64,000 nt of DNA from Thermoplasmata archaeon (GTDB lineage Archaea > Thermoplasmatota > Thermoplasmata > Lutacidiplasmatales > UBA184), in contig JAKIWI010000003.1 of NCBI GenBank assembly GCA_022750115.1, positions 36,927 through 100,926 of the forward strand. Reading direction: 5' to 3'. Below the pieces are notes generated by a model. It made no database searches. It was not told the DNA's origin and was given only the letters and a program-made list of their open reading frames with translations. Positions within the stretch are counted from its first letter, which is position 1, and the number at the start of each line of letters is the position of its first letter. The position numbers and the translations under genes were made by a program. Of the stretch, positions 1 to 64,000 are shown piece by piece.

Positions 1-1085
1 ACGAGGTAGCAGTAGCCGAATCGACGGTAGTCGGTGGTGACCTTCGCCGCGACCCCCAGCAGGATCAGGAGGGTGATTGCGACCGGCCACGCGAGCAGGA
101 CGACCGCCGGGGCGGTCAACCAGCCGGGAGATCGGTCGCGGACCACCGCGAACACCAGAGCGCCGGCGAGGGCCGCGAGGACGAGCAAGGCGACGACGAT
201 GGGGATCGGGAGGATCACCCCGGGGAGGAGCGGGGTGAGGACCCCCGTGAGGCTCGCAATCCCGAACCCCGCCGAGGCCGAGGCGAGGTACCCGGGGTGG
301 GGGACGCCGGCGAGGAAGGTACCCAAGTAATACCCCCCGATCAGCCCGACGAACAGCAGCAGCCCGGCCCGCCCGCCGCGCGAGTCGAGTAGGGCGTGGG
401 CGGCAAGGCGCGGAGATTCCAGCGTCCCGTCGCGAGCTCGGGTCAGAAGCGACCGCCAGGCGGGCAGGGGGACGAACCGACCGAGGGCGAGGGCGACCGC
501 GACCGTGCCGACCAGGACCGCGCCCGCCAGCGAGTGGGTGAGCACGGTCAGGCTGGCGAACACCCAGAACTGGGCGGCTCCCGAGGACGGGTGCCCTTGG
601 GAAGACCGGAGGAACCCGACCAGGGCGAGGTTCAGGAACGCGAACCCGAGAAGGTTCGGGTACGCCCCCCAGAAGAACATCGCGAGGAGGGCGGGGTTCG
701 CCAGCACGAAGGCGACGACCGCCAGCGCCACGACGCGGCTCCGCAGGACGGTCGCCGCCAACCCGGCGAGGGAAAGCCCGAACGCGACCATCACCCCGGC
801 GGCGTAGACGTCGACCCCCCCGATCGGCCCGGCCAGGACGACGGCGGCGCCGAGGAGGGGGAACGTCACGGGCGGGTAGCCGAGCGGCACGATCTGGGAC
901 GGGTAGGGCCGCCCGACGTAGGCGAGCGCCGTCGCGACCCAGTTCCCCGGGTCGCCCCCCGGCGGCACGGCCGCGCTGTGGAATGCCTCGACGAGCGCGA
1001 TGGCGGCGACGAGCGAGAGGAAGGAGGCGCCGACCCAGTACGTCACGCGCTCGACGTAGGGAGACTCCCACGTGCGCGCCGCCAC
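1..1085 (-). CDS. Multi-pass membrane protein, GT-C glycosyltransferase-like (C-terminus outside window)
   Basis: About 361 residues are visible and the frame stays open to the window edge. The start chosen is GTG at 1085, because the frame runs back to a TAA near 1370 without any ATG. After a short polar N-terminus come a first membrane helix (VGASFLSLVAAIALV) and a loop with GDPGNW and a YPP motif, then many hydrophobic helices including FFWGAYPNLLGFAF. An acidic residue in the first outer loop followed by stacked helices is the pattern of GT-C lipid-linked sugar transferases and of the archaeal PTPS-related membrane proteins. It lies divergent from a GT2 transferase and a hexosamine mutase, which supports a role in surface glycan assembly. 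The family call is inference; the membrane topology is clear. Confidence 0.6.
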   Translation of the reverse strand, partial: MAARTWESPYVERVTYWVGASFLSLVAAIALVEAFHSAAVPPGGDPGNWVATALAYVGRPYPSQIVPLGYPPVTFPLLGAAVVLAGPIGGVDVYAAGVMVAFGLSLAGLAATVLRSRVVALAVVAFVLANPALLAMFFWGAYPNLLGFAFLNLALVGFLRSSQGHPSSGAAQFWVFASLTVLTHSLAGAVLVGTVAVALALGRFVPLPAWRSLLTRARDGTLESPRLAAHALLDSRGGRAGLLLFVGLIGGYYLGTFLAGVPHPGYLASASAGFGIASLTGVLTPLLPGVILPIPIVVALLVLAALAGALVFAVVRDRSPGWLTAPAVVLLAWPVAITLLILLGVAAKVTTDYRRFGYCYL

Positions 1086-1407
1086 CGAATCGAACTCGGT
1101 CCCCCCCGCCGGCTCCCGTCGGAGACCGACCTGTCGCGACTCCGCCGACAGGTCGACCCCTCCTATCGGCCCAAGCCGGGCCGTGGGGGAAATTCGCTCG
1201 CTTTGGGCGAGGGCAGGGAGTGACCGTACGGTGACGTCGTTGCCGGAAGCCCCATCCGCGGAGCGGACCGAGAGAGGGGTCGGACGGGCGGAGCCGACCT
1301 GCCACCGTCGCGCGTTCCGGCGCTGCGAGGGGGTCCGTAACCGGTCGGTAGCGTGATTCTCATCGAATTAGCCGGCGACTTTATACCGAGTCATCGTCGT
1401 TTTCTCC
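1086..1407. other. Divergent intergenic region, no gene seen
   Basis: This 322-base stretch separates the leftward membrane protein from the rightward GT2 gene. Short frames here are GC-rich shadows with arginine- and proline-rich translations. The only element I can support is the TATA-like box near 1380 that serves the GT2 gene. Confidence 0.5.
1379..1387 (+). promoter_or_regulatory. TATA-like box of the GT2 gene
   Basis: The sequence ctttatacc is centred about 25 bases before the ATG at 1408. That spacing predicts a transcript that begins at or next to the start codon (leaderless), common in archaea. Confidence 0.5.
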
Positions 1408-2844
1408 ATGCCTCTCCCCTCCGCGCGCGAGGACGCGACGCCGCCCCTCGGCCCGAGCGATCGACCGGGGACGACCGCGTCGCCCGTCGGTCCCCCGCTG
1501 ATCGTCCTCCCCACCCTGAACGAAGAGGAAGGTCTCCGAGCCACCCTCAAGGAGCTCGCGGCGGTCGGGGGCTTCCCGGAGGCGACCCCGCCGGCCGTGT
1601 TGGTCGTCGATGGCCACTCCTCGGACTCGACCCCGGCGGTCGCCGTTCGGTTCGGATGCCGACTCCTCCCTCAGTCCGGACGCGGCAAGGGCGCCGCCGT
1701 CCGCGACGGTCTCGCGTGGGCGGTCGAGAACGGGTACGGCACGGTCGCGGTCCTCGACGCCGATGGCACCTACCCCTGCGACCAACTGCCCGCGATGCTC
1801 CGGTTGCTCGAGCGGGGGGCCGACGTCGTCGCGGGCGTCCGTCAGCCCACCGAGCGGTCCGGCTCCACCCCGCGCAACCTCGTCCACCGCGTCGGCAATG
1901 GGGCGCTGAACACCTGGGCCGCCTTCCTGAGCCGCGGACCGATCCTCGACGTGTGTACGGGATTCTGGGGTGTCCGCTCCTCGGTCGTCAGGCTCCTCGG
2001 GCTCGAATCGACCGGCTTCGAGGTCGAATCCGAGCTGTTCGTGAAGGCGATGCGCCACCGGCTCCGATTCGCCCAGATCCCGGTGGAGTACCGACCGCGG
2101 ATCGGGGACGCGAAGTTGCATGCCGTCCGCGACGGCGTCCGGATCTGGATCTCGATCGCGCGCCACTCCGTCCGCGCATTCCCCGCGCCGCCCGGCGCTC
2201 CGGGGGCGCTCGCGGACGTACCCCGCGATTCCCCCCTCGCGCGAGCGCTGCCGACCGTCCTCGCCGCATTCCCCGCGGCGCCGATCCTCATCGTCACCGG
2301 TCCGTCGCGCTACCCGGAGGCGGTCCAGGTCGTCCGTTCGGTCGGAGCGTGCCGGCCGAGCATTCCGGTCGCCGTGCGGCTCTCCTCACCGGAGTCGGAG
2401 TCCCGGAACCCCCCCTGGACTCTCGCGACTCCCGCGCCGTTTGGCGAGAACGCCCCCGTCGTCGTGACGCTCCCCGAACCCGACGGGGCTCACGCGGAAC
2501 CCGGGGCGGCGTTCGTCCACGTCCCCTCGGCCGGCCGGACCCTCCGGGTCGAAGGGGGTGAGGCGCCGAGCCCTCCGACGAGCGCCATGCGCGCCCGGCT
2601 CGAGGGCGACCGCGCGACCGTCCGTCGCCTCCGGGCCCCCGGGGCGCTCCGCATCCTCAGCGCGACCTTCGACACCAGCGGAGTCCAGAAGCAGCTCGTT
2701 CTCCTCGCCTCGAACTCCGCCCGGGCGCGGATCCGCGTCTCGGCGGTCGAGGAGGGCGACGTCGGACCGCCCGACGGTCCCGCCCCGGTCGACTCCTCAT
2801 TCCCGTCGATCCCCATTCCCCCGGGGGTCACAGGAAGCAGGTAG
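1408..2844 (+). CDS. GT2 glycosyltransferase, dolichyl-phosphate sugar synthase-like, with C-terminal extension
   Basis: The N-terminal ~270 residues are a family 2 glycosyltransferase that transfers a sugar from a nucleotide sugar, typically to dolichyl phosphate. The strand-loop LPTLNEEEGL, the RGKGAAVRDGL segment, the metal-binding DADGTYP motif and CTGFWGVR all match DPM1-type enzymes. The C-terminal ~190 residues (from about 285) have no membrane helices and resemble nothing I recognise; they contain a strand-rich ILIVTGPSRYPEAVQVV segment and a final RILSATFDTSGVQ segment. The stop is one base before the ATG of the mutase, so the two genes are probably one operon. A box at 1380 supports the start. 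Confidence 0.8.
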   Translation: MPLPSAREDATPPLGPSDRPGTTASPVGPPLIVLPTLNEEEGLRATLKELAAVGGFPEATPPAVLVVDGHSSDSTPAVAVRFGCRLLPQSGRGKGAAVRDGLAWAVENGYGTVAVLDADGTYPCDQLPAMLRLLERGADVVAGVRQPTERSGSTPRNLVHRVGNGALNTWAAFLSRGPILDVCTGFWGVRSSVVRLLGLESTGFEVESELFVKAMRHRLRFAQIPVEYRPRIGDAKLHAVRDGVRIWISIARHSVRAFPAPPGAPGALADVPRDSPLARALPTVLAAFPAAPILIVTGPSRYPEAVQVVRSVGACRPSIPVAVRLSSPESESRNPPWTLATPAPFGENAPVVVTLPEPDGAHAEPGAAFVHVPSAGRTLRVEGGEAPSPPTSAMRARLEGDRATVRRLRAPGALRILSATFDTSGVQKQLVLLASNSARARIRVSAVEEGDVGPPDGPAPVDSSFPSIPIPPGVTGSR

Positions 2845-2845
2845 A

Positions 2846-4285
2846 ATGTCCGCTGCCCAGATGCCTCGAACGGTCGAGGGACCTACTCCGAACGCGCCAC
2901 GACTCTTCGGCACCGACGGCATCCGCCAAGTCGTCGGACGGGAGATCACACCGGTGTTCGTCGCCGAGGTCGGCTCGGCGATCGCCACCTACCTGCGCGG
3001 TTCGGGCGACGTCCTGCTCGCCCGGGACTTCCGGACGTCCAGCGAGGCGATGGCGCGGGTGTTGACGGGAGCGTTGCTGATGGATGGCATCCACGTCCGG
3101 GAGATGGGCGTCATGCCGACGCCCTGCCTGCAGTTCAACGTCCGCGCGCTCGGCGCGGCGATGGGACTGACGGTCACGGCGTCCCACAACCCGACCGAGT
3201 TCAACGGGATCAAGTTCACCGACCCCGGGGGCACCGAGATTCCTCGGACCTCGGAGGAGATCCTCGAGCGGACAATTTTCCAACGCGAGTTCGTCCGCGG
3301 CACCTGGGACCACATCGGGGAGCTCCGCACCGACGCCGACGGGGTCGACCGATACACCCGGTCGATCCTCGGTCACTCCGACACCGCGGCGATCCGCGCC
3401 GCGGCCCCGGTCGTGGTGCTCGACCCCGGGAACGGAACGAGCGCCGTGACGAGCCCGAACCTGCTTCGCGAGCTGGGGTGCCGGGTCATCACCCTCAACG
3501 CGAACCCCGACGGGCACTTCCCCGGGCGTCCGTCCGAGCCGAACGAGGAGAACCTGTGGGCGCTGCGCAAGGCCGTGGTGGAGTTCGGCGCCGTGGTCGG
3601 CATCGCCCATGACGGCGACGCGGACCGCGCGTCGTTCGTCGACGAGCACGGCACCTACCTCGCCGGCGACGTGACCATGGCCCTGTTCGCGAAACACCGC
3701 CTCCGGGAGCGGGCCGCGGGAGTCGTCGTCACGAGCGTGACGTCGTCCACGCTGGTCGAGGACGTCGTGCGAAGCGAAGGGGGCGAGATCGAGATCACCC
3801 GCTCGGGTTCCCTCCCCGTCGCGCTACGGATGCTCGAGCGCCGGGCGATCTTCGGTGGCGAGGAGAACGGCGGCTACTACTGGCCCGAGCACCAGGTCGC
3901 CCGCGACGGCCCGATGAGCTCGGCGAAGATGGTCGAGTTGTTGGTCCACTCCGGTCGCCCGCTCTCCGAACTGGTCCAGGAGCTCCCCCGCTACCATCTC
4001 TCGAAGACGAAACTGCCGGTCGCCGATTCGCGGAAGGCCCCGCTCCTGGCGAGGGTCCACACCCAATTGGAGCGGGAGGCGGAGCGACTCGTCACGATCG
4101 ACGGCCAGAAGGCGTACTATTCGGACGGCTGGCTCCTCGTTCGCCCCTCCGGCACCGAGCCGATCTGCCGGGTGTATGCGGAGGGCCGAACCGCCGCCCG
4201 GGCGAAGGAACTCATGGACCACGGCGTGGAATTGGTGCGCCGGGAGGTGGATTGGCTCGAGGAAACTGCGGGCCGGACCCCCTGA
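2846..4285 (+). CDS. glmM: Phosphoglucosamine mutase / phosphomannomutase family protein
   Basis: Interconverts hexosamine (or hexose) 6- and 1-phosphates, supplying UDP-GlcNAc or GDP-mannose for surface glycans. All four family motifs are present in the 479 residues: the phosphoserine loop TASHNP (Ser113), metal-binding DGDADR (256-261), sugar-binding GEENGG (338-343) and phosphate-binding RPSGTEP (433-439). The frame extends upstream inside the GT2 gene, but ATG 2846 directly follows its stop and begins just before the conserved RLFGTDGIR. Length is near the usual 450-460. GlmM versus ManB specificity cannot be settled by eye. Confidence 0.85.
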   Translation: MSAAQMPRTVEGPTPNAPRLFGTDGIRQVVGREITPVFVAEVGSAIATYLRGSGDVLLARDFRTSSEAMARVLTGALLMDGIHVREMGVMPTPCLQFNVRALGAAMGLTVTASHNPTEFNGIKFTDPGGTEIPRTSEEILERTIFQREFVRGTWDHIGELRTDADGVDRYTRSILGHSDTAAIRAAAPVVVLDPGNGTSAVTSPNLLRELGCRVITLNANPDGHFPGRPSEPNEENLWALRKAVVEFGAVVGIAHDGDADRASFVDEHGTYLAGDVTMALFAKHRLRERAAGVVVTSVTSSTLVEDVVRSEGGEIEITRSGSLPVALRMLERRAIFGGEENGGYYWPEHQVARDGPMSSAKMVELLVHSGRPLSELVQELPRYHLSKTKLPVADSRKAPLLARVHTQLEREAERLVTIDGQKAYYSDGWLLVRPSGTEPICRVYAEGRTAARAKELMDHGVELVRREVDWLEETAGRTP

Positions 4286-4484
4286 CCGTCGGCGTTCTTC
4301 TCTCCGGGCCGGCCGACGGGCCTCCGATCTGCGGGCGATTCCCTCCGGGGGCAGGTTCCGTCGGAGGCCCCGACGAGCGCGCGTCGGGACCGGAGCGGTC
4401 CGACTGAGAGAATAAACCCCTCCGGGAGTTGGGCGCGAGCCGCGGGCGGTTCCCGGGGGGACCGTCCGACGCGGGATTCGGGCG

Positions 4485-5756
4485 ATGGGCCGAGGTTCGA
4501 TTGTCCCTGTCTCCCTCGACGCCGTCCGCCGTCTCGGCGTCCGCCAACAGCACCTCGGAGGACCGCCGCCACCGCGGTCCTCGCCGTCGACGATCCTCGC
4601 GCTGGTGCGGGACCTCGCCTACGTTCAGTGGGACCCGGTCAGCGTCGTCGCTCCGTCCCACCTGCTCTCGCTCTGGTGCCGGCTCCCCGATTTTCGGCCC
4701 GCGCAATTGGAGCGGTTGCTGTGGACGGAGAAGAAGCTCCTGCAGCATTGGACGCCGCTCGCGTCGATCGTCCTCACCGAGGACTTCCCCCTGTACGCCT
4801 CCCTGATGCGCCGGTATCCCGACTCGCTCTCGCGGTCGTGGGGGAGTCAGAGGACCCGGGCGAAGCGTTTCCTCGCCGACCATGCGGAGCTCCGCAGGAA
4901 CGTCCTGTCCGAACTCCGGAGCGGCCCGCTGCGCCTTGGGCAGTTCGCGGACCACGCGCGCACCAAGCGGAACGACGGCGAGTGGACGCCGGCGAGCGAC
5001 GTTTCTCAGCTGTTGTTCCACCTGCAGATGAGCGGACAGGTGATGGTCGTGGGCCACCAGGGGAACCAGAACCTCTGGGGCCTCCCCGACCAGTTCCTCC
5101 CCGGCTGGGTGGACCGGACCGAGCTGTCCTCGGAAGACGCCGAGCGGGAGGCCGCGCAACGGGCGATCCGTGCCCTCGGTACGGCTACGCCTCGCGAGGT
5201 CACCCTCTACTTCGTCCGCGGTCGCTACGACACGCTCCCCGAGACGCTGGCCGGCCTGGAGGAGGACTCCACGATCCACCGCGTCGTCGTGGAAGGCCAA
5301 CGCGAGCGCGAGCCGCGGTACGTCCACGCGCGGGACCTTTCGCTCTTGGAGACGGTGGCTCGGGTGTCTTGGAGGCCCCGTCTCTCCCTCCTCCCTCCGT
5401 TCGACAACCTGCTCTCCAACCTGGGCCGGACGAGCCGCTTGTTCGGCTTCGACTACGTCCGCGAGCAGTTTCTCCCCAAGGAGAAGCGGCGGTTCGGCAC
5501 CTACGTCCTCCCGATTCTCTGGGGGGACCGACTGATCGGTCGCATCGACCCGCGGCTCGACAAGTCGCGGGACGAGCTGGTGATCCAGGCCGTTCACGCG
5601 GAGCCCGGGGCCCCGGAGGACCGAGAGGTCGGTGCCCAGATCGCCGCGACGATCGCCCGTCTCGCGGCGTTCGTCGGGGCGCGTCGGGTCACCTACTCCT
5701 CGCGCGTCCCTCCGCCGTGGAAGCGTTCTCTGACCACGCAAGCCCCTGCGGAGTGA
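4485..5756 (+). CDS. AlkX/YcaQ-type DNA glycosylase (HTH_42 winged-helix family)
   Basis: This 423-residue protein belongs to the HTH_42 / COG3214 family, whose members AlkZ and AlkX (YcaQ) remove alkylated bases and unhook interstrand crosslinks. The family core is visible as LAYVQWDPVSVV followed by APSHL. The catalytic QxD version (Gln48, Asp50) is typical of AlkX-like members, whereas AlkZ carries QxQ. Near the C-terminus, LPPFDNLLSN and GRIDPRLDK are also family-like. A weak AT-rich box (gagaataaac) lies near 4409. It appears to be a single-gene unit before a GNAT gene. Confidence 0.8.
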   Translation: MGRGSIVPVSLDAVRRLGVRQQHLGGPPPPRSSPSTILALVRDLAYVQWDPVSVVAPSHLLSLWCRLPDFRPAQLERLLWTEKKLLQHWTPLASIVLTEDFPLYASLMRRYPDSLSRSWGSQRTRAKRFLADHAELRRNVLSELRSGPLRLGQFADHARTKRNDGEWTPASDVSQLLFHLQMSGQVMVVGHQGNQNLWGLPDQFLPGWVDRTELSSEDAEREAAQRAIRALGTATPREVTLYFVRGRYDTLPETLAGLEEDSTIHRVVVEGQREREPRYVHARDLSLLETVARVSWRPRLSLLPPFDNLLSNLGRTSRLFGFDYVREQFLPKEKRRFGTYVLPILWGDRLIGRIDPRLDKSRDELVIQAVHAEPGAPEDREVGAQIAATIARLAAFVGARRVTYSSRVPPPWKRSLTTQAPAE

Positions 5757-5802
5757 TGGCGGAAATTCGAGTCCATCCCCGCGGAAATCGATTCCAGGGC
5801 CC

Positions 5803-6426
5803 ATGACGCGATTCCGGATCCACGCCTTGGGGGTTCGCACCTGGCCGGACTTCGTTAGAGTCGCGGAGAAACACCACGGAGTCTGGGGAGGGTGTTGGTG
5901 CGTCTCCTTCCACCGCGCCCCCCGAGGCGGGGGCGTGTGGGGCGCGGGTACGTCGCCCAAGTCCCGTCGGCAGCTGAAGGAACGGCTCGTTCGGGCCCAC
6001 CGGTCCCACGCGGCGCTCGTCTACGACGGGGCCGATGTCGTCGGTTGGTGCCAGTTCGGCCCGCTGGCCGAGCTCCCGGCGCGCATGGGGGGGCCCACTC
6101 GGCTCGGGCTCGCGCCCCCGGATTGGCGGATCACGTGCTTCTTCGTCGACCGGGACCACCGGAAGGAGGGCGTCGCGTCGGCGGCGTTGGCCGGAGCCCT
6201 TCGGATGATCGCCATCCGCGGCGGCGGGACGGTCGACGCCTATCCGTCCGAGACGCGCGGGAAGCCGACCGCGGGCTCGTTCCTGTGGGGAGGTACGGTG
6301 TCGATGTTCGAGACCGCCGGATTCCGCACGATCGCCGCGCTGGGAACGAGCAAGGTCGTGATGCGGAAGTCCGTGAAATCCGGCGCCGAATCCCCGATGG
6401 GAAACGGGGGCCGACGTAGGCCCTAG
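5803..6426 (+). CDS. GNAT-family N-acetyltransferase
   Basis: A 207-residue acyl-CoA-dependent acetyltransferase of unknown substrate. Acetyl-CoA motif A is visible as ITCFFVDRDHRKEGVASAAL, a strand followed by a degenerate RxxGxG loop. An N-terminal GCWCVSFH segment with two close cysteines is typical of a soluble GNAT subgroup. It follows the glycosylase by 46 bases in the same direction. Its stop codon TAG overlaps the stop of the convergent PQQ-repeat gene in the palindrome CTAG (6423-6426). Confidence 0.7.
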   Translation: MTRFRIHALGVRTWPDFVRVAEKHHGVWGGCWCVSFHRAPRGGGVWGAGTSPKSRRQLKERLVRAHRSHAALVYDGADVVGWCQFGPLAELPARMGGPTRLGLAPPDWRITCFFVDRDHRKEGVASAALAGALRMIAIRGGGTVDAYPSETRGKPTAGSFLWGGTVSMFETAGFRTIAALGTSKVVMRKSVKSGAESPMGNGGRRRP

Positions 6427-7934
6427 TGCCGCGATGGATTCACCGCGATCAGCTCGGCGGGTCGGGTCATTCCGGCGGGACCGAAGGAGTGAGCGCACGA
6501 CGTAAGGCCGAAGGCGTACACCTCCCCCAGGCTGTTCCCGACGATGATCTCTCCGCGCGAGACGGATGGGTATCCCCAGAATTTCGGTTTCGACGGGATC
6601 ACGAAGGAGTACAGCTTGTGGCCGTTCGAGGCGTTGACGACCTCGAAGGCGGTCCCAGCCGCGAACGCCACGACCCCGTCGGCGTAGGTCGGCGCGCCTT
6701 TCACCGGACCCGACGTCAGCGCGTCGACCCAAAGGGTTCGGCCGTTCGTCGGCGAGACGGCGCGCACCGACCCGTTGGCGAGCGTGCCACTGACATTCGC
6801 GGTCGAGGTTCCCACGTAGAGTCGCCCGCCCCCGAACGACACCGGCCCAAGCTCGGGGCTGCCAGCCGGCGGGGAAGGGAGGGCGGTGGTCAGATTCCAG
6901 ACCGGTCCCCGCGACAGGTTGGACTGATTCCATGCGTAGAGGATCCCGTTCTTGTTCGAGGCAACGACGAGTGGGACATGCGTCGAAGTGGTGAGCAAGA
7001 GCGGGGTCGTGCCGAAGTCCCCGTCTACCGTCTGCTCGGACGGTGGGACGGCCCACGAACTCCTCACCGCGAGCGTGGAGGCGTTTAGCGCGAGAATCGA
7101 TTCCCCCAAACTCGCATTCGGGGGGGGAGGGTTCCCCGTCGTCACGAACACGGTGTTCGTGCCCGCGTTGACCGCCGGGGATGTCCAGATCGTCGCGCCG
7201 TTGCTTCGATTCGACGTGGTGTTGAGCACGTGGACGAGCCGGTGGCTCGCCACGGAGATCTGATCGAGCTGACCCGGGACCGACGCATCGTTCCCGCTGG
7301 AGATTCCGTAGTAGACGAATCCCCCATACACGAGCGGGCTGGACCACGGATAGTACCCCAGAGTGGTGTTGCCGACATTCACCTTCCATCGCACGTGTCC
7401 GTTGGTCGCATTCAGCACGTAGAAGAACGCGTTTCCGCCTCCGACGAATACGCTGCCCGCGGAGACGGTCGCGGAAGACGTCACCCCGAGGGGAAGGGTC
7501 GAGTTCGGGTCCGTGCCGAGCGGTGTCTTCCAGAGCACTCCGCCGGAGGACGCATTCAGCGCGTACTCGTCGCCATTCCAAGAGCCAATGTATACCACTC
7601 CATGGACGATGGCCGCCGACGCTCCGACGGGCGCGCCGGTCGAGAAGTTCCACAGCTCCGCCAACGACGGCGCGGACGTCGGGGAGAGGCTCCGCTCGCC
7701 GACCGCGGCCGAATCTCGGGCGAGCCCGTCGAGGTACGTGGGCCAGTCCGAGCCGAGGCAGAGCGGTGGCACGGTCATCGCCGATGTCGATTGCTGCGGG
7801 TAGATCGACGGGAACTCCACGCTGCCCAGCGATCCGACCGTTATGGTCAGTGCGGCGACGACCAGGGGGCCCAGAAAGATCGCCGTTCCATGGCCCTCGA
7901 CGAGGCGGCCGGGTGACCTCCTGCGGAACGGCAC
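6423..7934 (-). CDS. Secreted or membrane-anchored PQQ-like beta-propeller protein
   Basis: The 503 residues start with a basic stretch and one hydrophobic helix (FLGPLVVAALTITVGSLG), so the bulk is probably outside the cell. The rest is a set of propeller blades with recurring Y/V-A-L-N-A-x-x-G-x-x-x-W motifs, for example YALNASSGGVLWK and YVLNATNGHVRWK, the PQQ_2 outer-membrane-assembly-like repeat. Many such archaeal proteins bind no PQQ and act as extracellular scaffolds; I see no active-site evidence for an enzyme. Numerous NxS/T sequons fit an N-glycosylated surface protein. Confidence 0.75.
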   Translation of the reverse strand: MPFRRRSPGRLVEGHGTAIFLGPLVVAALTITVGSLGSVEFPSIYPQQSTSAMTVPPLCLGSDWPTYLDGLARDSAAVGERSLSPTSAPSLAELWNFSTGAPVGASAAIVHGVVYIGSWNGDEYALNASSGGVLWKTPLGTDPNSTLPLGVTSSATVSAGSVFVGGGNAFFYVLNATNGHVRWKVNVGNTTLGYYPWSSPLVYGGFVYYGISSGNDASVPGQLDQISVASHRLVHVLNTTSNRSNGATIWTSPAVNAGTNTVFVTTGNPPPPNASLGESILALNASTLAVRSSWAVPPSEQTVDGDFGTTPLLLTTSTHVPLVVASNKNGILYAWNQSNLSRGPVWNLTTALPSPPAGSPELGPVSFGGGRLYVGTSTANVSGTLANGSVRAVSPTNGRTLWVDALTSGPVKGAPTYADGVVAFAAGTAFEVVNASNGHKLYSFVIPSKPKFWGYPSVSRGEIIVGNSLGEVYAFGLTSCAHSFGPAGMTRPAELIAVNPSRH

Positions 7935-8058
7935 GAGAAGGGGACGCCGCGACGGTGAATATACGTTCGGCCGCCGCCCGTCCAGCGGCGCCCCCTCGGG
8001 GGTCGAACTCCGCCCCCGCTCCCGCGCGAATGGGGGCGTTGGTGGCGCCCGGACGAGG

Positions 8059-8068
8059 AGATATTAGG
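8059..8068 (+). promoter_or_regulatory. TATA-like box of the VOC gene
   Basis: The run agatattagg lies about 35 bases before ATG 8100, giving a predicted leader of roughly 10 bases. Confidence 0.45.
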
Positions 8069-8099
8069 GCGTCGGGGCTCACGTCGCTGAGGGCCGACG

Positions 8100-8489
8100 A
8101 TGAGCGGAGAAGTGGGACATTTCGAGATTCCGGCGGACAGTCCCGAACGCGCGCGCAAGTTCTATTCGGCCGCGTTCGGTTGGAAGATGAACGTCATGCC
8201 GGAAATGGACTACACGATGGTCAGCACCGGCAAGGTCGACAAGGACGGGATGCCGGCAGAGCCCGGTCACATCGGGGGCGGGATCGGCAAGCGCGGCGAC
8301 CACCTGATGCATCCGGTCGTCACCATCATGGTCGACGACATCAGCGCCTCCGAGAAGATCATCGAGCAGCACGGCGGCAAGATCCTTCAGAAGAAGCAGC
8401 CGATCGGTGACGGCACGATGGGCTGGACGGGCTATTTCAAGGATAGCGAAGGGAACACCATCGGACTCTACCAGTGGGGCAAGCGGTAG
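8100..8489 (+). CDS. VOC (glyoxalase/bleomycin resistance) family protein
   Basis: A 129-residue single VOC module, normally working as a dimer with a divalent metal. It begins with the typical GHFEIPADSPERARKFYSAAF and ends with KDSEGNTIGLYQW. The central segment (MHPVVTIMVDDISASEKII) marks the second beta-alpha-beta half. It is the common stress-protein type related to CgaI-like domains. The substrate is unknown. It is one of four VOC proteins in this window. Confidence 0.8.
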   Translation: MSGEVGHFEIPADSPERARKFYSAAFGWKMNVMPEMDYTMVSTGKVDKDGMPAEPGHIGGGIGKRGDHLMHPVVTIMVDDISASEKIIEQHGGKILQKKQPIGDGTMGWTGYFKDSEGNTIGLYQWGKR

Positions 8490-8584
8490 GCCCGACTCCC
8501 TGAGTTCTCCCCTACGCAGTCCCCGCAACGGTCCGGGGGTTCCCCCCCGGATCGATCCGACGGCGAGAGCCCCCGACTCGGGAA

Positions 8585-9670
8585 ATGAGCACTCGAGGCG
8601 GTCCCCCCGGTAGGTCCCCGGCGCGGCGTGGCGCCGCGATCTCGCCGGCGTCCGCTTCGGCGATTCAGAACATCGTGATCGTCCTCCAGGAGAATCACAC
8701 CTTCGACAACTACTTCGGGACGTATCCGGGCGCCGACGGCATTCTGGGCGCTTCCATCTGCCTCCCCGTCACGCCCGGCTCCTCCCAGTGCCTCGGCCCA
8801 TCCCACGCGCCCCATCGGACGCCCAACGACATGAGCCACAATCACCCGACCGCCGTTGCCGACTACGACGGGGGCAAGATGGACGGATTCGTCTACTCCG
8901 AGGGGGGTCCGACGACGATGGAGTACTTCGACCGCACCGACATCCCCCGCTACTGGGCGGCGGCCGACCAGTACGTGCTGTGCGACCGCCACTTCACGTC
9001 GGCGATGTCGGAGAGCGCGCCGAACCACCTGTTTCTCGTTGCAGGGACGTGCGGCGGGATCCTCGACGACAACGTTCCCGCCTCCCTCCCGTTCCCCCCA
9101 ATCTTCGAGCAGCTCGACGTCCGGGCCGTCGACTGGAAGGTCTACGGGTTCTCCAAGTGGTTCGAGAGCTTCGCCTACGTGCGGGGTCATGCGAGTGCGC
9201 GGGCCCGGTTCGTTTCCGGGGCGACGTTCGCGAAGGACGTGGCGGCGAACGCGCTCCCGACCGTCAGCTGGGTGGTCGGCGCGCCCGGCGGGAGCGAGCA
9301 CCCCCCGGCGGACATCCAGCTCGGCCAGAACTCCGTCATCGACGACATCGTGAACGCCGTGGGAGCGAGCCGGTACTGGCCCTCGTCGGCAATCTTCGTC
9401 ACCTGGGACGACTTCGGAGGATTCTACGACCACGTGCCTCCCCCGCAGGTCGACGCCTTCGGCTACGGCTTCCGGGTCCCCTGCCTGGTGATCTCGCCGT
9501 ACTCCCGGGTCGGCTTCGTCGACCACACGGTCCGGGACCACACATCGATCCTGCGGTTCGTCGAGTCACGGTTCGGCCTCGCCGCGCTCAGCACGCGGGA
9601 TGCGGCCGCCGACGACATGGGCGCCGCGTTCGATTTCGCCGCTTCGCCGCGACCGTTCGTTCCGCTCTAG
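8585..9670 (+). CDS. Phosphoesterase of the phospholipase C / acid phosphatase family
   Basis: A 361-residue member of the PF04185 family, which includes non-haemolytic phospholipase C and AcpA-type phosphatases. The N-terminal signature [20 protein letters not shown] supplies the metal-binding and nucleophile region (ENHTFDN). HNHP-like and [15 protein letters not shown] motifs follow, and [13 protein letters not shown] holds the late Asp/His ligands. No signal peptide is evident in the first 30 residues, unusual because most relatives are exported. With the Pst and PiT genes nearby it could help release phosphate from organic esters, which is inference. Confidence 0.85.
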
Positions 9671-9800
9671 CGCGTGGGCCGACTCGGAACGACCCCGTCA
9701 CCCGCCAGGGGACACGCGACGACCGACCCGCCGCCTCCCGACGGCGCCCCCCAACGACCGGCGCATCGCCGCCGCCGGGAACGCGACTCGGAGTGTCGGC

Positions 9801-10499
9801 TTATCCCTTGGCGAACGCGAAGAGCCCCGAGCCCGCACGCCCCGAAGTCGGCCGTCCCTCGTCCCGCGCCCACCGCGCGAGGGCCCGGCATTCCTCCCCC
9901 GGCGTCCCATGGTCGGAGATCGCCACCGCTCCGGTCGGCATGCGCGCTCCGATCCGGCGGAACTCCCCGCGCGCCGCACGGTCGTGGTGCGGGACGTCGT
10001 ACACGAACAGCCCGACTTCGTTCAGCTCCTCGGCGAGGAGGGGAAGGACGAGCGCCTTGTCGCCCACGCGAAGGTCCCACCGGGGGCGCAGCGAGGCGGG
10101 GACGGCCCAGCCCGGCCATCGACCCGCCGGCAACGACCACGACGATCGGGCACGATCATTCGACTTCGGTGCCACCGGACGTTTCGGGCGGTCGACGGAG
10201 TGGAGCGTTCCCTGCCGGTTTCGTTCGAGAGCCGCCAGCAGGTAGGCGGACGAGACGCCCGACGAGACTCCGACCTCGACGACGTGACGGGGACGCAACA
10301 GCCGCACGAGAGCGTACAGTTCGAGAGGGGCGGCGATCTCGCCGTACGATTCGCGTCCCTCCCGCGCGTGCTCGCGGGAGATGTGCCGGAACAGCCGCGC
10401 CTCCGCTCGAGCCTCGGCGACCGCCGCTTCCGACCTCACGGCCGGGGCGCCGGTGAGGGCCCGAACCCACGCACCGTCGGGGTCGGATTCGGCGTGCAT
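9801..10499 (-). CDS. Class I SAM-dependent methyltransferase (O-methyltransferase-like)
   Basis: The 232-residue protein has an N-terminal helical segment and then the SAM-binding strand-loop RHVVEVGVSSGVSSAYLLAAL around residue 75, as in Methyltransf_24/O-methyltransferase folds. A second acidic motif VGLFVYDVPHHD follows, where relatives have LIDGDHSY. The middle region (residues ~100-135) is arginine-rich and less conserved. It is 7 bases downstream of the phosphatase gene in the same direction, so probably co-transcribed. The substrate is unknown. Confidence 0.65.
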   Translation of the reverse strand: MHAESDPDGAWVRALTGAPAVRSEAAVAEARAEARLFRHISREHAREGRESYGEIAAPLELYALVRLLRPRHVVEVGVSSGVSSAYLLAALERNRQGTLHSVDRPKRPVAPKSNDRARSSWSLPAGRWPGWAVPASLRPRWDLRVGDKALVLPLLAEELNEVGLFVYDVPHHDRAARGEFRRIGARMPTGAVAISDHGTPGEECRALARWARDEGRPTSGRAGSGLFAFAKG

Positions 10500-10506
10500 C
10501 GGACGG

Positions 10507-10971
10507 TTACCGTCGAACCGGGGGCCGGTCGTCCGCGAGCCCGCTGACGTCGCCCGCCCACTCCTTCGCGGTCTCCACCTGGGGGCGGACGGCCCGGATG
10601 CGGTCGTAGGCGACTTCGAGGCTCACGCCCTCGTGACGGTGGAGGAACCAGGCGGCCGCGAGGGGACCGCGCCGAACCCCGTGCCCGCAGAAGAACAGGA
10701 CCGCTTCCTCCCGGCCCCGGGCGGTCTCCGCCAGGGTGGCGAGCCGGTCGAGGTTCGCCCGGATCGGTCGGTCGGCCACCGGATCGTAGATCGGGAGATG
10801 AGTCTCCGCCGGGATCGGTTCGTCGGGCGCCTCGTCGAGGACGCAGAATCGGGTTCCTGGGAAGTCGGTCGCGTCCTTCCAGCCGCCGACGAAGACGCCG
10901 GGGGCGACTTCGGAGGCGGTCTTCTTCGGCGGGCGTGAGCGGGATCGCGGGGGCGCGCGGTTCGTCGCCAT
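10507..10971 (-). CDS. Dual-specificity / tyrosine phosphatase-like protein
   Basis: A 154-residue protein with the CX5R phosphatase loop: Cys95-GHGVR-Arg101 in FFCGHGVRRG, followed by the helix LAAAWFLHRHEG. Upstream, VAPGVFVGGWKDA is the typical start of dual-specificity phosphatases. The usual His before the Cys is Phe here and the general-acid Asp is uncertain, so activity should not be taken for granted. The first 20 residues are basic and probably disordered. It forms a short operon with the methyltransferase. Confidence 0.7.
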   Translation of the reverse strand: MATNRAPPRSRSRPPKKTASEVAPGVFVGGWKDATDFPGTRFCVLDEAPDEPIPAETHLPIYDPVADRPIRANLDRLATLAETARGREEAVLFFCGHGVRRGPLAAAWFLHRHEGVSLEVAYDRIRAVRPQVETAKEWAGDVSGLADDRPPVRR

Positions 10972-11060
10972 GACCGGGGCAGCGGCCGGACCGTATTTCT
11001 AGGGTGGCGAGGCTGTACTATTTGGGACGCATCTTATCTTCGCGCCGCCGGGCGCGGAGC

Positions 11061-11068
11061 GATATAGG
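11061..11068 (+). promoter_or_regulatory. TATA-like box of the IS630-M29 fusion gene
   Basis: The run gatatagg is centred about 26 bases before the GTG at 11090, which supports that GTG as a leaderless start. Confidence 0.45.
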
Positions 11069-11089
11069 CGTCGGCGCCCTCGGCGTTCC

Positions 11090-13270
11090 GTGCGTCGCGC
11101 CCCGTCCGTGGTTCTCGGCCCCGAGGAGCGGGCCCGCCTGCGCCGCTGGAGCGCCGCGAGCGGGGGCGCCAGCGAACGGGCGTTCCGGGCGAGGATCGTG
11201 CTCCTCGCCGCCGAGGGGCGGCAGGATATCGAGATCGGCGTGGAGCTTCATCTCCATCGACTCACGGTCGCCCGCTGGCGGCAGCGGTTTCTCTCGCGAC
11301 GGATGCCGGGCCTCACGGAGAGGTCCCGCTCCCTGCGCCGCGGCGGGATCGCCCCGGAGCTCGTCGATCGGATCGTCCGGGCCGCGGGCGCTCCCCGCCC
11401 CGACGGCCGCCGCTGGACGACACGATCGCTCGCCCGCGCCCACGGCGTCAGCCACGCCACAGTCCATCGGCTCTGGAGTCTCCATGCGGTGCGACCGGCC
11501 GCCTTCGACACGTTCCCACGGCGCGCCGACCCGGCCCTGCCGGAGGCTCCGTGGGACGTCGTGGGAGTCTCGCTGAACGGCCGTTCGGCGGCGCTGGCGG
11601 TCACCCTGCTCCCGGTTCGCCCCGGGGAGACCTCCGTCGGTCGTTCGGTTGGACGTACCCCGCCCGCACGCCATGGGCCACCGTCGGAAATGGAACGGCC
11701 GCCCGGGGTGGAGGAGGCGGGCTCGGATCTCCTCGGTCCGTTCCTCGGCGTTCTCGCCTCCCGGGTCACTCCCCGCACCCGGGTGCAAGTCGTGGCCACC
11801 GCCCCTCTCGGCGAGACGGCGACCCTCGTCGCGCGCTGGCGGCTCCGTCACCCGAACATTATGGTCGAACTCGCACCGGACCCGGCGGGATGGCGTCGCC
11901 GTGCGGCCGAGCTGATCGGAGCGGTCGCTCGTCGCCCACGCGGGCAGGACCGGGGTCGCGGCCCGGCGGAAGCGGGCGGGGCGCTCGGCCGCATCCTCGC
12001 CGACTATCGGAGCGAGAGCGGGCCGTACGAATGGCTCGCGGGTCCCCGGGAGATCGCGGAGGGGGACGCCGTCTATCGGTTACGCTACGACCTTTCCGTG
12101 ACAGGTCACGCCGGGTTCAAACCCACCCCGCCGGTCCCCGATCCGGTGGCGCGCGCGGCGACCGGCGAGGAGTCGCTTCGGACCATGGCCCGGACCCTGG
12201 TGCGCCGCTACCTCCGGGTGAAGCCGGGCGAGCGGGTGACGATCGAGACGTGGACCGGAACACTCGGCGAGTCGAGCGCGATCGCCCTCGAGACCCTTCG
12301 GGCGGGCGGCCGCCCGATCGTCCTCTACCAAGACGAGCCCACCTACTGGGCCGCGACGACCGAAGTGCCCGCGCGCTTCCTCGCTCGCCTCGGCGAGCAC
12401 CAGAAGGCGGCGCTCGAACGGACCGATGTCTTCGTGAGCTTCTTCGGGCCCAGCGACCGCGAACGGTTCCACTCCCTGACGCCCGCGACGAGGTCCCGCC
12501 TCTCCGAGTACGGCGACGCCCTCTACCGGGCGGCGGCGCGATCCGGTGCGCGCGCGGTCCAGATGGCGATCGGCCGCGTGTCGCCCGCGTCCGCGAGGAT
12601 GTACGGCGTCGACACGGCCGAGTGGCGGGTGGAGCTCACCGAAGCGATGCGGGTCGACCCCCGGATCCTGGCCCGCCGTGCGAAGCGATTGACTCAGCGG
12701 CTCGCGAGCGGCGAGACCCTGACGATCCACCACGCGAACGGGACCCGCCTCGACCTCCGCCTGAACGGCCGTCGCCCCGCCGTCTCGGACGGCACGGTCC
12801 GCACGCCGGCGCGTGCGGGAGAATGGAACCTCGTCACCCTCCCCGCCGGGGTGGTGACGGTCGCGGTCGATGAGTCGGCCGGGGAGGGCGTGTTCCGCTC
12901 GAACCAACCGAGCTCGATCGGACTCTCGACGACGGTGGGACCGATGGCGGGGGGCCGGTGGACGTTTCGGAGCGGCCGGCTGGAACGGTTCGCCTTCGAC
13001 GTCGGGGACGAGCTGTTCCGGCAGAGCTACGAACGGGCCCCCGCCGGAAAAGACCGGCCCGCCGCGGTCTCGATCGGACTCAACGACCGGATCCGGATCT
13101 CGCCGCTCCTCGAGGATCAGGGCCTCGGCACCGTCTCCCTGAACATCGGGAGGAACGATTTCCTCGGAGGGAAGAACCGGGTCCCCTGGTGGGCCTGGCT
13201 GTTCCTGCGGGGCGCCGACCTGAGCGTGGACGGCGACGCCCTCCTGCGCCGCGGAGCTCTCGTCGAGTGA
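11090..13270 (+). CDS. IS630-like transposase body fused to M29 aminopeptidase-like domain, both lacking catalytic residues
   Basis: A 726-residue fusion in one uninterrupted frame. Residues 1-325 match IS630 transposases from end to end: two helix-turn-helix units (to ~135), the WDVVGVSLNGRSAALAV strand, the RVQVVATAP strand with the RWRLRHPNIMVEL helix-strand, and the C-terminal GPYEWLAGPREI. The DDE positions read Thr172, Thr237 and Ala273. Residues ~363-726 resemble M29 (aminopeptidase T/AmpS) proteins, beginning RTMARTLVRRYLRVKPGERV and ending LGTVSLNIGRNDFLGGKN. The family's metal-binding positions appear replaced: LPxGE reads LPAGV, GTxHxA reads GTVSLN, and HxD reads WAW. It therefore looks like a DNA-binding protein with a ligand- or peptide-binding domain rather than an enzyme; function is unknown. 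The PiT gene follows by 28 bases. Confidence 0.7.
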   Translation: MRRAPSVVLGPEERARLRRWSAASGGASERAFRARIVLLAAEGRQDIEIGVELHLHRLTVARWRQRFLSRRMPGLTERSRSLRRGGIAPELVDRIVRAAGAPRPDGRRWTTRSLARAHGVSHATVHRLWSLHAVRPAAFDTFPRRADPALPEAPWDVVGVSLNGRSAALAVTLLPVRPGETSVGRSVGRTPPARHGPPSEMERPPGVEEAGSDLLGPFLGVLASRVTPRTRVQVVATAPLGETATLVARWRLRHPNIMVELAPDPAGWRRRAAELIGAVARRPRGQDRGRGPAEAGGALGRILADYRSESGPYEWLAGPREIAEGDAVYRLRYDLSVTGHAGFKPTPPVPDPVARAATGEESLRTMARTLVRRYLRVKPGERVTIETWTGTLGESSAIALETLRAGGRPIVLYQDEPTYWAATTEVPARFLARLGEHQKAALERTDVFVSFFGPSDRERFHSLTPATRSRLSEYGDALYRAAARSGARAVQMAIGRVSPASARMYGVDTAEWRVELTEAMRVDPRILARRAKRLTQRLASGETLTIHHANGTRLDLRLNGRRPAVSDGTVRTPARAGEWNLVTLPAGVVTVAVDESAGEGVFRSNQPSSIGLSTTVGPMAGGRWTFRSGRLERFAFDVGDELFRQSYERAPAGKDRPAAVSIGLNDRIRISPLLEDQGLGTVSLNIGRNDFLGGKNRVPWWAWLFLRGADLSVDGDALLRRGALVE

Positions 13271-13298
13271 CGGGTCCGCGCGCTGCCCCGGGGCGGGG

Positions 13299-14267
13299 AT
13301 GATCGCGCTCGCCGTCGGGCTCCTCGTCGCCGCGGCGTTCGCGTTCGCCTACAGCATCGGGGCCCACTACACCGGCGCCTGCATGGGCATGCCCTACGCC
13401 GCTGGGGCGATCCGGGCGCGGAACGCGCTGCTCGTGATGGCGCCCCTGACGGTCGCGGGCGCGGTCCTCGCGAGCGAGGGCGTCGAGCAGACGGTCGGGC
13501 ACGGGCTGCTCGGGGCCGGGAACGTCAGCCTCGGGCTCGCCCTGGCCATCGTGACGAGCGCCCTCGTCCTGACGAGCGCGTTCAACTTCCTCACGATCCC
13601 GACCTCTACGATCCAGATCCTGGTGTTCTCGACGGTCGGCGCGGGGCTCGCCGACGGCGCCGCGGTCCATTGGACGACGGTGGACGGTTTGCTCGTGCTC
13701 TGGGCAGTGGCCCCCGTCGCGGCGTTCGCGCTCGGCTTCCTGTTCGTCCGGGCCTCGGACCGGCTCCGGCCCCGCGCCGCGACCCCCGGGCCGCTCGTGC
13801 GGAGCGCGGTCCTCGGACTGGTGTCGGTCGGGGCCGCGGCTTCGTTCGCGATGGGCGCCAATGACGTCGCGAACGCTTCCGGCGCCCTCGTGATGACCGG
13901 CCTCTTTACCCTCCCGATCGCGGCGCTGGTCGGAGGCATCGGACTCGCCCTGGGCGTACTGACCTGGGGGCGGCCCCTGCTCGAGCGGGTCGCCTACGGC
14001 GTCGTCGCCCTCGACCCTCGGATGGCAATCGGCGCCCAGCTCGCTCAGTCCTCGGTCATCCTGGTGGCGGTCGCGTTCGGAGCGTTCACGTCGATGAACC
14101 AGGCGCTGGTCGGGGCGATGATCGGCACCGGATTTGCGCGGGGCCGCTCGACCGTGCCGTGGAAGTCGATCCGGGACATCCTCGCCGGGTGGGCTGTCGG
14201 CCCGATCTCGGGGGCCGCGGTCGGCTTCGCCCTCACCGCGGGCCTCCGCTCCGTCGGAGCGATCTGA
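13299..14267 (+). CDS. pit: PiT-family inorganic phosphate transporter
   Basis: A 322-residue, roughly ten-helix permease that imports phosphate with a cation. The duplicated family signature is visible: near the N-terminus AYSIGAHYTGACMGMPYAAGAI (a variant of GANDVANA) and in the second half MGAMGANDVANASGALV-like sequence around residues 185-200. Length is short, as is usual for archaeal PiT. It lies 28 bases after the IS630-M29 fusion gene and may share its transcript. It gives the cell a low-affinity phosphate route besides Pst. Confidence 0.85.
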   Translation: MIALAVGLLVAAAFAFAYSIGAHYTGACMGMPYAAGAIRARNALLVMAPLTVAGAVLASEGVEQTVGHGLLGAGNVSLGLALAIVTSALVLTSAFNFLTIPTSTIQILVFSTVGAGLADGAAVHWTTVDGLLVLWAVAPVAAFALGFLFVRASDRLRPRAATPGPLVRSAVLGLVSVGAAASFAMGANDVANASGALVMTGLFTLPIAALVGGIGLALGVLTWGRPLLERVAYGVVALDPRMAIGAQLAQSSVILVAVAFGAFTSMNQALVGAMIGTGFARGRSTVPWKSIRDILAGWAVGPISGAAVGFALTAGLRSVGAI

Positions 14268-14300
14268 ACCCCCCGGGACTCCATCGAGGGCCCCGCCCTG

Positions 14301-14310
14301 CCCCATTATC
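14301..14310 (+). promoter_or_regulatory. TATA-like box of the DUF1905 gene
   Basis: ccccattatc is centred about 29 bases before ATG 14336 and supports that internal start over the longer upstream frame. Confidence 0.35.
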
Positions 14311-14335
14311 TGGCCCCGCCGGGCTCCCGTGCCGG

Positions 14336-14836
14336 ATGGCCGAACTGCGGGCCTCGGGGACCCTCCGGTGGAACGGTCCCGGGACTTGGACGACTCTCGC
14401 TCTCGACCGAACGACGAGCGCTCTGCTGGGCCGCCGCGGCAAGGTTCCCGTGCGGGGAACCCTGAACGGAGCGCCGTTCGAGTCGACCGCGATCCCGAAC
14501 GGAGACGGGACGCATTCCCTGTTGGTGACGCGACCAATCCAGCTCGCTGCCGCGGTCCGTCCGGGAGACCGGGTGGAGGCACGGTTCGCGCCGGTCGCGA
14601 AACGCGCCTTCCCGCGCGTGCCTACGCCGCTCGCCGCCGCGTTGCGTCACGATCCGGTCGCCCGGAAGCAGTTCGATGCACGGGCCCCCTCTCCTCCGAG
14701 CGCCTGGATCGAGTACGTGTCCGCCGCAAAGCAGCCGGTGACCCAGGGGCGGCGCGCCCAACGGACCGTGGCGCTCCTGGCCGAGGGGACCCGGCGCCCG
14801 GGAGAGCGGGCCCGGGCCTCCGGAGGAAAGCCGTGA
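14336..14836 (+). CDS. DUF1905 / YdeI-like (OmpD-associated) protein
   Basis: A 166-residue protein. The first ~90 residues are a DUF1905 beta-barrel (GRRGKVPVRGTLNGAPF, then DGTHSLLV), and the rest is a short YdeI/OmpD-associated tail (LAAALRHDPVARKQFDA, SAWIEYVSAAKQ). The family is widespread and has no firm biochemical role. The frame extends upstream, but that part overlaps the PiT gene and is arginine-rich, so ATG 14336 is preferred. It overlaps the next gene by 4 bases (GTGA). Confidence 0.75.
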   Translation: MAELRASGTLRWNGPGTWTTLALDRTTSALLGRRGKVPVRGTLNGAPFESTAIPNGDGTHSLLVTRPIQLAAAVRPGDRVEARFAPVAKRAFPRVPTPLAAALRHDPVARKQFDARAPSPPSAWIEYVSAAKQPVTQGRRAQRTVALLAEGTRRPGERARASGGKP

Positions 14837-15411
14837 CGCCCGTTCCGCGGACCGTTCGTTCCGCAGGAGGTGCGGGACGCCCCTGCTGGGTCGTTCTCCT
14901 GCGGGCGGTGAACGTCGGGGGCAGCGGAACGCTGCGAACCAAGGATCTGCCGGCGAAATTGCCCCAGTTCCAGGTCGAGAACATCGGCGCGGCAGGTACC
15001 TTCGTCGTCCGGGGCACCACCGATCCCGCCCTCCTCCGGAAAGCGTTCCGGGTCGCGATCGGCTTCGACACCGACATCATCGTCCGCTCCGCGGAGGAAC
15101 TCTCGAAGATGCGGACGCTCGCAGCATCGACCTGGGCGGAGCCCGAGCCGGGGGAGAAGCGGTTCGTGACGTTTCTCGCGGCGAAGCCGGCCCGCCCGGT
15201 CTCGGTCCCGCACGCCGTCCCCGATGCCCGGGCGTGGGAGGTTCGACTCGACGCCCAGGCCGGAATCGATGTGCTCAGCTCCTCCCACGTTCGGGGCGAC
15301 CGGCGCCGATTCTACGCGAACGAGGTCGTCGAGCGACTCGTGGGCGTGCCGTCCACCACGCGGGGCTGGGAGACGCTCGAGCGCGTCTGGCAGCGGATCG
15401 AAGGGCCCTGA
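14833..15411 (+). CDS. DUF1697 family protein
   Basis: A 192-residue member of DUF1697, recognised by CWVVLLRAVNVGG at its start, LRTKDLPAKLPQFQVENIGAAG and the late RRFYANEVVERLVGVPSTTRGWETL. Function is unknown in the family. GTG 14833 overlaps the previous stop, and a Shine-Dalgarno-like ggagg sits 6 bases before it (14822-14826), one of the clearer ribosome sites in this window. Translational coupling with the DUF1905 gene is likely. Confidence 0.8.
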   Translation: MTPVPRTVRSAGGAGRPCWVVLLRAVNVGGSGTLRTKDLPAKLPQFQVENIGAAGTFVVRGTTDPALLRKAFRVAIGFDTDIIVRSAEELSKMRTLAASTWAEPEPGEKRFVTFLAAKPARPVSVPHAVPDARAWEVRLDAQAGIDVLSSSHVRGDRRRFYANEVVERLVGVPSTTRGWETLERVWQRIEGP

Positions 15412-15457
15412 GATCGACTGCCGGTTTCCGAGAGCGTAGTCCGGCGACCCAGCGCCG

Positions 15458-16582
15458 TCAGAACGCGCCGGGACCGTGGAACGAGGGGCCGACCATCCCC
15501 GTGTCGACTTCCGCCGCGACGGGAGCGGCGCTCGGAAGCGCCCAGGCGCGGCCGACGCCGCAGAGGAGGCACCACGTGTGCCCGAACTCGACGATCGCAC
15601 GCGCGCGGCAGCTGTGGCAGACGGGAACGCCGCATTCCGGGCAGGCGCCGCCGCCCGCATCTTCCGGGATAGTCTGGGTGCAGGAGCCGCACGTCTCCTC
15701 GATCACGATGTCGGTCGAGAGACTCGTCGCCTCCGCCCGGGCTGCGCAGGTCGCTTCGGCCGTGGAGCGGAGATAGGGGGGAAGCGGGTGGAGCGCCTCC
15801 AGGACCAACCAGTCGAGCGAGGGGTCGAACGGTCCGAGGCCGAGCTCGGCGAACCGGGCGAGGTCGAGGAACGTGGTATCGAGCTCGGGAGAGTGCGCGG
15901 GCATGCTCGGGACCGGTGCGGGGAGCGCGTCGGCGGGAGAAGCGGGATTGGGCGTGGACGGGTTCGGCACGTCGCCGGACACCGCTGAAACGATGGGAGT
16001 GAGCGCCCCATTCACGACGATGAGGCTGGGCTCCTTGTGGGGGAAGGGGACGTGGGCCCCCGGGGGCGGTTGGATCCAGGCCGTCTCGGGGACCGGGCCT
16101 ACCAGCGGAACGGGGAGGCCGGCGGTCGATTGGGGGCCCCAGGTGTCCCAAATCTGCTGTCCGGGGGTCGGAGAGGAATATCCCGCCGCCATGCTTCCGT
16201 GAGGGGGGCCGGCGATGGGGGTGTGCCAAGCCCGGCGGACGATCTCGCTCCACTCGTGGCGCGCGTCAGACTCGGCGCATCGGGGGCAGGGTGCCGTCGG
16301 CACGGCGGCCGGAACACGGACCGGGACAGCACGCGCGGCGGCTGCATGACCGCGCCATCGGAGATAGACCAGCGAGCTCCCGAGGGCCCCGCCGCCGACG
16401 ACGACGAGCGCGAGGGGGGCGTACGCCTCGAGGGCCCGGGGGGCGCCGAGCGCGAGCGCGCCCCCGAGGGAAAGCCCCGCGGCGGCCGCGGCGGGAAGCA
16501 GGAATTGATGCGTCGCGTGCGTCAGGCGCTCCCACCGTCGGACGAGTCCGCCCGCGGTTACGGCCGGCGAAGGCTCCGTCAC
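15458..16582 (-). CDS. Membrane protein with C-terminal zinc ribbon
   Basis: A 374-residue hypothetical protein. Two adjacent hydrophobic helices lie near the N-terminus (FLLPAAAAAGLSLGGALALG and YAPLALVVVGGGALGSSLVYL). A long proline-rich, low-complexity middle follows. The C-terminal ~75 residues carry a cysteine-rich segment with four CxxC pairs: CGSC, CPEC, CHSC and CLLC, a likely double zinc ribbon facing the cytosol. An extra CPRC sits after the second helix. It is monocistronic and convergent with the DUF1697 gene. I do not recognise the family. Confidence 0.6.
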   Translation of the reverse strand: MTEPSPAVTAGGLVRRWERLTHATHQFLLPAAAAAGLSLGGALALGAPRALEAYAPLALVVVGGGALGSSLVYLRWRGHAAAARAVPVRVPAAVPTAPCPRCAESDARHEWSEIVRRAWHTPIAGPPHGSMAAGYSSPTPGQQIWDTWGPQSTAGLPVPLVGPVPETAWIQPPPGAHVPFPHKEPSLIVVNGALTPIVSAVSGDVPNPSTPNPASPADALPAPVPSMPAHSPELDTTFLDLARFAELGLGPFDPSLDWLVLEALHPLPPYLRSTAEATCAARAEATSLSTDIVIEETCGSCTQTIPEDAGGGACPECGVPVCHSCRARAIVEFGHTWCLLCGVGRAWALPSAAPVAAEVDTGMVGPSFHGPGAF

Positions 16583-16650
16583 GCCAACTCCGGCGTTCGA
16601 GTGCCGGGGAGTCGGAAATGAAGCTATCGTCGAACCGGAACGTTCGTTCC

Positions 16651-16670
16651 TCGGGTCGCGCGAGACCCGA
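16651..16670. terminator. Perfect stem-loop in intergenic DNA, possible terminator
   Basis: tcgggtc and gacccga form a 7-base-pair stem around a 6-base loop, flanked by attttc. It lies about 90 bases beyond the end of the leftward gene at 16754. Archaeal termination relies mainly on T-tracts, so the assignment is weak. Confidence 0.25.
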
Positions 16671-16753
16671 ATTTTCGTCGAGAAAACGCCGCTCGGCGCA
16701 GGGCTCGGATGAACCGTGCGTGACGGATAACCGGCGAACGGAGGCCGAGGGCT

Positions 16754-17143
16754 CTACAAGCCGTGGCAGCGGAAGTGCGCGCCGAGCCGTCGAAGGACGG
16801 CCGGGCTCTCGTAATCCGGGCCGAACTGCTCGACGCGGGTCATCCCGGCCCGGGTCGACCAGTAGAGGGTGTCCTGGCAATGGACGCCGATGGTGATCGC
16901 GTTGACCTCCTCGCGCTCGAGGCGCCCGGCGGCCGCGAGTTGGTCGGCGGCGAGCTGCGTCACCATCAGCATGTGCTCACGGTCCGTGATCACGTCGGGC
17001 TCGGAGAGCTCCTCGTGGAGACGGTGGACACACCAGGGCTCGTACGGCTTCTCATTCACCGCCGCTTCGATTCGCTCGCGCATAGTGGCGGTCGTGTCCG
17101 AGTCGGCGGTCGTCGCCCTGGCCGCATGCGTGGCCATACGCAT
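16754..17143 (-). CDS. Small hypothetical protein, possible winged-helix
   Basis: About 129 residues from ATG 17143; the frame extends further upstream, but that stretch overlaps the divergent promoter. The body (IEAAVNEKPYEPWCVHRLHEEL, MVTQLAADQLAAAGRLERE, VNAITIGVHCQDTLYW) reads as three helices and a beta hairpin, like a small winged helix-turn-helix, but I recognise no family. A TATA-like attatta lies about 25 bases upstream (near 17167), shared by a short divergent region with the VOC gene. A regulatory role is a guess from shape only. Confidence 0.5.
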   Translation of the reverse strand: MRMATHAARATTADSDTTATMRERIEAAVNEKPYEPWCVHRLHEELSEPDVITDREHMLMVTQLAADQLAAAGRLEREEVNAITIGVHCQDTLYWSTRAGMTRVEQFGPDYESPAVLRRLGAHFRCHGL

Positions 17144-17228
17144 TGTACTGTCGCGTCGGGTGTAATAATGCCATCGTCGGGGCACCCCCCGAGGGGACGC
17201 TCGTCGACCCCCCGGGTCGGCGGCCTTC

Positions 17229-17672
17229 ATGTACCGCCACCGGGTCGGACGCTCGATGCCCGTCGAAACGAGGTTCCTCTACTCGGGGATCCGGGTCCGC
17301 CATCTGGCGAAATCGCTCGCGTTCTACCGAAAGCTCGGGTTCCGGATCAAATCCCGCGGGGTGATGGAACACGGGGGCGAGTGGCTCCAGCTGGTGTTCC
17401 CCCATTCGTACCACCGGCTCGAGCTCAACTACTACCCGAAGGGGAACCGCTTCTACGAGCCGTTCCGGGTCGGCACCGAGTTCGACCATTTCGGCTTCTA
17501 CTCCTCCGACCCCGCGGCGTGGAAACGGAAGGCGGTCGCCGCGGGCGCGACGACCGCGACGGAGTTCGTCGAAGGGACGCAGCGGATCGTCTACCTAAGG
17601 GACCCTGACGGAAACTGGCTCGAGGCGTTCGGCCCGGCCCACCCGCGCCGCCGGAAGGCCCCAAAGAAGTAG
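17229..17672 (+). CDS. VOC family protein (glyoxalase-like)
   Basis: A 147-residue single VOC module. Typical elements are FLYSGIRVRHLAKSLAFYRKLGF, the RLELNYYPKGN turn, FDHFGFYSSD and IVYLRDPDGNWLEAF. The ELNYYP turn is shared with the VOC gene at 36.75 kb, so these two are closer to each other than to the other two VOC proteins here. A second in-frame ATG at 17256 starts nearer the conserved region and may be the true start. It heads a three-gene run with a YciI-like and an ATP-grasp gene. Confidence 0.8.
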   Translation: MYRHRVGRSMPVETRFLYSGIRVRHLAKSLAFYRKLGFRIKSRGVMEHGGEWLQLVFPHSYHRLELNYYPKGNRFYEPFRVGTEFDHFGFYSSDPAAWKRKAVAAGATTATEFVEGTQRIVYLRDPDGNWLEAFGPAHPRRRKAPKK

Positions 17673-17681
17673 GAGTCCCGG

Positions 17682-18038
17682 GTGACGGGAGCCCCAACCC
17701 CCGAGGCGGAGGAGATCCCGCCCGGGATGGTCCGCTACCTGCTCGGATTCCTCACCAAGGGCCCCCATTGGGGCGAGGGCAGCGAGGCGGAGCGGGAGGC
17801 CGTGCAGCGGGAGCACGTCGCGAACAACCGACGGCTCCAGGCCAACGGCGCCCAGGCCGTCTCCGGTCCGCTGCTCGACCACTCCGACCTGCGCGGCATC
17901 CTGATCTCCCGCGACGCGCCCGAGGCGCGGATCCGCGAGCTGGTCGCCGCCGACCCGGCCATCGCGAGCGGCCCGCTCCGACCCGAGCTGCGCCCCTTCC
18001 TCGCCTTCGACGGACTCCGAACGAACGCTCCGCCCTGA
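17682..18038 (+). CDS. YciI-like (YCII-related) protein
   Basis: A 118-residue protein with the YCII ferredoxin-like fold: YLLGFLTKGPHW, then EREAVQREHVANNRRLQANGAQAVSGPL, and the later RELVAADPAIASG. The conserved His (QREHV) and the Asp of the VAADPA motif, proposed catalytic residues in the family, are present. GTG 17682 has an aggag sequence 6 bases upstream. It is 9 bases from the VOC gene and 9 bases from the ATP-grasp gene, so one operon is likely. The reaction is unknown. Confidence 0.75.
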   Translation: MTGAPTPEAEEIPPGMVRYLLGFLTKGPHWGEGSEAEREAVQREHVANNRRLQANGAQAVSGPLLDHSDLRGILISRDAPEARIRELVAADPAIASGPLRPELRPFLAFDGLRTNAPP

Positions 18039-18047
18039 GCCCCTCGC

Positions 18048-18935
18048 GTGTCACCTCGAAGCGCCTCCCGTCGGTCCTCCCCGGCCGACGTCGCCCTCGT
18101 CACCTGCGGTGGGCCGAAGGGTCACCCCGCGGAGGACGAGCCCCTCGCCGCGGCCCTTCGACGGCGGGGCCGGACCGTGGCCCAACCGGTGTGGGACGAC
18201 CCGTCGGTGGACTGGTCGTCCTACCGGATGGCCGTCGTACGGTCCACCTGGGATTACTTCCATCGGCGGGACAAGTTCCTCCGGTGGGTCCAGCGAGCCA
18301 GCTCACGCGTCGATCTGTGGAACCCCCCCCGGACTCTGCGGTGGAACACCGACAAGGCCTACCTTCGGGACCTCGAGAAAGCCGACGTGCCGACCGTGGC
18401 AACACTCTGGATACCTCGGGGCGGCAAGCTCGACCCGGACCAGTTGAGCCGAACCGAGCGCGCGTCCGCGATCGTCGTCAAGCGCACCATCTCCGCCGCG
18501 GGAGAGGAGACGTACCGGTTCGCCGACGCCACGTCGGCCCCCGCGCGCCGAACGGTGGCACGCCTTGCCTCGAGCGGGCCGGTGATGGTGCAAAGCTACC
18601 TGGAGAGCGTCGAGACGATCGGGGAACGATCCCTCATGTTTCTCGGCGGCAGGTACACCCATGCGGTGCGCCGGACCCCCCTCTTCCCCCGACGGAAGCG
18701 CCGGCGCCGCGAGGCTGTCGTCTCCGTCTCGTCGGAACTCCGCGATCTCGCGACCCAGACGATCCGGGCGTGCCCCGAGGAACTCCTGTACGCCCGCGTC
18801 GACCTGGTACGCGACCGAGACCGGACCTGGAGGCTCCTCGAGCTCGAGGTGACGGAGCCTTCGCTGTTCTTCGTACCCTACCCCCGTGGCGCCGACATCC
18901 TCGCGCGCGCCATCGGCCGACGGCTCGCGAACTAG
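18048..18935 (+). CDS. ATP-grasp protein (RimK / glutathione synthetase-like ligase)
   Basis: A 295-residue putative carboxylate-amine or thiol ligase. The order of elements matches the small ATP-grasp group close to prokaryotic glutathione synthetase: VRSTWDYFHRRDKFL, NTDKAYLRDLEKADVPTV, the ATP-binding AIVVKRTISAAGEETY, GPVMVQSYLESVETIGERSLMF, and the metal-binding LLELEVTEPSLFF. Start is GTG 18048. The substrate cannot be read from sequence. It closes the VOC-YciI-ATP-grasp operon. Confidence 0.75.
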   Translation: MSPRSASRRSSPADVALVTCGGPKGHPAEDEPLAAALRRRGRTVAQPVWDDPSVDWSSYRMAVVRSTWDYFHRRDKFLRWVQRASSRVDLWNPPRTLRWNTDKAYLRDLEKADVPTVATLWIPRGGKLDPDQLSRTERASAIVVKRTISAAGEETYRFADATSAPARRTVARLASSGPVMVQSYLESVETIGERSLMFLGGRYTHAVRRTPLFPRRKRRRREAVVSVSSELRDLATQTIRACPEELLYARVDLVRDRDRTWRLLELEVTEPSLFFVPYPRGADILARAIGRRLAN

Positions 18936-18991
18936 GGGCGCGCCCCCCCCCCGTGCGCCGGGGTTAACAGCGCGCCGCCGTTTCCGCCGGT

Positions 18992-19792
18992 ATGAGCGCC
19001 ACCTCCAGCTCCCTCCCCGTGCTCGAACGCGGAACCGGACCCACCCTCGTGTTCCTCCATGGATACCCGCTGCACCGGGCGATGTGGGCCCCCCAGTTGG
19101 ACGGCTTCTCCGACGCCTTTCGCGTCGTGCTCCCGGACCTCCCCGGATTCGGGACGGCCACCGATTATCCCGTACCCGATACGCTCGCCGGGTACGGCGA
19201 GGCCGTCGCGAAGACCATCGAATCTCACGTCGGGGGACGAGCGACGGTGGTGGCCCACTCCTTCGGGGGGTACATCGCCCTCCAGATGTACCGGGACCGG
19301 CCCGACCTGTTCGAGGGGCTCGTGCTGGTCAGCACCCGGTCGGAGGCGGACGCCCCCGAAGTGCGCCAGAAGCGACTCGCGACGGCCGAGCGCCTCGGGA
19401 ACCCCTCGGAACGGCTCGACGTCGACGCCACGGCTCGACCGCTGGTCTCGGAGACGAGCCGGAGCGATCGACCTCGGGTCGTTGCGGCCGTTCGCGCCAT
19501 CGTCGCGGCGGCTCCCAATCCCGCGATCGTCGGAGCGCTCCGAGCGATCGCCAACCGACCCGACCTCACGCCCGTCCTATCGGGCATTCGAGTGCCCACG
19601 CTCGTGGTGTGGGGCGCGCAGGACGAGCTGATTCCCCCCGCGCGGACGCAGGCGCTCCGCGATGCGGTCGTGGGGTCCGAGGGGATCGAGGTCGCCGGCG
19701 CCGGACATCTGAGCCCACTCGAGGACCCTTCGATGTTCGACCGGGGGGTCCGCGGATTCCTCGCGGGGGCCGCCGCTCGCCGAACGCGTTAG
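18992..19792 (+). CDS. Alpha/beta hydrolase
   Basis: A 266-residue alpha/beta-fold hydrolase with an oxyanion HGYPLHRAMW loop, a nucleophile elbow AHSFGG (Ser about residue 91), an acid in VVWGAQDELIPP and a late His in GAGHLSPLEDP. This is the esterase / proline iminopeptidase-like group with a helical cap (about 120-190). A TATA-like ggttaaca lies 27 bases before ATG. Its TAG stop overlaps the TAA stop of the convergent small membrane protein in TTAG (19789-19792), the second such stop overlap in the window. Confidence 0.8.
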   Translation: MSATSSSLPVLERGTGPTLVFLHGYPLHRAMWAPQLDGFSDAFRVVLPDLPGFGTATDYPVPDTLAGYGEAVAKTIESHVGGRATVVAHSFGGYIALQMYRDRPDLFEGLVLVSTRSEADAPEVRQKRLATAERLGNPSERLDVDATARPLVSETSRSDRPRVVAAVRAIVAAAPNPAIVGALRAIANRPDLTPVLSGIRVPTLVVWGAQDELIPPARTQALRDAVVGSEGIEVAGAGHLSPLEDPSMFDRGVRGFLAGAAARRTR

Positions 19793-20085
19793 AGGAGCAG
19801 AGCGCGGGGCAGCCGATAGGCTCGGATCGCGAGGAACACCGTCGCCACCAGCACCGGCAGGAGCGCAAACGTGCCCACCCAGGCGAGGGCGAGCTGACCG
19901 GAGGTCCCGAACGCCTTCCCGATCTGGGCGTACTCGCCTTGCAGGCGGATCCAGGAGACGCAAAAGAACCAGAGCGAGGCCGAGGTGATGACCGAGAATC
20001 CGGCGAGCCCCGTGATCAGGTCCGCCAGGACAAAGGCACCGAGGCCCCGGACGAGGCGTCGGGGGAAGACCGTGGCGAACGACAT
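19789..20085 (-). CDS. Small two-helix membrane protein
   Basis: A 98-residue hypothetical protein with two clear membrane helices, GLGAFVLADLITGLAGFSVI and LALAWVGTFALLPVLVATVF, and an amphipathic connection. A strong TATA element stands upstream and the gene is convergent with the hydrolase. It lies downstream of pstA on the same strand, but the box at 20131 suggests its own transcription. No family recognised. Confidence 0.6.
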   Translation of the reverse strand: MSFATVFPRRLVRGLGAFVLADLITGLAGFSVITSASLWFFCVSWIRLQGEYAQIGKAFGTSGQLALAWVGTFALLPVLVATVFLAIRAYRLPRALLL

Positions 20086-20130
20086 CCAACCCTACGGTGA
20101 AACCGTTGGAGTCTAGTGGCTCTGTACTCC

Positions 20131-20138
20131 TATATAGA
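20131..20138 (-). promoter_or_regulatory. TATA box of the small membrane protein
   Basis: Perfect tatata in a poor-AT context (tatataga), about 50 bases before the start at 20085, giving a predicted leader near 20 bases. Confidence 0.5.
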
Positions 20139-20240
20139 CCATGACACACCGTGGCACGCAGACCGCGGAGTCTGGACTCGGGCGCGCGGGAACCGCGTGC
20201 CGGCGCGGCCGCGGCGGCCCTGTTCACCGTCGGCGCGGCG

Positions 20241-21143
20241 TCAGCGCGTCGAGGTCCGCGCGCGGGTCCTCGCGAGCACGTAGCGCGCGGCGAGGCTCAT
20301 CGCGAGCATCGCGAGGACCAGGAGGAGCGCGCTCCCCCAGGCGATCGACTCGTAGCGGGGGATCCCGCTGATCCCGTAATAGTAGATCACGAGAGGAAGG
20401 GCTGCGACGGGCCGGTTCAACCCCGCGAAGTCGAAGGTGTTGCCAAAGGCGGTCATCAGGAGTGGCGCCGTCTCACCGGCGGCCCGTGCGGTGGCGAGGA
20501 GCGCTCCCGTGAGGACGCCAGAGCCGGCGGCCGGCAGCACGACCCGCAAGATCGTGCGGAAGCGAGGAAGGCCGAGGGCGAGGGCCGCCTCGCGCGTCGA
20601 AGTCGGCACCAGCCGCAGCGCTTCGTCGGTGGTCCGCGCGACGACGGGCACCATGATGAGGCCGAGGGCCAGCGAGCCCGAAGCGGCGCTGAAGATGTAG
20701 CGCGATTCGATGACGTTCGCCTCCGAGAGATACACCAGGAGCGAGAACACGACGATCCCGATGACGATCGACGGGACGCCCGACATCACGTTCACAAAGA
20801 ACCGAACCCCCCGACCGAGTCGGTTGTCGCCGTATTCGGAGAGGAAGACGCCGGTCAATACGCCCACGGGGAATGCCACGAGGGCGGCAAGACCGACAAG
20901 GAGGACCGTTCCGAGGATCGCGTTGTTGATCCCTCCGCTCGAGCACACCGCTCCTGCCGGGCAGATCACCGCCGGCGGGCCGGAGGTCGTGAGGAGCGAG
21001 AGGTTCAGCGCCGGGAGGCCCTGGGAGAACGCCGCGAACAGGATGCTGCCGAGCGGGATGAGGGCGAGCCCGACGCAGAGGATGCAGAGCGCGGATATCA
21101 CGCGGTTCGCCCATCGTCGACGGCCGCGGCGGGTCGGCCTCAT
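20241..21143 (-). CDS. pstA: Phosphate ABC transporter permease PstA
   Basis: A 300-residue inner-membrane permease. Six helices are visible, and the cytoplasmic coupling loop EAALALGLPRFRTILRVVLPAA is the EAA motif that meets the ATPase. AAGETAPLLMTAFG is a hallmark of PstA. The ATG at 21143 overlaps the end of pstC by 4 bases (ATGA), which fixes the start against the much longer open frame upstream. No pstB ATPase gene follows, contrary to the usual pstSCAB order. Confidence 0.9.
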   Translation of the reverse strand: MRPTRRGRRRWANRVISALCILCVGLALIPLGSILFAAFSQGLPALNLSLLTTSGPPAVICPAGAVCSSGGINNAILGTVLLVGLAALVAFPVGVLTGVFLSEYGDNRLGRGVRFFVNVMSGVPSIVIGIVVFSLLVYLSEANVIESRYIFSAASGSLALGLIMVPVVARTTDEALRLVPTSTREAALALGLPRFRTILRVVLPAAGSGVLTGALLATARAAGETAPLLMTAFGNTFDFAGLNRPVAALPLVIYYYGISGIPRYESIAWGSALLLVLAMLAMSLAARYVLARTRARTSTR

Positions 21144-22138
21144 TCGCGCGCCTCTTCCGGGCGGAAGAATCGACCGAGCAGCAGCACGGCGACGACGTTC
21201 ACCACGACCGTGATCGCGAGCAGGACGAGCCCGAGCTCGAGGAGGGCGCTCTGCTCGAGCGGGGAAGTCGCGGCCGTCAGGAAGTCGTTCGCGATCCAGC
21301 TCGCGATCGTCTGTCCCTGGCTCAGGAGGGAGGTCGAGAGCGTGTTGTTGTTGCCGATGGTCATCGTCACCGCCATCGTTTCTCCGATGGCCCGGCCGAG
21401 GCCGAGGATGATCGCCGCGACGATCCCGCTGCGTGCGAATTGGAGGACCCCGACGCGGGTCGTCTCCCACTGGGTCGCGCCGAGGCTCAGCGCTGCTTCC
21501 CGCTGGGTCGTCGGGACGGCGACCATCGCCTCCCGCGAGACCGCAGAAATCGTCGGGATGACCATGACGGCGAGGATAATCCCCGCCGTCAGCTTGTCCG
21601 CGCCGAAGATCTGACCGGTGAACAGCCCGGTCCAACCGAGCTGGGCCCGCAGGTGCGGTTCCACGGTGACCCGCATGAACGGGACGAGGACGAACAGACC
21701 CCAGAGGCCGTAGATGACCGACGGGATCGCGGCGAGCATCTCGACGAGGCTCGCCATCGGATCGCGGAGCCACGGCGGGGCGAGCTCCGACATGAAGATC
21801 GCAATCCCGAGGCTGATCGGTACACCGAGGGCGATCCCGATCGCCGACGTGACGACCGTTCCTTCGATGAACGGGAGCGCCCCATAGAGCGGCGGGCGGG
21901 CGTTGGCGTTCCAGGTCGAATGGGTGAGGAACCCCGGACCAAACGCGGTGAACGCGAGCTCCGAGCGAAGGGTCAGCAGAACGGTCAGGACGGCCAGAGC
22001 GGCGAGTACTGCGAGCGCGATGCCGGTGCTCAACCATTGGAAGAGCGGGTCGCCCCACCGACGGAGCCACCCTCCGGCCCGGACGACGCGAACTGCCTCC
22101 GCGGCGGGCCCTGGCGCGAGCTCGAGGCCGGCAGCCAC
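21140..22138 (-). CDS. pstC: Phosphate ABC transporter permease PstC
   Basis: A 332-residue permease, partner of PstA. The family motif GIALGVPISLGIAIFMSELAP, the EAA loop REAALSLGATQWETTRVGVL and the PstC-typical RAIGETMAVTMTIGNN are present. It begins 17 bases after pstS and overlaps pstA, giving a tight pstS-pstC-pstA transcript. The N-terminus has about 25 extra polar residues before the first helix. Confidence 0.9.
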   Translation of the reverse strand: MAAGLELAPGPAAEAVRVVRAGGWLRRWGDPLFQWLSTGIALAVLAALAVLTVLLTLRSELAFTAFGPGFLTHSTWNANARPPLYGALPFIEGTVVTSAIGIALGVPISLGIAIFMSELAPPWLRDPMASLVEMLAAIPSVIYGLWGLFVLVPFMRVTVEPHLRAQLGWTGLFTGQIFGADKLTAGIILAVMVIPTISAVSREAMVAVPTTQREAALSLGATQWETTRVGVLQFARSGIVAAIILGLGRAIGETMAVTMTIGNNNTLSTSLLSQGQTIASWIANDFLTAATSPLEQSALLELGLVLLAITVVVNVVAVLLLGRFFRPEEARE

Positions 22139-22155
22139 CCGAACCAGTCCTCGGA

Positions 22156-23364
22156 TCAGTGCGTCGAGACGGCCGCCCCGTTGTAGGTGACTAGACCGAG
22201 CGTCTGCTCGTCAAGGGTCACGACGTTCGCGGGCAGAGGAACGTAGAACACGCCCGGAGCGAACGACTGACCCGCGGTCAACACCCAGTAGATGAAGTGA
22301 CCCAGCGAATCGGCGTCGGCCGACGTGATCGACGACCCGAACACTGTTGTGAGGTCCGAGTAGACCATCACGTAGGAGAACGTCACGATCGGGTACGTCT
22401 GGGCCCCGGGCTGGTTCAGGAGGCTGACGTTGTACCAATCCCCGCTACCCGGCGGAAGGCTGGCGCCTCCCTCGGACACGGCCGTCTGGACATTCGATTG
22501 ATTCGCGAGGATGAAGCTCCCAGCGACATTCTGGACAGCGGCGAACGTGAGGTGGTTCAGGTCGGCGTACGCGAGCTCGTCGTAGCCAATGGCCCCGGGA
22601 GTCGTGGTCACCACACCTGCGACGCCAGTGCTGCCCTTGGCGGCTTGACCGACGGGCCAATTGACCGAGAGTCCGCGCCCAACCGTGTCCGCCCAGGTCG
22701 TGTTCACCTGGCTGAGGTAGCTCGTGAAGCAGAACGAAGTCCCGCTTCCGTCAAGGCGGTGGACGACGGTGATGGGCATGGCGGGAATCGTCACTCCCGA
22801 GTTCAACGCGGTAATCTGGGGGTCGCTCCAGTTCGTGATCGTACCGAGGAAGATGCCGGAGATGACCGCGCTCGAGAGGTCGATCGTAGCGACGATCCCA
22901 GGAAGGTTGTAGAGCAGCACGACGCCGCCCGAGGTCTCGGGAATGCTCAAGGTCGGGCCGGGGAGCGCGGCGCGCTGGGCTGGACTCAGGGGGGCGTCCG
23001 ACGCACCGAAGTCAACGGCCTTGTCTTCGAGGGAGGTAATCCCGGACGAACTTCCCACGGGTTGGTAGTTCACCTGCACATTGCAGAGTTGAGCGTACTG
23101 AGCCGTCCATGTGTTCATCAACGGGTAGACGAACGTCGACCCCGCTCCGGTGAGGCTCTGCGGATTCGACGGGCAATGCGCTCCTCCAGAGGCGGCCGGT
23201 TTCAGCCACCCCCCCGCCGTAACTCCCCACGCAACAACGGCAACCACGATCACCACGACGACAACGACTCCCAGAAGCACACCCCTGCGGCGACGCTGAG
23301 GAACCTTCGACAGGTCCGAGGTTGTCGCCGTCGGGTCTGCGAACGACGGAGAGGGGGTACTCAT
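22156..23364 (-). CDS. pstS: Phosphate-binding protein PstS, N-terminally membrane-anchored
   Basis: A 402-residue binding protein that captures phosphate for PstCA. A single helix (GVLLGVVVVVVIVVAVVAWG, about residues 28-48) anchors it; there is no lipobox. The phosphate pocket motifs are all visible: GAGSTFVYP, VGSSSGITSL, VDFGASDAPL and the RLDGSGTSF loop, equal to R-x-D-G-S-G-T of E. coli PstS. The frame runs upstream to 23541, but a TATA-like box at 23466 lies inside that stretch, so ATG 23364 with a leader of roughly 75 bases is preferred. Confidence 0.9.
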   Translation of the reverse strand: MSTPSPSFADPTATTSDLSKVPQRRRRGVLLGVVVVVVIVVAVVAWGVTAGGWLKPAASGGAHCPSNPQSLTGAGSTFVYPLMNTWTAQYAQLCNVQVNYQPVGSSSGITSLEDKAVDFGASDAPLSPAQRAALPGPTLSIPETSGGVVLLYNLPGIVATIDLSSAVISGIFLGTITNWSDPQITALNSGVTIPAMPITVVHRLDGSGTSFCFTSYLSQVNTTWADTVGRGLSVNWPVGQAAKGSTGVAGVVTTTPGAIGYDELAYADLNHLTFAAVQNVAGSFILANQSNVQTAVSEGGASLPPGSGDWYNVSLLNQPGAQTYPIVTFSYVMVYSDLTTVFGSSITSADADSLGHFIYWVLTAGQSFAPGVFYVPLPANVVTLDEQTLGLVTYNGAAVSTH

Positions 23365-23465
23365 CGGGAACCCCGGTCGGCCGAACGGCCTCGACGAAGG
23401 TGAGCAGAGATCGGGCCCGGTCCCGGGTCGGCTCGCAACGACATCAGCGTTGGACCTCGGTAGTC

Positions 23466-23475
23466 GGATATAGAC
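23466..23475 (-). promoter_or_regulatory. TATA-like box of pstSCA
   Basis: ggatatagac, read leftward as gtctatatcc, is the best TATA match between the pilin-PstS gene and pstS. It implies a separate pstSCA transcript with a leader of about 75 bases, long for this genome and a place for regulation. Confidence 0.4.
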
Positions 23476-23627
23476 GATTCTTAGCGAGACTCCGTAACCC
23501 TCGGAAGTTACCGTAGAAATGCGGTTCCGGTCGCACGCCAACCGTAGCCCAGGGGCGGCCGCTCTTCGGAGGGAAAGAGGACGAAGGCGAGGGGAGGAAG
23601 GGGTTGGTCTTCGCCGCTCCGCTCGAC

Positions 23628-25019
23628 CTAGATCGAGTAGATGCTGACCTCAGCAGACTCCGTGGCGAAGTTCTGGTTGTTTGCAGGGTCCAAGACGAAC
23701 TGCATGAACCGCTGAACCTCACCCGTGGGGGCTCCGATCGTCACGAACTCGAACGGGCGCCAGCCAACGTACTGGGTGGCCGCCGTGCCCGCGCCCAGAA
23801 TCCCGTTGGCGATAGTGCCGCCCGCTCCCGTCGTGGGAAGGACCGCGTTGGTCTGCCCGACGCCCGAGAATCCGACGATCGCGACGCCCGAGCCGGTGGC
23901 TCGCGCGAGGCCGTCAGAGCCGTAGCCGATCGCGTCCGGGTGCCCGCCAACGCCCGCGATGACCGCGGGGTTGCCGTTGCCCTGCTGGGCCGCCGGGATG
24001 ACGAGGCCGCAGCTCGTGGGCTGTCCGTCCGGCGAGCAGCCGCCGAAGCCAAGTCCAGCCTGGGTGCCGGCGCTGTCCCCAACTCCGAGGAGACGCGCGG
24101 TGAAGGACTGGCTCGTTCCGCTGTTGTCGGATCGGATCCACGGTTGGACTGCGTCCGTCGCGGTTCCGGTGATCGTCGCTGCCGTGCCCGCGAAGGGTCC
24201 GGCGCACACCAGGAAGCCGCACGGGGTAGTCGTGCCCGTGATGTCGTTGCCGCTCACGGTCGCCGCCATGCCGGTACCGGTGTTGGCACCCGCCGGGACG
24301 CCCGCCGCCGCCTGGACGAGGCCGCCGCAGGTCTGGCCGACAAGGCACGCCGGGATCTGGTCCCAAACGATGCCCGTCGTGACAGTCCCGGCGTAGCTAA
24401 CGCCCTGGGTCTGCGGGAAGGTGTACCCGCCGGTCGCCGAGCCGGTGTAGCCGGCGTGGCCGCCGCCGTTGGCCTGGTAGATGGTCATCAGGGTGTCCGC
24501 CTGCATGCTGACCAGTCCGTGAGTGTTGGCGGACGGGACCAGGATGTCCACCGCGTCGTACGCGACCGTCGTGATGACGGGCGCGGGGCTCTGGCCGCAG
24601 CCGTAGCCACCGGACGAGATCGGCTGCTCGAGCTGCGTGAGCGTCTCGAGAGACGATGCCGTGCCGATGTCAACGTTGTGCGCACACACCGAGAGCATTC
24701 CAGCCCCGGAGCCGCCCTGATTGTTGCTCAGGACGACATCCGAGTTGTTCTGCTGGAATTGTGTGACGGCGAGGGCCGTGAACGGGAACACCGAGGTGCT
24801 TCCGCCAATGCTCACCGTCGACTGCGCTCCGGGGTTGCCAACGCCCGACGTGACGCCGCCCTGCCACGCGACCAACCAAAGGTACAGCGCTGCCGCGGCC
24901 GCAACCGCGATCAGGATCAGGATGAGCGTCGCCACGACTGGCGACACTGCCTTCCGCTCCTGCTGGAAGCGCCGGTACCCTCGCCGGTTCCTCATTCGTC
25001 GAGTTCCTTTCTCTCCCAT
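23628..25019 (-). CDS. PstS-like phosphate-binding protein with type IV pilin signal (pilin-PBP fusion)
   Basis: About 463 residues from ATG 25019, which has aaggagagg just upstream; ATG 24995 is possible. The N-terminus is an archaeal class III (prepilin) signal: basic residues, RK at 22-23, then AVSPVVATLILILIAVAAA, cut by a prepilin peptidase before Ala24 so that the helix can pack into a filament. The rest is a PstS-type binding fold: VSIGGSTSVFPFTALAV, NQGGSGAGMLSV, NVDIGTASS, the phosphate loop RSDNSGTS (296-303, R-x-D-x-S-G-T) and a closing GEVQRFMQFVLDPANNQNF. Several cysteines suggest disulfides. It is upstream of pstSCA on the same strand and divergent from a pilus assembly operon, which fits a surface phosphate-capture fibre or bindosome. 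Confidence 0.85.
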   Translation of the reverse strand: MGEKGTRRMRNRRGYRRFQQERKAVSPVVATLILILIAVAAAAALYLWLVAWQGGVTSGVGNPGAQSTVSIGGSTSVFPFTALAVTQFQQNNSDVVLSNNQGGSGAGMLSVCAHNVDIGTASSLETLTQLEQPISSGGYGCGQSPAPVITTVAYDAVDILVPSANTHGLVSMQADTLMTIYQANGGGHAGYTGSATGGYTFPQTQGVSYAGTVTTGIVWDQIPACLVGQTCGGLVQAAAGVPAGANTGTGMAATVSGNDITGTTTPCGFLVCAGPFAGTAATITGTATDAVQPWIRSDNSGTSQSFTARLLGVGDSAGTQAGLGFGGCSPDGQPTSCGLVIPAAQQGNGNPAVIAGVGGHPDAIGYGSDGLARATGSGVAIVGFSGVGQTNAVLPTTGAGGTIANGILGAGTAATQYVGWRPFEFVTIGAPTGEVQRFMQFVLDPANNQNFATESAEVSIYSI

Positions 25020-25261
25020 TCGTTGTTTCCTCTCCTTTCGGTTCTTCGTGCAGTTGCGGTTCTCGGTTCCGAGCCTCGCCGCTGCGGCCGTTCCATCGGG
25101 CTCCGGGTTCTTAGCCGTCCTCGAATGAAATGCCGTAGCACCTCGAGGACGTCGGTTTCCACCGTGTGTGAGGTCGTCACCCACGGTGAGAAGGGGGGGC
25201 CACGGAGACTACGGAATCTCCGGACGCATCGTTCATTCCCGAAGTCCCGTTCAGTCCATCG
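25020..25261. promoter_or_regulatory. Divergent region between pilin-PBP and pilus assembly operon
   Basis: About 240 bases between two outward-facing genes of the proposed phosphate pilus. Apart from the Shine-Dalgarno-like aaggagagg before 25019, I see no convincing TATA box. The leftward frame continues open through most of it, so a longer form of the pilin protein cannot be excluded, though that would bury the signal peptide. Confidence 0.3.
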
Positions 25262-27061
25262 ATGGAGCAGTCCGCAGACGGTCCTACCGCCCTTTCGGGC
25301 ATGCGTGACCAGCTGCCGGCGGTCCTCCGGAGGGGAATTCCCGCCGGCGCCAAACCGAAGGACCGCGCGACCCTCCAGAAGCAGGCGCTCCAGCTCGAGA
25401 AGACCCTACTCAAGCGCCGGACGACGCCGGAGAAGGTCTTCATCCAGGCGGAGCTGGGCTACATGCGCCACCAGCTCCAAGGTGACCGCCGACTCGTCAA
25501 CGTGACCTATGCCGTAAACCCGCCGTACGCCTTCGTTCACATTTCGTTCAACGAGGGGATGGGGGAGTTCGACTACACGGTCCTCGAGCCGAGGCGCTCG
25601 CCAGCCGAGCTGAAGCAGACCGTCGAAATTCGCGCGCGGATGGAGGCGCAGATGGGTCAGGAAGAGATTCCGGTCTCGGCCGGGATCTCGCTCGCCGAGT
25701 CGGCGGAACTGAAGGAGTATCTTCGGAAGAAGTTCCTCTCCGTCCTCGACCTGTACAATATCGATGTCTTGCCGAAGCGTCAGCCAGTTCTTCTCTACTA
25801 TCTCGTCCGAGAATTTCTCGGGTTGGGCCAAACCGACCCGATCCTCCGCGACCCGTTCCTGGAGGACATCAGTTGCCTTGGCCCGCACCTCCCGATGTAC
25901 GTCTTTCACCGGGTGTTCGGCTCCTTGCGCACGAATGTCCAATACGACAACGACATCGAACTGAACAAGTACGTTTTTCGGCTTGCCCAGATCGCGGGAA
26001 AGCACATCTCGATCTACCAGCCGATCCTCGACGCGACGCTCCAGGACGGAAGCCGGATCAACCTCACGCTCGGTACCGAAGTTACCCGAAAGGGTTCGAC
26101 GTTCAGCATCCGGAAGTTCTCCGTCGATCCGGTCTCGCCTATCGACCTGCTTCGATTCGGCTCCGTATCGGCGCAGGAACTCGCGTACTTCTGGACCCTC
26201 GTGGACAATCACCGTTCGTTGCTCATCTCGGGCGGTACCGCCGCCGGCAAGACCACGTTCCTGAACGCGATCTCGATGTTCATCCGTCCGGAGGACAAGA
26301 TTGTCTCGATCGAGGACACGCCGGAAATCCAGATCGACCACGAGAACTGGATCCAGTCCGTGGCCCGTACGGGCTACGGCACCGCCTCGGGGATTGGCGG
26401 GGCCTCCGGCATTTCGGGCCATCCGTCTCAAGTCGTGAAATCCGCGGGTACCGTCACCCTGTTCGACCTGCTCGTCGCGGCGCTTCGCCAGCGGCCCGAG
26501 TACGTCATCGTCGGCGAGGTCCGGGGCGCGGAATCGTTCACCTTGTTCCAGGCGATCTCCGTCGGACACGCGTCGATGTCCACCATTCACGCGGGCTCGA
26601 TCGGGGAGCTAATCCACCGCGTCGAGAACGAGCCGATGAACATCCCGCGCGTCCTCTTTCAGGCACTCGATTGCGTGGCGTTCCCCGCCCAGGTCGTCGT
26701 CAACAACAGTCGGGTTCGCCGCATTACCGGCGTCACCGAGATCCTGGACGTCGATGCCGCGACGAACGAGCTCCTGACGAACGATGTCTTCCGATGGGAA
26801 CCGGCGAAAGACCACTTCACGTTCCTCGGGCGGAGCTTCGTCCTCGAGGAGATCTCCGAGCGCAGCGGCAAGACGATCGAAGCGATCCAGGGGGAGATGC
26901 GGCGCAAGGAGCAGTATCTCGACCTGATGGCGAGGCTTGGGATGACCTACTACAAGGATGTCAGTCGGGCGATCGCGTCCTACTACGTCGCCCCCGACGA
27001 CGCGTTCAAATCCCTCGATTCCAAGGTTGCTCAATCGCTTTCCGCCCCGGTCGGACGCTAG
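25262..27061 (+). CDS. Type IV pilus / type II secretion assembly ATPase (archaeal GspE/TadA family)
   Basis: A 599-residue hexameric motor that powers filament assembly at the cytoplasmic membrane. Visible are an N-terminal regulatory part (to ~290), Walker A GGTAAGKT (324-331), Asp box SIEDTPE (349-355), Walker B VIVGEVRG (415-422) and His box STIHAG (440-445). A glycine-rich insert (GYGTASGIGGASGISG, 371-386) between Asp box and Walker B is seen in archaeal pilus ATPases. The next gene starts 6 bases on, so it heads an operon with two platform proteins. Divergence from the pilin-PBP gene suggests that protein is a client. Related motors include archaellum FlaI, PilB-like and BasE. Confidence 0.9.
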   Translation: MEQSADGPTALSGMRDQLPAVLRRGIPAGAKPKDRATLQKQALQLEKTLLKRRTTPEKVFIQAELGYMRHQLQGDRRLVNVTYAVNPPYAFVHISFNEGMGEFDYTVLEPRRSPAELKQTVEIRARMEAQMGQEEIPVSAGISLAESAELKEYLRKKFLSVLDLYNIDVLPKRQPVLLYYLVREFLGLGQTDPILRDPFLEDISCLGPHLPMYVFHRVFGSLRTNVQYDNDIELNKYVFRLAQIAGKHISIYQPILDATLQDGSRINLTLGTEVTRKGSTFSIRKFSVDPVSPIDLLRFGSVSAQELAYFWTLVDNHRSLLISGGTAAGKTTFLNAISMFIRPEDKIVSIEDTPEIQIDHENWIQSVARTGYGTASGIGGASGISGHPSQVVKSAGTVTLFDLLVAALRQRPEYVIVGEVRGAESFTLFQAISVGHASMSTIHAGSIGELIHRVENEPMNIPRVLFQALDCVAFPAQVVVNNSRVRRITGVTEILDVDAATNELLTNDVFRWEPAKDHFTFLGRSFVLEEISERSGKTIEAIQGEMRRKEQYLDLMARLGMTYYKDVSRAIASYYVAPDDAFKSLDSKVAQSLSAPVGR

Positions 27062-27067
27062 GCGTCG

Positions 27068-28042
27068 ATGTTCGAGAGCGTCGAGGGTCCCACCGAATCG
27101 CGAGACGCCCCGCCCGTCATCGAGAGCCTGCCGAAGCTCAAGGCCAAGAAGTCGAGGACCGAGCCCGCACTCTCCCCCGCCTACCGATCGTTCTGTTACC
27201 GCCTCCTTGGCGAGCGGTTTGATCGCGGCGAGGTCGACATCGTCGCCGCGGAGCGACTCAAGCAAGCCGGCCTGAATATCTCGCCGGGAATGCACCAGGC
27301 GGTCGTCGTGGTCACGACGATCCTCGCCGCGGTCGCCGCGTTGGTGTTCGGCCTCTTGCTGTTCCTCCTCGTGCTCCACTCCCCTTTGTGGTACGGCTAC
27401 GTCGCACTGACCGTCGGGGTCACCGTGATGGCCGTCCAGGCCGGATTCCGGTCCGTCGTCAGCACGCGGATTTCGAATCGCCAGGACCAACTCGACCGAG
27501 AACTGCCGTTCACCCTCAGTGAGCTCTCGGTCCTCGCCAGCACGGGGACGTCCCCGATCGGGCTCATCCGGAGGATGGCGATCCGGGATCATGACCCTGG
27601 GATGACGATGGAATTCAAGCGCGTCATCTACAAGGTCGACATCCAGGGGGAGGACCTGATCACCGCCCTCGCCGAGACGGCGAAAGAGTCGCCCTCGACT
27701 TCGGTCCGCGAGGCGTTCTGGGACCTCGCCAACATGATTCACCAGGGCGGGGACCTTGACGAGTACCTTCGAAACAAGTCGGACGACGTGCTGAAACTGA
27801 AGCGGCTCGTCCAAAAGGCGTTCATCGAGCGCTTGTCGACGTTCCTCGACATGTACGTCTCGCTCGTCCTCGTCGGAGTCCTGATGATCGCCGTCGGGGC
27901 CTTCCTCCTGAACTCGCTCGGCCAGACGGCTGCCGGGCTGGACTCGAACGAGCTTCTGCTGGTACTGACGTTCGGGCTCGTCCCGCTGGCCGTCATCATG
28001 ACGGTGATCATGATCTCGATCGCGTACGCGAGGGCGGAGTGA
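27068..28042 (+). CDS. T2SSF/TadC-type pilus platform membrane protein
   Basis: A 324-residue platform component that couples the ATPase to pilin extraction. A basic cytoplasmic N-terminus (to ~75) is followed by two helices (VVVVTTILAAVAALVFGLLL and YGYVALTVGVTVMAV), a cytoplasmic T2SSF helical bundle (LPFTLSELSVLASTGTSPIGLI, VREAFWDLANMIHQGGDL) and two C-terminal helices. Archaeal systems often have one platform protein; here a second follows with a 4-base overlap, as in Tad systems where TadB and TadC form a pair. Confidence 0.85.
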   Translation: MFESVEGPTESRDAPPVIESLPKLKAKKSRTEPALSPAYRSFCYRLLGERFDRGEVDIVAAERLKQAGLNISPGMHQAVVVVTTILAAVAALVFGLLLFLLVLHSPLWYGYVALTVGVTVMAVQAGFRSVVSTRISNRQDQLDRELPFTLSELSVLASTGTSPIGLIRRMAIRDHDPGMTMEFKRVIYKVDIQGEDLITALAETAKESPSTSVREAFWDLANMIHQGGDLDEYLRNKSDDVLKLKRLVQKAFIERLSTFLDMYVSLVLVGVLMIAVGAFLLNSLGQTAAGLDSNELLLVLTFGLVPLAVIMTVIMISIAYARAE

Positions 28043-29469
28043 GCGCACGCGGCGCGGCCGCGACGATTCTCCTCGTTCTCACGGTCGTCCTCCTTCCGAC
28101 GCTCCTGGCGAGTCACGCCGGGGCCGCTGCGAGCACCGGCGGCAGCCCGATCACGATCACTCCGCTGAGTCCGTCCCCCGGGAGTCAGGAGCCCTCGAAG
28201 ACACCCACGATCCAGGCATCGTTCATCGATTCCGCCGGTACCCCGATCCCCTCGACGGTCACGGTCACCGTGGGTTTCTACAATCTGACCGATAGCGAAG
28301 GCTGGAAAGCGACCCCGGAGGGGGTGACCGTTCCGGTCCCGACGATCCTCCCCCTCAAGAATGGAGTCTGGAACGTCACGGTAGGGGTCGCCGACACCGC
28401 CGGCCACTTCACGAACCTTACCTGGAATTTCACGGTCAATCCCAACGCGACCGTCGCGCCCGCGCCGGTGTTCTCCGTGAAGGCCCAGACGGTGCTCGTC
28501 GACATCGGCATCGGCGCGGTCGTCGCCGTGGTGGCGTTTTTCGCCTACATCTGGTACCTGCGGCAAACGACCCGATTCGCCTTTCGAAAGTATTTCGCCA
28601 CGCACCCGATTCAGAAGGAGTACCTCGTTCTGTACATTCCACTCGTCGTTGCGTTCGTCTTCGTCCTGCTCGGTCTCGATTACGTCACCTCGACTCCGGG
28701 CCTCCCGTCGTACTCGACCGACCTCGTGATAATCATCGGCGTGTTCATCGGACTCACGGCCTACGGAATCGATGCCCGTCGCCAGCTGTCCCGCCTTCGT
28801 GTGTTCGAGCGGGCGTTCGCGCAGCTCCTCTTCGAGCTCGCGGACGCGATGCGCGGCGGCCTTGATCCCGCCAAGGCGATGATTGAGCTCTCCAAGACGC
28901 ACACCAACGTCCTCCGGAAGCCGCTCAAGATCGCGGCCGACGGCCTCCTCCTCGGGCGACGATTCGACGCCGTCCTCCACGACATGGTCGAGCCGATGAA
29001 GAGCCCCCTGATCCGACGCTACGCCGCGCTCATCGCAGAAGCGACGGATGTCGGCGGCGAGACCGCGATCGTGATCTACCGGGCGGCGAAGGATATGGAC
29101 GATTTCGTCAAGATCGAGGAAGAGCGGGCGAATCAGCTCACCCTTCCCATCGCCGTCATTTACATCGCGTTCGCCGTCTTGATGGCCGTCCTGTTCGCCC
29201 TGCTATACATCGCGCCCGAACTCGGCTCGCTCAACATCGGCCTGATCAACGGCGGGGGGAGCGCGCTCAAGGGGACGACGGCGAGCACGGTCCCTCGGCT
29301 CGACGTAGACACCCTCCACGAGCGGTTCTTCGAGCTGTGCATCATCAACTCGCTCGGAACCGGCGCCATCATCGGCGCCTTCAGTGAAGGCCGCGCCCGC
29401 TACGGGATCGTCCACGCGCTCGCGCTGGTGGCGGCGACGACGATCGCCTTCCTGTTCATCTTCCCCTAG
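28039..29469 (+). CDS. Pilus platform protein with N-terminal secreted Ig-like domain (T2SSF fusion)
   Basis: 476 residues with an unusual layout. A signal-like helix (AATILLVLTVVLLPTLLA) leads to an extracellular domain of about 110 residues (35-145) with Ig/fibronectin-like beta strands (TVTVGFYNLTDSEGW, GVWNVTVGVADTAGHF) and N-glycosylation sequons. A helix (~152-175), two more helices and a cytoplasmic T2SSF bundle follow (AFAQLLFELADAMRGGLDPAKAM, IAEATDVGGETAIVIY), then three late helices. Standard platform proteins lack an outer domain, so this could guide or grip the fibre outside. It overlaps the preceding platform gene by 4 bases (GTGA). Confidence 0.85.
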   Translation: MSARGAAATILLVLTVVLLPTLLASHAGAAASTGGSPITITPLSPSPGSQEPSKTPTIQASFIDSAGTPIPSTVTVTVGFYNLTDSEGWKATPEGVTVPVPTILPLKNGVWNVTVGVADTAGHFTNLTWNFTVNPNATVAPAPVFSVKAQTVLVDIGIGAVVAVVAFFAYIWYLRQTTRFAFRKYFATHPIQKEYLVLYIPLVVAFVFVLLGLDYVTSTPGLPSYSTDLVIIIGVFIGLTAYGIDARRQLSRLRVFERAFAQLLFELADAMRGGLDPAKAMIELSKTHTNVLRKPLKIAADGLLLGRRFDAVLHDMVEPMKSPLIRRYAALIAEATDVGGETAIVIYRAAKDMDDFVKIEEERANQLTLPIAVIYIAFAVLMAVLFALLYIAPELGSLNIGLINGGGSALKGTTASTVPRLDVDTLHERFFELCIINSLGTGAIIGAFSEGRARYGIVHALALVAATTIAFLFIFP

Positions 29470-29494
29470 CCCGGCCCGCGGCGGGACCCCGGGG

Positions 29495-30361
29495 TCACGT
29501 CTGGTAGGTGTAATTGATCGTCGAGCTGCCGATGAGCCCGTTCGAGTTCTGCACCATCAGCGCGATCGTGAAGGTGAACGTCTGCCCGATTTGCGTCGAG
29601 ACGAACGGCGCGATTAGCTTCTCTCCCGCGTAGGTCTGGGGAGGGGGACTGAGGCCGCCAGTCGTGTTGACGACGGACCAGGTCCACGACACGATCGTGC
29701 CGTTCCCCTGCTGGAACGACGTCGACCCATCGAGAACGGGCACGTTGCGGAACTGCATGCCGACGAATTCCGATACCGTCCCGATCAGGGGGATGGCGGT
29801 GGGCGGAAGGAACACCGAGGTGAATGTGTTCTGCAAGATGGTGAACAGGTCGATCTGCAGGTAGGAGTTCACCAGCAGCGTCGTCGTCGGCGAGAAGAAT
29901 CCGTTCGGGCAGGTGCCCGTCGACAGGAGGTTCACGGTCACCTCCACTTGCTGGAACGACGGCAGGATGAATTGGGTCGAATCGTCGTAGCAAAACGGAG
30001 CTCCGCCGGACGGCGAAACGTTCTGGACGAGGAAATGGGCGAGAGGGTTCCCGTTCACGGCGATCGAGGCGACGGTCGAGGGATTCACGAACTCGCTCGC
30101 GAGAACGAACGAGAAGCTCCCCAGCATCAACTGGTTCGGCACCGGTCGCGGCGTGACCCCCGTCACGTCCAGCACCTTCAGCGATTCGAGGCTCCGTTGG
30201 TGCGCCTCGGCCTGCTGCGCCTGCAATTGCTTCTGGTACGAGGCGACGAAGGCCGCGAGCGCGATCGAGGCTGCTACTACGATCAGTACCAGCATCAGCG
30301 TGCCGACAACCTCCGCGATTCCTCGGTTTCCCATCGGGAAACGGCGTACCGCCCGTCGCAC
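29495..30361 (-). CDS. Type IV pilin-like protein
   Basis: About 288 residues from a GTG at 30361; ATG 30334 (MGNRGIAEVV) is an alternative start. The class III signal is clear: a basic N-terminus, NRG, then IAEVVGTLMLVLIVVAASIALAAF, followed by a polar coiled extension (YQKQLQAQQAEAHQRSLESL) and a beta-rich C-terminal domain with FCYDDSTQF and a CPNG cysteine. It is convergent with the platform operon and is the likely structural or minor pilin of the system. A cctaaagg box about 25 bases before the GTG supports the longer form. Confidence 0.8.
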   Translation of the reverse strand: MRRAVRRFPMGNRGIAEVVGTLMLVLIVVAASIALAAFVASYQKQLQAQQAEAHQRSLESLKVLDVTGVTPRPVPNQLMLGSFSFVLASEFVNPSTVASIAVNGNPLAHFLVQNVSPSGGAPFCYDDSTQFILPSFQQVEVTVNLLSTGTCPNGFFSPTTTLLVNSYLQIDLFTILQNTFTSVFLPPTAIPLIGTVSEFVGMQFRNVPVLDGSTSFQQGNGTIVSWTWSVVNTTGGLSPPPQTYAGEKLIAPFVSTQIGQTFTFTIALMVQNSNGLIGSSTINYTYQT

Positions 30362-30382
30362 GACCCCGAACTCGGGACCCGG

Positions 30383-30397
30383 CCTTTAGGCATATCC
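30383..30397. promoter_or_regulatory. Bidirectional promoter region of pilin and RecA-like ATPase
   Basis: The AT-richer run ctttaggcatatcc lies about 25 bases from the leftward GTG 30361. Its catatcc part could also serve the rightward gene, but the distance to 30478 (about 85 bases) is long. Confidence 0.3.
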
Positions 30398-30477
30398 TAC
30401 GAAGATTGTGTAGTTGGACCGTAATCTTCGTACACTCCCTATGGCATCGTTATGCGAGTGGAGCGGTAGTTGGCTGC

Positions 30478-31107
30478 ATGGGGCTCCCGGTCGAGGTGCC
30501 GGGCCTCGGCACCATCGTCCACGAGCTCTCCGAAGGGACGATCGTCATCGTCGAGAGTGGCGCCGACGGTGCGAAAAGTTTCCTGGTTCGCACGCTGGCC
30601 CGGACGGCTCTGAATCGGGGTTGGCCGGTCACCTATCTCACCTCCCGTGACGGTCCGGACGTACGGACGGCGCTCCTCAACGGCGGCGTCGCTGCCCCTC
30701 CACCGGCGGGACTTCTCAGCGTGGTCGAGCTCGACTCGCTGAAGGACTGGCTCCCCGTCGGGCTTGAGCGCGGCCTCCTCGCCATCGACTCGTTTTCGTT
30801 CCTGACCCTCGACCTGACCCCGACCCAGCTCGCCACCACTTTGCGGGAGCTTCGGGAGCGGTGCCACCGGTCCGGTCTCGCCGTCGTGCTGGCGACCGAC
30901 CGCGGGATGTTCGAGCCGCGGGGCGAGGCGATTGCGATCCATCTCGCCGACGGTCTGATCCAGTTCCATACCAAGGAAGGGCCCGAGGGACTGATCCGAT
31001 ATCTCCGGGTACCGAAGTGGTCGGCAGGTACGTTAACCGACCGAAATATCTACTACGATTTCGACGGCAAGCACATGGCGATCGACCTGCGACGACGGGT
31101 GCTGTAG
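30478..31107 (+). CDS. RecA/KaiC-like ATPase with degenerate Walker A (FlaH-like role possible)
   Basis: A 209-residue RecA-fold protein. The P-loop reads ESGADGAKSF, i.e. GxxxxAKS with the second glycine replaced by alanine; Walker B is LLAIDSFSFL. The strand order (VPGLGTIVHEL, IVIVES, WPVTYLTSRDG) matches KaiC/RAD55/FlaH proteins, which partner pilus motors in archaellum systems. ATG 30478 begins directly before the core; the frame upstream is not conserved-looking. It sits 9 bases before an AAA+ gene, in the pilus neighbourhood. A role as an accessory regulator of the motor is inference. Confidence 0.65.
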   Translation: MGLPVEVPGLGTIVHELSEGTIVIVESGADGAKSFLVRTLARTALNRGWPVTYLTSRDGPDVRTALLNGGVAAPPPAGLLSVVELDSLKDWLPVGLERGLLAIDSFSFLTLDLTPTQLATTLRELRERCHRSGLAVVLATDRGMFEPRGEAIAIHLADGLIQFHTKEGPEGLIRYLRVPKWSAGTLTDRNIYYDFDGKHMAIDLRRRVL

Positions 31108-31116
31108 GGGGATTCG

Positions 31117-32247
31117 GTGCCCGCGCCGTCCTACGAACGCTACGGACTCGTCAGCAACCCGTTCCGGGACCTGGCAAGTGAGAGTCTCGAGGATGTCGAG
31201 CTCTTCCACGTCAACCTCGAGCTCGACCGGCTCCTCGAGACGATGCGCGAAGAGGTGTTCGCGAAGGAGAACCGAGCGGTCGTGGCGCTGGTCGGCCTCC
31301 ACGGGGCCGGCAAGACCGAACGATTGCTACTCACAGCGGCGGAAGCGAAGGCCCGGACGGCGTTCTCCGTCTACTTCGACGTCACGACCAAGACGACCTG
31401 GGTGACGAAGGGCGTCGCGTCCGCCGTCGTCGCCGCGGCCCACTTCGGTGGATTCAAGCAGTTGTTCAGCGCCCCCAAATGGTTCCGCGACATTGTCGCG
31501 GTCCAGAAGGCCAAGGAGACCGCGTACGACCCCGTGCGCACCGGTCGAGCGATCGCGAGCGCGCTGAACGCGAACGCCCCCGCGTTCCTTCTGCTGAACG
31601 ATCTCCACAATCTCGCCGCCACCAAGGAGCGGGTGCTGTTCGTCAAGACCCTCCAGGAGATCATCGACGGAATCAAGCCGGGGGTCATGATCATGTTCGG
31701 CGCGTTCCCGAGCTTCATGCTCCAGCTCGCGCGCGAGCAGACTCCGCTGACGAGCCGCATCAACCGGACGGTCGTCCTCCCGCGACTCTCGGCCGACGAG
31801 GCTACCTTACTCATCGCCAAGAAGCTCCTTGCGAAGCGTCTCGTCGAGGGGCTAGACCCGCTCTACCCGTTCGACAAGGACGTCGTCACCAAACTGAACC
31901 TCATCGCCTTCGGGAATCCCCGCCGCCTGCTCGAGCTCACGGATGCGGCCCTTGAGTTCGGCGCTGCCCATCGGTCGTACCGTGTCGATGAAGAGATCCT
32001 ACGGACCGCCCTCGTCGAGCGCAAGGTGAAGGAGATCGACCGCATCATGGACGAATCGTTCTCCTGGTCGGAAGACACGATCTTCGATGACCCCGCCCAT
32101 GCCCAGTCCGTCCCACCGAGCGCTACCCCCGCGTCCCCCACCAAAGCGGCCGTCGCCAGCGCCTCGGTAGCTTCGCCGACCTCCGCCGCGGGGTCGCTGC
32201 CTGTGTCGCGCTCCGGGCCCGGCGAGCGCGGAGTACCCCCGTCGTGA
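31117..32247 (+). CDS. AAA+ ATPase (ExeA / Cdc6-like) with low-complexity tail
   Basis: 376 residues. The opening YGLVSNPFRDLASES is the typical start of ExeA/GspA-like and ORC-like AAA+ proteins. Walker A is GLHGAGKT (60-67), Walker B AFLLLNDLHNL, sensor 1 is near MIMFGAFPSF, and a late IAFGNPRRLLELTDAA is sensor 2-like. The last ~60 residues are Ala/Ser/Pro-rich. GspA/ExeA relatives help insert secretion machines in bacteria. Here it is co-transcribed with the RecA-like gene next to a pilus locus, so an assembly or positioning role is plausible but unproven. Start is GTG 31117. Confidence 0.7.
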   Translation: MPAPSYERYGLVSNPFRDLASESLEDVELFHVNLELDRLLETMREEVFAKENRAVVALVGLHGAGKTERLLLTAAEAKARTAFSVYFDVTTKTTWVTKGVASAVVAAAHFGGFKQLFSAPKWFRDIVAVQKAKETAYDPVRTGRAIASALNANAPAFLLLNDLHNLAATKERVLFVKTLQEIIDGIKPGVMIMFGAFPSFMLQLAREQTPLTSRINRTVVLPRLSADEATLLIAKKLLAKRLVEGLDPLYPFDKDVVTKLNLIAFGNPRRLLELTDAALEFGAAHRSYRVDEEILRTALVERKVKEIDRIMDESFSWSEDTIFDDPAHAQSVPPSATPASPTKAAVASASVASPTSAAGSLPVSRSGPGERGVPPS

Positions 32248-32347
32248 GGGCGGCACCTCCGGAGATTCCGTAATCCGCGGAGTCGCGTTCGCGTGGCGCC
32301 GAATTTTCGGGAATGTTGATTACCCTCCCCTCGTCTCGCGCCTCCCG

Positions 32348-32854
32348 ATGGATTCCGACACCGCCGGAATGAAGGCTTGGAACGGTCCGGGGGACGCACC
32401 CAAGGCAGGGGCGCGCTCGAAGCGTTCGGCGGTCTACCTGGCGCTCATTGTGGTCGCCGTGGTCGTCGTGGTAGCGGTCTTTGTGACCGTCTTCGTTCTC
32501 CCGGGCCGAGCCCACACCCCGGCCCCCTCGGGGACCGTCCTGGTGCCCTCGGGACACTCGTACGACGTCTTTGGAGGGCAGTGGTCGGCGGTCTCATTCT
32601 CCCTCGCCTCGACCCAGACGCTCCGGGGGGCGTTCTCGACCACCTTCGGGATCACGGCGTATGTGATGACCAACATCCAGTACCAGCAGTTCGTCCACAG
32701 CGTGAACGTGACGGGATACCAGTGGGCGTCCGGCGAGGTCCACGCGGGGACGCTCGATGACAGCCTTCCACCGGGATCGTGGGATCTCGCGTTCATCGAC
32801 CTCAACGCGCAGTCGACGTCCGTGCTCATCACCACCCCCGTCACGATCGGGTAG
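32348..32854 (+). CDS. Membrane-anchored extracellular protein, unknown
   Basis: A 168-residue protein with a short cytoplasmic lead, one membrane helix (AVYLALIVVAVVVVVAVFVTVFV) and an outer beta-rich domain of ~110 residues. The domain (VLVPSGHSYDVFGGQWSAVSF, LRGAFSTTFGITAYVM, LPPGSWDLAFIDLN) resembles the small pre-peptidase-like beta-sandwich seen after anchors in Thermoplasmata surface proteins. The anchor style matches PstS at 22.2 kb. It is convergent with the PhoU-like gene. Confidence 0.6.
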   Translation: MDSDTAGMKAWNGPGDAPKAGARSKRSAVYLALIVVAVVVVVAVFVTVFVLPGRAHTPAPSGTVLVPSGHSYDVFGGQWSAVSFSLASTQTLRGAFSTTFGITAYVMTNIQYQQFVHSVNVTGYQWASGEVHAGTLDDSLPPGSWDLAFIDLNAQSTSVLITTPVTIG

Positions 32855-32896
32855 TCGGCATCGCCGCGGGGGCGGCGCTCGAGCTGGGCGAACCCG

Positions 32897-33940
32897 TCAG
32901 GCCGTCACGGCGACGCGCTTCGGGCGGTCCGTCTCGGAAATGACGGCCATGTTGATCGCCTGCTCCGCGATGTCGGCGGCGTAGCGGACGGTCCTCCCGA
33001 GGCTGTCGACGACCGTTCCGAGGGCGAGGAGCTCCTCTCCCTTCCGGGTCGCGACATGGTGCGTGAGTTGGTCAATCAGTTTCTGGTGGTCCGTCTGCCG
33101 GTCGATCGCCTCGTTCGCGGCCTCGACGTCGCGGGCGATCAGGGCACCGAACGACTTGTCGAGGATGGAGACGGCTGAGTTGGTCGCCTCCTCGAGCTCC
33201 TTCATCAATTTCCCATCGATCGCTTTGCCCGGGCCGAGGGTCCCGAGGGTGCCCGCGATCCGCTCCGCATGGTCCCCGACGCGCTCGAGGAGCTTCGCGA
33301 CGAGGCAATGACTCTGGATTTCCGCGGCCTGGCCCCGACCGTCGGCGTCGCCGGGGAACGGACGGAGCATGTGGTACTGCTTCGCGACCATCCAGTAGAG
33401 GCGGTCGACATCCTGGTCCCGCTGCGCAACGTCGTGGGCGAGCGAAGTGCCGCCCGACTTCAGGGCGAGGATGGCATCCTCCAGCATCGCCCGGACGATG
33501 AGGTGCATCCGGCGGAGGCACTTCTCCGAGTTGAGCTCCGACGTATCCGAGAGGTCCTGGATGACGAGGGCCGTGCGGGTCTCCTCGATCACTTCCGGGC
33601 CGATGACGAGGTGGCAGAACTCGCGGGCGACGCGGCGGACGAACGGTCCCCGCGGCGGGTGGAAGCGCACCTCGATGAGTCCGAAGCCGGAGATGTACGC
33701 GCCGATCAACTTGCGGAGCAAATGATCGCGGGTGTCCTCCCCGCGCTCGTCGAACACCTTGCGGAGCACCGCGGGCTTCTCGTGCGGCTGACGGCGCACG
33801 GAGACGGAGCCGTCCACCTCGGTCTCGACGAAGATCGTGTCGCCCGCCTTGAGTCCCGAGCTGTGAACCCAGCGTTTCGGGAGAGAAACGAGGTACGTCG
33901 AGCCTCCGGCGAGCTGTAGCTTGCGGCCCTCCAATGGCAT
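32897..33940 (-). CDS. AbrB-PhoU phosphate uptake regulator
   Basis: A 347-residue archaeal PhoU. An N-terminal AbrB/SpoVT swapped-hairpin DNA-binding domain is visible (1-45: LQLAGGSTYLVSLPKRWV, GDTIFVETEVDGSV), followed by PhoU helical bundles (~115-340) with metal-cluster-type acidic repeats such as KLLERVGDHAERIAGTLG and DSLGRTVRYAADIAEQAINM. Members of this family couple phosphate status to transcription and Pst activity. It is not adjacent to pstSCA (about 9.5 kb away) but flanks the pilus and phosphate region. A TATA-like cttaaag lies about 37 bases upstream. Confidence 0.85.
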   Translation of the reverse strand: MPLEGRKLQLAGGSTYLVSLPKRWVHSSGLKAGDTIFVETEVDGSVSVRRQPHEKPAVLRKVFDERGEDTRDHLLRKLIGAYISGFGLIEVRFHPPRGPFVRRVAREFCHLVIGPEVIEETRTALVIQDLSDTSELNSEKCLRRMHLIVRAMLEDAILALKSGGTSLAHDVAQRDQDVDRLYWMVAKQYHMLRPFPGDADGRGQAAEIQSHCLVAKLLERVGDHAERIAGTLGTLGPGKAIDGKLMKELEEATNSAVSILDKSFGALIARDVEAANEAIDRQTDHQKLIDQLTHHVATRKGEELLALGTVVDSLGRTVRYAADIAEQAINMAVISETDRPKRVAVTA

Positions 33941-33974
33941 GGAGATTCCCTCACATCACGTAGTTTCGGGGGGG

Positions 33975-33981
33975 CTTAAAG
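33975..33981 (-). promoter_or_regulatory. TATA-like box of the PhoU-like gene
   Basis: cttaaag about 37 bases before the start at 33940, followed further upstream by a second AT run (gaatatatagg, 33994-34004). The latter could serve either this gene or the divergent molybdoenzyme. Confidence 0.4.
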
Positions 33982-34091
33982 ATTCTTTCCGGTGAATATA
34001 TAGGAATCGTATTTCGCAGAATTTCCTCCCTTCGCACGCGCTTGGGGGGCCACCGGAACTCACCGCCGGGCCGATGCCCTAATCCGCATGG

Positions 34092-35333
34092 ATGTGCGAT
34101 TTGGGAGCGTTCCGCCCGATTGGCCGGCGGCTTCGGACAGACGTGAACGACGCGACCGCGGAACGAAAACGGGCGGACAACGGCGCCGCTCCCGACCCAG
34201 CTCCGCGGTCCCGTCCGTTTCCGGGTCTCCACGTGGTCACGCGCGACCCGCTCTGCGCCGAGACGCCCCTGTCCCACCTGGACGAGTGGATCACGCCGAC
34301 CGAGCGGTTCTTCGTCCGGAGTCACCTTCCGATCCCGACGATCGACCCGAACTCCTGGCGGCTCGTCGTCGACGGCGAGGTCGACCGACGCCTCGAGATC
34401 GGCTTCGACGAACTCCGCCGCGAACGGACTCGCACCGTCGTGACGACGATGGAGTGCGCCGGCAACGGACGCAGCTCCGTCTACCCACCTGCCGAGGGCG
34501 TTCGGTGGACCCAGGGTGCCCTCGGCACCGCCCGCTGGACCGGCGTCTCGCTCGGGGACGTGCTCGCGAGGTCGGGGATCCGTCCGGGCGCGATCGAAGC
34601 GGTGTTCGAGGGAGCCGACCACGGCCGGGAACCCGAGGTCCCCGAGGAGCTGACCTACGCGATGAGCGTCCCGATCGTCAAGGCGGAGCACCCCGATACG
34701 ATCCTCGCCTTCGAGATGAACGGCGAACCGCTCACGGTGGCCCACGGATTTCCGGTGCGCGCCATCGTGCCGGGGTGGTACGGCATGGCGTCCGTGAAGT
34801 GGATCACGCGCGTCTCGCTAATCGACCACTCGTTCAAGGGATACTACCGAACGCGACCTTACACGTTCATCCATGAGGGCGACGACCCGAACGTCCTCCG
34901 CAAGCTCGTTACCACCCTCCAGGTCAAGTCGGTCATCACCGCCCCAGAACAAGGGGCCTCGGTCCCGACCGGCACCGTCGTGGTGCGAGGCGCGGCGTGG
35001 TCGGGAAACGCCGCGATCGCCCAGGTCGAGGTCGCCGTCGGAATTCCGGAAGACGCCGGGGGAACCGGGAGCTGGCAGACCGCGACCCTTGTCGGGCCCC
35101 GGACCCCGCATGCGTGGGTCCGATGGGAGCTCCCGCTCGAGTTCCCTCGTCCCGGGTACTTCGTGCTTCGGTCTCGGGCGACGGACGAACGGGAGGATAC
35201 CCAGCCCTTGCGCGCCGAATGGAACTTCCGCGGCGTCGCGAACAACTCGATGCACGCTGTGCCCCTGATCGTTCGCCTCCCCCCTGACGGCCCTCCGAAC
35301 GGGGGCCGGTTTCCCCGAGAAGCCAACCCCTAA
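34092..35333 (+). CDS. Sulfite oxidase-family molybdopterin enzyme
   Basis: A 413-residue oxidoreductase with the sulfite oxidase fold. The molybdenum-ligating cysteine is Cys122 in TTMECAGNGRS; GVRWTQGALGTARWTGVSL and the pterin-binding HGFPVRAIVPGWYGMASVKW follow. The C-terminal ~130 residues are the Mo-co dimerisation (Ig-like) domain (VRGAAWSGNAAIAQVEV). There is no signal peptide and no haem domain, so it is probably a cytosolic sulfite dehydrogenase or a related sulfoxide-type enzyme. The TSUP permease at 42.4 kb could export sulfite or sulfonates for the same metabolism. Start could also be GTG 34143. Confidence 0.85.
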   Translation: MCDLGAFRPIGRRLRTDVNDATAERKRADNGAAPDPAPRSRPFPGLHVVTRDPLCAETPLSHLDEWITPTERFFVRSHLPIPTIDPNSWRLVVDGEVDRRLEIGFDELRRERTRTVVTTMECAGNGRSSVYPPAEGVRWTQGALGTARWTGVSLGDVLARSGIRPGAIEAVFEGADHGREPEVPEELTYAMSVPIVKAEHPDTILAFEMNGEPLTVAHGFPVRAIVPGWYGMASVKWITRVSLIDHSFKGYYRTRPYTFIHEGDDPNVLRKLVTTLQVKSVITAPEQGASVPTGTVVVRGAAWSGNAAIAQVEVAVGIPEDAGGTGSWQTATLVGPRTPHAWVRWELPLEFPRPGYFVLRSRATDEREDTQPLRAEWNFRGVANNSMHAVPLIVRLPPDGPPNGGRFPREANP

Positions 35334-35338
35334 ATACC
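35330..35338 (+). promoter_or_regulatory. TATA-like box of the ammonium transporter
   Basis: ctaaatacc about 78 bases before GTG 35412, overlapping the end of the preceding gene; predicts a leader near 50 bases. Confidence 0.35.
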
Positions 35339-35411
35339 CTCAAACTCGGAATTCACCGTCGGCGAGTCGGTCCCTGATGGCATTCGATTCCGGCGCACCA
35401 CCGAGGGGTCC

Positions 35412-36710
35412 GTGCTAGGCGAGCTGGTCAACAATCTCTGGGTGATCATCGCCGCGCTGCTCGTCTTCACGATGACGATCGCCGTCGGCCTCCTCGAGGT
35501 CGGCGAGCTCGGCGAGGCGCTCTACGCGAGCCTGATGAAGACCGTCCTGATGACGTCGGTCGGCCTGTTCGTCATGGCCATCGTCGGGTTCAACACCGCG
35601 TTCGCGCCGACGATCGGCGGTGGCGTGATCGGGAACCCGTTCTACCGACCCGGCCTCTTCCTGGGAAGCTTCGCGGCCAGCCCTGCGACCGCACCCGGCA
35701 GCGTCTGGTGGTCGATGGGACCGAGCTGGTTCAATACCGGGCTCGACACCGGCACCTACTTCCTCTTCGAGACGGCGTTCGCCGCCGTCACGCTCGCCCT
35801 GGTGGGGGTCGTTGTCCTCCGCAAGATGAAGCCGATGGCGCTCGTCGGCTACTCGGCCGTCTACTTCGTCCTCATCTGGAACCTGCCCGCCGCCTGGATC
35901 TGGAATCCGTCGGGCTGGCTCGCGAAGCTCGGGATGGTCGACTTCGCCGGAGGACTCGTCGTCCACGGCGCGGCCGGCGCGGCGGGTCTCGGCTTACTCT
36001 ACCAATTCTGGAGAGAGGAGCGCGCGAAGGGATACAAGGAAAGCCCGCAGGTCCCGATCCACATCTCCCCCGGCTGGCTTACGCTCGCGATCCTCTTGCT
36101 GTGGGTCGGCTGGTTCGGGTTCAACCCCGGGAGCGTCCTCGCCTTCAACGACCAAACGACGGTCGTGGTGCTGACGACGTTCCTCGCCGCCGCCTCGGCG
36201 ATGATCTCGGTCCTCCTGTTCCGCCACCTGTTCCACAGCCAGGCGCCGTCGCTCCTCGACGCTGTCAATGGGGTCCTGATGGGACTCATCGTGATCACGC
36301 CGATCGCCGGGTTCGTGAGCCCGGCGAGCGCGATGCTGCTAGGATTCCTCGGAGGGCCGCTGTTCCTCGCGGGGGAACAGTACTTCGCGAAGTGGAAGTG
36401 GGTCTCCGACCCGGTCGGCCTGTTGCCGGGACACCTCCTCGGCGGCCTCTTCGGTGTCGCGATGATCGCCTTCTTCGCGCAGCCCGAGTACTCGGGCGCT
36501 CTTCCGGGGGTCGCGAGCCTTCCGACTCTCCCGGCCGGGCTCCTCTTCGGCGGCGGGGGCGCGGCGGTCCGCCAACTCGGCATCGAGATGTTCGGCGTCG
36601 TCGTGGTGATGGTGGTCGTGTTCGTCCTGTCGTTCCTGACGGCGTGGGTCCTCGCCGGGACGATGGGCGGGATCACCACCGACTACCAGAAGGAAGGCAT
36701 CGTCCCGTAG
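35412..36710 (+). CDS. amt: Ammonium transporter (Amt/MEP/Rh family)
   Basis: A 432-residue, eleven-helix ammonium channel. The twin histidines of the pore are present, His185 in GGLVVHGAAGAAGL and His341 in LLPGHLLGGLFG. Also visible are the periplasmic vestibule Trp/Phe residues (FLFETAFAAVTLAL) and the helix WVGWFGFNPGS with its conserved Asn. The C-terminal cytosolic segment is short (TTDYQKEGIVP), and no glnK gene follows, although amt-glnK pairs are usual. Start is GTG 35412 with no in-frame ATG upstream nearby. Confidence 0.9.
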   Translation: MLGELVNNLWVIIAALLVFTMTIAVGLLEVGELGEALYASLMKTVLMTSVGLFVMAIVGFNTAFAPTIGGGVIGNPFYRPGLFLGSFAASPATAPGSVWWSMGPSWFNTGLDTGTYFLFETAFAAVTLALVGVVVLRKMKPMALVGYSAVYFVLIWNLPAAWIWNPSGWLAKLGMVDFAGGLVVHGAAGAAGLGLLYQFWREERAKGYKESPQVPIHISPGWLTLAILLLWVGWFGFNPGSVLAFNDQTTVVVLTTFLAAASAMISVLLFRHLFHSQAPSLLDAVNGVLMGLIVITPIAGFVSPASAMLLGFLGGPLFLAGEQYFAKWKWVSDPVGLLPGHLLGGLFGVAMIAFFAQPEYSGALPGVASLPTLPAGLLFGGGGAAVRQLGIEMFGVVVVMVVVFVLSFLTAWVLAGTMGGITTDYQKEGIVP

Positions 36711-36722
36711 GCCCGTTCGCTC

Positions 36723-36731
36723 CCCATATAC
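36723..36731 (+). promoter_or_regulatory. TATA box of the VOC gene at 36754
   Basis: cccatatac is centred about 27 bases before ATG 36754, a leaderless arrangement. Confidence 0.5.
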
Positions 36732-36753
36732 GGGCGAACTCCATCCGGGCTCC

Positions 36754-37194
36754 ATGTACCTGAGCTACGTCGGATTTCGAGTCCGCGACCTGCAACGCTC
36801 GCTCCGATTCTACACCGAGGCGTTCGGCCTCGTTCCGGTCGACCCGAGCGAACCGGCACGGATCGACCCGAAGGTCCCCTGGGCGATCCTCTTGCGCGAC
36901 CCGCGGTCCGGCCAGCGGATCGAGCTGAACTACTACCCGCCGACGAGCCCGTACGCCGTCCCGTACGCGCCCGGGGAAGAGCTCGACCACGTGGCGTTCC
37001 GGGTCGACAACCTGGCGGAAACCCTCGCGCGCCTCGAGAAGCTCGGGTACCATTCGGAGAACATGTCCCATTACGAGGGCCCGTTCCTGACGACGCCGAA
37101 CTATCGGATGGCGTACGTCCGGGACCCCGACGGGATCCAGTTGGAGCTGTTCGATGCGCCCGGCGACGCCACCTACCGCCCGGACAAGTACTAG
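36754..37194 (+). CDS. VOC family protein (lactoylglutathione lyase-like)
   Basis: A 146-residue VOC protein. YVGFRVRDLQRSLRFYTEAFGL, RIELNYYPPTSPY, LDHVAFRVDNLAETLARLEKLGY and MAYVRDPDGIQLELFDAP give both beta-alpha-beta halves and the usual metal ligands (an acid in RIELN, His in LDHVAF, Glu in QLELF). It is closer to glyoxalase I than the other VOC genes here and shares the ELNYYP turn with the gene at 17.2 kb. Its own promoter and leaderless start indicate separate regulation. Confidence 0.85.
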   Translation: MYLSYVGFRVRDLQRSLRFYTEAFGLVPVDPSEPARIDPKVPWAILLRDPRSGQRIELNYYPPTSPYAVPYAPGEELDHVAFRVDNLAETLARLEKLGYHSENMSHYEGPFLTTPNYRMAYVRDPDGIQLELFDAPGDATYRPDKY

Positions 37195-37271
37195 GCGGCG
37201 TATGGACGACGCCCTCCCCGCCCACGGTTCCGAAGCGCCGTGCCTTCGCACGGGCGACACGGGGGGGCCTC

Positions 37272-38174
37272 ATGGGAGTTGAGTTCGAGTCGGTCTCGAA
37301 GCGATTCTGGCCGAACCGGACGCGGGCGCTCCGCGACCTCTCGTTCTCGCTCGAACCCGGTGAGGTGCTCGGGCTCGTGGGCCGGAACGGGGCGGGGAAG
37401 ACCACGGCGATCCGCATCGGGGTCGGAGTGGCGCTCCCCGACTCCGGCGTCGTTCGGGTCGACGGCCACCCGCTCGACCGCGAGAAGGTCGCCGCGTCGC
37501 GGCTCCTCGGCTGGGTCCCCGAAGAATCCGTCCATGACCCGTCCGCCCGCGTCGAACCGCTGCTGCGCTACTACGCGAAACTCGCCGGGGGAGTCCTCCC
37601 CGCCCGCCTGGACGAGCTGCTCGCGGTCTGGGGACTCGCGAAGTACCGGCGCCGGCGCGTCCGCTCGCTGTCGCTCGGCATGCGCCGTCGTCTGTCGATC
37701 ATCACGTCGGAGCTGACGAACCCGCGCTACCTCCTGCTCGACGAGGTGTTCAACGGCCTCGACCCGGAAGCCGTCGTCGCCGTCCGGGACTGGGTCCGGG
37801 CCCGGCGGGGCGCGGGTTGCGGCCTCCTCCTCTCCTCCCACAACCTGCGGGAGCTCGCGACCTTCGCGGACCGGGTCGCGGTCGTCCACGAGGGCCGGCT
37901 GCTGCGGATCCTCGACCGGGCCGACCTGCTCGAGCGGCCCTGTCGCGTTGTCCGGGTCCGCATTCCGAACCTGGACGCGGGCGGGGCGGAATTGCTCGCC
38001 CGCTTCGGGGCGGTCGAGCTGGTTCCCGGCGGAGCCGTGGTCCGGGGCGAGAGCATCGACGTGCCGAGCATCGCCGTGGCGATCGTGCAGGCGGGGATCC
38101 CGCTCCATGGCCTCACCCGAGAGGACGACGGGCTCGAACAGCTGTTCCTCGAGCTCGTCCGGGGAGCCTCGTGA
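37272..38174 (+). CDS. ABC transporter ATP-binding protein
   Basis: A 300-residue ATPase of the ABC-2 exporter (CcmA/NatA) type. Walker A is GRNGAGKTT (~38-46), the Q-loop is replaced by a LLGWVPEES segment, the signature is LSLGMRRRL and Walker B LLLDEVFNGLDP, with the H-loop in SSHNLREL. A C-terminal ~80-residue domain (VVRVRIPNLDAGGAELLARFGAVELVPGG) is typical of this exporter group. It overlaps the permease gene by 4 bases (GTGA), so the two form one transporter. The substrate is unknown. Confidence 0.85.
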   Translation: MGVEFESVSKRFWPNRTRALRDLSFSLEPGEVLGLVGRNGAGKTTAIRIGVGVALPDSGVVRVDGHPLDREKVAASRLLGWVPEESVHDPSARVEPLLRYYAKLAGGVLPARLDELLAVWGLAKYRRRRVRSLSLGMRRRLSIITSELTNPRYLLLDEVFNGLDPEAVVAVRDWVRARRGAGCGLLLSSHNLRELATFADRVAVVHEGRLLRILDRADLLERPCRVVRVRIPNLDAGGAELLARFGAVELVPGGAVVRGESIDVPSIAVAIVQAGIPLHGLTREDDGLEQLFLELVRGAS

Positions 38175-39625
38175 GGGCGTTCCTCGCCGACCTCCGGCGG
38201 ACCGTGCTGGCGCCCGCCTCGATCGCGACCCTTCTGCTCACGGTCGGTCTCGTCGCGCTGTTGACGGCACCGACCGGTCCGGCCGGCGGGCCGTTCGGGG
38301 GCAGCCAATTCGCCCTCTCCTACGAGTACGACCACGGTTTCGTGTTCCATTTCTACGTGTTCAACGCCACCGGGCAACCGGTTCCCGGCGCGAACGCTCA
38401 GGTCGAGCTCTCCTCGGGGAACCAGAGCACCACGCCCGCGGTGGGCGGCTCGGCCACCGCGGGTCCGGACGGCGTGGCGACCGTCACGGTGCCGGTGAAC
38501 GACAGCAACTGGTCGGCCACGGTCGTCCTGATGAGCGAGTACGCGACATCGACGTTCCAGGGACTTTCCGTCTCCATGGTGCCCCCGGGGACGGTCGTCC
38601 ACGGCCCGGGCACGTTCTCGCCGATCTTCGGCGGGCGCTACGGCCTGACGCCCGAGATCCTGCTGTACGACCCCGGCCCGGGCGGGTCCGCGCCCACGGG
38701 CTCGACCGTCGTCGTTCGGGCCAACTTCACGGGGCCACCGGCACGGGATTCCGTGCTCAGCTCGACTCCCGTCTCCTCCCCGGTCTCGCACTACTCCCTG
38801 TCGGGCTCGGCGCTTCCGCTCACCGCCAGCGAGATCGAGTTCGACCTCATCGGCCCCGACGGATCGACCATTTCCACGTGGGTCGCGCCCCCCAGCGATC
38901 TCGCGGTGCTGCCCTACACCGCGGCGTCCTGGGGCCAAGCCCTGAGCGAGCGCGTGACCTTCTGGGGCTTCCTGGCTCCGTTGCTCGCGGTCGGATTCGG
39001 CTACGCGGCGTACGCCCGGCCCAGGGGAGTTCGTGCGTTGGAGCCGATCCTCGCGCTTCCCACCACGCGCCTCGCGGTGCTCGGGCGGCGCTACCTCTCC
39101 GCGCTGCTTCCGCTGACGGCGGCGACCGGGCTCGCGACCGTCATCGAGTTCCAGGTCGACGGCCCCGACCCAAATGGGCTCGGCGCGGTGCTCGTCGCCG
39201 CGATCTGGGGGAGCCTCGCGCTCGAGGGAGCCGCGTTCCTTGGGATTGTTTTCTTGCTCGCCCACGTGATCCGGTCGGCCGCGGCGGTCGCCGCCCTCAC
39301 GATCGCCCTCGACGCGTTTCTCGCCTACTTCGTGACCGCCGGGATCTGGCTCGTCGCCAGCCTCTCCGGCCACTATCCCAGCGCGGCCGCCATCAATGCC
39401 GCGGTGCTCGACAATCCGACCCAGCTCACGGCGGCGACGGTCGCGGCGTACTTCGCCGGGCTCGGTTCCCCCGGAATCCCCGCGCGCCCCATCTACGTCG
39501 TCGGCGCCGCACCGCCGAGCCTGCCGTCGCCCGGGGCGACCTTCGAGATCGTCGTGGCGATGGTCGGAATCCTGGCCATCGGAACGATGTTGCTCGCGGC
39601 GGGGCTCGCGCGATACCGGGACTGA
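38171..39625 (+). CDS. ABC-2-type permease with large extracellular domain
   Basis: A 484-residue membrane partner of the ATPase just upstream. The first helix (IATLLLTVGLVALLT) is followed by a ~235-residue outer region rich in beta strands (FNATGQPVPGANAQVELSSGNQ, GVATVTVPVNDSNWSATVVL), an Ig/carboxypeptidase-regulatory-like fold. Five or more helices and a cytoplasmic TTRLAVLGRRYLSALLPL coupling segment complete it. The layout resembles ABC-2 permeases with an outer insert. GTG 38171 overlaps the ATPase stop. It may export or act on surface-associated substrates. Confidence 0.8.
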   Translation: MRAFLADLRRTVLAPASIATLLLTVGLVALLTAPTGPAGGPFGGSQFALSYEYDHGFVFHFYVFNATGQPVPGANAQVELSSGNQSTTPAVGGSATAGPDGVATVTVPVNDSNWSATVVLMSEYATSTFQGLSVSMVPPGTVVHGPGTFSPIFGGRYGLTPEILLYDPGPGGSAPTGSTVVVRANFTGPPARDSVLSSTPVSSPVSHYSLSGSALPLTASEIEFDLIGPDGSTISTWVAPPSDLAVLPYTAASWGQALSERVTFWGFLAPLLAVGFGYAAYARPRGVRALEPILALPTTRLAVLGRRYLSALLPLTAATGLATVIEFQVDGPDPNGLGAVLVAAIWGSLALEGAAFLGIVFLLAHVIRSAAAVAALTIALDAFLAYFVTAGIWLVASLSGHYPSAAAINAAVLDNPTQLTAATVAAYFAGLGSPGIPARPIYVVGAAPPSLPSPGATFEIVVAMVGILAIGTMLLAAGLARYRD

Positions 39626-39719
39626 GCGACCCCGGGAGGAGGGGCCCCGGCGCCCATCGTCGGGGCGTCCCCGGTCCGACGCGGGAAAGGCTATTCGGGC
39701 CATCGCCGCTCCGAAGGGC

Positions 39720-40106
39720 ATGGCGGCGCTTATCGAGGGACTCCAGGCCGTGACGTTGCACGTGACCGACATTCCGAGAGCGCGCGAGTTCTACGCGAAC
39801 GTGCTCGGGCTCGAGGAGGAGACCCCGCAGCCCCACGTTCCGAGGGCCGTGTTCAAGATCCCCGGAACCTCCACCAAACTGCTGATCCACGTGCAGGGCG
39901 GCACCGAGGGCGGCCGCGAGCCCGGCACGGTGAGCGGCATCTTCTTCCACTGCCCCGACCCGCTTGCCGCCTGCGTCCAGATCCAGCGGCATGGCGGGAG
40001 GATCGTCGGCGAGCCGTGGACGATGAAGCGCGGCGAGTCGAAGGTCGTCCGAGCGGTCATCGCCGACCCCGATGGCAACGAGATGATCCTCTCCTCCGAG
40101 CTGTAG
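39720..40106 (+). CDS. VOC family protein
   Basis: A 128-residue VOC module: LQAVTLHVTDIPRAREFYANVLGL, then GTSTKLLIHVQGG, GIFFHCPDPLAACVQI and VIADPDGNEMILSSEL. It is the fourth VOC gene of the window and closer to the dioxygenase-like C-terminal type. ATG 39720 follows a weak box (aggctatt, about 28 bases upstream). The longer upstream frame overlaps the permease and is not conserved-looking. The substrate is unknown. Confidence 0.8.
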   Translation: MAALIEGLQAVTLHVTDIPRAREFYANVLGLEEETPQPHVPRAVFKIPGTSTKLLIHVQGGTEGGREPGTVSGIFFHCPDPLAACVQIQRHGGRIVGEPWTMKRGESKVVRAVIADPDGNEMILSSEL

Positions 40107-40194
40107 TCGCCGACGTCACCCCGACCCGGTCGGCGGGCCTTCGCGCGAGGGCCGGTCCCCGGTCCCTTATCGGCCCTCGGCGCCTCCGCGCCAC

Positions 40195-40407
40195 ATGGCG
40201 CCGAGCCCTTCGAGCGAGTTCCAATGCCCGGTGTGCGGAGTCGTCCTGGCGGACGCGCGCGAACTCGAGGAACACCGCGAGGTCCACTTCGAGCAACGGG
40301 CTGTGGGAGAGAGCGTGCACCCGCTGCACGCCTGCGCGTTCTGCGGGGCGAAGTTCCGCACCCCCGAGGAACTCCGGGACCACAACCGGACGGCCCATCA
40401 AAAGTAG
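40195..40407 (+). CDS. Tiny protein with two C2H2 zinc fingers
   Basis: A 70-residue protein made almost entirely of two C2H2 fingers: CPVCGVVLADARELEEHREVH (residues 11-31) and CAFCGAKFRTPEELRDHNRTAH (47-68). Each has C-x2-C and H-x3/4-H spacing and a hydrophobic core (V/F-x5-L). Archaeal C2H2 micro-proteins are found mainly in Euryarchaeota and Thaumarchaeota and may bind nucleic acids or partners. A weak ccttat box lies about 27 bases upstream. It is convergent with the LURP-one gene. Confidence 0.8.
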   Translation: MAPSPSSEFQCPVCGVVLADARELEEHREVHFEQRAVGESVHPLHACAFCGAKFRTPEELRDHNRTAHQK

Positions 40408-40456
40408 GCGAGCGCGTCCGCCGGAGGACGAGAAGTAGGGCCCCCGGAGGGGCCCG

Positions 40457-41077
40457 TTACATCTTCTTCTCGAAATCGAGGACCGTCGCGAAGATCGCCG
40501 AGTAGAGGTGGTTCGCGCCCGACTCGAACTCGAGCTGCCAGACGTCGCGGATCGCGAGGATCTTGTGGCGCACCCGGCCGACCTCCCGGCCGTCCGGCCC
40601 GACGATGCTGTACTTCCTTCGGATGATGTTGCCTTTCGTCGACATCATCGGGGCGCCGTTCGGCGCCAACCACGTCGCCTTCAGCCCCCCGATCAGGCTC
40701 CGCTTCATGTCGATCACACCGAAGCTCCCGCCGGTCGCCGCGTCGACCACATTGAACTGGGTCTTGTTCCCGCCGGAGCCCTTCTTGATCAACATCGCGA
40801 CCTGCTGGGATTGATCTTTCACCGTGTACGTGTACTGCTGGCTCCGCTGGACGTAGCGGCCGACGTAGTCGCCCGCCAGCGACGAGACGGCCGACCCGAG
40901 GAGCGCCCCCGAGACGTTCTGAGCCGCATCGAGGCCGATGTAGCAGAGCGGCTTCTGTTCCTTGTCCATCACCCAGTAGTTCTTCCCGAGCGACAGGATC
41001 TGCATTTTCATCAGGAGCATCGGCTGGCCCTGGAGGGAGTTCACGATGTTTTGCGCCGCAGGGTTCATCCCGGCCAT
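40457..41077 (-). CDS. LURP-one / scramblase-like (tubby-fold) protein
   Basis: A 206-residue LURP-one-related protein of the tubby C-terminal fold, whose members bind membranes or phosphoinositides. Its start PMLLMKMQILSLGKNYWVMD and end GREVGRVRHKILAIRDVWQLEF are hallmarks (LLMKQKILSLGDxYWI, then VGxVxxKxxxxxDxYxLE). An insertion with a helix (NVSGALLGSAVSSLAGDYVGRYV) separates two beta sheets and may contact membrane. It has no close neighbour and its cellular role is unknown. Confidence 0.75.
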   Translation of the reverse strand: MAGMNPAAQNIVNSLQGQPMLLMKMQILSLGKNYWVMDKEQKPLCYIGLDAAQNVSGALLGSAVSSLAGDYVGRYVQRSQQYTYTVKDQSQQVAMLIKKGSGGNKTQFNVVDAATGGSFGVIDMKRSLIGGLKATWLAPNGAPMMSTKGNIIRRKYSIVGPDGREVGRVRHKILAIRDVWQLEFESGANHLYSAIFATVLDFEKKM

Positions 41078-41253
41078 GCGGGGCAGTATGCCGAGGGGGG
41101 GATTCTCGTTTCGGTCGGGCGGGAGAGCCGCCCCTCCGTCCCGATGAGGACCGGCTCAGGGAATCGCCCGAAGGTGCGGGCGCGGCGGGACCGCTGGACT
41201 GGGGATCCGGAGCGACACGGCATGAGGCGGCGGAGCCGCCTTGTCCCATAAAT

Positions 41254-42225
41254 TCATATCTCATCCCCGCGGCGTCCGTGCGCCCCCCGGATCTCCCCGG
41301 ACGTGGCGGTCCACACGAACGTGGCGAGCGGGTCGCGATTGCGACGAATGTGCTCGCGAAGGGCGTACTTGAGACGGTGGGCGCTCGCCGACGCCCCGGG
41401 CCGGTCCTTCCGTCGGGAGAATCCGTCGATCAGACGGTCCATCAAGGTCAGCCCCACGCGATCTCGCGGCAGGGGATGGAGGTGGAAGCGGGGGTGACGA
41501 CTGAGCCAGTGGTCCACCTCGGGCGGAACGGGCGACATCCGGCTGTCGACGAGAAGATGGACCTCGAGGACCGACGGGGTCTCGCGGTCCATCATCTGGA
41601 GGAACGCGCGGAACTCCCGGCCTTGGTCAGCGGGGGGACGGATTCCCGAGGTGAGGAAACCGAGGGTGGGAGGGACGATCGAGCGCATCCGCTCATCCGT
41701 CGAGAACGCGACGGCCCGACCTGGAGGGTTGACGTAGAGGCCCACGAGGTCGGTCACCGTCTCCAGGAAGCCCATCCCCCGGTCCGAGCCCCGGGGCGGC
41801 CGACGCCTCGCACTGAGGAGCCCGTGAGTGTGGCAGATTCTCTGTACCGACGACTTGCTCATTCCGACACGCTGGGCGATGCCCCGGACCGAGGTCCGGC
41901 CGTCGGCCGAGCCTCGGACCTCCGAGACGGCGCTGAGCACCTCTTGGATCCGATCGGCGGCGATCGCCGGGGGGCGGCCCGACCGGGGGGCGTCGCGGGT
42001 GACGCCGGCGACCCCGTGGGCCAGAAATCTGTGGCGCCAGAGGGCGACCGTCACGGGATTCGTACCGAGCTCGCGTGCGATGACCGTATTCGGTGCCCCG
42101 TCCGAGGCCCGCAGGGCGATCCGAGCCCGCCGGGCCACCCGAGGGGGCGTGGACGGGGATTCGGCGAGGGAGAGCAGTTGGTGGCGTTGCTCCCAATGCA
42201 GCCTCACGGCGGCCGACTTCCGCAT
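41254..42225 (-). CDS. IS630-like transposase with shortened catalytic core (probably domesticated)
   Basis: A 323-residue protein homologous to IS630 transposases. Two helix-turn-helix units (ARELGTNPVTVALWRHRF; GIAQRVGMSKSSVQRICHTHG) precede an RNase H-like core with Asp177 (FSTDER), Asp227 (LLVDSR) and Asp263 in the place of the usual Glu (LTLMDRLIDGF). The stretch between the first two strands, which in IS630 holds ~45 residues ending in the FAALDVATG strand, is reduced to ~15. The same contraction is in the protein at 11.1 kb. No terminal inverted repeats are visible around it. ATG 42225 with a TATA box fits an expressed host gene. Function unknown, perhaps DNA binding. Confidence 0.75.
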   Translation of the reverse strand: MRKSAAVRLHWEQRHQLLSLAESPSTPPRVARRARIALRASDGAPNTVIARELGTNPVTVALWRHRFLAHGVAGVTRDAPRSGRPPAIAADRIQEVLSAVSEVRGSADGRTSVRGIAQRVGMSKSSVQRICHTHGLLSARRRPPRGSDRGMGFLETVTDLVGLYVNPPGRAVAFSTDERMRSIVPPTLGFLTSGIRPPADQGREFRAFLQMMDRETPSVLEVHLLVDSRMSPVPPEVDHWLSRHPRFHLHPLPRDRVGLTLMDRLIDGFSRRKDRPGASASAHRLKYALREHIRRNRDPLATFVWTATSGEIRGAHGRRGDEI

Positions 42226-42246
42226 GATCGACCGGATGTCGCAATC

Positions 42247-42260
42247 CCATAAAATATGTA
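42247..42260 (-). promoter_or_regulatory. TATA box of the IS630-like gene
   Basis: cccataaaatatgt is the most AT-rich promoter seen here. It is centred about 28 bases before ATG 42225, supporting a leaderless start and rejecting the longer upstream frame to 42447. Confidence 0.55.
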
Positions 42261-42428
42261 ACTTTTGGGTCACCGGGGCGGCTTCATAAGGCGAGGACGC
42301 CCACGATGACCCATGGGACGTGCTGGACCCGCAGGCCGACCTCGTCGGCCAGCGCCTAAGCCCGCGCCGAGCGCCGTCGCCGCTCGGGGCGGACACCGCC
42401 AGACTCGTCCTCAGGAGAAGTAGGTCGT

Positions 42429-43364
42429 ATGGATCCGCTCGCGTCACTCGGTCTCGGACTGCTCGCCTTGGTCGCCGCGCTCATCAACGGCGCGGTCGGC
42501 TACGGCTTTTCGTCGATCGTCACGCCGATCGCCATCCTATGGTACTCGAACAAGGTCCTCAACCCGGCCCTCGTCATCGTCGAGGTCGCGGTCAACAGCA
42601 CGCTACTGTTCCGGGAGCGCCGGTACATCCGCCAGACGTGGGCGCGCGCCCGGCCGCTCGTCTCGACCCTCTTCCCGGGAGTGCTCCTCGGCACCATCGG
42701 CCTCGCCTACCTCGCTGTGAACGACGTGAAGGTGATCGTCTACGCGACGCTCCTCCCGCTCGTCCTGTTTCAGCTGGTCGGATTCTACCGCCCCCTCAAG
42801 AACGAACGCCGGGGCGGGATGGCCATCGGGCCCGGCATCGGGTTCCTGTATGCGCTCACGACGATCTCGGGGCCTCCGCTCGCCTTGTTCCTCCGGAACC
42901 AGGGGATGTCGAAGAACGAGTTCCGGTGCACCATCGCCCAGATCCGGGTCGCCGAGTCGTCCTTGACCCTCGCCACCTACTTCGTCTTCAGCACCCTGTT
43001 CGGGTCGAACCTGATCACACTCCCCTCCCTGAGCCTTCTTCCGATCCTCGTGATCCCGGTGCTCATCGGGATCCCGGTCGGGACGCTGCTCCTGCGGGCG
43101 GTCAGCCCCGAGTTCTTCCGGCGGTTCGTGATGTCCGTCGACGCGATCCTCGTCTCGTACGGCCTCTCGAGGGTCCTCGTGTCCCTCAAGTGGGTCTCCA
43201 ACGAGGTCGCCTACCTCGCGTTCGCGGCGGCGTTCGCGGTCATCGCGGGCCTCAGCTGGTTCTCCCTCCGGGCCGTCAATCAAACGACGGAGCCGCCGGG
43301 GGAGCTCGAGCCTCCCGAGCCGCCGGCGCGGTGGACGCCCGGGGAGCCGGCGGGGCCGTCCTGA
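42429..43364 (+). CDS. TSUP-family permease (TauE/SafE sulfite exporter-like)
   Basis: A 311-residue permease of about eight helices. LALVAALINGAVGYGFSSIVTPI near the N-terminus is the TSUP signature. A second repeat (FLYALTTISGPPLALFLRNQGMSKNEFRCTI) begins around 138. Family members export sulfite or sulfoacetate, or take up organic sulfur. The last ~25 residues are Pro/Glu-rich and cytosolic. Together with the sulfite-oxidase-type enzyme at 34 kb it hints at oxidised sulfur handling. It follows the divergent IS630-like gene by 200 bases. Confidence 0.8.
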   Translation: MDPLASLGLGLLALVAALINGAVGYGFSSIVTPIAILWYSNKVLNPALVIVEVAVNSTLLFRERRYIRQTWARARPLVSTLFPGVLLGTIGLAYLAVNDVKVIVYATLLPLVLFQLVGFYRPLKNERRGGMAIGPGIGFLYALTTISGPPLALFLRNQGMSKNEFRCTIAQIRVAESSLTLATYFVFSTLFGSNLITLPSLSLLPILVIPVLIGIPVGTLLLRAVSPEFFRRFVMSVDAILVSYGLSRVLVSLKWVSNEVAYLAFAAAFAVIAGLSWFSLRAVNQTTEPPGELEPPEPPARWTPGEPAGPS

Positions 43365-43376
43365 GCCTCGCCGGCC

Positions 43377-44156
43377 CTAGGCCTCCCGGACGACCCCGAC
43401 CTTCCGGGCCGAGAACACGAGGTGGAGGGGAACCTCGTGGATCCACCCGCTCTGGGGGCTCGCGGTCCGGAACTCCGCCGTGCCGTCCGGCTCTTCCATC
43501 GCCGTGACGGCGAACCCCGCGTTCGCTAGCTCGCGCACGTACCACGACAGCGGCCGATGGTAGGCCCGCGTGAGGAACTCCGCGCGGTCGACCGGTCGCC
43601 AGAGGACGAGGTCGTCGAACGGCTCTCGGTACCGTCCGACGCGGCGGCTCACCATCGTCGTGTACTCCTTTCGTTCCGACAGCCAGGAGGAGGCGTTCGG
43701 GGTGTCGAAGCACGGGTGGCTGATGCTCGCGACGAGTCGACCGCCCGGCCGCAGCACGCGCGCCGACTCGCGGATCGGACCGGCGGCGTCCGGCATGTCC
43801 ATGAGCGACATGTTCGCGTAGACCGTGTCGAAGCTCTCGTCCGGGAGCATGGGGAGCCCGGCCGCGTCGTGCACGTGGTAGCGGATCCCGAGGGGCTGAG
43901 CGCTCTCCCGACGTTCGGCGAGCGCGATGACGGGACCCGAGGCGTCGACCCCGACGACGATGGCGCCGGCGCGGGCGAACCGACGCGCGAGGTAGCCATT
44001 CCCACACCCGAGGTCGAGGAGCTGCTTGCCTCGGACCGCTCCGACGAGGGCGATCAGGGGTGGGTCGATCAGTTCCCGGTGCCACATGTCCCCCAGGTCG
44101 CCGATCTTGGCGTCGTACCACTCCGCGAGCTCCGGCCAGTCCGCGAACTCGGCCAT
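43377..44156 (-). CDS. Class I SAM-dependent methyltransferase
   Basis: A 259-residue methyltransferase of the Methyltransf_25/11 type. Motif I is LLDLGCGNGYLARRFA (~45-60), motif II acid VVGVDAS, motif IV DESFDTVYANMSLMDM and post-motif SARVLRPGGRLVASISHPCFD. The C-terminal part has a substrate region with YREPFDDLVLWRPVDR. No substrate can be read. It is convergent with the TSUP gene and has no operon partner. Confidence 0.8.
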   Translation of the reverse strand: MAEFADWPELAEWYDAKIGDLGDMWHRELIDPPLIALVGAVRGKQLLDLGCGNGYLARRFARAGAIVVGVDASGPVIALAERRESAQPLGIRYHVHDAAGLPMLPDESFDTVYANMSLMDMPDAAGPIRESARVLRPGGRLVASISHPCFDTPNASSWLSERKEYTTMVSRRVGRYREPFDDLVLWRPVDRAEFLTRAYHRPLSWYVRELANAGFAVTAMEEPDGTAEFRTASPQSGWIHEVPLHLVFSARKVGVVREA

Positions 44157-44278
44157 TCACGCTCCGCCGGCCGACCGCGTCGGGTCCTTTCAGGCTGGCG
44201 ACCGGGGGCCCCGGATTGGCCTCGGACCGGCCGGCCGCGCCGCCTCGGTTCTCGAGGAGAATTTGCGAGGGCCCGGGC

Positions 44279-44288
44279 TCAAATACCC
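44279..44288 (+). promoter_or_regulatory. TATA-like box of the ferredoxin gene
   Basis: tcaaataccc about 35 bases before ATG 44318, supporting that start against the longer upstream frame. Confidence 0.45.
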
Positions 44289-44317
44289 AAGGTTTGTCGC
44301 GCTCCGCGGTCGCAGCG

Positions 44318-44596
44318 ATGGTCTCCGTAGTCGTCGCCCACGAGAAGTGCACCGGCTGCACCCATTGCCGCGACGTCTGCCCGGTGACCGTCTTCGAGAT
44401 GCAGCCGCGCGAGAAGTTCCCCGACGTCGTCGACGACCCCTCCGTGGCCGCGAAGTTCCAGTTCCGCACCGAGAAGTCCGCCGTGATCGCGGGCCCGGAC
44501 TGCATCATGTGCGAAGCGTGCCTGTTCGAGTGCGAGGGTGAGTGCATCACCATCGTCGACGACGAAGGCACCGTCCACCAGTCGACCTACAAGTAG
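44318..44596 (+). CDS. Ferredoxin with two cysteine clusters
   Basis: A 92-residue ferredoxin with two [4Fe-4S]-type sets: CTGCTHCRDVCP (CxxCxxCxxxCP) and CIMCEACLFECEGEC (CxxCxxCxxxC, plus one extra Cys). A ~40-residue insert between them (FEMQPREKFPDVVDDPSVAAKF) makes it longer than the ~60-residue minimal type and resembles the polyferredoxin or FdxA-like proteins of aerobic archaea. It probably supplies electrons to oxidoreductases of 2-oxoacid or amino-acid metabolism. A methyltransferase gene follows by 30 bases. Confidence 0.85.
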   Translation: MVSVVVAHEKCTGCTHCRDVCPVTVFEMQPREKFPDVVDDPSVAAKFQFRTEKSAVIAGPDCIMCEACLFECEGECITIVDDEGTVHQSTYK

Positions 44597-44626
44597 GCGG
44601 CCCGGCGTCGGTGCTTCCGACCGACG

Positions 44627-45418
44627 ATGACGTTCGCCGAGCTCGAGCGGGCCGCTTGGAATGACCCCAAGGTCGCCGTAGCCTACGCCGCGCTCTGGCG
44701 CGATTTCGTGGCGCCGTCGATTCCGCAGCTGCTCGACGCGGCGCTCGTGGGTCCCGGAGACTCGGTCCTCGATGTCGCGGCCGGTCCCGGGCCGGTCAGT
44801 GCGGCCGCCGCGGCTCGCGGCGCCCGCCCGGTGGCGCTCGACTTCTCGATGGCGATGCTTCGCCTCGGGGACCCGGCCATCCCGAAGATTCGAGCCGGAG
44901 CGGCGCGAATCCCCGCCCGCGACGCGACGTTCGACCGCGTGGTCTCGAACCTCGGCCTCCTCCACCTGCCCGAACCCGACGCCGCGATCCGCGAGGCCGC
45001 CCGCGTCGTGAGGCCGGGGGGGGTGGTGGCGTTCTCCGTCTGGGGACCGGACGCCCTGGCGCTCACGATCGTCCCCAGGGCCCTCGCAGACCTTGGTCTC
45101 GTCCGCCCGGGACCCGCCGGACCAGGCTTCTTTCGGTTCGGTGAGCCCGGTGCGTTCGAGGCGGCGATGCGCGACGCCGGCCTCGTGCCCATGGAGAGCT
45201 CGCGCGTCGCGTGGAACGGCCCGCTCGCCTCCTCGGACGCGCTCTGGCGGATGTTCCACGAGGGGAGCGCCCGAACCCGCGCGGCGATCCTCGCCCTCTC
45301 CGAAGCGGACCAGGCGCGGTTGAAGGACGAAGTCGTTCGCCGCGTCGAGTCGTTCCGCGAAGGCGACCGCTACGCGGTCCCCACCACGGTCGTCATCGGC
45401 CGCGGCCGCCGCCCGTGA
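44627..45418 (+). CDS. Class I SAM-dependent methyltransferase (UbiE/Coq5-like)
   Basis: A 263-residue methyltransferase. Motif I is VLDVAAGPGPVSAAAAARGA, followed by VALDFSMAMLRL, the motif IV FDRVVSNLGLLHLPEPDAAI and VVRPGGVVAFSVWGP. The C-terminal cap (GFFRFGEPGAFEAAMRDAGL) is of the UbiE/MenG type acting on hydrophobic rings. Quinone methylation is possible, though other substrates are equally likely. It lies just behind the ferredoxin and convergent with the MTHFR-like gene, 7 bases apart. Confidence 0.75.
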   Translation: MTFAELERAAWNDPKVAVAYAALWRDFVAPSIPQLLDAALVGPGDSVLDVAAGPGPVSAAAAARGARPVALDFSMAMLRLGDPAIPKIRAGAARIPARDATFDRVVSNLGLLHLPEPDAAIREAARVVRPGGVVAFSVWGPDALALTIVPRALADLGLVRPGPAGPGFFRFGEPGAFEAAMRDAGLVPMESSRVAWNGPLASSDALWRMFHEGSARTRAAILALSEADQARLKDEVVRRVESFREGDRYAVPTTVVIGRGRRP

Positions 45419-45425
45419 TTGGGTG

Positions 45426-46346
45426 CTAGTTCTCTCCGTCGATCGCGGTGGCGAACGCGCGCAACATCTCGGCGGCGGAGGCGAGGTGACGCTGCGAGAG
45501 CTGCTCGACGTTCACGCCGAGCGGGACCTCGACGAACGCCTCGCGAGAGGTGCGGACGACCTCGCGCCAAAGCGCGAGGGCCCCTGCGACGGAGCGCCCG
45601 GCCGCCCCCCCGTCCTCGCCGTTCAGAATCGCACGTTCGGTCGCTTCGGGCAGGTCCGCGCCGAGCCAGCGAACGAACTCGGCGTCGGCCTCGTCGGCGA
45701 GAGGGGCGACGGACACGAGCACGGTCGCGGGGGCGACCCCCGACTGGCGGCAGAGCGCGTCGTATTCGCGGACCAGCCGGGCGCTGGTCGTCGGGTCGAA
45801 CGCGATCTGGGTCGTGAAGAATCGCGCGCCCGCGCGCGTCTTCGCGAGCATCCGGTGCGCTTCGCCGGTTCGCTGGGGGATCGCGATGTTGCCGACGGCG
45901 CCGCCCGCGGCCTCGATCGCCTCGCGGCACAGGCGGTTCGCCTCGAACACCGGTGGGCCGGGATACGGAATGTAGCGGCTCGAGCCTCCGACGAGGACAA
46001 CGGCGCGCACGCCTCGCGCCACGGTCTCCTCGGTCCACGTCCGCATCGCTTCGGTGTTCGGGAGGTGCGCGACGACCTTGTTGACGACCGCTTCGCAACC
46101 CGCCGCCTCGGCGACGCGCCGAGCGAAGCCGCGGACGTCCCCCGACCGGTAGTACGGGCGGCCGTCGTGGTTCTCGTCGACGAGCTCGGGGACGTTGACC
46201 GCGTCGACGCGGCCGACCGAGCGGAGAAGCTCGACGGTCGCCGCGGACTGGGTCTCGACCCGGGCCGGCGGGGCGCGGGCGCCCGGGGGCACCGGCTCGA
46301 ACAAGAGCGGACGCGCGCGGAGCGCGTCGGCGAACGGACGACCCAT
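45426..46346 (-). CDS. Methylenetetrahydrofolate reductase-like (MetF family) TIM barrel
   Basis: About 306 residues from ATG 46346. The frame starts at 46439, but the first 31 residues are not conserved-looking. The barrel shows ARPLLFEPVPP at strand 1, AVNVPELVDENHDGRPYY, VLVGGSSRY, the hallmark GNIAIPQRTGEAHRMLAKTRAGARFF and TQIAFDP. It lacks the FAD-binding residues I would look for with certainty, so it may act with a folate or methanopterin analogue, or be a paralogue. Weak AT box near 46395. Confidence 0.7.
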   Translation of the reverse strand: MGRPFADALRARPLLFEPVPPGARAPPARVETQSAATVELLRSVGRVDAVNVPELVDENHDGRPYYRSGDVRGFARRVAEAAGCEAVVNKVVAHLPNTEAMRTWTEETVARGVRAVVLVGGSSRYIPYPGPPVFEANRLCREAIEAAGGAVGNIAIPQRTGEAHRMLAKTRAGARFFTTQIAFDPTTSARLVREYDALCRQSGVAPATVLVSVAPLADEADAEFVRWLGADLPEATERAILNGEDGGAAGRSVAGALALWREVVRTSREAFVEVPLGVNVEQLSQRHLASAAEMLRAFATAIDGEN

Positions 46347-46467
46347 CGGAATCCCAACCCCCGGCCGGTTGGGGCGCGCGAGGCCGGCCGGCGTATCAAC
46401 GTTGGGCCACGTCGACGGAGTTACGGTCGGTGCAACCACCCGTCGCCGGGGGAAACCGCGCTCGGAT

Positions 46468-47310
46468 TCAGTCGAGCCGGAACAGTCGGCGCGCGTTTCC
46501 GCCGAGGATCTTTTCTCGTTCCTCTTCCGGGATCGGCAGCGTTTCGACGAGGTTCACCGCCATCGCGATCGACTCGAGGGGCCAGTCGGAGCCGTACAGG
46601 ACCCGGTCCGCATCGCCGACGGTGGCGACGACGGAGGTGAGGAGGGAACGCGCCTGCTCGAACGTCTCGCGAAAGTATCGGACCGTCGGATTCGGGAGGA
46701 GTCCCGAGCAATCCGTCCAGACGTTGAGGTTCTTGTACACCAGTTCCGCCGTCTCGTCGACCCACGGATTGCCGAGGTGGCAGAGGACGAATTGCACCCT
46801 CGGCCACCGGACCGCGACCTCATCGACCTCGATCGGCCGCGCGAACTTCAGCAACCCATTTCGTTCCAGCGTGTCGCCCTGGTGAATCATCACCGGGAGC
46901 CGGTGCTGTTCCGCGAACTCGTACACCGGGTCCAGCCGCCGGTCGTGCGGGTAGAACGGGAGGTAGCCCGGGAACAGCTTGATCGCGGTGAGCTCCGGCG
47001 ACTTCGCCCACAGCGCGAGCGCCTCCGCGATCTTCTCCTCCCCGCTCGTCGGGTCGACGGTCGAGACGAGGCGGAGTCGGCCGCCGCTCTCGGCGAGCAG
47101 GGACCGGCCCTCCTCCAACGTCGCCGCGACATTGGGCGCATGCTGGATCGCGATGGCGAGGGCGGTACCGACGCCCGCCCGGTCGAGCTCGGCGAGCAGC
47201 CCCTTCGGAGTGTACGCGAGGTCGGGTCGGTACGCCGTCCCGGCGAGATCGCGCCAGTAACGGGTCAGGTGGACGTGCACGTCGACGCGGGTCTTCGGCG
47301 GGTTCGCCAC
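46468..47310 (-). CDS. Amidohydrolase (PF04909-type TIM-barrel hydrolase/decarboxylase)
   Basis: A 280-residue metal-dependent barrel. The metal-binding DVHVHL motif is at residues 9-14, then TAIKLFPGYLPFYPHD, His in VMIHQGD, His in CHLGNPW and the final Asp in YGSDWPLES. These are the ligands of the amidohydrolase_2 family, which includes ACMSD-type decarboxylases and lactone hydrolases. The substrate is unknown. A TATA-like ggttatcg (about 22 bases upstream) lies in the 105-base region shared with the divergent aminotransferase gene. Confidence 0.8.
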   Translation of the reverse strand: MANPPKTRVDVHVHLTRYWRDLAGTAYRPDLAYTPKGLLAELDRAGVGTALAIAIQHAPNVAATLEEGRSLLAESGGRLRLVSTVDPTSGEEKIAEALALWAKSPELTAIKLFPGYLPFYPHDRRLDPVYEFAEQHRLPVMIHQGDTLERNGLLKFARPIEVDEVAVRWPRVQFVLCHLGNPWVDETAELVYKNLNVWTDCSGLLPNPTVRYFRETFEQARSLLTSVVATVGDADRVLYGSDWPLESIAMAVNLVETLPIPEEEREKILGGNARRLFRLD

Positions 47311-47367
47311 GACGACTCACACTCCGGTGGGGCGATAACCGTCGCCCGCGGGACCACGAACTCCGCC

Positions 47368-47380
47368 GGGTTGATAACCC
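47368..47380. promoter_or_regulatory. Perfect palindrome upstream of aminotransferase gene
   Basis: gggttgataaccc, a perfect inverted repeat of 5 bases around gat, overlaps the TATA-like ttgataac about 40 bases before ATG 47416. A similar ggcgataaccg lies near 47331 on the other side. Two related boxes in a divergent region suggest a common regulator site. Confidence 0.35.
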
Positions 47381-47415
47381 GCCGCGCGCTCGCAGCTGCT
47401 CGGGGGAACGAGCGC

Positions 47416-48912
47416 ATGACCGCCCCCGAGGACTGGCTCAGCTACCCCGATGCGCCCCTCCTCCGGACGCCGCCGCCGGGACCTCGTTCGGCCGCCCTGC
47501 TCGCCGAGCAGGCCCGCTTAGAGACCGACGCGGTCGTCTACGCGAAGTACTTCCCCATCGCGATCGCGAACGCGCGGGGCTCGACGGTCGAGGACGCGGA
47601 CGGGAACCGGTTCATCGACTGGGTGGCGGGGATCTCCGTCCTCAACCTCGGGCACCGCCACCCGGCGATGATGCGCGCCCTCGCCGAGCAGTCGGAGAAG
47701 GTCTGGCACGCCCTCGAGCTGCCCACCGAGGCGCGCGTCGCCTTCCTGCGCGCCTTCACGGCGGCGCTCCCCGGCAAGCTCCGCGACCACGCCCGCGTCC
47801 TGTTCACCGTGACGGGCGGCGACGCCGTCGAGACCGCGGTCAACCTCGCCGACCACGCGAAGGGTCGCCACGGGACAATCGCGTTCACGGGAGCGTATCA
47901 CGGGGTCCACGGCGGGGCTGTGAACCTGACGAGCGGTCGCCGCTACCACTCGACGTCGTCGTTCCTCGGTGGGCGCGTGGTGCGGGTCCCCTACCCCGAC
48001 CCGTACCGGCCACTTCTGTCGTCGACCGAGGACCTCACCAACGCGACGATCCGCTACCTCGAACATCTGGTGCGCGACCCGCACTCGGGCGTCGACGAGC
48101 TGTCGAGCGTCCTCGTCGAGCCGATCCAGGGGGAGGGCGGCTACGTCGTCCCGCCCGACGACTTTCTCCCCGCGCTCCGGGAGTTCTGCGACGCCAACGA
48201 CCTCGCGCTGATCGCGGACGAGGTACAGACCGGGCTCGGCCGGACCGGGAAGATGTGGGCGGTCGACCATGCCCGCGTCTCGCCCGACATCATCTGCGTC
48301 GCGAAGTCGATCGGGGGCGGACTCCCGGTCTCGATGGTCGCCTACCGGGACGACCTCGTCCCTTCCCTTCCGCCCGGCTTCCATCTCGGGACGTATCGGG
48401 GGAATCCGCTCGGCCTCGCCGTCGGGACGGCGGTCCTCAACGTCCTCACGACCACCGACGTCATCGCCCGGGCGGAGCGCCGCGGCCGCGGCGTTCTCGA
48501 CCGGCTGCGGAGTGTGCAGGCCATGGACCCGTCGATCGGCGACGTCCGGGGGCGGGGGTTCATGATCGGCGTCGAGTTCGTCCGCTCCCCGTCGGACCGG
48601 GAACCGTGGACCGAGCGCGCGAAGGCGATGCGGCACGAGCTGTTCCAGCGCGGCGTGCTGATGCACACCTGCGGGAGCTTCGACCACGTGCTGCGGTTCA
48701 TGGCCCCGCTGACGATCGAGGACGAGCTCCTCGACCGCGGCCTCGCGGCGTTCGGCGAGTCGTCCCAGGCACTCTCGGCCACGCCTCCCCCGAAGTCGCA
48801 CATGACCGCGCCGCTGTCCGGTCCGCGGCCGGTCGCTCCGCCGTCGATCGCTCGTCCCCCGGCGGCGCCCATGCCCGTCGGGCCCCCACCGCCGGGCCGC
48901 ACGCTGCCGTGA
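47416..48912 (+). CDS. Class III PLP aminotransferase (GABA / ornithine / lysine type)
   Basis: A 498-residue fold-type I enzyme. PLP features are Asp268 in IADEVQTGLGRTG and Lys297 in CVAKSIGGGLPVS. The substrate strand starts FIDWVAGISVLNLGHRHPAM, with TVTGGDAVETAVNLA and FTGAYHGVHGG. It belongs with 4-aminobutyrate, ornithine or lysine aminotransferases and with archaeal broad-specificity amino acid racemases. The last ~55 residues are Pro/Ala-rich and probably disordered. GTG of the CARF gene overlaps its stop. The aldehyde dehydrogenases at 58-60 kb could handle the semialdehyde product. Confidence 0.85.
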   Translation: MTAPEDWLSYPDAPLLRTPPPGPRSAALLAEQARLETDAVVYAKYFPIAIANARGSTVEDADGNRFIDWVAGISVLNLGHRHPAMMRALAEQSEKVWHALELPTEARVAFLRAFTAALPGKLRDHARVLFTVTGGDAVETAVNLADHAKGRHGTIAFTGAYHGVHGGAVNLTSGRRYHSTSSFLGGRVVRVPYPDPYRPLLSSTEDLTNATIRYLEHLVRDPHSGVDELSSVLVEPIQGEGGYVVPPDDFLPALREFCDANDLALIADEVQTGLGRTGKMWAVDHARVSPDIICVAKSIGGGLPVSMVAYRDDLVPSLPPGFHLGTYRGNPLGLAVGTAVLNVLTTTDVIARAERRGRGVLDRLRSVQAMDPSIGDVRGRGFMIGVEFVRSPSDREPWTERAKAMRHELFQRGVLMHTCGSFDHVLRFMAPLTIEDELLDRGLAAFGESSQALSATPPPKSHMTAPLSGPRPVAPPSIARPPAAPMPVGPPPPGRTLP

Positions 48913-49742
48913 CGGGCAGACCACGACGGGCGCCGCGCGCGGCGGCGAACGCGCCGCGGGCGGGCGACCCGCACGCGCGCATCCACCTCGCGCCGGTCGG
49001 CTTCGAGGTCGAGCGCGTCGTCGAGCCGATCGTGAACGACCGGGCGGATCGTGTCTACCTCGTCACGCGGGACGGGGACGACGCCGCCGCCCCGTTCGTC
49101 GCGGAGGTCCAGCGTCGCCTCGCCCGGGCTCGCTGGCCGGTCGACGTCCGGGTCATTCCGACGCCGATCTGGGACGTGTTCGGAGCCCTCGGGGCGTACC
49201 GCCGCATCTTCGAGCTGGAGGGACGATCGGACCGGAACGCGAGCGGGGTCGTCCCGATCCGGGTCAATGTTTCCACGGGTACCAAGATCACCGCCATCGC
49301 CGGCACGCTCGCCTGCATGCTCTGGCGCGGCGAGCCGTACTACGTCCAGGTCTCCCGGTCGTGGTACTCCGGACGAACCCCCCGGGTGCAGGCCGTCAAC
49401 GATGTCGTCCGCTCGGTCGACCCGGTCGCCGTCTACGAGCTGCGGGCTCCGTCGCGCGAACTCGTCGACGTTCTCGACGCGCTCGATCGGGCCGGTGGGA
49501 CGCTGCGCAAGCGGGACCTGATCCGTTCGCTCGGGCTCGACCGCCCTACCGACGGAGGACGCCCGCCGAGCCCGCAGGCGCAGCACAGCCGGCTCCGGCT
49601 GCGGCTGACGCCCTTGGAGAGCAAATGGGGGTTCCTCGCGGCCGACCCGACCGGGAGCCGCGGTCGCGTTCGGCTGACCCCGCAGGGCCGTCTGGCACTC
49701 ACACTGTTCGGCCGATCGCGCGGCGACGATTCACCTACTTAA
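48909..49742 (+). CDS. HFX_2341-type CARF-domain transcriptional regulator (DUF6293)
   Basis: A 277-residue predicted regulator. Residues ~25-170 form a CARF-like Rossmann domain: RIHLAPVGFEVERVVEPIV, RVYLVT, and the ligand-loop VNVSTGTKITAIAGTLACM. The C-terminal ~100 residues look like a winged helix-turn-helix (VDVLDALDRAGGTLRKRDLIRSLGL, then RLRLTPLESKWGFL). In CRISPR systems CARF domains sense cyclic oligonucleotides, but HFX_2341 proteins are stand-alone archaeal regulators. Here it is translationally coupled to a PLP aminotransferase, and no CRISPR genes are visible. The ligand may be a nucleotide or an amino-acid metabolite. Confidence 0.75.
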   Translation: MTGRPRRAPRAAANAPRAGDPHARIHLAPVGFEVERVVEPIVNDRADRVYLVTRDGDDAAAPFVAEVQRRLARARWPVDVRVIPTPIWDVFGALGAYRRIFELEGRSDRNASGVVPIRVNVSTGTKITAIAGTLACMLWRGEPYYVQVSRSWYSGRTPRVQAVNDVVRSVDPVAVYELRAPSRELVDVLDALDRAGGTLRKRDLIRSLGLDRPTDGGRPPSPQAQHSRLRLRLTPLESKWGFLAADPTGSRGRVRLTPQGRLALTLFGRSRGDDSPT

Positions 49743-50195
49743 CTCAATTAACCAGAAAGCAGGGAAATACCCTGGCTCCCGTGAGGGATTCGTGGACTCG
49801 GACGGAGCGGCGTCGGGGATGGTCGAAGCCTTCCGGTCGAGTCCGGACCAATCGTCGCAGGTGCACTGGGCGGCCTTCGGGTCGCGGCCAAAGCGACGAG
49901 CGCCGGTCCGACCGGGGCCTCCAAACCCCGGCCCGCGCCCCGGGACGTTGCCCCCGGGGCCGGGGGCGCATCCTGCGCCGCGCTTCCCGTAATTCTTGTC
50001 TCCGGTCGGCTCCGGCCGACCTGCGCACCACGCGGCGGACATCGCCGGGTCGTTGGTTCGGGGCTCCACCCCCGATCCCCGGTTGGGTCCGCACCGGCCA
50101 TCTCGTCCGGCGCATGAGACGCAGAATCGGGCGCCCCGTCGCGTGGCCCTTTATGACGGCGAACCGTGTCGGGGGAGCCCCCGCGGTAGGAATCC
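49743..50195. other. Long intergenic region with hairpin and AT-rich box; no convincing gene
   Basis: About 450 bases between the CARF and glycine-rich genes. At its start, ttaactcaattaa (49738-49750) and the stem-loop cagggaaataccctg (49760-49774) could be a terminator or an operator. The middle is a run of G/C tracts. Short open frames exist on both strands, including one leftward ~112-residue frame with Cys-rich pieces (CTCDDW), but the translations are proline- and arginine-rich and I do not accept them as genes. A structured RNA is possible but I recognise none. Confidence 0.4.
50149..50156 (+). promoter_or_regulatory. TATA-like box of the glycine-rich surface protein
   Basis: ctttatga about 44 bases before ATG 50196, giving a predicted leader near 20 bases. 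Confidence 0.4.
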
Positions 50196-53111
50196 ATGAA
50201 TCCAACCACCCACCGCGCCACTCTGGCCGTCCTTGTCGCGGCGACCGTGGCCGTGGTCGCGTTTTCGAGCGTCGTCGCCTTGGCCGGCGGCCCTCACTCG
50301 ACGACCACTGCCAGTAGCGGTATCCGGCCGAGCGGAACCACGACCATCACGTCCTGTACCGAGGCCGCGCTCGCCGCAGCCGTCGCCAGCGGTGGGAACG
50401 CGACGTTCGGCCTCAGTTGCAGGCCCCTCACGATGAAATCGCCGATCAACATCACGGCGGGCCTCACGATCAACATCAGTTCCGGGGGCAACACGGTCGA
50501 ACTGAGCGGAGCCGGTACGAGCCAGCTGTTCGTCGTGAAGGGTGGCCATCTCAACATCACGGGACTCTACCTCGAGTTCGGTCACGCGAAGGGCGCCGCC
50601 GGGAAGGCGGGATCGTTCGGCAGCAACGGGATCGGGGGCAGCAACGGAATGGCCGGAGCCCCTGGTACCAGCGGGACGGGCCAGTCCGGCACCGCCGCAA
50701 CCCACGCCTCCAAGGGACACAACGGCACCGCGGGAGGGGCGGGAACCGCGGGCGGTAGCGCCCGCGGCGGCGCGATCTGGATCCAAAGCGGAGTCGTGGT
50801 GCTCAGCTCGGACACCTTCAACGTCAACACCGTGCTCGGCGGCAACGGCGGCGCGGGGAGCGCCGGCGGGTCCGGTGGCACCGGAGGGGACGGCGGCCCG
50901 GGAGGCAACGGCGGCAGCGGCACGTACGGCTCCGCGGGCGGCAATGGCGGCAGCGGCGGTGCCGGCACCAACGGAGCCGCCGGTGGCCACGGCGGAAAGG
51001 GTGGGAACGGCGGCGTCGGGGGAATCGGGGAAGGCGGAGCGATCTACAACGCCGGAACCCTGACGCTCATCTCGGACTCTTTCAGCTCCAATTACGCGGC
51101 CGGTGGCAACGGCGGGACCGGCGGTACGGCCGGCTCGGGCGGTAACGGCGGACTCGGAGGGAACGGCGGCATCGCTGGCAACGGCGGCACCGCCATCAAC
51201 ACGAGCGGCGGGCACGGCGGAACCGGCGGCCACAACGGCGGCGGGGGAGCCGCGGGCTTCGGCGGAGCCGGAGGTAACGGCGGCGCCGGCGGGGCCGCGG
51301 AGGGCGGGGCGATCTTCAACGCCGGTCAGTTGACCGTCTCGAGCTCGACGTTCACGGCCGACGCGTTGTACGCTGGCAGCGGCGGCAATGCGGGCAACGG
51401 GGGTCACGGCGGAATGGGCGGCAGCGGCGACACCGGCGGTGGCTCGGGGGCCGGTGGGGGCCAGGGCGGTCAGCCCCAGGCCGGAGGAACGGGCGGATCC
51501 GGGGGCTCCGGAGGTCCGGGCCAGCCGGGCGGCGCGGGCGCGGCCGGGGCGAATGGCGGCGCCGCGGGTCTCGGAGGCGCGGGAGGCGCTGCGAAGGGCG
51601 GGTCGATCTTCACGTCGCGGGCGGCGACGATCACGGGCACGACGTTCACGAGCGACCAGGTCAACGGCGGGACCGGCGCCAACGGCGGCACGGGCGGCTC
51701 CGGGGGCGACGCCGGCAACGGCGGTGCGGCCGGAGGCGGCGGCGGGGGCGGCGCGGCCGGGCCGGGGGATGTGTTCATGGGAACGGGCGGCGGCCTCGGC
51801 GGGACCGGCGGCGCCACGAGCCCGGGCGCGACCTCCGGCGTCGCGGGCGTGGGGGGTTCGGGCGCTCCGGGCGGGGCCGGAGGCGCGGGTGGGCTTACCG
51901 CCGGCGGATCGGTCTACTCGAACCTGACAGCCGGGAAGCTCACGCTCGCGAACTCCCAGGTCTCCTTCTCGGGACTGCTCGGGGGAAACGGAGGTTCGGG
52001 CGGCGCGGGCGGTTCCGGGGAATACGGGGGCTTCGGTGGGCCGGGCGGGTACGGCGGGTCCGGCGGGAGCGGCGGGTTCGGGGTCAGCAACAACACGTTG
52101 TCCGGGTATGACGGGGGATCCGGCGCCCCGGGGAACGCGGGGTCCATCGGCTCCGTCGGCGGCGCCGGCGGCGGCAGCGCGGCGGCGGGTGCCGGCGGGG
52201 TCGGAGGCGCGGCGTTCGGCGGCGGTGTGTTTGTCGCGGGCAACGCGAACCTCTCCAACGACCTGATCGAATCTTCGACGGCCGACGCGGGATCCGGTGG
52301 ACCCGGTGGCGCGGGCGGCGCTGGCGGATCCGGCGGCTCCGGCGAACTGGGCGGCAACGGTGGCTCGGGCGGCGGCGGCGGATCGGGCAGCGTGAGCGCC
52401 GGGAACGGCGGCGGTGGCGGCGCCGCGGGGAGCGCCGGACCGGGCGGCGCGGGTGGCCCGGGCGCCGGCGGGTACGCGGGCGCGCTCGGCGGCGCCGGCG
52501 GCTCATCCTGGGGCGGCGGAGTTTACGCCTCGGGGAGCCTTTCGCTCACGATGACCAACTTCACCTCGGACGCGGCGACCGGAGGGGTCGGCGGACCCGG
52601 CGGGAACGGCGGGCCGGGCGGCGCGGGCGGTGCGGGTGGTGTCGGCGGGTACGGGGGGAATGGGGGCGCGGGTGGCTCCGGCATGAGCGGAGGCCACGGA
52701 GGGATTGGAGGGAACGGCGGGTCCGGTGGCCACGGCGGCGACTCGGGCGGCGGCGGGAACGGCGCGAACGGCGGCGCCGGCGGCAGCGCCTCCGGTGGCG
52801 GCCTCTACAACACCACGACGCTCGTCAAGAACACCGGCAATACCTACACGTCCAACTCGGTGACCGCGGCGTCGGGCGGCTCGGACAGCTGCTCGGGCGG
52901 CATCGGGACCGGCTGCGCCGGATTGAGCGTGGCGGGCGGAACCGGTGGTCACGGCGGCACGCGGGGCGTCGGAGGGGCGAACGGGAACGGCACGGGCCAC
53001 GGAGCCAACGGCACGACGGGAACGACCGGCGGGGCCGGTGGGAATTTCCCGAACGGATCGGCGGGCGTGAACGGACCGACCGGGGTCGCTCGGTACCCGG
53101 ACCACAACTAG
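50196..53111 (+). CDS. Secreted glycine-rich PGRS-like surface protein with beta-helix repeats
   Basis: A 971-residue protein with a signal peptide (ATLAVLVAATVAVVAFSSVVALAG). Residues ~55-125 start like a right-handed beta-helix (TEAALAAAVASGG, ITAGLTINISSGGNTVEL). Eight non-glycine segments then recur roughly every 90-105 residues, each like GGAIYNAGTLTLISDSFSSN. Long tracts of GGxGGxGG with G, N, A, S and T separate them. The pattern resembles PE_PGRS proteins and pectate-lyase-like or polymorphic-outer-membrane repeats. The glycine tracts could form polyglycine-II sheets. The role is presumably cell surface or adhesion; no catalytic motif is seen. Confidence 0.7.
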   Translation: MNPTTHRATLAVLVAATVAVVAFSSVVALAGGPHSTTTASSGIRPSGTTTITSCTEAALAAAVASGGNATFGLSCRPLTMKSPINITAGLTINISSGGNTVELSGAGTSQLFVVKGGHLNITGLYLEFGHAKGAAGKAGSFGSNGIGGSNGMAGAPGTSGTGQSGTAATHASKGHNGTAGGAGTAGGSARGGAIWIQSGVVVLSSDTFNVNTVLGGNGGAGSAGGSGGTGGDGGPGGNGGSGTYGSAGGNGGSGGAGTNGAAGGHGGKGGNGGVGGIGEGGAIYNAGTLTLISDSFSSNYAAGGNGGTGGTAGSGGNGGLGGNGGIAGNGGTAINTSGGHGGTGGHNGGGGAAGFGGAGGNGGAGGAAEGGAIFNAGQLTVSSSTFTADALYAGSGGNAGNGGHGGMGGSGDTGGGSGAGGGQGGQPQAGGTGGSGGSGGPGQPGGAGAAGANGGAAGLGGAGGAAKGGSIFTSRAATITGTTFTSDQVNGGTGANGGTGGSGGDAGNGGAAGGGGGGGAAGPGDVFMGTGGGLGGTGGATSPGATSGVAGVGGSGAPGGAGGAGGLTAGGSVYSNLTAGKLTLANSQVSFSGLLGGNGGSGGAGGSGEYGGFGGPGGYGGSGGSGGFGVSNNTLSGYDGGSGAPGNAGSIGSVGGAGGGSAAAGAGGVGGAAFGGGVFVAGNANLSNDLIESSTADAGSGGPGGAGGAGGSGGSGELGGNGGSGGGGGSGSVSAGNGGGGGAAGSAGPGGAGGPGAGGYAGALGGAGGSSWGGGVYASGSLSLTMTNFTSDAATGGVGGPGGNGGPGGAGGAGGVGGYGGNGGAGGSGMSGGHGGIGGNGGSGGHGGDSGGGGNGANGGAGGSASGGGLYNTTTLVKNTGNTYTSNSVTAASGGSDSCSGGIGTGCAGLSVAGGTGGHGGTRGVGGANGNGTGHGANGTTGTTGGAGGNFPNGSAGVNGPTGVARYPDHN
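50196..53111 (+). repeat. Coding repeats: eight beta-strand segments alternating with Gly-rich tracts
   Basis: Conserved GG(A/S/G)(I/V/L)(W/Y/F) segments begin near nucleotides 50762, 51034, 51304, 51600, 51904, 52218, 52515 and 52797, so the period is about 270-315 bases. Between them the DNA is nearly simple-sequence (ggcggn units), which makes recombination and copy-number change likely. The reverse strand carries long shadow frames because of the biased composition. Confidence 0.7.
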
Positions 53112-53234
53112 CGGGGCTCCCTCCGAACTCCCCCACGGGGGTGAGGAGTCCCCGCGGGTGCGGGATCCGTTTCCCGGTTCGAGCCGCGTTCTACCGAATG
53201 GTTTGAATCCGAGAGCGCTCTCCACCGGCCCCAG

Positions 53235-54890
53235 ATGTCTCTCGACCGCCGGGGTCGGCAACGCCGGCGGCTGCTCCTGGGTGCAAGCCTGGCAATGATC
53301 GGTGGACTCCTGGTCGTGCCGGGCGTCCTGGTCGCTCCCGCGCGGGCCGATTCCGCCGCGGTGACCCCCGGGCAGTGGTTCGCGTTCGACTACGACATCT
53401 ACCTCGACAACGGGGTCGGCAACTACTCGGGGTACACCGAGCAGACCCTCGAGCACTACCGGTACCACGTCGTCAGCGTTGTCGGCTCGAACGTCACGCT
53501 GTTCGGGAGCGGCAACTGGCAGTTCTCGAACAACTCGGGGGGGAGCGGGAGCGGCAGCTGGTCGGAGACGTTCTCGTACTCCTCCGCCACCCGACTCTAT
53601 CTCTGGGGGTTCGACGTCTTCGGAAACTACTCGAAGCCCGCGATCTGGTTCTGGGTCCCGACGCCGCTCGCGAACGGACAGGTGCTCCCGATCCTGGACG
53701 ACAACTTCACCGTCCGTGCCCAGAGCACCGACGTCTGGGGCGGTCTCCCGCCCATCCCCCGGCAGGGGATCCAGCTCGAGACGACGGGCTCCTTCGTGCG
53801 GACCGACAGCTACGGGAACTTCAACGCCAACTGGGACGACACCTACTGGTTCGCGCCGAGCTCCGGCTTCGTCCTGGCGGAGACGTACGTCGAGCAGGAC
53901 TCGAACTCCGCCGGCGACGGGTTCCGATGGCGCGAACTCGCCACGGTCACCTCGGCGAGCTACCTGATCCCGTACGACTGGGCGGCGCTGCTCGCCGTCT
54001 ACGCGGGGATCCCGGCGACGGTGGCGGGAGCCCTCGTGTCGATCCGGTGGTACCATCGCGGGCCGCGCCACGTCCGCCCGACGCCGCCGCGGACCGGCCC
54101 CTCCGTGACCGTGCGGCGGGTTCGGAACGTGACCAAGTACCTCGCGTTGCCGACGGCCACGGCCTCGCCGTACGGCCCGTTCCTGCCGTTGATCGTCCGA
54201 CGCGCGCGGCAGCGGAAGTGCCCGGTCTGGGTGGCGACGGACGGGACCCGGCTCGTCGGGGTCATGGTCCGCGAGCGGGAGGCGCGGGTCTCCGCCCTCT
54301 TCACATCGGATCCCGCCATCGCAAAGCTGTTCCGCTCGATGAACCGCTCGCGCGGGTTCTTCGCCGAGCTCCCGCCCAGCGCCTGGGTCCCGCCAGCGCA
54401 ATCGGTCGACCGGTTCTCGGTCCTGACACTCTCGCCGGTCCCCGCTCCGACGAGCGCGGACCCGAGCGTCCGCCCGATGCGGCCGGAGGACCTCGCGGCG
54501 GTCCTCGTGCTCGCCAAGGCGGTCTACACGATCCCCGAGCCGAAGTGGCTCCGGCAGGCGTTCGACGACGGCGACCTCGGGTTCACGGCCTGGGACGGCT
54601 CGGAGCTCGTCGGCTTCGCCTTCGCCACGGTCGCGGGGGACGACGCCATCCTCCACACGCTGACGGTGGACCGGCGCTACCGCGGGCAGGGGTACGGCCA
54701 CGCCCTGATGGCCGCCCGGCTGAGCGCGCTCGCTGCCCTCGGCGTGCAGCGCGCGCTCGTCGAGATCTCGGTCCGCAACGTGGCGTCGCTGGCGGTCGCC
54801 CGGGCGTTCGGCTTCGCGAAAATCGGCGAGACGACGTACTACTCCCGGAAACCGAAGCGGGCGGTCCCCGTCGACCGGAGGCCGTTCTGA
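53235..54890 (+). CDS. Secreted sensor-like domain fused through a membrane helix to a GNAT acetyltransferase domain
   Basis: 551 residues. A twin-arginine-like basic start (RRRLLLGASLAMIGGLLVVPG) leads to an outer beta-rich domain (~40-240) with Tyr/Trp-rich strands (WFAFDYDIYLDN, WGFDVFGNYSKPAIWFWVP). A membrane helix follows (WAALLAVYAGIPATVAGALVSI, ~250-272). The cytoplasmic part (~300-551) contains two GNAT-like halves; the second is canonical (RPMRPEDLAAVLVLAKAVY, acetyl-CoA loop DRRYRGQGYGHALM, SVRNVASLAVARAFGF). One-helix membrane proteins pairing an outer domain with a GNAT are unusual and suggest signal-triggered acetylation. It heads an operon with two unknown genes. Confidence 0.7.
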   Translation: MSLDRRGRQRRRLLLGASLAMIGGLLVVPGVLVAPARADSAAVTPGQWFAFDYDIYLDNGVGNYSGYTEQTLEHYRYHVVSVVGSNVTLFGSGNWQFSNNSGGSGSGSWSETFSYSSATRLYLWGFDVFGNYSKPAIWFWVPTPLANGQVLPILDDNFTVRAQSTDVWGGLPPIPRQGIQLETTGSFVRTDSYGNFNANWDDTYWFAPSSGFVLAETYVEQDSNSAGDGFRWRELATVTSASYLIPYDWAALLAVYAGIPATVAGALVSIRWYHRGPRHVRPTPPRTGPSVTVRRVRNVTKYLALPTATASPYGPFLPLIVRRARQRKCPVWVATDGTRLVGVMVREREARVSALFTSDPAIAKLFRSMNRSRGFFAELPPSAWVPPAQSVDRFSVLTLSPVPAPTSADPSVRPMRPEDLAAVLVLAKAVYTIPEPKWLRQAFDDGDLGFTAWDGSELVGFAFATVAGDDAILHTLTVDRRYRGQGYGHALMAARLSALAALGVQRALVEISVRNVASLAVARAFGFAKIGETTYYSRKPKRAVPVDRRPF

Positions 54891-54892
54891 CG

Positions 54893-56116
54893 ATGGTGCC
54901 CGCCGTCTGGGTGGCGAACGAACCGCTCGAGCTCGTCCGGCTCACCGAGGGTCTGGTCACGGTCGGGAATCCAGCCTTCCGGCAGCTCTGGCAGGACGGT
55001 CTCGCCGGGGGATTCGTCCCCCGGCTGCTCTGGGAACTCGCGGGTCGCCCGCCGGGCACTCCTGCGGAGGGGATCCGGGACGACAACCGGAGCGCGCTGC
55101 TCCCGGCGCACCGGACCGTCGTCGGGTCGCAGGAGTACGTCGTTTCCGTCAAGGGGTGCGGCGCGAAGTACGACGCCTTCCAACCTCGCCGACTCTCGCA
55201 CGGGATCCTTCGCGAGATCTGCCACGACCCGGAGCTCCGCCGGTCGTTGGAGGGTCGCGAGGGCGAGATCCCGAACTTCCTCCTCGGGGAGCGCTGGTGG
55301 GGCTACGCCCCGTACGGGGGCCAGGCCGCCGACAACGCGCTCGTGAGCCTGCTCGCGAGCCTGCGTGCCGACGTCGACCAGATCGCGGGGTTCCACATCT
55401 GCCCGGTCGTCGCCGCCGTGCAGCTCCCGCCCGCCATCGCGGCCGTCGCCTCCCAGTTCTACTGGATGCGCCGGTACGACGGGGCCTACTGGCAGGAGGT
55501 CCGATTGATGCCGTCGAACGTTCGGCTGTACTTCCACAGCCCGCTCACCCTCGGCGTCGACCCCGCCCGGGTCCTCGCGCTCTACCAGCTCGATTCGCTG
55601 GAGCGGTGCGCCGACTTCCTGGAGCATCTGCTGGCGTCGGCGATCGCGGCCACGACCCTGCTCGCGCGCACGCTGCGCTACGACAGCGACCGGTCGCTCT
55701 ACACGGGCCTCGATTTCTTCGAGGTGTACCTCGACAAGGACTCGGTCGTCGCCGGGGACGGGACGCTTCACTTCGCGGACCTCGAGGGGGTCGAGCCGTT
55801 CCAGGCGGAGAATCCGCACGCGGTCAAGGAGCGGATCTTTGGGCAGTTCTACCAGAACATCTACGAGGCGTCCTACGCGGTCGAGATGGTCGCCCGCACC
55901 GTGTGGAGCACGCTCGGGATCACCGCGTCGGAGTCGGACCGCCGGGCGTGGACCCTGGAACGCCTCGAGCACGCGGTGCAATCGGACCCGTACGTCCGGG
56001 TCCATCGCTCGGGCGAGCGCCTCACGTTGACGGTCGAACCGGCGGTGGATCCGGAGAAGACCTCGCTCGAGCTCATCTGGACCAGCGGGACGGAGGGGGC
56101 GGCCGTTGGACACTGA
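54893..56116 (+). CDS. Unknown soluble protein of a three-gene cassette (possible kinase-like fold)
   Basis: A 407-residue protein that I do not recognise. It begins 2 bases after the membrane-GNAT stop and overlaps the next gene by 11 bases, so the three are one operon. Landmarks are a Cys-Gly-rich VVSVKGCGAKYDAFQPRRLSHG, FLLGERWWGYAPYGGQAADN and an acidic DKDSVVAGDGTLHFADLEGVEP. The last is vaguely like the metal-binding loop of protein-kinase-like folds, too weak to call. No signal peptide or membrane helix is clear. The frame extends upstream inside the previous gene; ATG 54893 is chosen from gene spacing. Confidence 0.6.
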   Translation: MVPAVWVANEPLELVRLTEGLVTVGNPAFRQLWQDGLAGGFVPRLLWELAGRPPGTPAEGIRDDNRSALLPAHRTVVGSQEYVVSVKGCGAKYDAFQPRRLSHGILREICHDPELRRSLEGREGEIPNFLLGERWWGYAPYGGQAADNALVSLLASLRADVDQIAGFHICPVVAAVQLPPAIAAVASQFYWMRRYDGAYWQEVRLMPSNVRLYFHSPLTLGVDPARVLALYQLDSLERCADFLEHLLASAIAATTLLARTLRYDSDRSLYTGLDFFEVYLDKDSVVAGDGTLHFADLEGVEPFQAENPHAVKERIFGQFYQNIYEASYAVEMVARTVWSTLGITASESDRRAWTLERLEHAVQSDPYVRVHRSGERLTLTVEPAVDPEKTSLELIWTSGTEGAAVGH

Positions 56117-57671
56117 CCGGGCGCTCCAGCTGCTCACCGCGCTGGCGAACGGACGCGACCCTGCGGCGACCCCGGGCGAGCTCGCCGACCTGGTCGAGCT
56201 CGGGGGGATCGACGAGGTCTCCCCCGACGCGCGGGCCGGACTGGCCGCGAACGCCACGGGCCTCGATGCGGCCCGGTCGGCGGTGCGGGACCAGCGGCGG
56301 GCCTTGGACCTCGCGTGGGGTCCGCGGACGGGCCCTCTCTCCGGGGCCAACAAGGGCGCGCTCGCGGCCGCGCAGGCGACGCTCCGCGCGGCCGTCGCCC
56401 AACTGGAGGCCGGCAGCCTCGCGCAGGCGACCGTCGCCGCGCTCGTCCCGAACTCCCCGACGGGATCGTTCGTGTCGCTGACGCTGTCCGGTCGCCAGAC
56501 GCTCGTCGACCTCACCGCCTGGCGGACGCGATTCGGCCGCGTGGAACTGCGGGAATTCGACGAACGCGTCGACAGCCTCGGGCGGTTGTTGGGCTCCTGG
56601 GTCGGTTCGGCGATCCCGATCGCGGACGGGCTGGACGACGTCGACCAGAACTCCCGATTCCACTGGGGACACCCCGCCGTCCGGGCGAGCGCCCTCATGC
56701 TCCTCGCCCAGGGCGGCGCGACCTTCTCGCAAGAGTACCTCGCTTCGCGGGTCACCTACTTCTTCCGCCAGATCGGCCACCACGGAAAATCCCCGTCGGA
56801 CGGCCTGATGGTCGCCTCCGTGCTCGCCGCCGTCAACGGCGACTCCGAGCCGGTCAAGACGGCGTTCCTCTGGATCCGCGCCGGCCTCGCGAACGGCCCC
56901 CCGTTCGCCGGCGCACCGTCGCTCCCGATCGACCTCGCGGCGGCCTGCCTCGCCGACCTCCCGATGGCGAGGACCCCCGAAGGGTTCGCCGGCATGGCCG
57001 AGATGTCGCAGGCCCTGGGCACCAACGACCCCCTGGCGGTCGCGATGCTGGTGCGATCCGGCTACTCCCTCGTCGACGCCGCGACGCGGTTCCGCGCGGC
57101 GACCGAGGCGCTGCAGGGACTCGGGTACACGGACGGGTCGATCCCGACCTCCGCGGCGATGCTCGCGAGCTCCCTCGTCGCCGCCCCGTCGTTCGCGGCG
57201 CGGCTCTCGGAGCTCGACCCGTGGGCGCGCGCCTCGTTCCCATCGCCCGCCGTCGCCGCGGCGCTGCTCGGCTCCCTCCTTCTCGCTCCCTCGGAGGCGC
57301 TCCTGCTCCAGAAGTACGCGGTCGGCCGGGTCGCCGCCGGGTCGTTCTTCGACGAGACCCCCGAGATCGACTACCTCGCTCTGCTCGTCGTCTCGGGGAT
57401 CGTGCGCAGCGGCACCGCGGCCGAACAGCTCGGTCTCGCCCCGCCCTCCGATCGTCCCGAGCTCACGCCGCTCGGCGGCACGGGCCAGGGGTGGACCGTC
57501 CCCGACTCGGCCCCGCTCCCCTCGAGCGCCCCGGCCCTGGCCGTCGGGGCCACGGGGGCCGTCCTCCTCCCGGCGCTGTTCGCCGGCCAGGCGTACTGGC
57601 TGTACCAGGCGTACTTCGAGTACACCCGCCAGCACCCGGTCCACTCCAACCTGGTCCCGATCTACGGCTAA
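56106..57671 (+). CDS. Unknown helical protein, third gene of the cassette
   Basis: A 521-residue, mostly helical, alanine-rich protein from TTG 56106, overlapping the preceding gene. Recurrent helix-turn-helix-hairpin units (SGRQTLVDLTAWRTRFG; MLVRSGYSLVDAATRFRAATEAL) suggest an alpha-solenoid-like body. A hydrophobic segment near the C-terminus (AVGATGAVLLPALFAGQAYWLYQA) could be a membrane helix. I recognise no family or catalytic motif. Co-transcription with a membrane acetyltransferase suggests it is a partner or target. Confidence 0.55.
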   Translation: MDTDRALQLLTALANGRDPAATPGELADLVELGGIDEVSPDARAGLAANATGLDAARSAVRDQRRALDLAWGPRTGPLSGANKGALAAAQATLRAAVAQLEAGSLAQATVAALVPNSPTGSFVSLTLSGRQTLVDLTAWRTRFGRVELREFDERVDSLGRLLGSWVGSAIPIADGLDDVDQNSRFHWGHPAVRASALMLLAQGGATFSQEYLASRVTYFFRQIGHHGKSPSDGLMVASVLAAVNGDSEPVKTAFLWIRAGLANGPPFAGAPSLPIDLAAACLADLPMARTPEGFAGMAEMSQALGTNDPLAVAMLVRSGYSLVDAATRFRAATEALQGLGYTDGSIPTSAAMLASSLVAAPSFAARLSELDPWARASFPSPAVAAALLGSLLLAPSEALLLQKYAVGRVAAGSFFDETPEIDYLALLVVSGIVRSGTAAEQLGLAPPSDRPELTPLGGTGQGWTVPDSAPLPSSAPALAVGATGAVLLPALFAGQAYWLYQAYFEYTRQHPVHSNLVPIYG

Positions 57672-57771
57672 GATTTCGGGATCCACGCACGCCGCCCCGA
57701 GGTCTCCGGGAAGCGGAACCGCGGCCGCCGGCTTGGAATCGGTCGGGGAGAGCCCGCAGTTCCCTGCGGTC

Positions 57772-59253
57772 TCAGCCGTAATTCACGGAGATGAGCTTCA
57801 CGTCCGTCATCTCCTCCATCGCGTAGCGGAGCCCCTCGCGGCCGATGCCGCTCTCCTTCACGCCGCCGAACGGCAGCGCGTCCCAGCGGAGGTTCGTCGG
57901 GTCGTTCAGATGGACCCCGCCGGCGCGGATCCGCCGGGCGAGGCCGAACGCGCGCTTGAGGTCGTTCGTGTAGACGGCGGCCTGGAGCCCGTACGGGGTC
58001 CCGTTCGCGATTCGGACCGCTTCCTCGTCGTCCTTGAAGCGGAGGATGGGCACAACGGGTCCGAACGGCTCCTCGCGCGCCACGCGGGCAGACTCGGGAA
58101 CGTGATCGAGGACGGTCGGAGGGTAGTAGAACCCCGGCGACGCCGCGGGCCGGGCCCCGCCCGTCAGGACCATCGCCGACCGCTCGCGGGCGTCGGCGAC
58201 GAGGGCTTCCATCCGGTCGACCGCGGCGGCGTCGATCACCGGGCCGACCTGGGTCGACTCCTCGAGCGCCGGGCCGACCTTGAGGCGGCGGGCGGCCTCG
58301 GCGAACTGCTGGGCGAAGGCGTCGGCGATCGACTCGTGGACGAGCAGCCGCTTCGACGCCGTGCACACCTGGCCCGAGTAGGCGAACGCGCCGCGAATCG
58401 CCGCCGGCACGACGACACCGAGCGGTGCGTCCTCGAGGACGACGAACGGGTCGCTGCCCCCGAGCTCGAGGAGGACGCGCTTCGCGTGGCGTCCGGCCTT
58501 TTCGGCGATCCCTTTCCCCACTTCGGTGGAGCCGGTGAACGTGATGAACCGCGTCGCCGGATGCTCGACCAACGCGTCGCCCACGGCGCCGCCGGGTCCG
58601 AGGACGACGTTCAGCACCCCCGCCGGGACCCCCGCGGCGGCGGCGTGCGAGGCGAGGCGGAGCGCGGTGAACGGCGCCGCGCTCGTCGGCTTCGCGACGA
58701 CCGGGTTGCCGGCCGCGAGCGCGGGAGCGATCTTGTGGCTCAGGAGGTTGAGGGGGAAGTTGAACGGGCCAATCGCGACCACCACACCGACCGGCTCGCG
58801 GACGGTGAAGAGGAGTCGCGTCTCATTCCCGGGCGGGTGCGTGTAGGCGTCGGCGGGGAACGTTTCGCCGGTGAGGTGGCGGATCGTGTCCGCCGCGAAC
58901 TCGAACACCCAGGCGGCGCGCGTCGCCTCGACGCGCGCGTCGGCGAGCGGCTTTCCGACCTCGCGGGAGATGAGGCGGGCCATCGTCTCACGGTCGTCCC
59001 GAAGGCGGGTCGCGAGCGTGTAGAGGATCGCGGCGCGGCGATGCCCGGGGGTCCCGCCCCACGACTCGCGCACGGCCTCGGCCGCCTCCACCGCGGCCCG
59101 AGCATCGTCCGCCGAGCCGACTGCAACGTCCCCGAGGGAGAGGCCGGTCGACGGGTCGATCACCGGGCGATACGTTCCGGTCGAAGGAGCGCGTCGGGCG
59201 CCACCGACCCACAGGTCGGCGCGCCGGTCGGCGGGGATCCCGTCGTCGATCAC
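57772..59253 (-). CDS. NAD(P)-dependent aldehyde dehydrogenase
   Basis: A 493-residue aldehyde dehydrogenase that oxidises aldehydes to acids. The catalytic Cys297 is in AYSGQVCTASKR and Glu263 in LLELGGSDPF. The cofactor loop is GPFNFPLNL with FTGSTEVGKGI (GSTxVG). The close GSDPF variant and the region near 135-147 (YTHPPGNETR) resemble lactaldehyde or glyceraldehyde-type dehydrogenases (GapN-like). It follows the second aldehyde dehydrogenase gene by 13 bases, so the pair shares a transcript. Substrate specificity cannot be read. Confidence 0.85.
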   Translation of the reverse strand: MIDDGIPADRRADLWVGGARRAPSTGTYRPVIDPSTGLSLGDVAVGSADDARAAVEAAEAVRESWGGTPGHRRAAILYTLATRLRDDRETMARLISREVGKPLADARVEATRAAWVFEFAADTIRHLTGETFPADAYTHPPGNETRLLFTVREPVGVVVAIGPFNFPLNLLSHKIAPALAAGNPVVAKPTSAAPFTALRLASHAAAAGVPAGVLNVVLGPGGAVGDALVEHPATRFITFTGSTEVGKGIAEKAGRHAKRVLLELGGSDPFVVLEDAPLGVVVPAAIRGAFAYSGQVCTASKRLLVHESIADAFAQQFAEAARRLKVGPALEESTQVGPVIDAAAVDRMEALVADARERSAMVLTGGARPAASPGFYYPPTVLDHVPESARVAREEPFGPVVPILRFKDDEEAVRIANGTPYGLQAAVYTNDLKRAFGLARRIRAGGVHLNDPTNLRWDALPFGGVKESGIGREGLRYAMEEMTDVKLISVNYG

Positions 59254-59266
59254 TCGGGACTCTCCG

Positions 59267-60760
59267 CTACGCCGGGTCGCCGTAGACCGTGTAGTGCCAA
59301 CCCTTCCGGGCCTGTCCCGTCAGGTCGACGTAGATGTTCTTGGTGACCGTGAAATCGAGGAGCGAGTCCGCGCCGAGGTCCTTGCCGAACCCGGACTGCT
59401 TGAACCCGCCGTGCGGGGTCTCGGAGCCGAGCGGCAGGTGGTCGTTCACCCAGACGTCCCCGAAGCGGAGCGCGTTCGCGGCGCGCAGCGCCGTGCGGAC
59501 GTCGTTCGTCCAGACGCTCCCGGCGAGTCCATAGACGACCGAGTTCGCGATCTCGATCGCCTGGTCGAACGTCGAGAACTCGAGCACATCGACCACCGGC
59601 CCGAACACCTCCTTCTGGGCGATCGCCATATCGGCGTGCACATCGTCGAACACCGTCGGCAAGACGAACGCTCCCTCGGGCGGCATCCCGCTGGGGGCTG
59701 AGCCGCCGAGGACGAGTTTGGCCCCGTCAGATTTCGCGCCCTCCACGAAGCTGAGGACGCGGTCGCGGTGGGACTTGTGGACCAGCGGCCCGAGGTCGGT
59801 GGAGCGCGAGAGCGGGTCGCCGACGCGGAACGTCCGCAGGCGCTCGGCGAGCTTCTCGACGAACCCCTTGCGGATCGACTCGTGGACGATGAGGCGCGTC
59901 GCGGCCGTGCAGTCCTGGCCTCCGTTGACGAACCCGCCGATGACGGCACCCTCGACGGCGGCAGCCAGATCGGCGTCGGCGAATACGACGAACGGCGCTT
60001 TCCCGCCGAGCTCGAGTTGGAGGCGCTTCACTGTGCCACTCGCCGCCTCCATGATCTTCTTCCCGGTCGCCGTGTCCCCGGTAAGCGACACCATGTCGAC
60101 GGACGGGTGGCGAGAGAGCTCGTCGCCGACCTCGCCCCCGGGGCCGGTCACGACGTTGAGCGCCCCGTTCGGGAGGCCCGCGTCCTGGAACACGCGGCCG
60201 AGCTCGAGGCTCGTGAGCGGCGTCCAACTCGCCGGTTTCAGAACGACGGTGTTGCCCGTGACGAGCGACGGTCCGAGCTTCCACACCGCCATCATGATCG
60301 GGTAGTTCCACGGCGTGATCGACGCCACGACGCCGACCGGTTCGCGGCGGAAGATCGTCGTGCCGTCGCCGGTGTATTCGCCCGCGCTCTTCGAGTCGAG
60401 AACGCGGCATGCGCCCGCATAGAATACGAGATTGTCGACCGAGAACGGCAGGTCGGCGTCGGCCGCCTGCTTGATCGTTTTCCCCTGATTGGAGCTCTCG
60501 AGCTCGGCGAGGGCGGGGAGCCGCTCTCCGAGCAGCTTCGCCGCCTTCAGGAACACTTCCGCGCGGGCACGGGGAGGAAGGCGCGGCCACGGACCTTTGT
60601 CGAACGCTTCGCGCGCGGCGTCGATCGCCCGCCGGGCGTCCTCCCGGGTGCCCTGCGGCACGTCGGCGAGCTTGTGGCCGTCGAAGGGGCTCACGACGGG
60701 GACCGTCGCCCCGTTGGAGGCCGAGACCCACTCGCCGGCGATGAGCATTTTCGCTGCCAT
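59267..60760 (-). CDS. Aldehyde dehydrogenase, betaine / aminobutyraldehyde type
   Basis: A 497-residue enzyme from ATG 60760; the frame opens at 60835, but that point sits within the promoter box. The catalytic Cys284 (GGQDCTAATR) and Glu250 (LQLELGGKAPF) are present, together with the ITPWNYPIMMAVWKLGP cofactor segment and LTGDTATGKKI. The GGQDCTA motif and end (HGGFKQSGFGKDLG) match aminobutyraldehyde/betaine aldehyde dehydrogenases. Those oxidise products of polyamine or amino-acid breakdown, consistent with the class III aminotransferase at 47 kb. It is the first gene of the leftward pair. Confidence 0.85.
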   Translation of the reverse strand: MAAKMLIAGEWVSASNGATVPVVSPFDGHKLADVPQGTREDARRAIDAAREAFDKGPWPRLPPRARAEVFLKAAKLLGERLPALAELESSNQGKTIKQAADADLPFSVDNLVFYAGACRVLDSKSAGEYTGDGTTIFRREPVGVVASITPWNYPIMMAVWKLGPSLVTGNTVVLKPASWTPLTSLELGRVFQDAGLPNGALNVVTGPGGEVGDELSRHPSVDMVSLTGDTATGKKIMEAASGTVKRLQLELGGKAPFVVFADADLAAAVEGAVIGGFVNGGQDCTAATRLIVHESIRKGFVEKLAERLRTFRVGDPLSRSTDLGPLVHKSHRDRVLSFVEGAKSDGAKLVLGGSAPSGMPPEGAFVLPTVFDDVHADMAIAQKEVFGPVVDVLEFSTFDQAIEIANSVVYGLAGSVWTNDVRTALRAANALRFGDVWVNDHLPLGSETPHGGFKQSGFGKDLGADSLLDFTVTKNIYVDLTGQARKGWHYTVYGDPA

Positions 60761-60836
60761 TCCGGACCTCGGCGGGCGAGCCGGACGAACCTCAAGACGG
60801 TGCCGCGCGGGAGGTCTACTGAATCCCCGTGGCATA

Positions 60837-60847
60837 CCTTAACAAGG
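60837..60847. promoter_or_regulatory. Near-palindromic promoter box in divergent region
   Basis: ccttaacaagg is a near-perfect inverted repeat holding TTAA. It lies about 80 bases before the leftward ATG 60760 and about 45 before GTG 60891. As the only AT-rich element there, it may serve both directions or be an operator. Confidence 0.35.
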
Positions 60848-60858
60848 GGGTACGCGCT

Positions 60859-60890
60859 CCCCGCGCCCGGCCCGTCGGGGGGTCTTTTTT
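60859..60890 (+). terminator. Terminator-like hairpin and T6 tract at the start codon of the peptide-binding protein
   Basis: ccccg (60859-60863) can pair with cggggg (near 60876-60881), and a run of six T ends just before GTG 60891. T-tracts stop archaeal RNA polymerase, so placement between the promoter box and the start codon is unusual and could act as an attenuator. Confidence 0.3.
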
Positions 60891-62801
60891 GTGATTCCGC
60901 GAACGCGAAACATCCTCGTGGTCGTCATCGTCGTCATCCTCGTCGTCGCCGGGATCGGGGCCTACTTCATCCTGAAGAAAACCTCGGCCTCCACCTGCGG
61001 TCCGAACGAGCGGAACTTCATCTGCGTCGACCAGGCCGAGATCCCCGACTCGCTCGACCCCGCCGTCACGTTCTCGACCCCCGGCTGGGCCGCGGTCCAG
61101 CAGGTCTACCAGGGCCTGGTGAACTACGATGGCGCGAGCGTGACGAGCTTCTCCGGCGTCCTCGCCCAGAACTGGACGCCGTCGGCGAACCCCGCGGAGT
61201 CGAACATCACGAGCTACTCGTTCACGCTGCGCAGTGGCGTCGTGTTCTCGAACGGGGACCCGTACAACGCCTACACGCAGTGGTACAGCCTCTACCGCAG
61301 CCTCCTGCTCGCCCAGGGGCCGCAGTTCATCCTCGAGCAGAACTTCTACTCGACGAACTTCAACCCGGCGAACCCGCTGAGCTACTACTCGAACATCACG
61401 AACGACACCGCGGCGAACACGACGCTCGCGAACGACCTCAACACGTGGGACTTCGCCAGCCCGAGCTCGAGCGAAGTCGCGATGATGTCGAGTCCGAACC
61501 AGTCGTTCCAAGTCGTCAGCCCGTCGGTGATTCGGCTCAATCTGGGCTACGGCTACCTCGCGACGAACTACACCTACTTCCTCGCCTCGCTGTCGGCCCC
61601 CAACTCCTACGCGGTCGATCCGGCGTGGATCGACGCGAACGGCGCGGTCCAGATCGCGACCCCGAACAGCTACGCCAGCGGCCACACGCTCGGCACCGGC
61701 CCGTTCGTCCTCAACGGCTACAACGGGATCGGCGGCGGCGGCTACACGCTCACGCCGAACTCGAAGTACTGGGGCGCCGCGGCGGCCGCCACCGAGTCCG
61801 GGAACAACAACCTGCCCGCTGCGAACACCTCGGTCGAGGTGATCTTCCAGGACGCGATCGACATCACGACGAACGACCTCACCTCGGGGAAGGTGCAGGA
61901 GGCGTCGTTCGCCTACGCCGGTCCGTCAACCATCCAGCAGCTCCAGGGGCACTCGAACGTCGTTGTCCAGCCGCTCTCCACGATCTACGGGGCGACGAGC
62001 GGCTCGTGGTGGATCTACCTCAACTCGTCGGTTGCTCCGTTCAACAACCTCTCCGTCCGGGAGGCGATCAGCCACGCGATCAACTACGAGCAGATCATCC
62101 AGAACGCGTTCGGGGGCTACGCGAGCCAATGGGTCGGCCCCGTCCCGCCGTCCTACCCGTACGACAACAACCACACGGCGAACGAGCCGTACTACGCGTT
62201 CAACCCCACGCTCGCGCAGCAGGAGATCCAGAACTCGCCGTGCGCGAACTCGGCCTGCGTCGGCAACTCGATCAATTACATGTATCTCAACACGGGCGCC
62301 GACTGGGCGGAGACGGCCCAGTTCCTCCAGCAGGACCTGAAGGCGATCGGCATCACGATCAACCCGGTCGGAGTGAGCCTCGCCTCCATCCTCCAAGAGC
62401 AGGGGGTCGACACGAACGGCCAGTGCGTCACGAACACGACGGCGAACGGCGGGCCGTTCTACATGGGCCAGGAGTTCTACACGTCCGACTACATCTCGCC
62501 CGACGACTGGACGCAGAACGACGCGCTCCACGCGGGGAGCGCGAACAAGTGCATGTCCGGTTACAACAACGCGACGGTCAACAACGACACGTACCTCGCG
62601 GCGGCAGAATCGAACCCGGCCACGCTCACGGCCTACTACACCAACATGACGACCCTGATGTACAACAACTACACCGACATCTGGCTCGTCGTGCCGACGG
62701 CGTTCGCCGTCTACTCGACGAACCTGCAGGGGTTCGTCCAGAACCCGATGGCGAGCGGCGAGCCGTTCGCGATCGGCTTCAATACCCAGTGGCTCAAGTA
62801 G
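60891..62801 (+). CDS. Peptide ABC transporter substrate-binding protein (family 5)
   Basis: A 636-residue extracellular binding protein anchored by one N-terminal helix (ILVVVIVVILVVAGIGAYFIL), without lipobox. Family 5 (DppA/OppA-like) features are the DSLDPAVTFSTPGWAAVQQVYQGL start, FTLRSGVVFSNGDPYNA, GTGPFVLNGYN, and VREAISHAINYEQIIQNAFGG. Many NxS/T sequons point to N-glycosylation, and several Cys pairs may form disulfides. It is about 100 residues longer than bacterial homologues. Its stop overlaps that of the convergent ABC ATPase gene by 8 bases. Permease genes are outside the window. Confidence 0.9.
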   Translation: MIPRTRNILVVVIVVILVVAGIGAYFILKKTSASTCGPNERNFICVDQAEIPDSLDPAVTFSTPGWAAVQQVYQGLVNYDGASVTSFSGVLAQNWTPSANPAESNITSYSFTLRSGVVFSNGDPYNAYTQWYSLYRSLLLAQGPQFILEQNFYSTNFNPANPLSYYSNITNDTAANTTLANDLNTWDFASPSSSEVAMMSSPNQSFQVVSPSVIRLNLGYGYLATNYTYFLASLSAPNSYAVDPAWIDANGAVQIATPNSYASGHTLGTGPFVLNGYNGIGGGGYTLTPNSKYWGAAAAATESGNNNLPAANTSVEVIFQDAIDITTNDLTSGKVQEASFAYAGPSTIQQLQGHSNVVVQPLSTIYGATSGSWWIYLNSSVAPFNNLSVREAISHAINYEQIIQNAFGGYASQWVGPVPPSYPYDNNHTANEPYYAFNPTLAQQEIQNSPCANSACVGNSINYMYLNTGADWAETAQFLQQDLKAIGITINPVGVSLASILQEQGVDTNGQCVTNTTANGGPFYMGQEFYTSDYISPDDWTQNDALHAGSANKCMSGYNNATVNNDTYLAAAESNPATLTAYYTNMTTLMYNNYTDIWLVVPTAFAVYSTNLQGFVQNPMASGEPFAIGFNTQWLK

Positions 62802-63861
62802 CGGCGCCGGCCGGCGCCGCGACGGCCGGGGCCACCTCGAGGAGCGACTCGGGCGGGATGTCCCCGACCTCCTCGGCGCGGTGGCAGGCGACGAGCCGGT
62901 TCGGGATGCCGGGGACGGCGCGGAACTCAGGGTCCTCGACCCGGCAGCGCTCGATGACGAACGGGCAGCGCGGCGCGAACCGGCAACCCGGCTTCGGGTC
63001 GACGAGGCTCGGGATGTCGCCCTCGATCCGGTAGCGCATCCGCCGGCGGTTGGGGTCGGGCACCGGCACCGCCGCCAGGAGCGCCTTCGTGTACGGGTGA
63101 ACCGGGTGCTCGAGCACCTCGTGGACCCCTCCGATCTCAACGAGTTGGCCGAGGTAGAGGACCGCGACGCGGTCGGCCACGAACCGGACCGCCGCGACGT
63201 TGTGGGTGATCAGCAGGTACGCGATCTTCCGCTCGCGCTGGAGCGCTACGAGACGGTTCAGGATCTGCGCCTGGACGGCAACATCGAGCGCGCTCGTCGG
63301 CTCGTCGAGCACGATGAGGCGCGGGTCGACCGAGAGCGCGCGCGCGACGGAGAGGCGCTGGCGCCCGCCCCCCGAGAACTCGTGGGGGTACTGGTCGAGG
63401 CAATCGGTCGGCAATCCGACGCTGGGGAGGAGCGCTTCGACCCGCTTTCGCGTGGTGGCGCGCGACAGCCCGAGTTGGGCGCGCATCGGCTCCCCGACGA
63501 TCTGCCACACCCGAAGCCGAGGGTCGAGCGAGCCGACCGGGTCCTGGAAGACGACCTGGACATTCCGTCGCCACGCGCGGAGCTTGCCCCTCGGGAGGCG
63601 AGTGACGTCGTGACCGGAGAACAGGATCCGGCCACCGGTCGGCTCATGGAGCCGGGCGACGAGCCAACCGAGCGTCGTTTTCCCGGAGCCGGATTCGCCG
63701 ATCAGGCCGAGCGTCTCCCCCTCGTTGAGCGAGAACGAGACGTGGTCCACGGCATGGACCGCGCGTCGACTGCCCCCCGTGATGACGCTGGTGAGGCTTC
63801 GCGTGAGCGGGAAGTACTTCACCACGTCCTGGACCTCGAGGAGGGCGGGCGCGTCGTTCAC
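62794..63861 (-). CDS. Dipeptide/oligopeptide ABC transporter ATPase (DppF/OppF-like)
   Basis: A 355-residue ATPase. Walker A is GESGSGKTT, the Q-loop VVFQDPVGSLDPRL, the signature FSGGGRQRLSVARAL (LSGGQ variant) and Walker B LIVLDEPTSALD. After the fold comes the oligopeptide C-terminal domain with cysteines (PGCRFAPRCPFVIERCRVEDPEF), which binds a [4Fe-4S] cluster in some homologues. GTG 63861 overlaps the stop of the upstream DppD-like gene (GTGA), fixing the start. The ATPases are convergent with the binding-protein gene. Confidence 0.9.
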   Translation of the reverse strand: MNDAPALLEVQDVVKYFPLTRSLTSVITGGSRRAVHAVDHVSFSLNEGETLGLIGESGSGKTTLGWLVARLHEPTGGRILFSGHDVTRLPRGKLRAWRRNVQVVFQDPVGSLDPRLRVWQIVGEPMRAQLGLSRATTRKRVEALLPSVGLPTDCLDQYPHEFSGGGRQRLSVARALSVDPRLIVLDEPTSALDVAVQAQILNRLVALQRERKIAYLLITHNVAAVRFVADRVAVLYLGQLVEIGGVHEVLEHPVHPYTKALLAAVPVPDPNRRRMRYRIEGDIPSLVDPKPGCRFAPRCPFVIERCRVEDPEFRAVPGIPNRLVACHRAEEVGDIPPESLLEVAPAVAAPAGAAT

Positions 63862-64000
63862 GGGAGGTTCGGGACCTCCTCGGGGAAGAAGCAGGCGCTC
63901 CGGTGCGAGGCGACGATCTCGACCTTCGACTCCGCCCCGACGATCGCGAGCGGCGGGCTCGACGCCTTGCAGGCATCGCGGGCGAGCGGGCAACGCGGGT
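63858..64000 (-). CDS. Dipeptide ABC transporter ATPase DppD-like, C-terminal end only
   Basis: The last 46 codons of the preceding gene lie in the window. The visible end (RCPLARDACKASSPPLAIVG, then HRSACFFPEEVPNLP) carries the Cys pattern of oligopeptide-ABC C-terminal domains, RCP-x5-C and a later AC. Its stop overlaps the GTG of the DppF-like gene, as expected of a dppD-dppF pair. The ATPase core is beyond the window edge. Confidence 0.8.
   Translation of the reverse strand, partial: PRCPLARDACKASSPPLAIVGAESKVEIVASHRSACFFPEEVPNLP

Follow-up and report, generated by a model that had tools for sequence, protein, structure and literature searches.

Organization of the locus

The window analysed here is a stretch of 64,000 nt from the genome of a Thermoplasmata archaeon of the order Lutacidiplasmatales (GenBank assembly GCA_022750115.1, contig JAKIWI010000003.1, positions 36,927 to 100,926). 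It contains a single open reading frame, running from a GTG at 11090 to the stop at 13270 and encoding 726 aa, in which a DNA-binding half derived from an IS630 transposase is followed by a half with the M29 aminopeptidase fold. The features of the locus, with the evidence for each, are as follows.

9801..10499, minus strand: Methyltransf_24 gene, downstream of the DSPc-like gene (Pfam; synteny)
10507..10971, minus strand: divergent DSPc-like phosphatase gene, 154 aa (Pfam DSPc E 7.7e-6, below cut-off; synteny)
10972..11089, no strand: divergent intergenic region of 118 nt, common to the DSPc and fusion genes (a TATA-like box on each side)
11014..11039, plus strand: bipartite operator-like site (TGTACT-N13-CTTATCT in the window; consensus TGkAAC-N13-CnTATc)
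11090..13270, plus strand: fusion gene, 726 aa, GTG start (IS630-derived DNA-binding half and metal-less M29-fold half)
11090..11494, plus strand: paired HTH region, residues 1-135, with HTH1 at about 10-75 and HTH2 at about 88-135 (Pfam HTH_23/HTH_32, AF2 helices, structural matches)
11537..11935, plus strand: degenerate core of DDE/RNase H type, residues 150-282 (L174, T237 and A273 stand at the triad positions)
11615..11731, plus strand: variable low-confidence linker, residues 176-214 approximately (where the catalytic fold would have its beta2-beta3 part)
11957..12127, plus strand: C-terminal tail of IS630 type with hinge, residues 290-346 (a conserved LRYDLSVTGHPGFK-like motif at its end)
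12167..13267, plus strand: metal-less M29-fold domain, residues 360-726 (profile match, AF2 model, structural matches, motif alignment)
13299..14267, plus strand: PiT (PHO4) transporter gene (Pfam PHO4 5.5e-38; 28 nt past the fusion stop)

The start codon is backed by the motif (M/V)RxAxx.LSPEER, which is aligned at the equivalent position across the orthologs. The frame is uninterrupted, as an earlier note on this DNA had claimed, and is likewise single in 13 distinct full-length orthologs, a conservation that, judged from the sequences, is far beyond what chance would give. A phmmer search of the whole protein against the PDB returned nothing useful.

The transposase-derived half

The profiles HTH_23 (residues 33-75) and HTH_32 (residues 59-129) both score above their Pfam cut-offs, which identifies a DNA-binding region of the IS630-transposase type. 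The NCBIfam IS630 model covers residues 33-157 with 46.7 bits, below the cut-off of 100 for an equivalog, and residues 150-346 align with the remainder of an IS630 transposase. The AF2 model of this half (pLDDT 79.3) resembles the DNA-binding regions of SETMAR, PAX6, Mos1 and Tc3 with Z 5-6 (VIA-align), a level shared with many other HTH proteins; these weak but sensible paired-domain matches support the HTH pair and nothing beyond it. A Foldseek search with the same half gave zero matches below E 0.001.

In an alignment with intact IS630 transposases from the genus, Leu174, Thr237 and Ala273 occupy the DDE triad positions, and D, D and E are found together in none of the orthologs, so that the protein lacks the catalytic triad of an IS630 transposase. 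The earlier note had read these positions as Thr, Thr and Ala, which holds for the second and third but is wrong for the first. Nor is the IS630 body of full length, as had been supposed, because the stretch between the first and second triad positions, from which beta2-beta3 of the RNase H fold is formed, has been swapped for the variable linker, which is modelled with a pLDDT of about 35-40 at residues 181-211 and whose residues 179-213 have 38% gaps among the orthologs. Within the DDE core (150-282), 2 of the 133 residues are invariant among the 13 orthologs.

Degenerate IS630-like proteins also occur as standalone genes. One of them, the second degenerate IS630-like gene of the window, lies at 41254-42447 on the minus strand and has D, D and D as its triad, with a core of reduced length; its nearest sampled relative is L063 (G016), and matches of 330-360 aa, similar in length, are present in many genomes of the genus. 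Three more clades were found (L061/L062/L069/L071/L072; L065/L073/L075/L076; L063). L066, L069 and L072 have a common upstream neighbour ending in FERRALATGSIARF or similar, and an operator-like TGGAAC-N13-CTTTATC lies at about -75 from the start of L075. The standalone clades suggest repeated domestication in the genus.

The M29-fold half

Pfam Peptidase_M29 matches residues 360-642 with E 2.5e-4 and 20.4 bits, below the gathering cut-off of 27. The AF2 model of this half (pLDDT 89.6) has the M29 fold, matching five M29 entries at Z 25.6-29.9; the values are Z 26-30 for PepS, AmpT, AmpS and NicX, and about 14 for CgnE and CgnB. The domain assignments of the earlier note are thus borne out for both halves, by profiles above cut-off for the first and by structural matches together with a profile below cut-off for the second.

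The ligand motifs of M29 enzymes are altered throughout, with LPxGE reading LPAGV, the GE before IGxN reading AV, GTxH reading GTVS and HxD reading W.W, and all of the metal ligands E, E, H, H and D are replaced. Structural and sequence comparison therefore agrees with the earlier note, which had reported the loss of LPxGE, GTxHxA and HxD, and also with its broader statement that the HTH was kept while both active sites were lost: the paired HTH is present, and the DDE and M29 sites are gone in all orthologs. The aligned paralogs in the genus also lack the metal ligands, except L035, which has the first E (LPAGE), and the ligands are intact in relatives from the same class (L140-L149). The former H.D pair is now an invariant W.W in the fusion orthologs, and invariant positions are concentrated near the former active site (24/58 vs 72/309, p 0.006).

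Seven standalone paralogs of the metal-less domain (L002-L008) are encoded in the window's genome (G000, contigs C5, C10, C18 and C19). From their sequences, the standalone proteins are a lineage-specific family in which the M29 metal ligands are replaced.

The M29-like half might instead be an active enzyme with a chemistry other than that of M29, the HTH half being either a tether to DNA or vestigial. In keeping with such an enzyme, the genus has up to about ten M29-like matches per genome, nearly all without a transposase half, the paralogs retain motifs such as DExTYW and GPxDxxR, and NicX is a case of the same fold hosting other chemistry. However, in both the fusion and the paralogs, other residues stand where the M29 type and the NicX type have their metal ligands: at the place aligned with the H..D pair of NicX-type dioxygenases (the CHLD position of NicX, which we take to be H318/D320), the fusion has W..W. 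Together with the constraint that still acts on the HTHs and the dedicated DNA site at the locus, both described below, this makes an active enzyme unlikely.

Distribution, origin and constraint

A whole-genome search detected the full-length fusion in further genomes of the genus, and a search of named genomes gave 13 loci, all in archaeal MAGs filed under Thermoplasmata or Euryarchaeota, one of which is Candidatus Lutacidiplasma silvani. The 13 distinct full-length copies considered here include that of the window and leave out L077, which is near-identical to it; an extra copy, split across contig ends in G054 (L060 and L021), is outside the 13. The hosts are Lutacidiplasma-type Thermoplasmata, which are soil archaea, and of the genomes searched, none beyond the genus had a full-length fusion.

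Identity among the orthologs is 46-55% for the whole protein, 35-47% for the N-half and 56-65% for the C-half. Because the fusion copies form one clade both in the tree of N-halves (support 100/100, with the G054 fragment within it) and in that of C-halves (support 90/90), a single fusion event is indicated. The fusion is no one-off, since its frame is intact in 13 distinct species-level loci of one origin.

The pN/pS values, which are rough because dS is near saturation, are 0.55 and 0.60 for the two HTHs, 0.48 for the M29-like half, 0.61 for the IS630 tail and hinge (290-346), 0.78-0.83 for the DDE remnant and 0.99 for the linker (179-213). By this measure the HTHs and the M29-like half are constrained, the surviving DDE core is weakly constrained and the linker drifts. 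This is thus a transposase that shares one frame with a host domain and is maintained under selection, as in SETMAR.

The high G+C content, which produces many overlapping long frames here, might suggest a decaying gene or a gene-calling accident in a genome with many spurious long frames. This reading is refuted by the conservation data and has practically no probability left: the frame is kept in 13 divergent orthologs of 719-745 aa, the domains have pN/pS values of 0.48-0.60, and genuine decay looks different, as in L110 (G050), a shortened fusion gene with internal deletions that lies between DSPc and PiT and is not accompanied by the operator-like motif.

Gene neighbourhood

The DSPc gene is divergent from and directly upstream of the fusion at 13 of 13 loci, and is followed by the Methyltransf_24 gene in 8 of them. 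The PiT gene is 3' of the fusion in the window and at 8 other loci; L088 and G054 have it on the other arm, and no PiT gene was detected close to the fusion of L082 or L085. Because DSPc is always present and PiT is present only in most loci, the better candidate for a target is the divergent DSPc gene. The DSPc-methyltransferase pair is conserved with and without the fusion, being fusion-less in many genomes, and in L108 the PiT and DSPc genes are directly divergent. By sequence comparison, these arrangements indicate a DSPc/PiT locus that already existed and that either gained the fusion or lost it. The DSPc-like protein of the window retains the C-x5-R loop (CGHGVRR) despite its Pfam score below cut-off.

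A bipartite operator-like site and the ends of IS630 elements

Upstream of the fusion start, every distinct locus contains TGkAAC-N13-CnTATc (positions -67 to -80), flanked by two TATA-like boxes. The alignment of these sites scores 142, compared with 118.6 +/- 1.6 in dinucleotide shuffles. With a site model at E<=3, this locus is the sole match genome-wide in 8 of 12 fusion genomes, no second target site being found in those eight, and the model is too insensitive at that threshold for the genomes' own sites in the remaining 4, that of the window included; because the model was built from the sites that it then finds, only the absence of sites elsewhere and the match to IS630 TIRs are independent. 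The model has no matches in 18 fusion-less DSPc loci. The regulon may be restricted to the DSPc-fusion locus. A search of the window's genome with the IUPAC consensus allowing one mismatch was rejected as uninformative, giving 8 matches against 8 in the backward control and missing the window's own site, which has two mismatches.

The intact IS630 elements of the genus have CTAGTG at both termini, and their right end overlaps the stop codon; a scan for terminal repeats with 20-mer inverted repeats detected none in these elements because of this overlap. In 15 of 15 IS630 ends tested, from two subfamilies, the best match to the site is at an offset of 9 nt from the tip and has the identical 13-nt spacer, as in L169 (CTAGTGTGC-TGTACC-AGCCAGACCTAAG-CTTATCC). 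None of 5000 joint column permutations was as good for the 15 ends, p is 0.0007 for each subfamily separately and 0.0002 for the ten right ends alone, and reverse-complement and backward controls are far lower; ends inside one subfamily are related, so these p values overstate independence, but the left and right ends of the two subfamilies agree. An earlier comparison of left ends with a flexible spacer had given p 0.005-0.02, and the right ends then revealed the fixed spacing. Upstream, the fusion locus has one inner site of the TIR type, and no CTAG tip lies at the proper distance from it; CTAG tips are absent at the fusion loci in general, as would be expected if binding alone had been retained.

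Alternatively, the motif could belong to the normal promoter of the DSPc gene or of the fusion gene, without being bound by the fusion protein. Its CnTATc part is TATA-like, and left IS630 ends put TTATA close to the transposase start. Nevertheless, separate TATA-like boxes lie on either side of the motif, and the best matches are the right IS630 ends, which need no transposase promoter. Because the model matches only this place in 8 of 12 genomes and nothing in the 18 fusion-less DSPc promoters, a general promoter element or an element of the DSPc promoter is unlikely, and the promoter reading as a whole, for either gene, is improbable.

The resemblance of the site to the ends of intact IS630 elements would also fit a protein that represses resident IS630, occupying the TIRs and blocking transposition, with the site in its own promoter serving autoregulation only. 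However, about 4 of 14 fusion genomes carry an IS630 gene of the intact type (E<=1e-70), compared with 16 of 64 other genomes, so that such genes are not associated with the fusion (Fisher p 0.75), and such a role would leave the M29-like half and the conserved DSPc/PiT neighbourhood unexplained. Repression of IS630 is therefore improbable.

A model for the fusion protein

The fusion protein, with its catalytically dead IS630 half, is likely to be a domesticated transposase serving as a one-component transcription regulator with a TIR-type operator and a metal-less M29-fold sensor; the locus has an architecture of DNA-binding and M29-fold parts, a divergent arrangement and a conserved site. 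The two HTH domains would bind TGkAAC-N13-CnTATc between the divergent promoters and thereby govern the DSPc-methyltransferase genes on one side and, on the other, the fusion gene itself, followed at most loci by PiT. In the M29-fold half, the groove of the former active site would accommodate a small molecule or a peptide, and occupancy by this ligand would alter either the binding of DNA or the protein's contact with the transcription apparatus. Because the site is upstream of both TATA-like boxes, activation or looping is no poorer a fit than steric repression.

The idea of a domesticated sensor, put forward in the earlier note, is supported by the conserved fusion of one origin, the dead active sites, the constraint, the neighbourhood, the locus-specific motif and the match of this motif to IS630 ends. 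From these observations we infer that the fusion protein would bind the motif, that the M29-like half would sense a ligand, and that control may be by repression or by activation. As to origin, we lean slightly towards a scenario in which a ligand-controlled regulator arose when an ancestral DDE transposase was captured with its own TIR as operator and was fused to a sensor of metal-less M29 fold.

Comparison with known systems

SETMAR (Metnase) is an Hsmar1 mariner transposase joined to a SET domain and is reported to retain ancestral TIR binding (PMC9062482); it also retains a DDN site with residual cleavage (PMC4036204). The fusion resembles it as a domesticated transposase of the IS630-Tc1-mariner group in one frame with a non-transposon domain, and its N-half matches the SETMAR DNA-binding domain (7s03) at Z 6.2. 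In contrast, SETMAR is eukaryotic, has a SET methyltransferase partner and keeps DDN, whereas the fusion is archaeal, has a metal-less M29-fold partner and lacks the triad and part of the fold. The bipartite paired-type HTH of PAX proteins is related to Tc1/mariner transposases. PAX proteins use a paired HTH in a transcription role, and the N-half matches PAX6 (6pax) and PAX5 (1k78) at Z 5.7-6.1, but these are animal factors without an M29-like domain or a retained DDE remnant. By analogy, the fusion would work like SETMAR and PAX, yet it is a member of neither.

The IS630 transposases of the genus (L064, L068, L067 and L070) share with the fusion the HTH layout, the C-terminal tail and about 27-32% identity, and their sub-terminal TIR sequence matches the operator-like site; however, they have D-D-E, CTAG-ended TIRs and a length of 358-363 aa, none of which is found in the fusion. 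The M29 peptidases AmpS, AmpT and PepS share the fold (4icr, Z 29.9; 2ayi, Z 28.8 over 350 residues) but differ in that all of their metal ligands are replaced in the fusion, and identity is 16-18%. On the features tested, the fusion belongs neither to the active IS630 transposases nor to the M29 peptidases.

CgnE of crocagin biosynthesis is an M29-derived peptide-binding protein that has lost its Zn site, and thus a precedent for a metal-less M29 fold in binding (PMC10070186). CgnB and CgnE share the M29-like fold with the fusion, but have no DNA-binding part and belong to bacterial natural-product clusters. TldR proteins are nuclease-dead transcription factors derived from TnpB (PMC13418256) and are, like the proposed regulator, prokaryotic transcription regulators from a transposon-related enzyme, but they come from RNA-guided TnpB and have neither a DDE transposase nor a fused sensor domain.

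Implications

In animals, there are well-documented cases of transposases that were captured and became transcription factors. No case of capture of a DDE transposase in archaea was found in the open-access literature searched, and the paper naming the order Lutacidiplasmatales does not mention transposases. The long-kept fusion of a dead transposase is probably a gene switch that reads an old transposon end in front of its own gene. If so, a single locus would display the whole path from a dead transposase, through conversion of a TIR into an operator of fixed spacing and acquisition of a sensory domain, to a stable neighbourhood, and also a lineage in which gene and operator have both decayed. 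The fusion would be an archaeal counterpart of PAX and SETMAR, amid several apparent domestications of IS630 and an expanded family of metal-less M29-like proteins, and the locus would offer a ready test of ligand sensing by a metal-less M29 fold.

Follow-up and report, generated by a model that had tools for sequence, protein, structure and literature searches.

The question raised by this locus is whether a solute receptor can be built into a surface structure made by the type IV pilus (T4P) machinery. On the minus strand of the window, by which we mean the whole 64,000-nucleotide stretch of Thermoplasmata archaeon DNA analyzed here, a gene at 23628..25019 encodes a 463-residue protein (hereafter the pilin-PBP) in which a class III prepilin signal is joined to a PstS-type phosphate-binding domain. 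This fusion had been recognized in a sequence-only reading of the region, and both of its halves are borne out by scores above the cut-offs of the TIGR02537 and PF12849 models, by a PstS fold match, and by the orthologues.

The prepilin signal and the PstS-type domain

The pilin-PBP reading frame is open and starts with an ATG at 25019, with a GGAG-type ribosome site upstream. The N-terminus of the product, RK-A/VSPVVATLILILIAVAAAAALYLW (the slash marks the predicted cut), scores 33.7 bits against TIGR02537, the archaellin/type IV pilin N-terminal domain (cut-off 20), and prepilin cleavage is predicted after A24, in the context ...QQERKA/VSPVVATLILILIAVAAAAALYLWLVAWQG. The genome to which the window belongs (G000, contig 26) encodes a candidate enzyme for this step, a prepilin peptidase with the GGAD motif that scores above the cut-off of PF06847 (32.3 vs. 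29.9 bits) and below that of PF01478 (23.0 vs. 26.5 bits). The predicted mature N-terminus aligns over 36 residues (VSPV-ATL-LILIAVAAA--LY-W) with that of the solved Iho670 pilus, the adhesion filament of Ignicoccus hospitalis; Iho670 is a fibre-forming pilin of ~300 residues, and the match is confined to the helix, with no PBP domain matched. Conservation of the signal in orthologues was among the checks proposed with the sequence-only reading, and it was indeed observed. Over the pilin helix, taken as the 30 residues that follow the predicted cut (codons at 24858..24947, minus strand), the mean identity among orthologues is 97.9%, compared with 47.9% in the PBP part. In 153 orthologue pairs, these 30 codons differ by a mean of 12.8 synonymous and 0.7 nonsynonymous changes per pair, a pattern indicating protein-level selection to maintain the helix sequence. 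Recent gene conversion was also considered as the source of the conservation and was rejected given the wide divergence at synonymous sites.

Such a helix could, in principle, serve only as a membrane anchor for a monomeric PstS, with the adjacent motor building an ordinary pilus from the companion pilin described below. Class III signals are carried by many archaeal binding proteins (PMC2910488, PMC4371748), the cluster includes a companion pilin, and related PBP domains are found on plain membrane anchors. Nevertheless, we regard this explanation as unlikely: the helix is nearly fixed despite the many synonymous changes, whereas the anchors of the ordinary PstS proteins here are merely hydrophobic and vary freely in sequence, and the helix of the companion pilin is itself less conserved (76% identity between orthologues). 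A common, nearly fixed H-domain is likewise characteristic of the adhesion pilins of H. volcanii (PMC4371748). Judging from its sequence, the fixed helix of the pilin-PBP is more in keeping with the core of a polymer than with a plain anchor, and we infer that the protein is a polymerising subunit and probably the major one. Pilus fibres usually rise by ~5 Å per subunit; by a rough estimate, a fibre of 45-kDa pilin-PBP domains would be ~17 nm wide, which a flexible linker of ~14 residues could allow.

The PstS-type domain scores above the cut-off of Pfam PF12849 (41.3 vs. 27 bits) and below those of the strict PstS models TIGR02136 (58.1 vs. 206.6 bits) and TIGR00975 (33 vs. 205 bits). The structural comparison with PstS that had been suggested for this protein gave a consistent result: with an AlphaFold model built from 19 orthologues (mean pLDDT of 69 and pTM of 0.70, with the inserts at low confidence), the top 41 fold matches in the PDB were all phosphate-binding proteins (E 2e-13; TM-score on target <=0.79). 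The phosphate loop, previously described as R-x-D-x-S-G-T, is present as R-S-D-N-S-G-T, with R272 and G277 (mature numbering) invariant in the 19 orthologues, among which the GGSTS loop is nearly invariant as well. No Asp is found at the equivalent of Asp56 of E. coli PstS, and the same is true of solved phosphate-binding relatives. Thus, the pilin-PBP resembles the PstS proteins of PF12849 and TIGR02136 in its predicted fold and phosphate-loop residues but differs from them in being anchored through a pilin helix rather than through a lipobox or plain membrane anchor, and in possessing extra conserved cysteines and large inserts, which vary among orthologues. These inserts, together with the scores under the strict PstS cut-offs, would be compatible with a domain that does not bind phosphate and instead forms a structural or other-ligand head of the pilin. 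We consider this very unlikely, given the invariant and nearly invariant residues of the two loops, the identity of the closest folds, all of which are PstS, and the genomic linkage to PhoU and Pst genes described below. In two other loci (L094:9930-11828 and L105:9101-10996), PBP domains ~40% identical to that of the pilin-PBP are attached to the membrane by a plain anchor and a stalk that contains repeats, and one of these genes adjoins PhoU.

The adjoining motor cluster and its distribution

The pilin-PBP gene had been described as facing a pilus ATPase and two platform proteins, and this arrangement was confirmed. A divergent intergenic region of 242 bp (25020..25261), which may hold divergent promoters, separates it from plus-strand genes for an assembly ATPase of the T2SSE family (25262..27061; PF00437, 4e-33) and two T2SSF platform proteins (27068..28042 and 28039..29469; both PF00482), the second of which has an N-terminal extension. 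The platform genes are conserved neighbours, as is the minus-strand gene for the companion pilin (G/IAEVVGTLML) at 29495..30361, the pilin of the sequence-only reading, which scores just below the cut-off of TIGR02537 (19.0 vs. 20) and is probably a minor or priming pilin. Two further conserved neighbours on the plus strand encode a KaiC-family ATPase-like protein (30406..31107, with the true start probably near 30478; weak PF06745) and an AAA ATPase (31117..32247; weak PF13401). The former was also considered as an ArlH/FlaH protein, but its predicted fold matches KaiC/RecA and not specifically FlaH. Next on the plus strand is a gene for a small protein of no known family with one predicted membrane helix (32348..32854). 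Relatives of this protein are encoded beside the pilin-PBP in several other loci (L035, L037, L040, L042, L046, L100, and L101), sometimes directly downstream of it. At the far end of the cluster, a minus-strand gene (32897..33940) encodes PhoU with an N-terminal AbrB/MazE-like domain (PF01895, 1.8e-20; PF04014, above the cut-off), and PhoU occupies the cluster end in many pilin-PBP loci. Adjoining the cluster, two genes were noted by eye at 34092-36710, the first sulfite-oxidase-like and the second ammonium-transporter-like.

Relatives were searched for within the phylum Thermoplasmatota, and full-length pilin-PstS fusions were found in six families, namely, the window's own, two others of the same class (f22 and f29), and three from elsewhere in the phylum (f43, f48, and f61). 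The named relatives carrying a pilin-PBP are Thermoplasmata MAGs, several of which belong to the AcS series. One pilin-PBP contig (L047) is filed under an Acidobacteriaceae MAG and is most likely misbinned archaeal DNA. Among plasmid-borne sequences, the search for relatives yielded a single weak match, to a cyanobacterial PstS. A T4P ATPase is encoded beside the pilin-PBP gene in all six families, compared with 0 of 20 ordinary PstS loci drawn from the same search, within the sequence read, some of the contigs being short (p = 4e-6). Within the window's family, represented by 103 genomes, the pilin-PBP is present in 30, the ATPase orthologue in 22, and both in 21 (Fisher p = 7e-14, a value that overstates independence because the genomes are related). 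In the sole genome with the ATPase only, a contig end truncates the ATPase gene, and of the nine genomes with the pilin-PBP only, several are incomplete or likewise truncated. Orthologues of the pilin-PBP thus usually adjoin an assembly ATPase, another of the points on which the sequence-only reading was to be judged: the ATPase is divergently encoded in 29 of the 34 loci with a readable upstream region, and among the five others (L036, L041, L043, L049, and L050) are second copies as well as one locus whose motor lies at a distance of 10 kb. Such recurrence argues that the arrangement of pilin-PBP and motor is not accidental.

The phylogeny of the ATPases points in the same direction. In a quick-search tree comprising 45 T4P ATPases, one clade (SH-aLRT 100) unites the 14 sequences linked to a pilin-PBP, including that of the window, to the exclusion of the 31 others, many of which come from the same genomes and two of which sit on very long branches. 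The window ATPase scores 382 against the FlaI model (cut-off 550) and 166 bits against BasE (cut-off 1000); all linked ATPases tested fall below both cut-offs, the relatives far below that of BasE. The genome of the window carries a second T4P operon (L056:6138-13108) with a pilin, two ATPases, and two platform proteins but without a PBP. The high FlaI score was considered as a sign of an archaellum-type motor and rejected, since similar scores were obtained for the ATPase of this second operon and for the other linked ATPases. Collectively, the tree and the gene linkage suggest that the pilin-PBP has a dedicated motor, with an ATPase clade of its own, inherited together with it, which weighs further against a helix that does no more than anchor a monomeric receptor.

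Linkage to the Pst permease

On the other side of the pilin-PBP gene, the window contains the pstSCA genes noted in the sequence-only reading, all on the minus strand and all scoring above the respective cut-offs: an ordinary PstS with a non-pilin membrane anchor (22156..23364; TIGR00975, 321 bits; the ORF is open upstream to 23541), PstC (21140..22138; TIGR02138, 289 bits), and PstA (20241..21146; TIGR00974, 236 bits). Origin of the pilin-PBP as a recent duplicate of the neighbouring PstS is unsupported, the two proteins belonging to different PstS subfamilies. The contig carries a second pst cluster, this one with pstB, and a Pit-type phosphate permease is encoded ~10 kb from the pilin-PBP cluster (13356-14219, plus strand; PF01384, 122.7 bits). 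Members of the window's family mostly have a pilin-PBP gene that does not adjoin pstCA.

Outside the window's family, the pilin-PBP gene directly precedes one for a PstC-PstA fusion of 1071-1123 residues (L089, L090, L162, L163, and L164), and in two of these loci (L162 and L163) pstB is found at the distal end of the motor cluster. The long fusions have 4-5 N-terminal membrane segments and were encountered exclusively next to pilin-PBP genes of families other than the window's; the ordinary PstC frames in the same genomes comprise 304-365 residues, or 630-666 when fused. In three of the long fusions, the first membrane segment of PstC is separated by ~320-335 residues from the rest of PstC, and the hydropathy profile of each of the five contains a stretch of ~370 residues devoid of membrane segments. 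The ~370 extra residues may represent an extracytoplasmic insert at the docking site of a binding protein. For L089 and L090, the two loci whose full sequence was read, no other PstS is encoded between the pilin-PBP and the long PstC-PstA.

A different situation is encountered in G250, a genome that is 93% complete and carries a complete pilin-PBP cluster with PhoU (L097), but in which neither a PstC over the cut-off nor a Pit was detected and the pilin-PBP is the only PF12849 protein. Either the permease lies in the missing part of the genome, or the system has another use there; with the system present and no Pst permease detectable, delivery of phosphate to PstCA is doubtful in this organism. 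The case of G250 would fit a phosphate-responsive adhesive or sensory pilus, one that feeds no transporter and whose PBP either acts as a phosphate sensor or attaches to phosphate-rich surfaces or minerals. The linked PhoU, KaiC, and AAA genes could be viewed in the same light, KaiC-family ATPases being known companions of archaeal T4P loci (PMC4858521). However, the binding-loop residues are kept, and outside the window's family the gene lies directly 5' of pstCA, with pstB at the other end of the cluster in the two loci named above, so that we give this possibility little credence.

Comparison with known archaeal systems and proposed function

The closest described counterpart is the Bas system of Sulfolobus solfataricus, in which substrate-binding proteins with class III signals are cut by PibD, a T4P-type ATPase and platform are required for surface display, and the displayed proteins are found in large complexes, the bindosome (PMC4187195, PMC4371748); no fibre has been seen (PMC4187195). 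Being a substrate-binding protein with a class III signal that is accompanied by a T4P-type ATPase and platform, the pilin-PBP appears to follow the bindosome principle (PMC4187195, PMC4371748, PMC2910488), and yet its cluster departs from Bas in having a motor outside the BasE family, two platform genes in place of the single BasF, and one companion pilin in place of BasABC. It differs further in the predicted ligand, phosphate here and sugars in Sulfolobus, in the linkage of the binding protein gene to the motor and to PhoU, and, outside the window's family, in the association with a modified PstCA permease. The cluster shares with the archaellum the ATPase and platform families and the presence of a KaiC-family protein, but an archaellum identity was rejected: in addition to the FlaI score given above, the score against the FlaH model is 13 vs. 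a cut-off of 194 bits, and Lutacidiplasmatales, the order in which the AcS isolate names and PMC9287336 would place these soil genomes, are reported to be without archaellum genes (PMC9287336). A phosphate version of the bindosome had been thought to be undescribed, and we found none published in the open-licence literature searched, although an entry in the 2007 FlaFind survey is still possible; the word phosphate is absent from the 2016 census of archaeal T4P (PMC4858521).

We consider it likely that the pilin-PBP cluster encodes a bindosome-like system for phosphate, served by a dedicated motor. Under this scenario, the pilin-PBP would be exported by Sec and its signal cut by the prepilin peptidase of the genome, whereupon the neighbouring ATPase and the two platform proteins would use the conserved N-terminal helix to assemble it into a surface polymer, short or long, with a PstS domain on every subunit, probably primed or capped by the companion pilin. 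Such a polymer would enrich phosphate locally at the membrane and, in genomes with a Pst permease, may pass phosphate to PstCA, with PhoU coupling expression or activity to phosphate status; the KaiC-family and AAA proteins may have roles here as well. Given that no retraction motor is evident in the cluster, a short, membrane-proximal array is favoured over a long fishing fibre. Several observations count against the bindosome-like reading, namely, the moderate confidence of the structural model, the scores under the strict PstS cut-offs, the non-Asp residue at the Asp56 equivalent, the G250 genome without a permease, the PBP relatives on non-pilin anchors (L094 and L105), and the lack of any observed fibre even in the case of the Sulfolobus bindosome. 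A further-reaching proposal, which we put forward tentatively and would not yet favour on balance, is that these clusters encode a distinct kind of ABC importer, whose binding protein doubles as the major subunit of a pilus polymer assembled by the motor. Outside the window's family, this polymer would dock on a dedicated PstC-PstA fusion via the ~370-residue extracytoplasmic domain, and pilin-PstS, motor, PstCA, PstB, and PhoU would be inherited as one unit across the phylum.

Overall, these results suggest that the Thermoplasmatota lineages with a pilin-PBP and its motor build a surface structure for gathering phosphate. To our knowledge, sugar uptake in Sulfolobus is the only context from which the bindosome is known. 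If the insert in the long PstC is a docking domain, it would explain how cargo is handed over from a polymerised receptor to the permease, and the pilin-PBP clusters supply clean gene sets for testing. If our reading is correct, the existence of a phosphate version in another phylum, with a linked and phylogenetically separate motor, would imply that archaea make general use of pilus machinery for the mounting of transport receptors.

Follow-up and report, generated by a model that had tools for sequence, protein, structure and literature searches.

A predicted extracellular Ig-like domain on the split type IV pilus platform of a pilin-PstS cassette in Thermoplasmatota

The stretch of DNA analysed here (the window) comprises 64,000 nucleotides of contig JAKIWI010000003.1 from a Thermoplasmata archaeon, and coordinates given without a locus name count from its first letter. 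At 28039-29469 on the forward strand lies a single frame of 476 codons that begins with GTG and contains no internal stop. A Pfam scan of its product returned a sole match, to T2SSF (PF00482) at residues 266-389 (E 4.8e-11), and the score of 43.1 bits against a curated cut-off of 25.2 places the protein in the platform family of type IV filament machines. The gene is encoded beside a secretion ATPase (25262-27061, +) and TadC1 (27068-28042, +), an arrangement conserved in orthologs. TadC1, a platform N-half with a T2SSF domain (Pfam E 1.4e-11) and no Ig domain, is co-conserved with the 28039-29469 product, hereafter the Ig platform. In NCBIfam, the two adjacent genes match the two halves of ArlJ; thus, the platform is split, and its second half carries about 190 additional residues in front. 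The closest solved relative of the ATPase is A. fulgidus GspE (2oap), with a phmmer score of 385 bits versus 288 to FlaI.

The start of the Ig platform gene overlaps the TadC1 stop in the sequence GTGA (28039-28042, +), which suggests translational coupling. Directly after this overlap, residues 1-29 (28039-28125, +) form a predicted Sec-type signal peptide with a basic start and a hydropathy peak at residues 6-24; across 24 orthologs its position is conserved, but its sequence is not. Residues 30-148 are hydrophilic, beta-rich and sequon-rich, and include a putative extracellular Ig-like (Big/FnIII/CopC-like) beta-sandwich at residues 38-135 (28150-28443, +), assigned from AF2, VIA-align, Pfam and sequon evidence. 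The next hydrophobic helix, at residues 151-169, lies within TM1 (28483-28572, +), modelled by AF2 as helix 149-178 and predicted from hydropathy to run from outside to inside. It leads into a basic and aromatic, putatively cytosolic loop (residues 172-193; 28552-28617, +), which contains RQTTRFAFRKYFATHPIQKE and is conserved and sequon-free. Beyond the loop lie the canonical platform helices TM2 and TM3 (residues 194-245; 28618-28773, +), placed by hydropathy and the positive-inside rule; the T2SSF domain, with the cytosolic helical bundle and TM4 (28834-29205, +); and the C-terminal platform helices TM5 and TM6 (residues 423-473; 29305-29457, +), seen by AF2 as helices 423-450 and 453-473.

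Ordinary C-half platforms begin in the cytosol, and their customary layout includes no extracellular domain. The Ig platform departs from this layout, although not from the family. An extracellular N-terminal domain on such a protein would need one more transmembrane helix, and exactly one is present. In the class survey, matches outside the family of the source genome start at model position ~201-240, as do most in the phylum. Since ordinary relatives start about 200 residues later, the signal peptide, the Ig domain and TM1 (149-178) constitute an added module; by this comparison of sequences, the helix at ~149-178 is part of that module, is absent from canonical relatives and does not count as the first helix of the canonical platform. 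The second platform pair of the source genome has no such N-terminal extension. TM1 and the loop can, however, be aligned to N-extended platforms without an Ig domain (L137, L138), so TM1 may predate the Ig domain. Mean pairwise identity is 0.68 for the loop, 0.71 for the T2SSF core and 0.38 for the Ig domain, and it is likely that the loop serves as an interface.

Computation shows the Ig domain on the outer side of the membrane. The charges of the predicted loops obey the positive-inside rule when the Ig segment is placed outside, and that segment holds 106 N-glycosylation sequons in the ortholog set versus 45 expected from shuffles, which ignore shared ancestry. The whole cytosolic T2SSF segment holds 2 sequons, and the loop at residues 172-193 holds none. 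The preliminary description of the locus, made by inspection of the letters, had proposed a pilus platform with a signal-like N-terminal helix and an Ig-like domain outside the cell, and fold prediction, topology and the T2SSF match bear both proposals out. Its stretch of ~110 beta-rich, sequon-containing residues likewise stands; its designation of the following helix as the first helix of the platform does not, because relatives begin near residue 200.

The fold of the N-terminal domain was modelled from an alignment of 24 full-length orthologs. In the full-length AF2 model, a beta domain with pLDDT of about 80-88 accompanies the helices of the platform; modelled alone, the Ig domain reached a mean pLDDT of 89.7 and a pTM of 0.78, refuting the alternative that this segment contains no folded domain. 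Foldseek searches with the full model retrieved CopC, titin Ig, SiiE and collagenase PKD domains, each over about 100 aligned columns, which fits the N-terminal domain. VIA-align matched the Ig domain to mannanase, CopC, FnIII and PKD structures with Z up to 11.3, and AF2 and VIA-align together identify the domain of the window as an Ig/FnIII-type beta-sandwich. Members of the alignment match bacterial Ig families in Pfam, 14 of the 24 with Big_13 (best E 3.1e-7). The domain encoded in the window itself stays below cut-off (CopC, 17.2 versus 23.3 bits; Big_13, 13.8 versus 27) and is therefore classified by fold rather than under a named family, and a comparison of the Ig profile with the sequences of solved structures gave nothing significant. 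Copper binding, suggested by the similarity to CopC, was rejected: the aligned Ig segment has no conserved histidine, so the similarity is one of fold only. In the alignment of the 24 orthologs, the invariant residues look like parts of the core and the turns, and a surface patch is not evident among them.

Chance does not account for the Ig domain. All orthologs whose 5' end is intact retain it, even those as distant as 38% identity, and dN/dS values of 0.14-0.46 for the Ig segment, compared with 0.06-0.21 for the platform, indicate purifying selection. That the N-terminal ~145 residues might instead be a separate small secreted protein, with the platform starting internally and the long frame being an annotation error, is suggested by ordinary TadC2 relatives, which start near residue 200 of the Ig platform. 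Yet one open frame spans the Ig domain and the platform in all orthologs. Where both ends are readable, its start is pinned by a four-base overlap (NTGA) with the TadC1 stop in 21 of 22 orthologs (the lone exception has GTAG at that site), with the signal peptide right behind. Moreover, the two copies that appear to start at residue 151 run into contig ends. The conserved overlap and the unbroken frame rule out an internal start, and a two-gene arrangement, which the preliminary description had named, along with a prediction lacking a folded domain, as a finding that would overturn it, is extremely improbable.

Candidate orthologs lacking the Ig domain (G012:C130, G005:C151, L081, L084 and L085) were likewise rejected, as all are cut by contig ends. 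The late-starting matches G012:C130, G005:C151, G287 and G290 sit at contig ends, and in G012 the N-terminal piece of the Ig platform lies on another contig. The G005 bin holds three copies of the gene (C107, C146 and C151, corresponding to L039, L037 and L045), which may be paralogs or a strain mixture. At L068:6422-8473, the ortholog frame continues past the usual end to 684 codons, through either a frameshift or a C-terminal extension.

The gene order conserved in the genus is pilin-PBP (-), ATPase, TadC1 and Ig platform (+), pilinB (-), KaiC-like protein and AAA ATPase (+), and PhoU (-). The pilin-PBP (23628-25184, -) joins a type IV pilin N-terminus (TIGR02537, 2.2e-8; pilin motif near 24953) to a PstS-like domain (PtsS_2, 1.2e-15), and its profile matches PstS structures and, through its N-terminus, archaeal pilus cores. 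A second pilin with a beta-rich C-terminal part, pilinB (29495-30361, -), scores just under the cut-off for TIGR02537 (7.3e-4) and below that of Pfam Pilin_N (0.0021), and is syntenic in nearly all loci. The product of 30406-31107 (+) gives weak KaiC and FlaH matches and is a KaiC-family ATPase-like protein, ArlH-like at best; a comparison with solved structures yielded nothing significant, and its distant ortholog in L082 matches KaiC at 1.2e-13. The AAA ATPase (31117-32247, +; AAA_22, 5.4e-4) is syntenic, as is, within the genus, the PhoU-like protein (32897-33940, -; TIGR02135, 1.2e-19). Conventional PstA, PstC and PstS genes adjoin the cassette (20241-23541, -), with PstS at 22156-23541 (TIGR00975, 6.5e-96); PstC and PstA of the window were named from their sequence and were found by homology in syntenic loci. 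For a prepilin peptidase, the source genome gave a sub-threshold match only.

Orthologs were surveyed in 78 genomes of the genus and 340 of the phylum, a sample consisting mostly of MAGs. The Ig platform occurs in 25 of the 78 genus genomes, with the domain in all intact copies, and outside the family in 5 genomes of families f44, f39 and f57. Within the genus, 19 genomes hold both the Ig platform and the pilin-PBP, 6 the Ig platform alone, and 5 a pilin-PBP with its pilin N-terminus alone. Four of these last 5 end at contig edges, 2 of them with the ATPase still adjacent, and the fifth (G297) is 63% complete, with its gene beside PhoU. Among genus genomes at least 85% complete, the pilin-PBP is present in 11 of 11 with the Ig platform and in 0 of 23 without it (Fisher p 3.5e-9, a value that, like the next, ignores shared ancestry). 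The sole blemish lies in G148, whose C-terminal fragment of a PBP is located at the end of a contig. In the 340 genomes of the phylum, the pilin-PBP accompanies the Ig platform in 7 of 8 cases, the eighth being cut upstream (Fisher p 8e-14). The correlation of the domain with pilin-PBP genes that the preliminary description had proposed to look for is thus a strong genomic link. Because the two genes are neighbours and co-inherited, the co-occurrence shows one system rather than direct contact between the Ig domain and the PBP; indeed, the domain is found nowhere outside the pilin-PBP cassette in the Thermoplasmatota sample, and it is thus the system as a whole with which the domain correlates. 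Other archaeal phyla were covered for the N-terminal module by one scan with the peptide patterns AAKDMDD and RGG[LI]DPAKA, by which distant Ig platforms could be missed. In L082 (WJKY01000074.1), the cassette and an adjacent PstB lie on a Woesearchaeota-labelled contig of a 0.6 Mb bin, through either transfer or mis-binning.

The PstS-headed type IV pilin is conserved from the genus of the window to distant families of the phylum (L139:5408-6598, L140:4504-5679 and L141:13367-14512). In these three distant loci, which have full flanks, the pilin-PBP again adjoins the ATPase and Pst genes surround the cassette. The Pst genes near distant cassettes include a PstC-PstA fusion and PstB, the latter named from its sequence, and PhoU is present in L141 and L152. 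The fusion, of about 1100 amino acids, is encoded next to the pilin-PBP (L139:1861-5229, -; L141:14620-17871, +) and has, between TM5 and TM6, a beta-rich stretch of about 350 residues that contains sequons. Other PBP_like_2 genes, conventional PstS among them, are present in the genomes as well; thus, the main receptor for phosphate may be a protein other than the pilin-PBP.

Platforms decorated in other ways were also encountered. In several Nitrososphaerales genomes, a Big_1 domain (E 2.3e-8 to 6.2e-5) follows the last platform helix (L086:1568-2935, L166:2015-3277, L175:7-1308 and L178:1501-2853). As in the window, an extracellular Ig-type domain is thereby joined to a T2SSF platform C-half, but it lies at the opposite end of the protein, belongs to another Ig family and needs no added transmembrane helix, and it apparently arose independently. 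The L086 locus encodes a pilin and a surface protein, both of large size, with no PBP in the examined neighbourhood, which weakens the idea that an Ig domain is a general marker of PBP clients. Three further platforms (L125:1483-2856, L131:658-2241 and L136:1489-2637) contain an acidic stretch of ~85 residues between the first two transmembrane helices, with DxDxDG-like motifs resembling calcium-binding repeats. In others (L122:1-2313, L123:1498-3852, L128:1-2247, L129:1495-3741 and L134:1498-3795), a multi-TM N-terminal extension of ~500 residues replaces the ordinary short platform start.

Split platforms have been described before, as CdiPFa/CdiPFb of the Cuniculiplasma CdiP pilus (PMC12448462) and as TadC pairs in an archaeal census (PMC4858521). 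These share with the window a two-gene platform near an ATPase, the second gene being the C-half of an AapF/ArlJ-type platform; the accessible portions of both reports mention no extracellular Ig-like domain, whereas the C-half of the window adds a signal peptide, an Ig domain and a transmembrane helix. ArlJ is a homologous T2SSF platform but, in the accessible text of its description, a single polypeptide with neither a folded extracellular domain nor a binding-protein pilin (PMC8978795). In the Sulfolobus bindosome (BasABCEF), sugar-binding proteins bear pilin-type signal sequences, and the Bas genes are needed for growth on these sugars, according to the available part of that report (PMC4187195). 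The window resembles it in the type IV pilin signal on a binding protein (TIGR02537 and a PstS-type domain in one protein). The Sulfolobus binding proteins depend on an ATPase plus a platform and serve ABC importers; in the window, genes for an ATPase and a platform adjoin that of the pilin-PBP in conserved synteny, and Pst genes lie next to them. The bindosome, however, binds sugars and has BasF as its single platform protein, whereas the window encodes a PstS-like head and a split platform with an Ig domain, and its binding-protein gene sits beside the machine and the Pst genes, unlike in Sulfolobus. Models of BasE and BasF gave weak matches to the window proteins, far below cut-off. A literature search, for which most subscription papers were out of reach, found no platform bearing an extracellular Ig domain and no phosphate-binding pilin cassette in the texts available to it.

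Taken as a whole, the cassette found in some Thermoplasmatota points to an undescribed filament-based machine for phosphate capture. The second half of its split type IV platform has received, as a graft, a signal peptide together with an Ig-like domain and a single additional transmembrane helix, and the machine may work like a bindosome, assembling short filaments or arrays of binding-protein pilins. The ATPase and platform, whose genes adjoin that of the pilin-PBP in conserved synteny, would act on it. The pilin-PBPs would capture phosphate at the cell surface and hand it over to a Pst importer, through which the cassette would serve phosphate uptake. More tentatively, the Ig domain would act as an extracellular dock or a fixed collar beside the pilin exit, contacting filament subunits, the permease or the surface protein coat while pilins are lifted from the membrane. 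We regard this reading, from grafted module to bindosome-like phosphate machine with an Ig dock or collar, as fairly probable. Its most ambitious form, in which the machine is dedicated to phosphate capture by filament and the Ig domain and the PstC-PstA insert together make an extracellular docking site coupling assembly to import, is possible but doubtful.

The preliminary description had further suggested that the Ig domain might hold the emerging filament or bind client proteins such as the pilin-PBP; for a client receptor, specific support did not emerge. Mirror-tree comparison of the Ig domain with the PBP ectodomain gave no sign of extra co-evolution (partial r -0.15, p 0.85; 17 loci, low power), and that with the pilinB ectodomain revealed nothing beyond the shared tree (17 loci, low power). 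Together with the Nitrososphaerales platform without a PBP nearby, these results speak against a receptor reserved for the PBP and favour a general role where the filament exits, as a dock, a collar or an anchor. ArlF and ArlG are thought to tie the archaella machinery to the outer coat, and the Ig domain could similarly be a stator tying the platform to an outer protein or glycoprotein coat, with client pilins untouched. Its fast-evolving, sequon-rich surface fits contact with a variable coat, the C-terminal Ig-type domains of Nitrososphaerales platforms occur with no PBP in the examined neighbourhood, and the accessible text on Thermoplasmatales proposes a dense glycoprotein layer, in place of a regular S-layer, as an anchor for filament machines (PMC12448462). 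We nevertheless consider such an anchor, the main rival, rather unlikely: the second pilus system encoded in the source genome lacks an Ig domain, ordinary relatives in the class manage without one, and in the Thermoplasmatota sample the domain appears only alongside the pilin-PBP cassette.

A purely structural role would cast the signal peptide, Ig domain and TM1 as aids to insertion that present the loop at residues 172-193 to TadC1 or the ATPase, the Ig domain having no partner. Such a role would explain why conservation of the loop comes close to that of the T2SSF core when that of the Ig domain does not, and why TM1 and the loop recur in the Ig-less platforms noted above; it is nonetheless improbable, given the purifying selection on the Ig domain, its retention among distant orthologs and its absence from canonical relatives. 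We therefore favour the dock or collar in a bindosome-like machine, with the anchor as its principal competitor.

To our knowledge, few core components of type IV filament machines are as poorly understood as the platform proteins, which are drawn as parts of the membrane and cytosol only. A folded domain outside the cell, at the point where pilins leave the membrane, would offer a handle for tagging, cross-linking and imaging. The Big_1 domains that apparently arose independently at the C-termini of Nitrososphaerales platforms suggest that decorating the outer face of platforms is a recurrent solution. In the Thermoplasmatota cassette, the machine is encoded together with its binding-protein pilin, and through the link between this pilin and the Pst genes, the bindosome concept would reach beyond the sugars of Sulfolobus to phosphate, and to another archaeal phylum.

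Follow-up and report, generated by a model that had tools for sequence, protein, structure and literature searches.

An IS630-derived protein of Lutacidiplasmatales as a candidate regulator of sulfur genes, with putative operators resembling old transposon ends

Introduction

When a transposase gene is found as a single intact copy behind a host-like promoter, does it still belong to a mobile element, or has it been taken over by its host? This question is raised by an ORF in a stretch of 64,000 nucleotides of DNA (the window) from an acid-soil Thermoplasmata archaeon of the order Lutacidiplasmatales. The product of the ORF, which is related to the IS630 transposases, is here called the F protein, and the genome that the window belongs to is called G000 (Table 1). 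Conversion of a transposase into a transcription factor is a classic idea in eukaryotes, with Pax and SETMAR as examples.

Table 1. Features of the F locus and their positions in the window
Feature	Position	Strand	Remarks
Right inverted repeat, putative right TIR relic, TGTCCCATAAATTC	41242..41255	+	Overlaps the stop codon; found in at least 9 orthologues
F gene, candidate IS630-derived regulator, 323 aa	41254..42225	-	Bipartite HTH at about 10-135 and contracted RNase H-like core at about 152-312
TATA box of the F gene, TATTTTAT	42249..42256	-	24-31 nt before the ATG
Putative left operator, left TIR relic, TGACCCAAAAGTTA	42259..42272	-	At -46..-50 in 15/18 orthologues
TTCATAA, TATA-like, in the divergent promoter that faces TauE	42284..42290	+	11 bp from the operator
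TauE/SafE gene, coding for a predicted sulfite exporter of 311 aa; proposed target	42429..43364	+	PF01925, E 4.7e-22; divergent to the F gene

The F Protein

The Pfam matches of the F protein, HTH_23 (2e-14), HTH_29 and HTH_32, all lie within the first 130 residues. Against the NCBIfam model of IS630 (NF033545) the protein scores 78.4 bits, which is below the cut-off of 100, and only residues 32-179 are matched; a canonical IS630 protein from the same genus scores 241.8 bits and matches the Pfam domain DDE_3 with an E of 2e-21, while no Pfam match to DDE_3 is seen in F. Apart from one missing block, F is colinear with canonical members of IS630 (of the IS630-Tc1-mariner group), shares their HTH architecture and is 30-35% identical to them. 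The absence of this block had been noted already in a preliminary description of the window, and the alignment bears it out: about 44 residues are lacking between the first two catalytic RNase H strands, more precisely between the D177 strand and the helix preceding the D227 strand. In the AF2 model of the canonical protein the block makes up strands 205-218 and 224-229, a β-hairpin of the catalytic fold. This β2-β3 hairpin is absent from the AF2 model of F, which is of moderate quality (pLDDT 76, pTM 0.47) and contains an unreliable refolded strand at 157-166. The DN and SSWLN motifs of IS630 are also lacking.

The catalytic positions of the window protein are D177, D227 and D263, the last of these replacing the Glu of IS630, just as first described. 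Among the 18 orthologues presented below, the first Asp is invariant, residue 227 is D in 15, E in two and S in one, and residue 263 is D in 13, E in four and A in one. As judged from the alignment, this fits relaxed catalytic constraint rather than an active triad, and an intact triad on a complete RNase H fold is not found in the family. Because the hairpin is gone and the triad is eroded, F is very probably not a transposase.

When it comes to the N-terminal half, the model suggests a bipartite, paired-like DNA-binding domain, and the best Foldseek matches are the DNA-binding domain of SETMAR on the Hsmar1 TIR (TM 0.52), that of Tc3, Pax5/6 and Mos1. The target-normalised TM against 7s03, 1u78 and 1k78 is 0.46-0.52, and the VIA Z of 5.9-7.0 is below the level that is clear of unrelated helical folds. 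A sequence search of the PDB gave a best E of only 0.35. No TnpB match was found in Pfam or NCBIfam, and the fold of ArsR or CsoR was not recognised either, all above-cut-off Pfam matches being transposase-type HTHs.

Distribution and Descent

When 78 genomes of the genus were searched with a profile built from the short proteins, the matches separated cleanly into two classes. Orthologues were found in 18 genomes, one full-length copy in each, aligned without gaps at E < 1e-120 and containing neither stops nor frameshifts. The other class, starting at E 3e-64, consists of canonical or otherwise degenerate IS630 proteins, sometimes with stops, whose alignments are interrupted where F lacks the block; canonical IS630 genes and the F family coexist in the genus. 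A pattern scan of a GTDB contig collection comprising 84,980 species found the short form only in 12 MAGs named "Thermoplasmata archaeon". One of these, AcS4-93, appears in the paper that named the order Lutacidiplasmatales (PMC9287336).

The F family is monophyletic with an SH-aLRT of 100 and a long stem. Its subclades {G018,(G024,G028)}, {G029,(G085,G092)} and {G065,G078} reappear in the rpoB tree, which suggests that the gene has been inherited vertically, with losses. The overall dN/dS is 0.14-0.31 and is similar in the HTH part and the core; the core must therefore still be needed. It should be kept in mind that the genomes are MAGs and that the carrier clades are not independent of phylogeny. 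The neighbourhood of the gene varies between subclades, and synteny is kept inside them. TauE is the divergent neighbour in four genomes (G000, G025, G065 and G078), six have the pst operon next to the gene, mostly with an APS kinase gene nearby, and the others have other neighbours. The position beside TauE is kept even between F proteins that are just 47% identical.

The proposal that the ORF belongs to a lineage-specific family of exapted transposases thus holds for F: the family is monophyletic, is restricted to one genus in the collections searched (18/78 genomes), and consists of intact, single-copy, vertically inherited genes that are under purifying selection and have lost mobility. 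Exaptation from an IS630 transposase is very likely.

The same proposal had included the fusion protein encoded at 11.1 kb (P0002). Its core is indeed contracted, but in the tree it is placed in another clade than F, and a single clade is not rejected (AU test, p 0.41), so that the two may or may not go back to a single loss event. Fusions of this kind, in which an M29-peptidase-like part is joined to a degenerate IS630 half (11090-13270 (+) in the window; frames of 726-968 aa), occur once each in about 12 genomes of the genus and may be another maintained family. Three promoters that were examined have a common GAACTTT/ACTATTT-GGG element, resembling the reverse of the F operator. A further set of degenerate IS630-like ORFs in the genus (L021, L023-L026, L029 and L030), with contracted cores and lost triads, forms a separate clade together with the M29 fusions; these are possibly further exaptations.

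Inverted Repeats and Promoter of the F Gene

The element TGACCCNNAAGT followed by a TATA box is found upstream of 15 of the 18 orthologues at a constant distance of -46 to -50, with a summed score of 306 compared to 136-149 in shuffles. It is kept between F proteins of only 41-61% identity, and is not seen at the gene's own promoter in G024, G028 and G029. The full pattern of operator and TATA box, allowing 0 mismatches, occurs once in the 2.1-Mb genome, at the F gene. The position of the TATA box is compatible with a leaderless transcript, in agreement with the host-like promoter reported earlier.

It had also been stated that no inverted repeats flank the gene, and this has to be revised. 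Scanning the window with a matrix trained without the window's genome gave four hits above 12 bits, and the two best of these are the flanks of the F gene, in inverted orientation (Table 1), the right one within about 15 bp of the stop; a shuffled window yields between 1 and 5 hits, of whatever kind. A matrix made from host-promoter sites unlinked to any F gene end recovers the right repeat of G000 with p = 0.001. The reverse complement of the operator is found directly 3' of the F stop codon in G000, G078, G065, G025, G094, G014, G016 and G095, while in G018 it falls in the final part of the coding region. Short inverted repeats are thus present at both ends in G000 and at least eight more genomes, at the places relative to the gene where IS630 has its TIRs, and the right repeat is absent in at least seven of the 18. 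A simple test of identity between the left and the right repeat was weak for single genomes, with a combined p of 1e-4, the matrix tests being clearer. The repeats accompany the gene through different loci, and TA duplications at both ends are not found. Of the two flanking features that had been proposed for a check of the homologues, the inverted repeats were found and the TA duplications were not.

The left element is enclosed by two divergent TATA boxes, of which the one directed at the neighbouring gene lies 9-11 bp away, and the spacing from the TTCATAA-type box to the operator is equal in G078, G065 and G025. A frame of 36 codons (42312-42422 (+)) starts about 22 bp past the divergent TATA-like element and ends just before TauE; it may encode a leader peptide or have arisen by chance.

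The canonical IS630 genes of the genus have CTAGTG-type left ends at about -56, with clear pairs of ends only in G095 and G022. Generic matching of inverted repeats gave only chance matches for the canonical TIRs, and the CTAGTG tips were obtained by reading the ends directly. The operator core GGACCGTAA is the left-end tip TAGTGGACCGTAACTGA of the canonical element G082b (p 0.001). With the matrix from host promoters away from F genes, the canonical left ends of G082a and G082b gave p 0.004 and p 0.001, respectively, and all canonical ends combined gave p 0.0035, a figure with few canonical elements behind it. The F repeats thus look like old transposon ends without a TA duplication, a homology that is supported by these sequence comparisons but not proved. 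The window genome's canonical IS630 copy (L002, G000:C19:196669-197708) has kept the DN and ERWF motifs, seems to be broken near the N-terminus, and shows only the CTAGTG left end.

Sites at Host Promoters

The regulon scans were pattern searches. The strict pattern, TATAA-N11/12-GRMCCNNAA, gave eight hits in the 18 carrier genomes, distributed on pst (four), F promoters (two), a rhodanese-SUOX operon and a SUOX gene, and five hits in 20 genomes without a detected F, of which G100 accounts for two. Of the promoter regions in F contexts, 173 in number, only nine score at least 14: those of TauE (four), pst, APS kinase (cysC; two, where the site is the operator shared with the F gene) and MBL-rhodanese in G024 and G028. 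At host promoters the element lies 10-12 bp upstream of the TATA box, also at loci far from the F gene. Domain calls support the identities of PstS, APS kinase, sulfite oxidase, rhodanese and TauE. Computationally, putative cognate sites thus recur at host promoters; comparisons of F-carrying and F-less genomes are confounded by phylogeny.

TauE genes next to F have the operator and lack a proximal TATA box, while TauE copies not beside F mostly have a proximal TATA-like element without a comparable operator. Six genomes in which F is adjacent to pst have the element in the same register at the pst promoter. It is also found in trans, at the pst promoters of G085, G086, G092 and G035 (p 0.005 each). 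Genomes without a detected F have it at one of 17 pst promoters (G100, 71% complete), and when only the sites in trans are compared with the F-less genomes, Fisher's test gives p 0.09.

In seven carrier genomes the element is present at a rhodanese(-SUOX) or SUOX promoter, always with one spacing to the TATA box. In G035, G086, G016 and G087 it is found at -53/-54 of a rhodanese-SUOX operon, and in G028 and G092 at the same distance before a rhodanese gene whose partner is past the contig end or not seen. A second rhodanese copy in G035, G016, G087 and G092 lacks it, as do the rhodanese promoters of 11 genomes without a detected F (p 0.013 for carriers versus F-less genomes). The operon form is found in carriers only. 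G088, which is 91% complete and has no detected F, has a strong site before SUOX; here (L241) the F-type site CGACCCATAAATAC precedes the matched SUOX segment by about 330 bp, and a TATA-like element lies at a distance of 12 bp from the site. The MBL-rhodanese gene that carries the element in G024 and G028 resembles MBL-rhodanese and persulfide dioxygenase proteins of solved structure (3tp9, E 2e-59; ETHE1, E 1e-12), and is taken to encode a persulfide dioxygenase.

In the window's own genome the pst and SUOX promoters have no site, and the clear targets are TauE and the F gene itself. At 21176-22018 (-) the window has a segment that resembles PstC, the permease of a transporter of the phosphate type, and no operator was found at its PstS promoter. 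A sulfite oxidase-like gene at 34236-34715 (+), about 7 kb from F and 53% identical to the target in G011, has no recognisable operator. Going beyond the preliminary description, the old terminal repeats seem now to serve as regulatory sites for sulfur and phosphate genes of the host.

Proposed Function and Alternatives

It seems quite probable that F is an exapted and autoregulated transcription factor which acts on sulfur genes through operators derived from transposon ends. When the parts of this reading are taken separately, F is likely to be a regulator, and a sulfur regulon under its control is probable. F would then be a vertically inherited, catalytically defunct IS630 descendant that regulates transcription by binding DNA, where the Pax/Tc1-like bipartite HTH is predicted to recognise a 13-14 bp element with the consensus YGRMCCNNAAGTT, originating from the TIR of the ancestral transposon. 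In the promoter of F this element stands very close to the TATA box, and binding would probably repress the F gene. In front of the target genes its orientation is fixed, and its distance upstream of the TATA box is roughly one helical turn; F might there act as an activator touching TBP/TFB, or as a co-repressor, or give tuned repression. The right inverted repeat may take part in looping or serve a downstream promoter. The candidate targets, as given by the sites, are the TauE sulfite exporter, the rhodanese-sulfite oxidase operon, the MBL-rhodanese persulfide dioxygenase and the pst phosphate operon.

An element common to F and other promoters could also mean that F is a member of a sulfur/phosphate regulon and not its controller, the element being bound by an unrelated regulator. 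Genomes without a detected F that have the element at pst (G100) or SUOX (G088) agree with this. However, the element forms inverted repeats at both ends of F, at the positions that TIRs occupy in related transposons, and is similar to these TIRs; the TIR-binding type of domain is kept under purifying selection; and F-less genomes otherwise contain hardly any match to the strict pattern. We therefore regard a separate regulator as unlikely.

The inverted repeats at both ends of the gene, its presence at different loci in different subclades, the invariant first Asp and the mostly acidic third residue might instead indicate a compact IS630 variant that is still mobile, a 1.03-kb element with short TIRs and a reduced DDD core. 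Against this, F is single in 18/18 genomes, no TA duplications are seen, the place beside TauE is conserved despite the divergence of the proteins, the catalytic hairpin is gone, the second Asp or the third acid is lost in some of the proteins, and the subclades of F match those of rpoB. A search for multiple copies, for TA duplications and for intact catalysis gave no support to an active element. Near-identical copies with terminal repeats had been named in advance as the mark of such an element; the repeats are there, but the copies are not. Continued mobility is thus quite improbable.

That the element always lies beside TATA boxes would be expected also if it were a general promoter or BRE feature of the genus unrelated to F, but this is very improbable when the promoters scoring at least 14 all belong to TauE, pst, cysC (shared with F) or persulfide dioxygenase, the full pattern occurs once in 2.1 Mb, and TauE, pst and rhodanese promoters of F-less genomes mostly lack it. 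Finally, although some of the canonical IS630 copies of the genus show decay, with internal stops and truncations, the notion that F is a decaying pseudo-transposase, its sites and synteny being leftovers, is already contradicted by the selection signal, the intact reading frames, the operator conserved between divergent F proteins and the sites in trans, and can practically be set aside.

Comparison with Known Systems

SETMAR is a eukaryotic exapted protein that retains TIR recognition. Like SETMAR and Pax, F may have kept the bipartite paired-like HTH of a Tc1-type transposase, in its case for a predicted site-specific DNA binding. F differs from these in being archaeal, in that a whole shortened transposase is kept rather than a domain fusion, and in the fixed register of its sites with archaeal TATA boxes.

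BigR and CstR belong to the ArsR and CsoR families. Both are persulfide-responsive repressors, and in bacteria BigR controls a TauE-related transporter together with a sulfurtransferase/dioxygenase (PMC5823870). Their targets are similar to the candidate targets of F, i.e., a TauE-type sulfite exporter, an MBL-fold sulfur dioxygenase and a sulfurtransferase, with pst being an addition in F. F is, however, not homologous to either, and the conserved cysteine pair is absent; the only cysteine of the window protein is unconserved among the orthologues. Cysteine-based sulfur sensing of the BigR/CstR type was thus rejected, and the signal must therefore be different from that of BigR.

The prokaryotic precedents found in the literature are co-opted TnpB nucleases and phage regulators, and full-text searches returned no archaeal regulator derived from a DDE transposase. 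The TldR proteins are RNA-guided transcription factors derived from TnpB (PMC13418256). As is predicted for F, they are prokaryotic transposon proteins with a dead nuclease that have turned into transcription regulators; while TldR is guided by RNA, the DDE transposase-derived F is expected to read its TIR-like site directly. Ner/SfsB is a co-opted regulator from phage Mu (PMC8987985), and thus another DNA-binding protein of a mobile element recruited for host metabolism. Ner was a regulator already in the phage, while F is derived from the transposase itself.

Biological Implications

Lutacidiplasmatales is an uncultivated order of soil archaea whose members have been suggested to oxidise sulfite (PMC9287336). 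If our reading is true, F is a proposed regulator for the sulfite/thiosulfate metabolism of these organisms. We lean towards a route in which IS630 catalysis was lost, the terminal repeats became operators, and copies of the operator came to lie at sulfite/persulfide and phosphate promoters not linked to the gene, the outcome being an archaeal sulfur-oxidation regulator derived from a DDE transposase. The intermediates would still be visible as related IS630 elements with their ends, a gene that was exapted together with its two old ends, and host promoters in which the end sequence keeps a fixed register with the TATA box. The model in which transposon ends become a regulon would then be directly testable with one protein and a few DNA probes.
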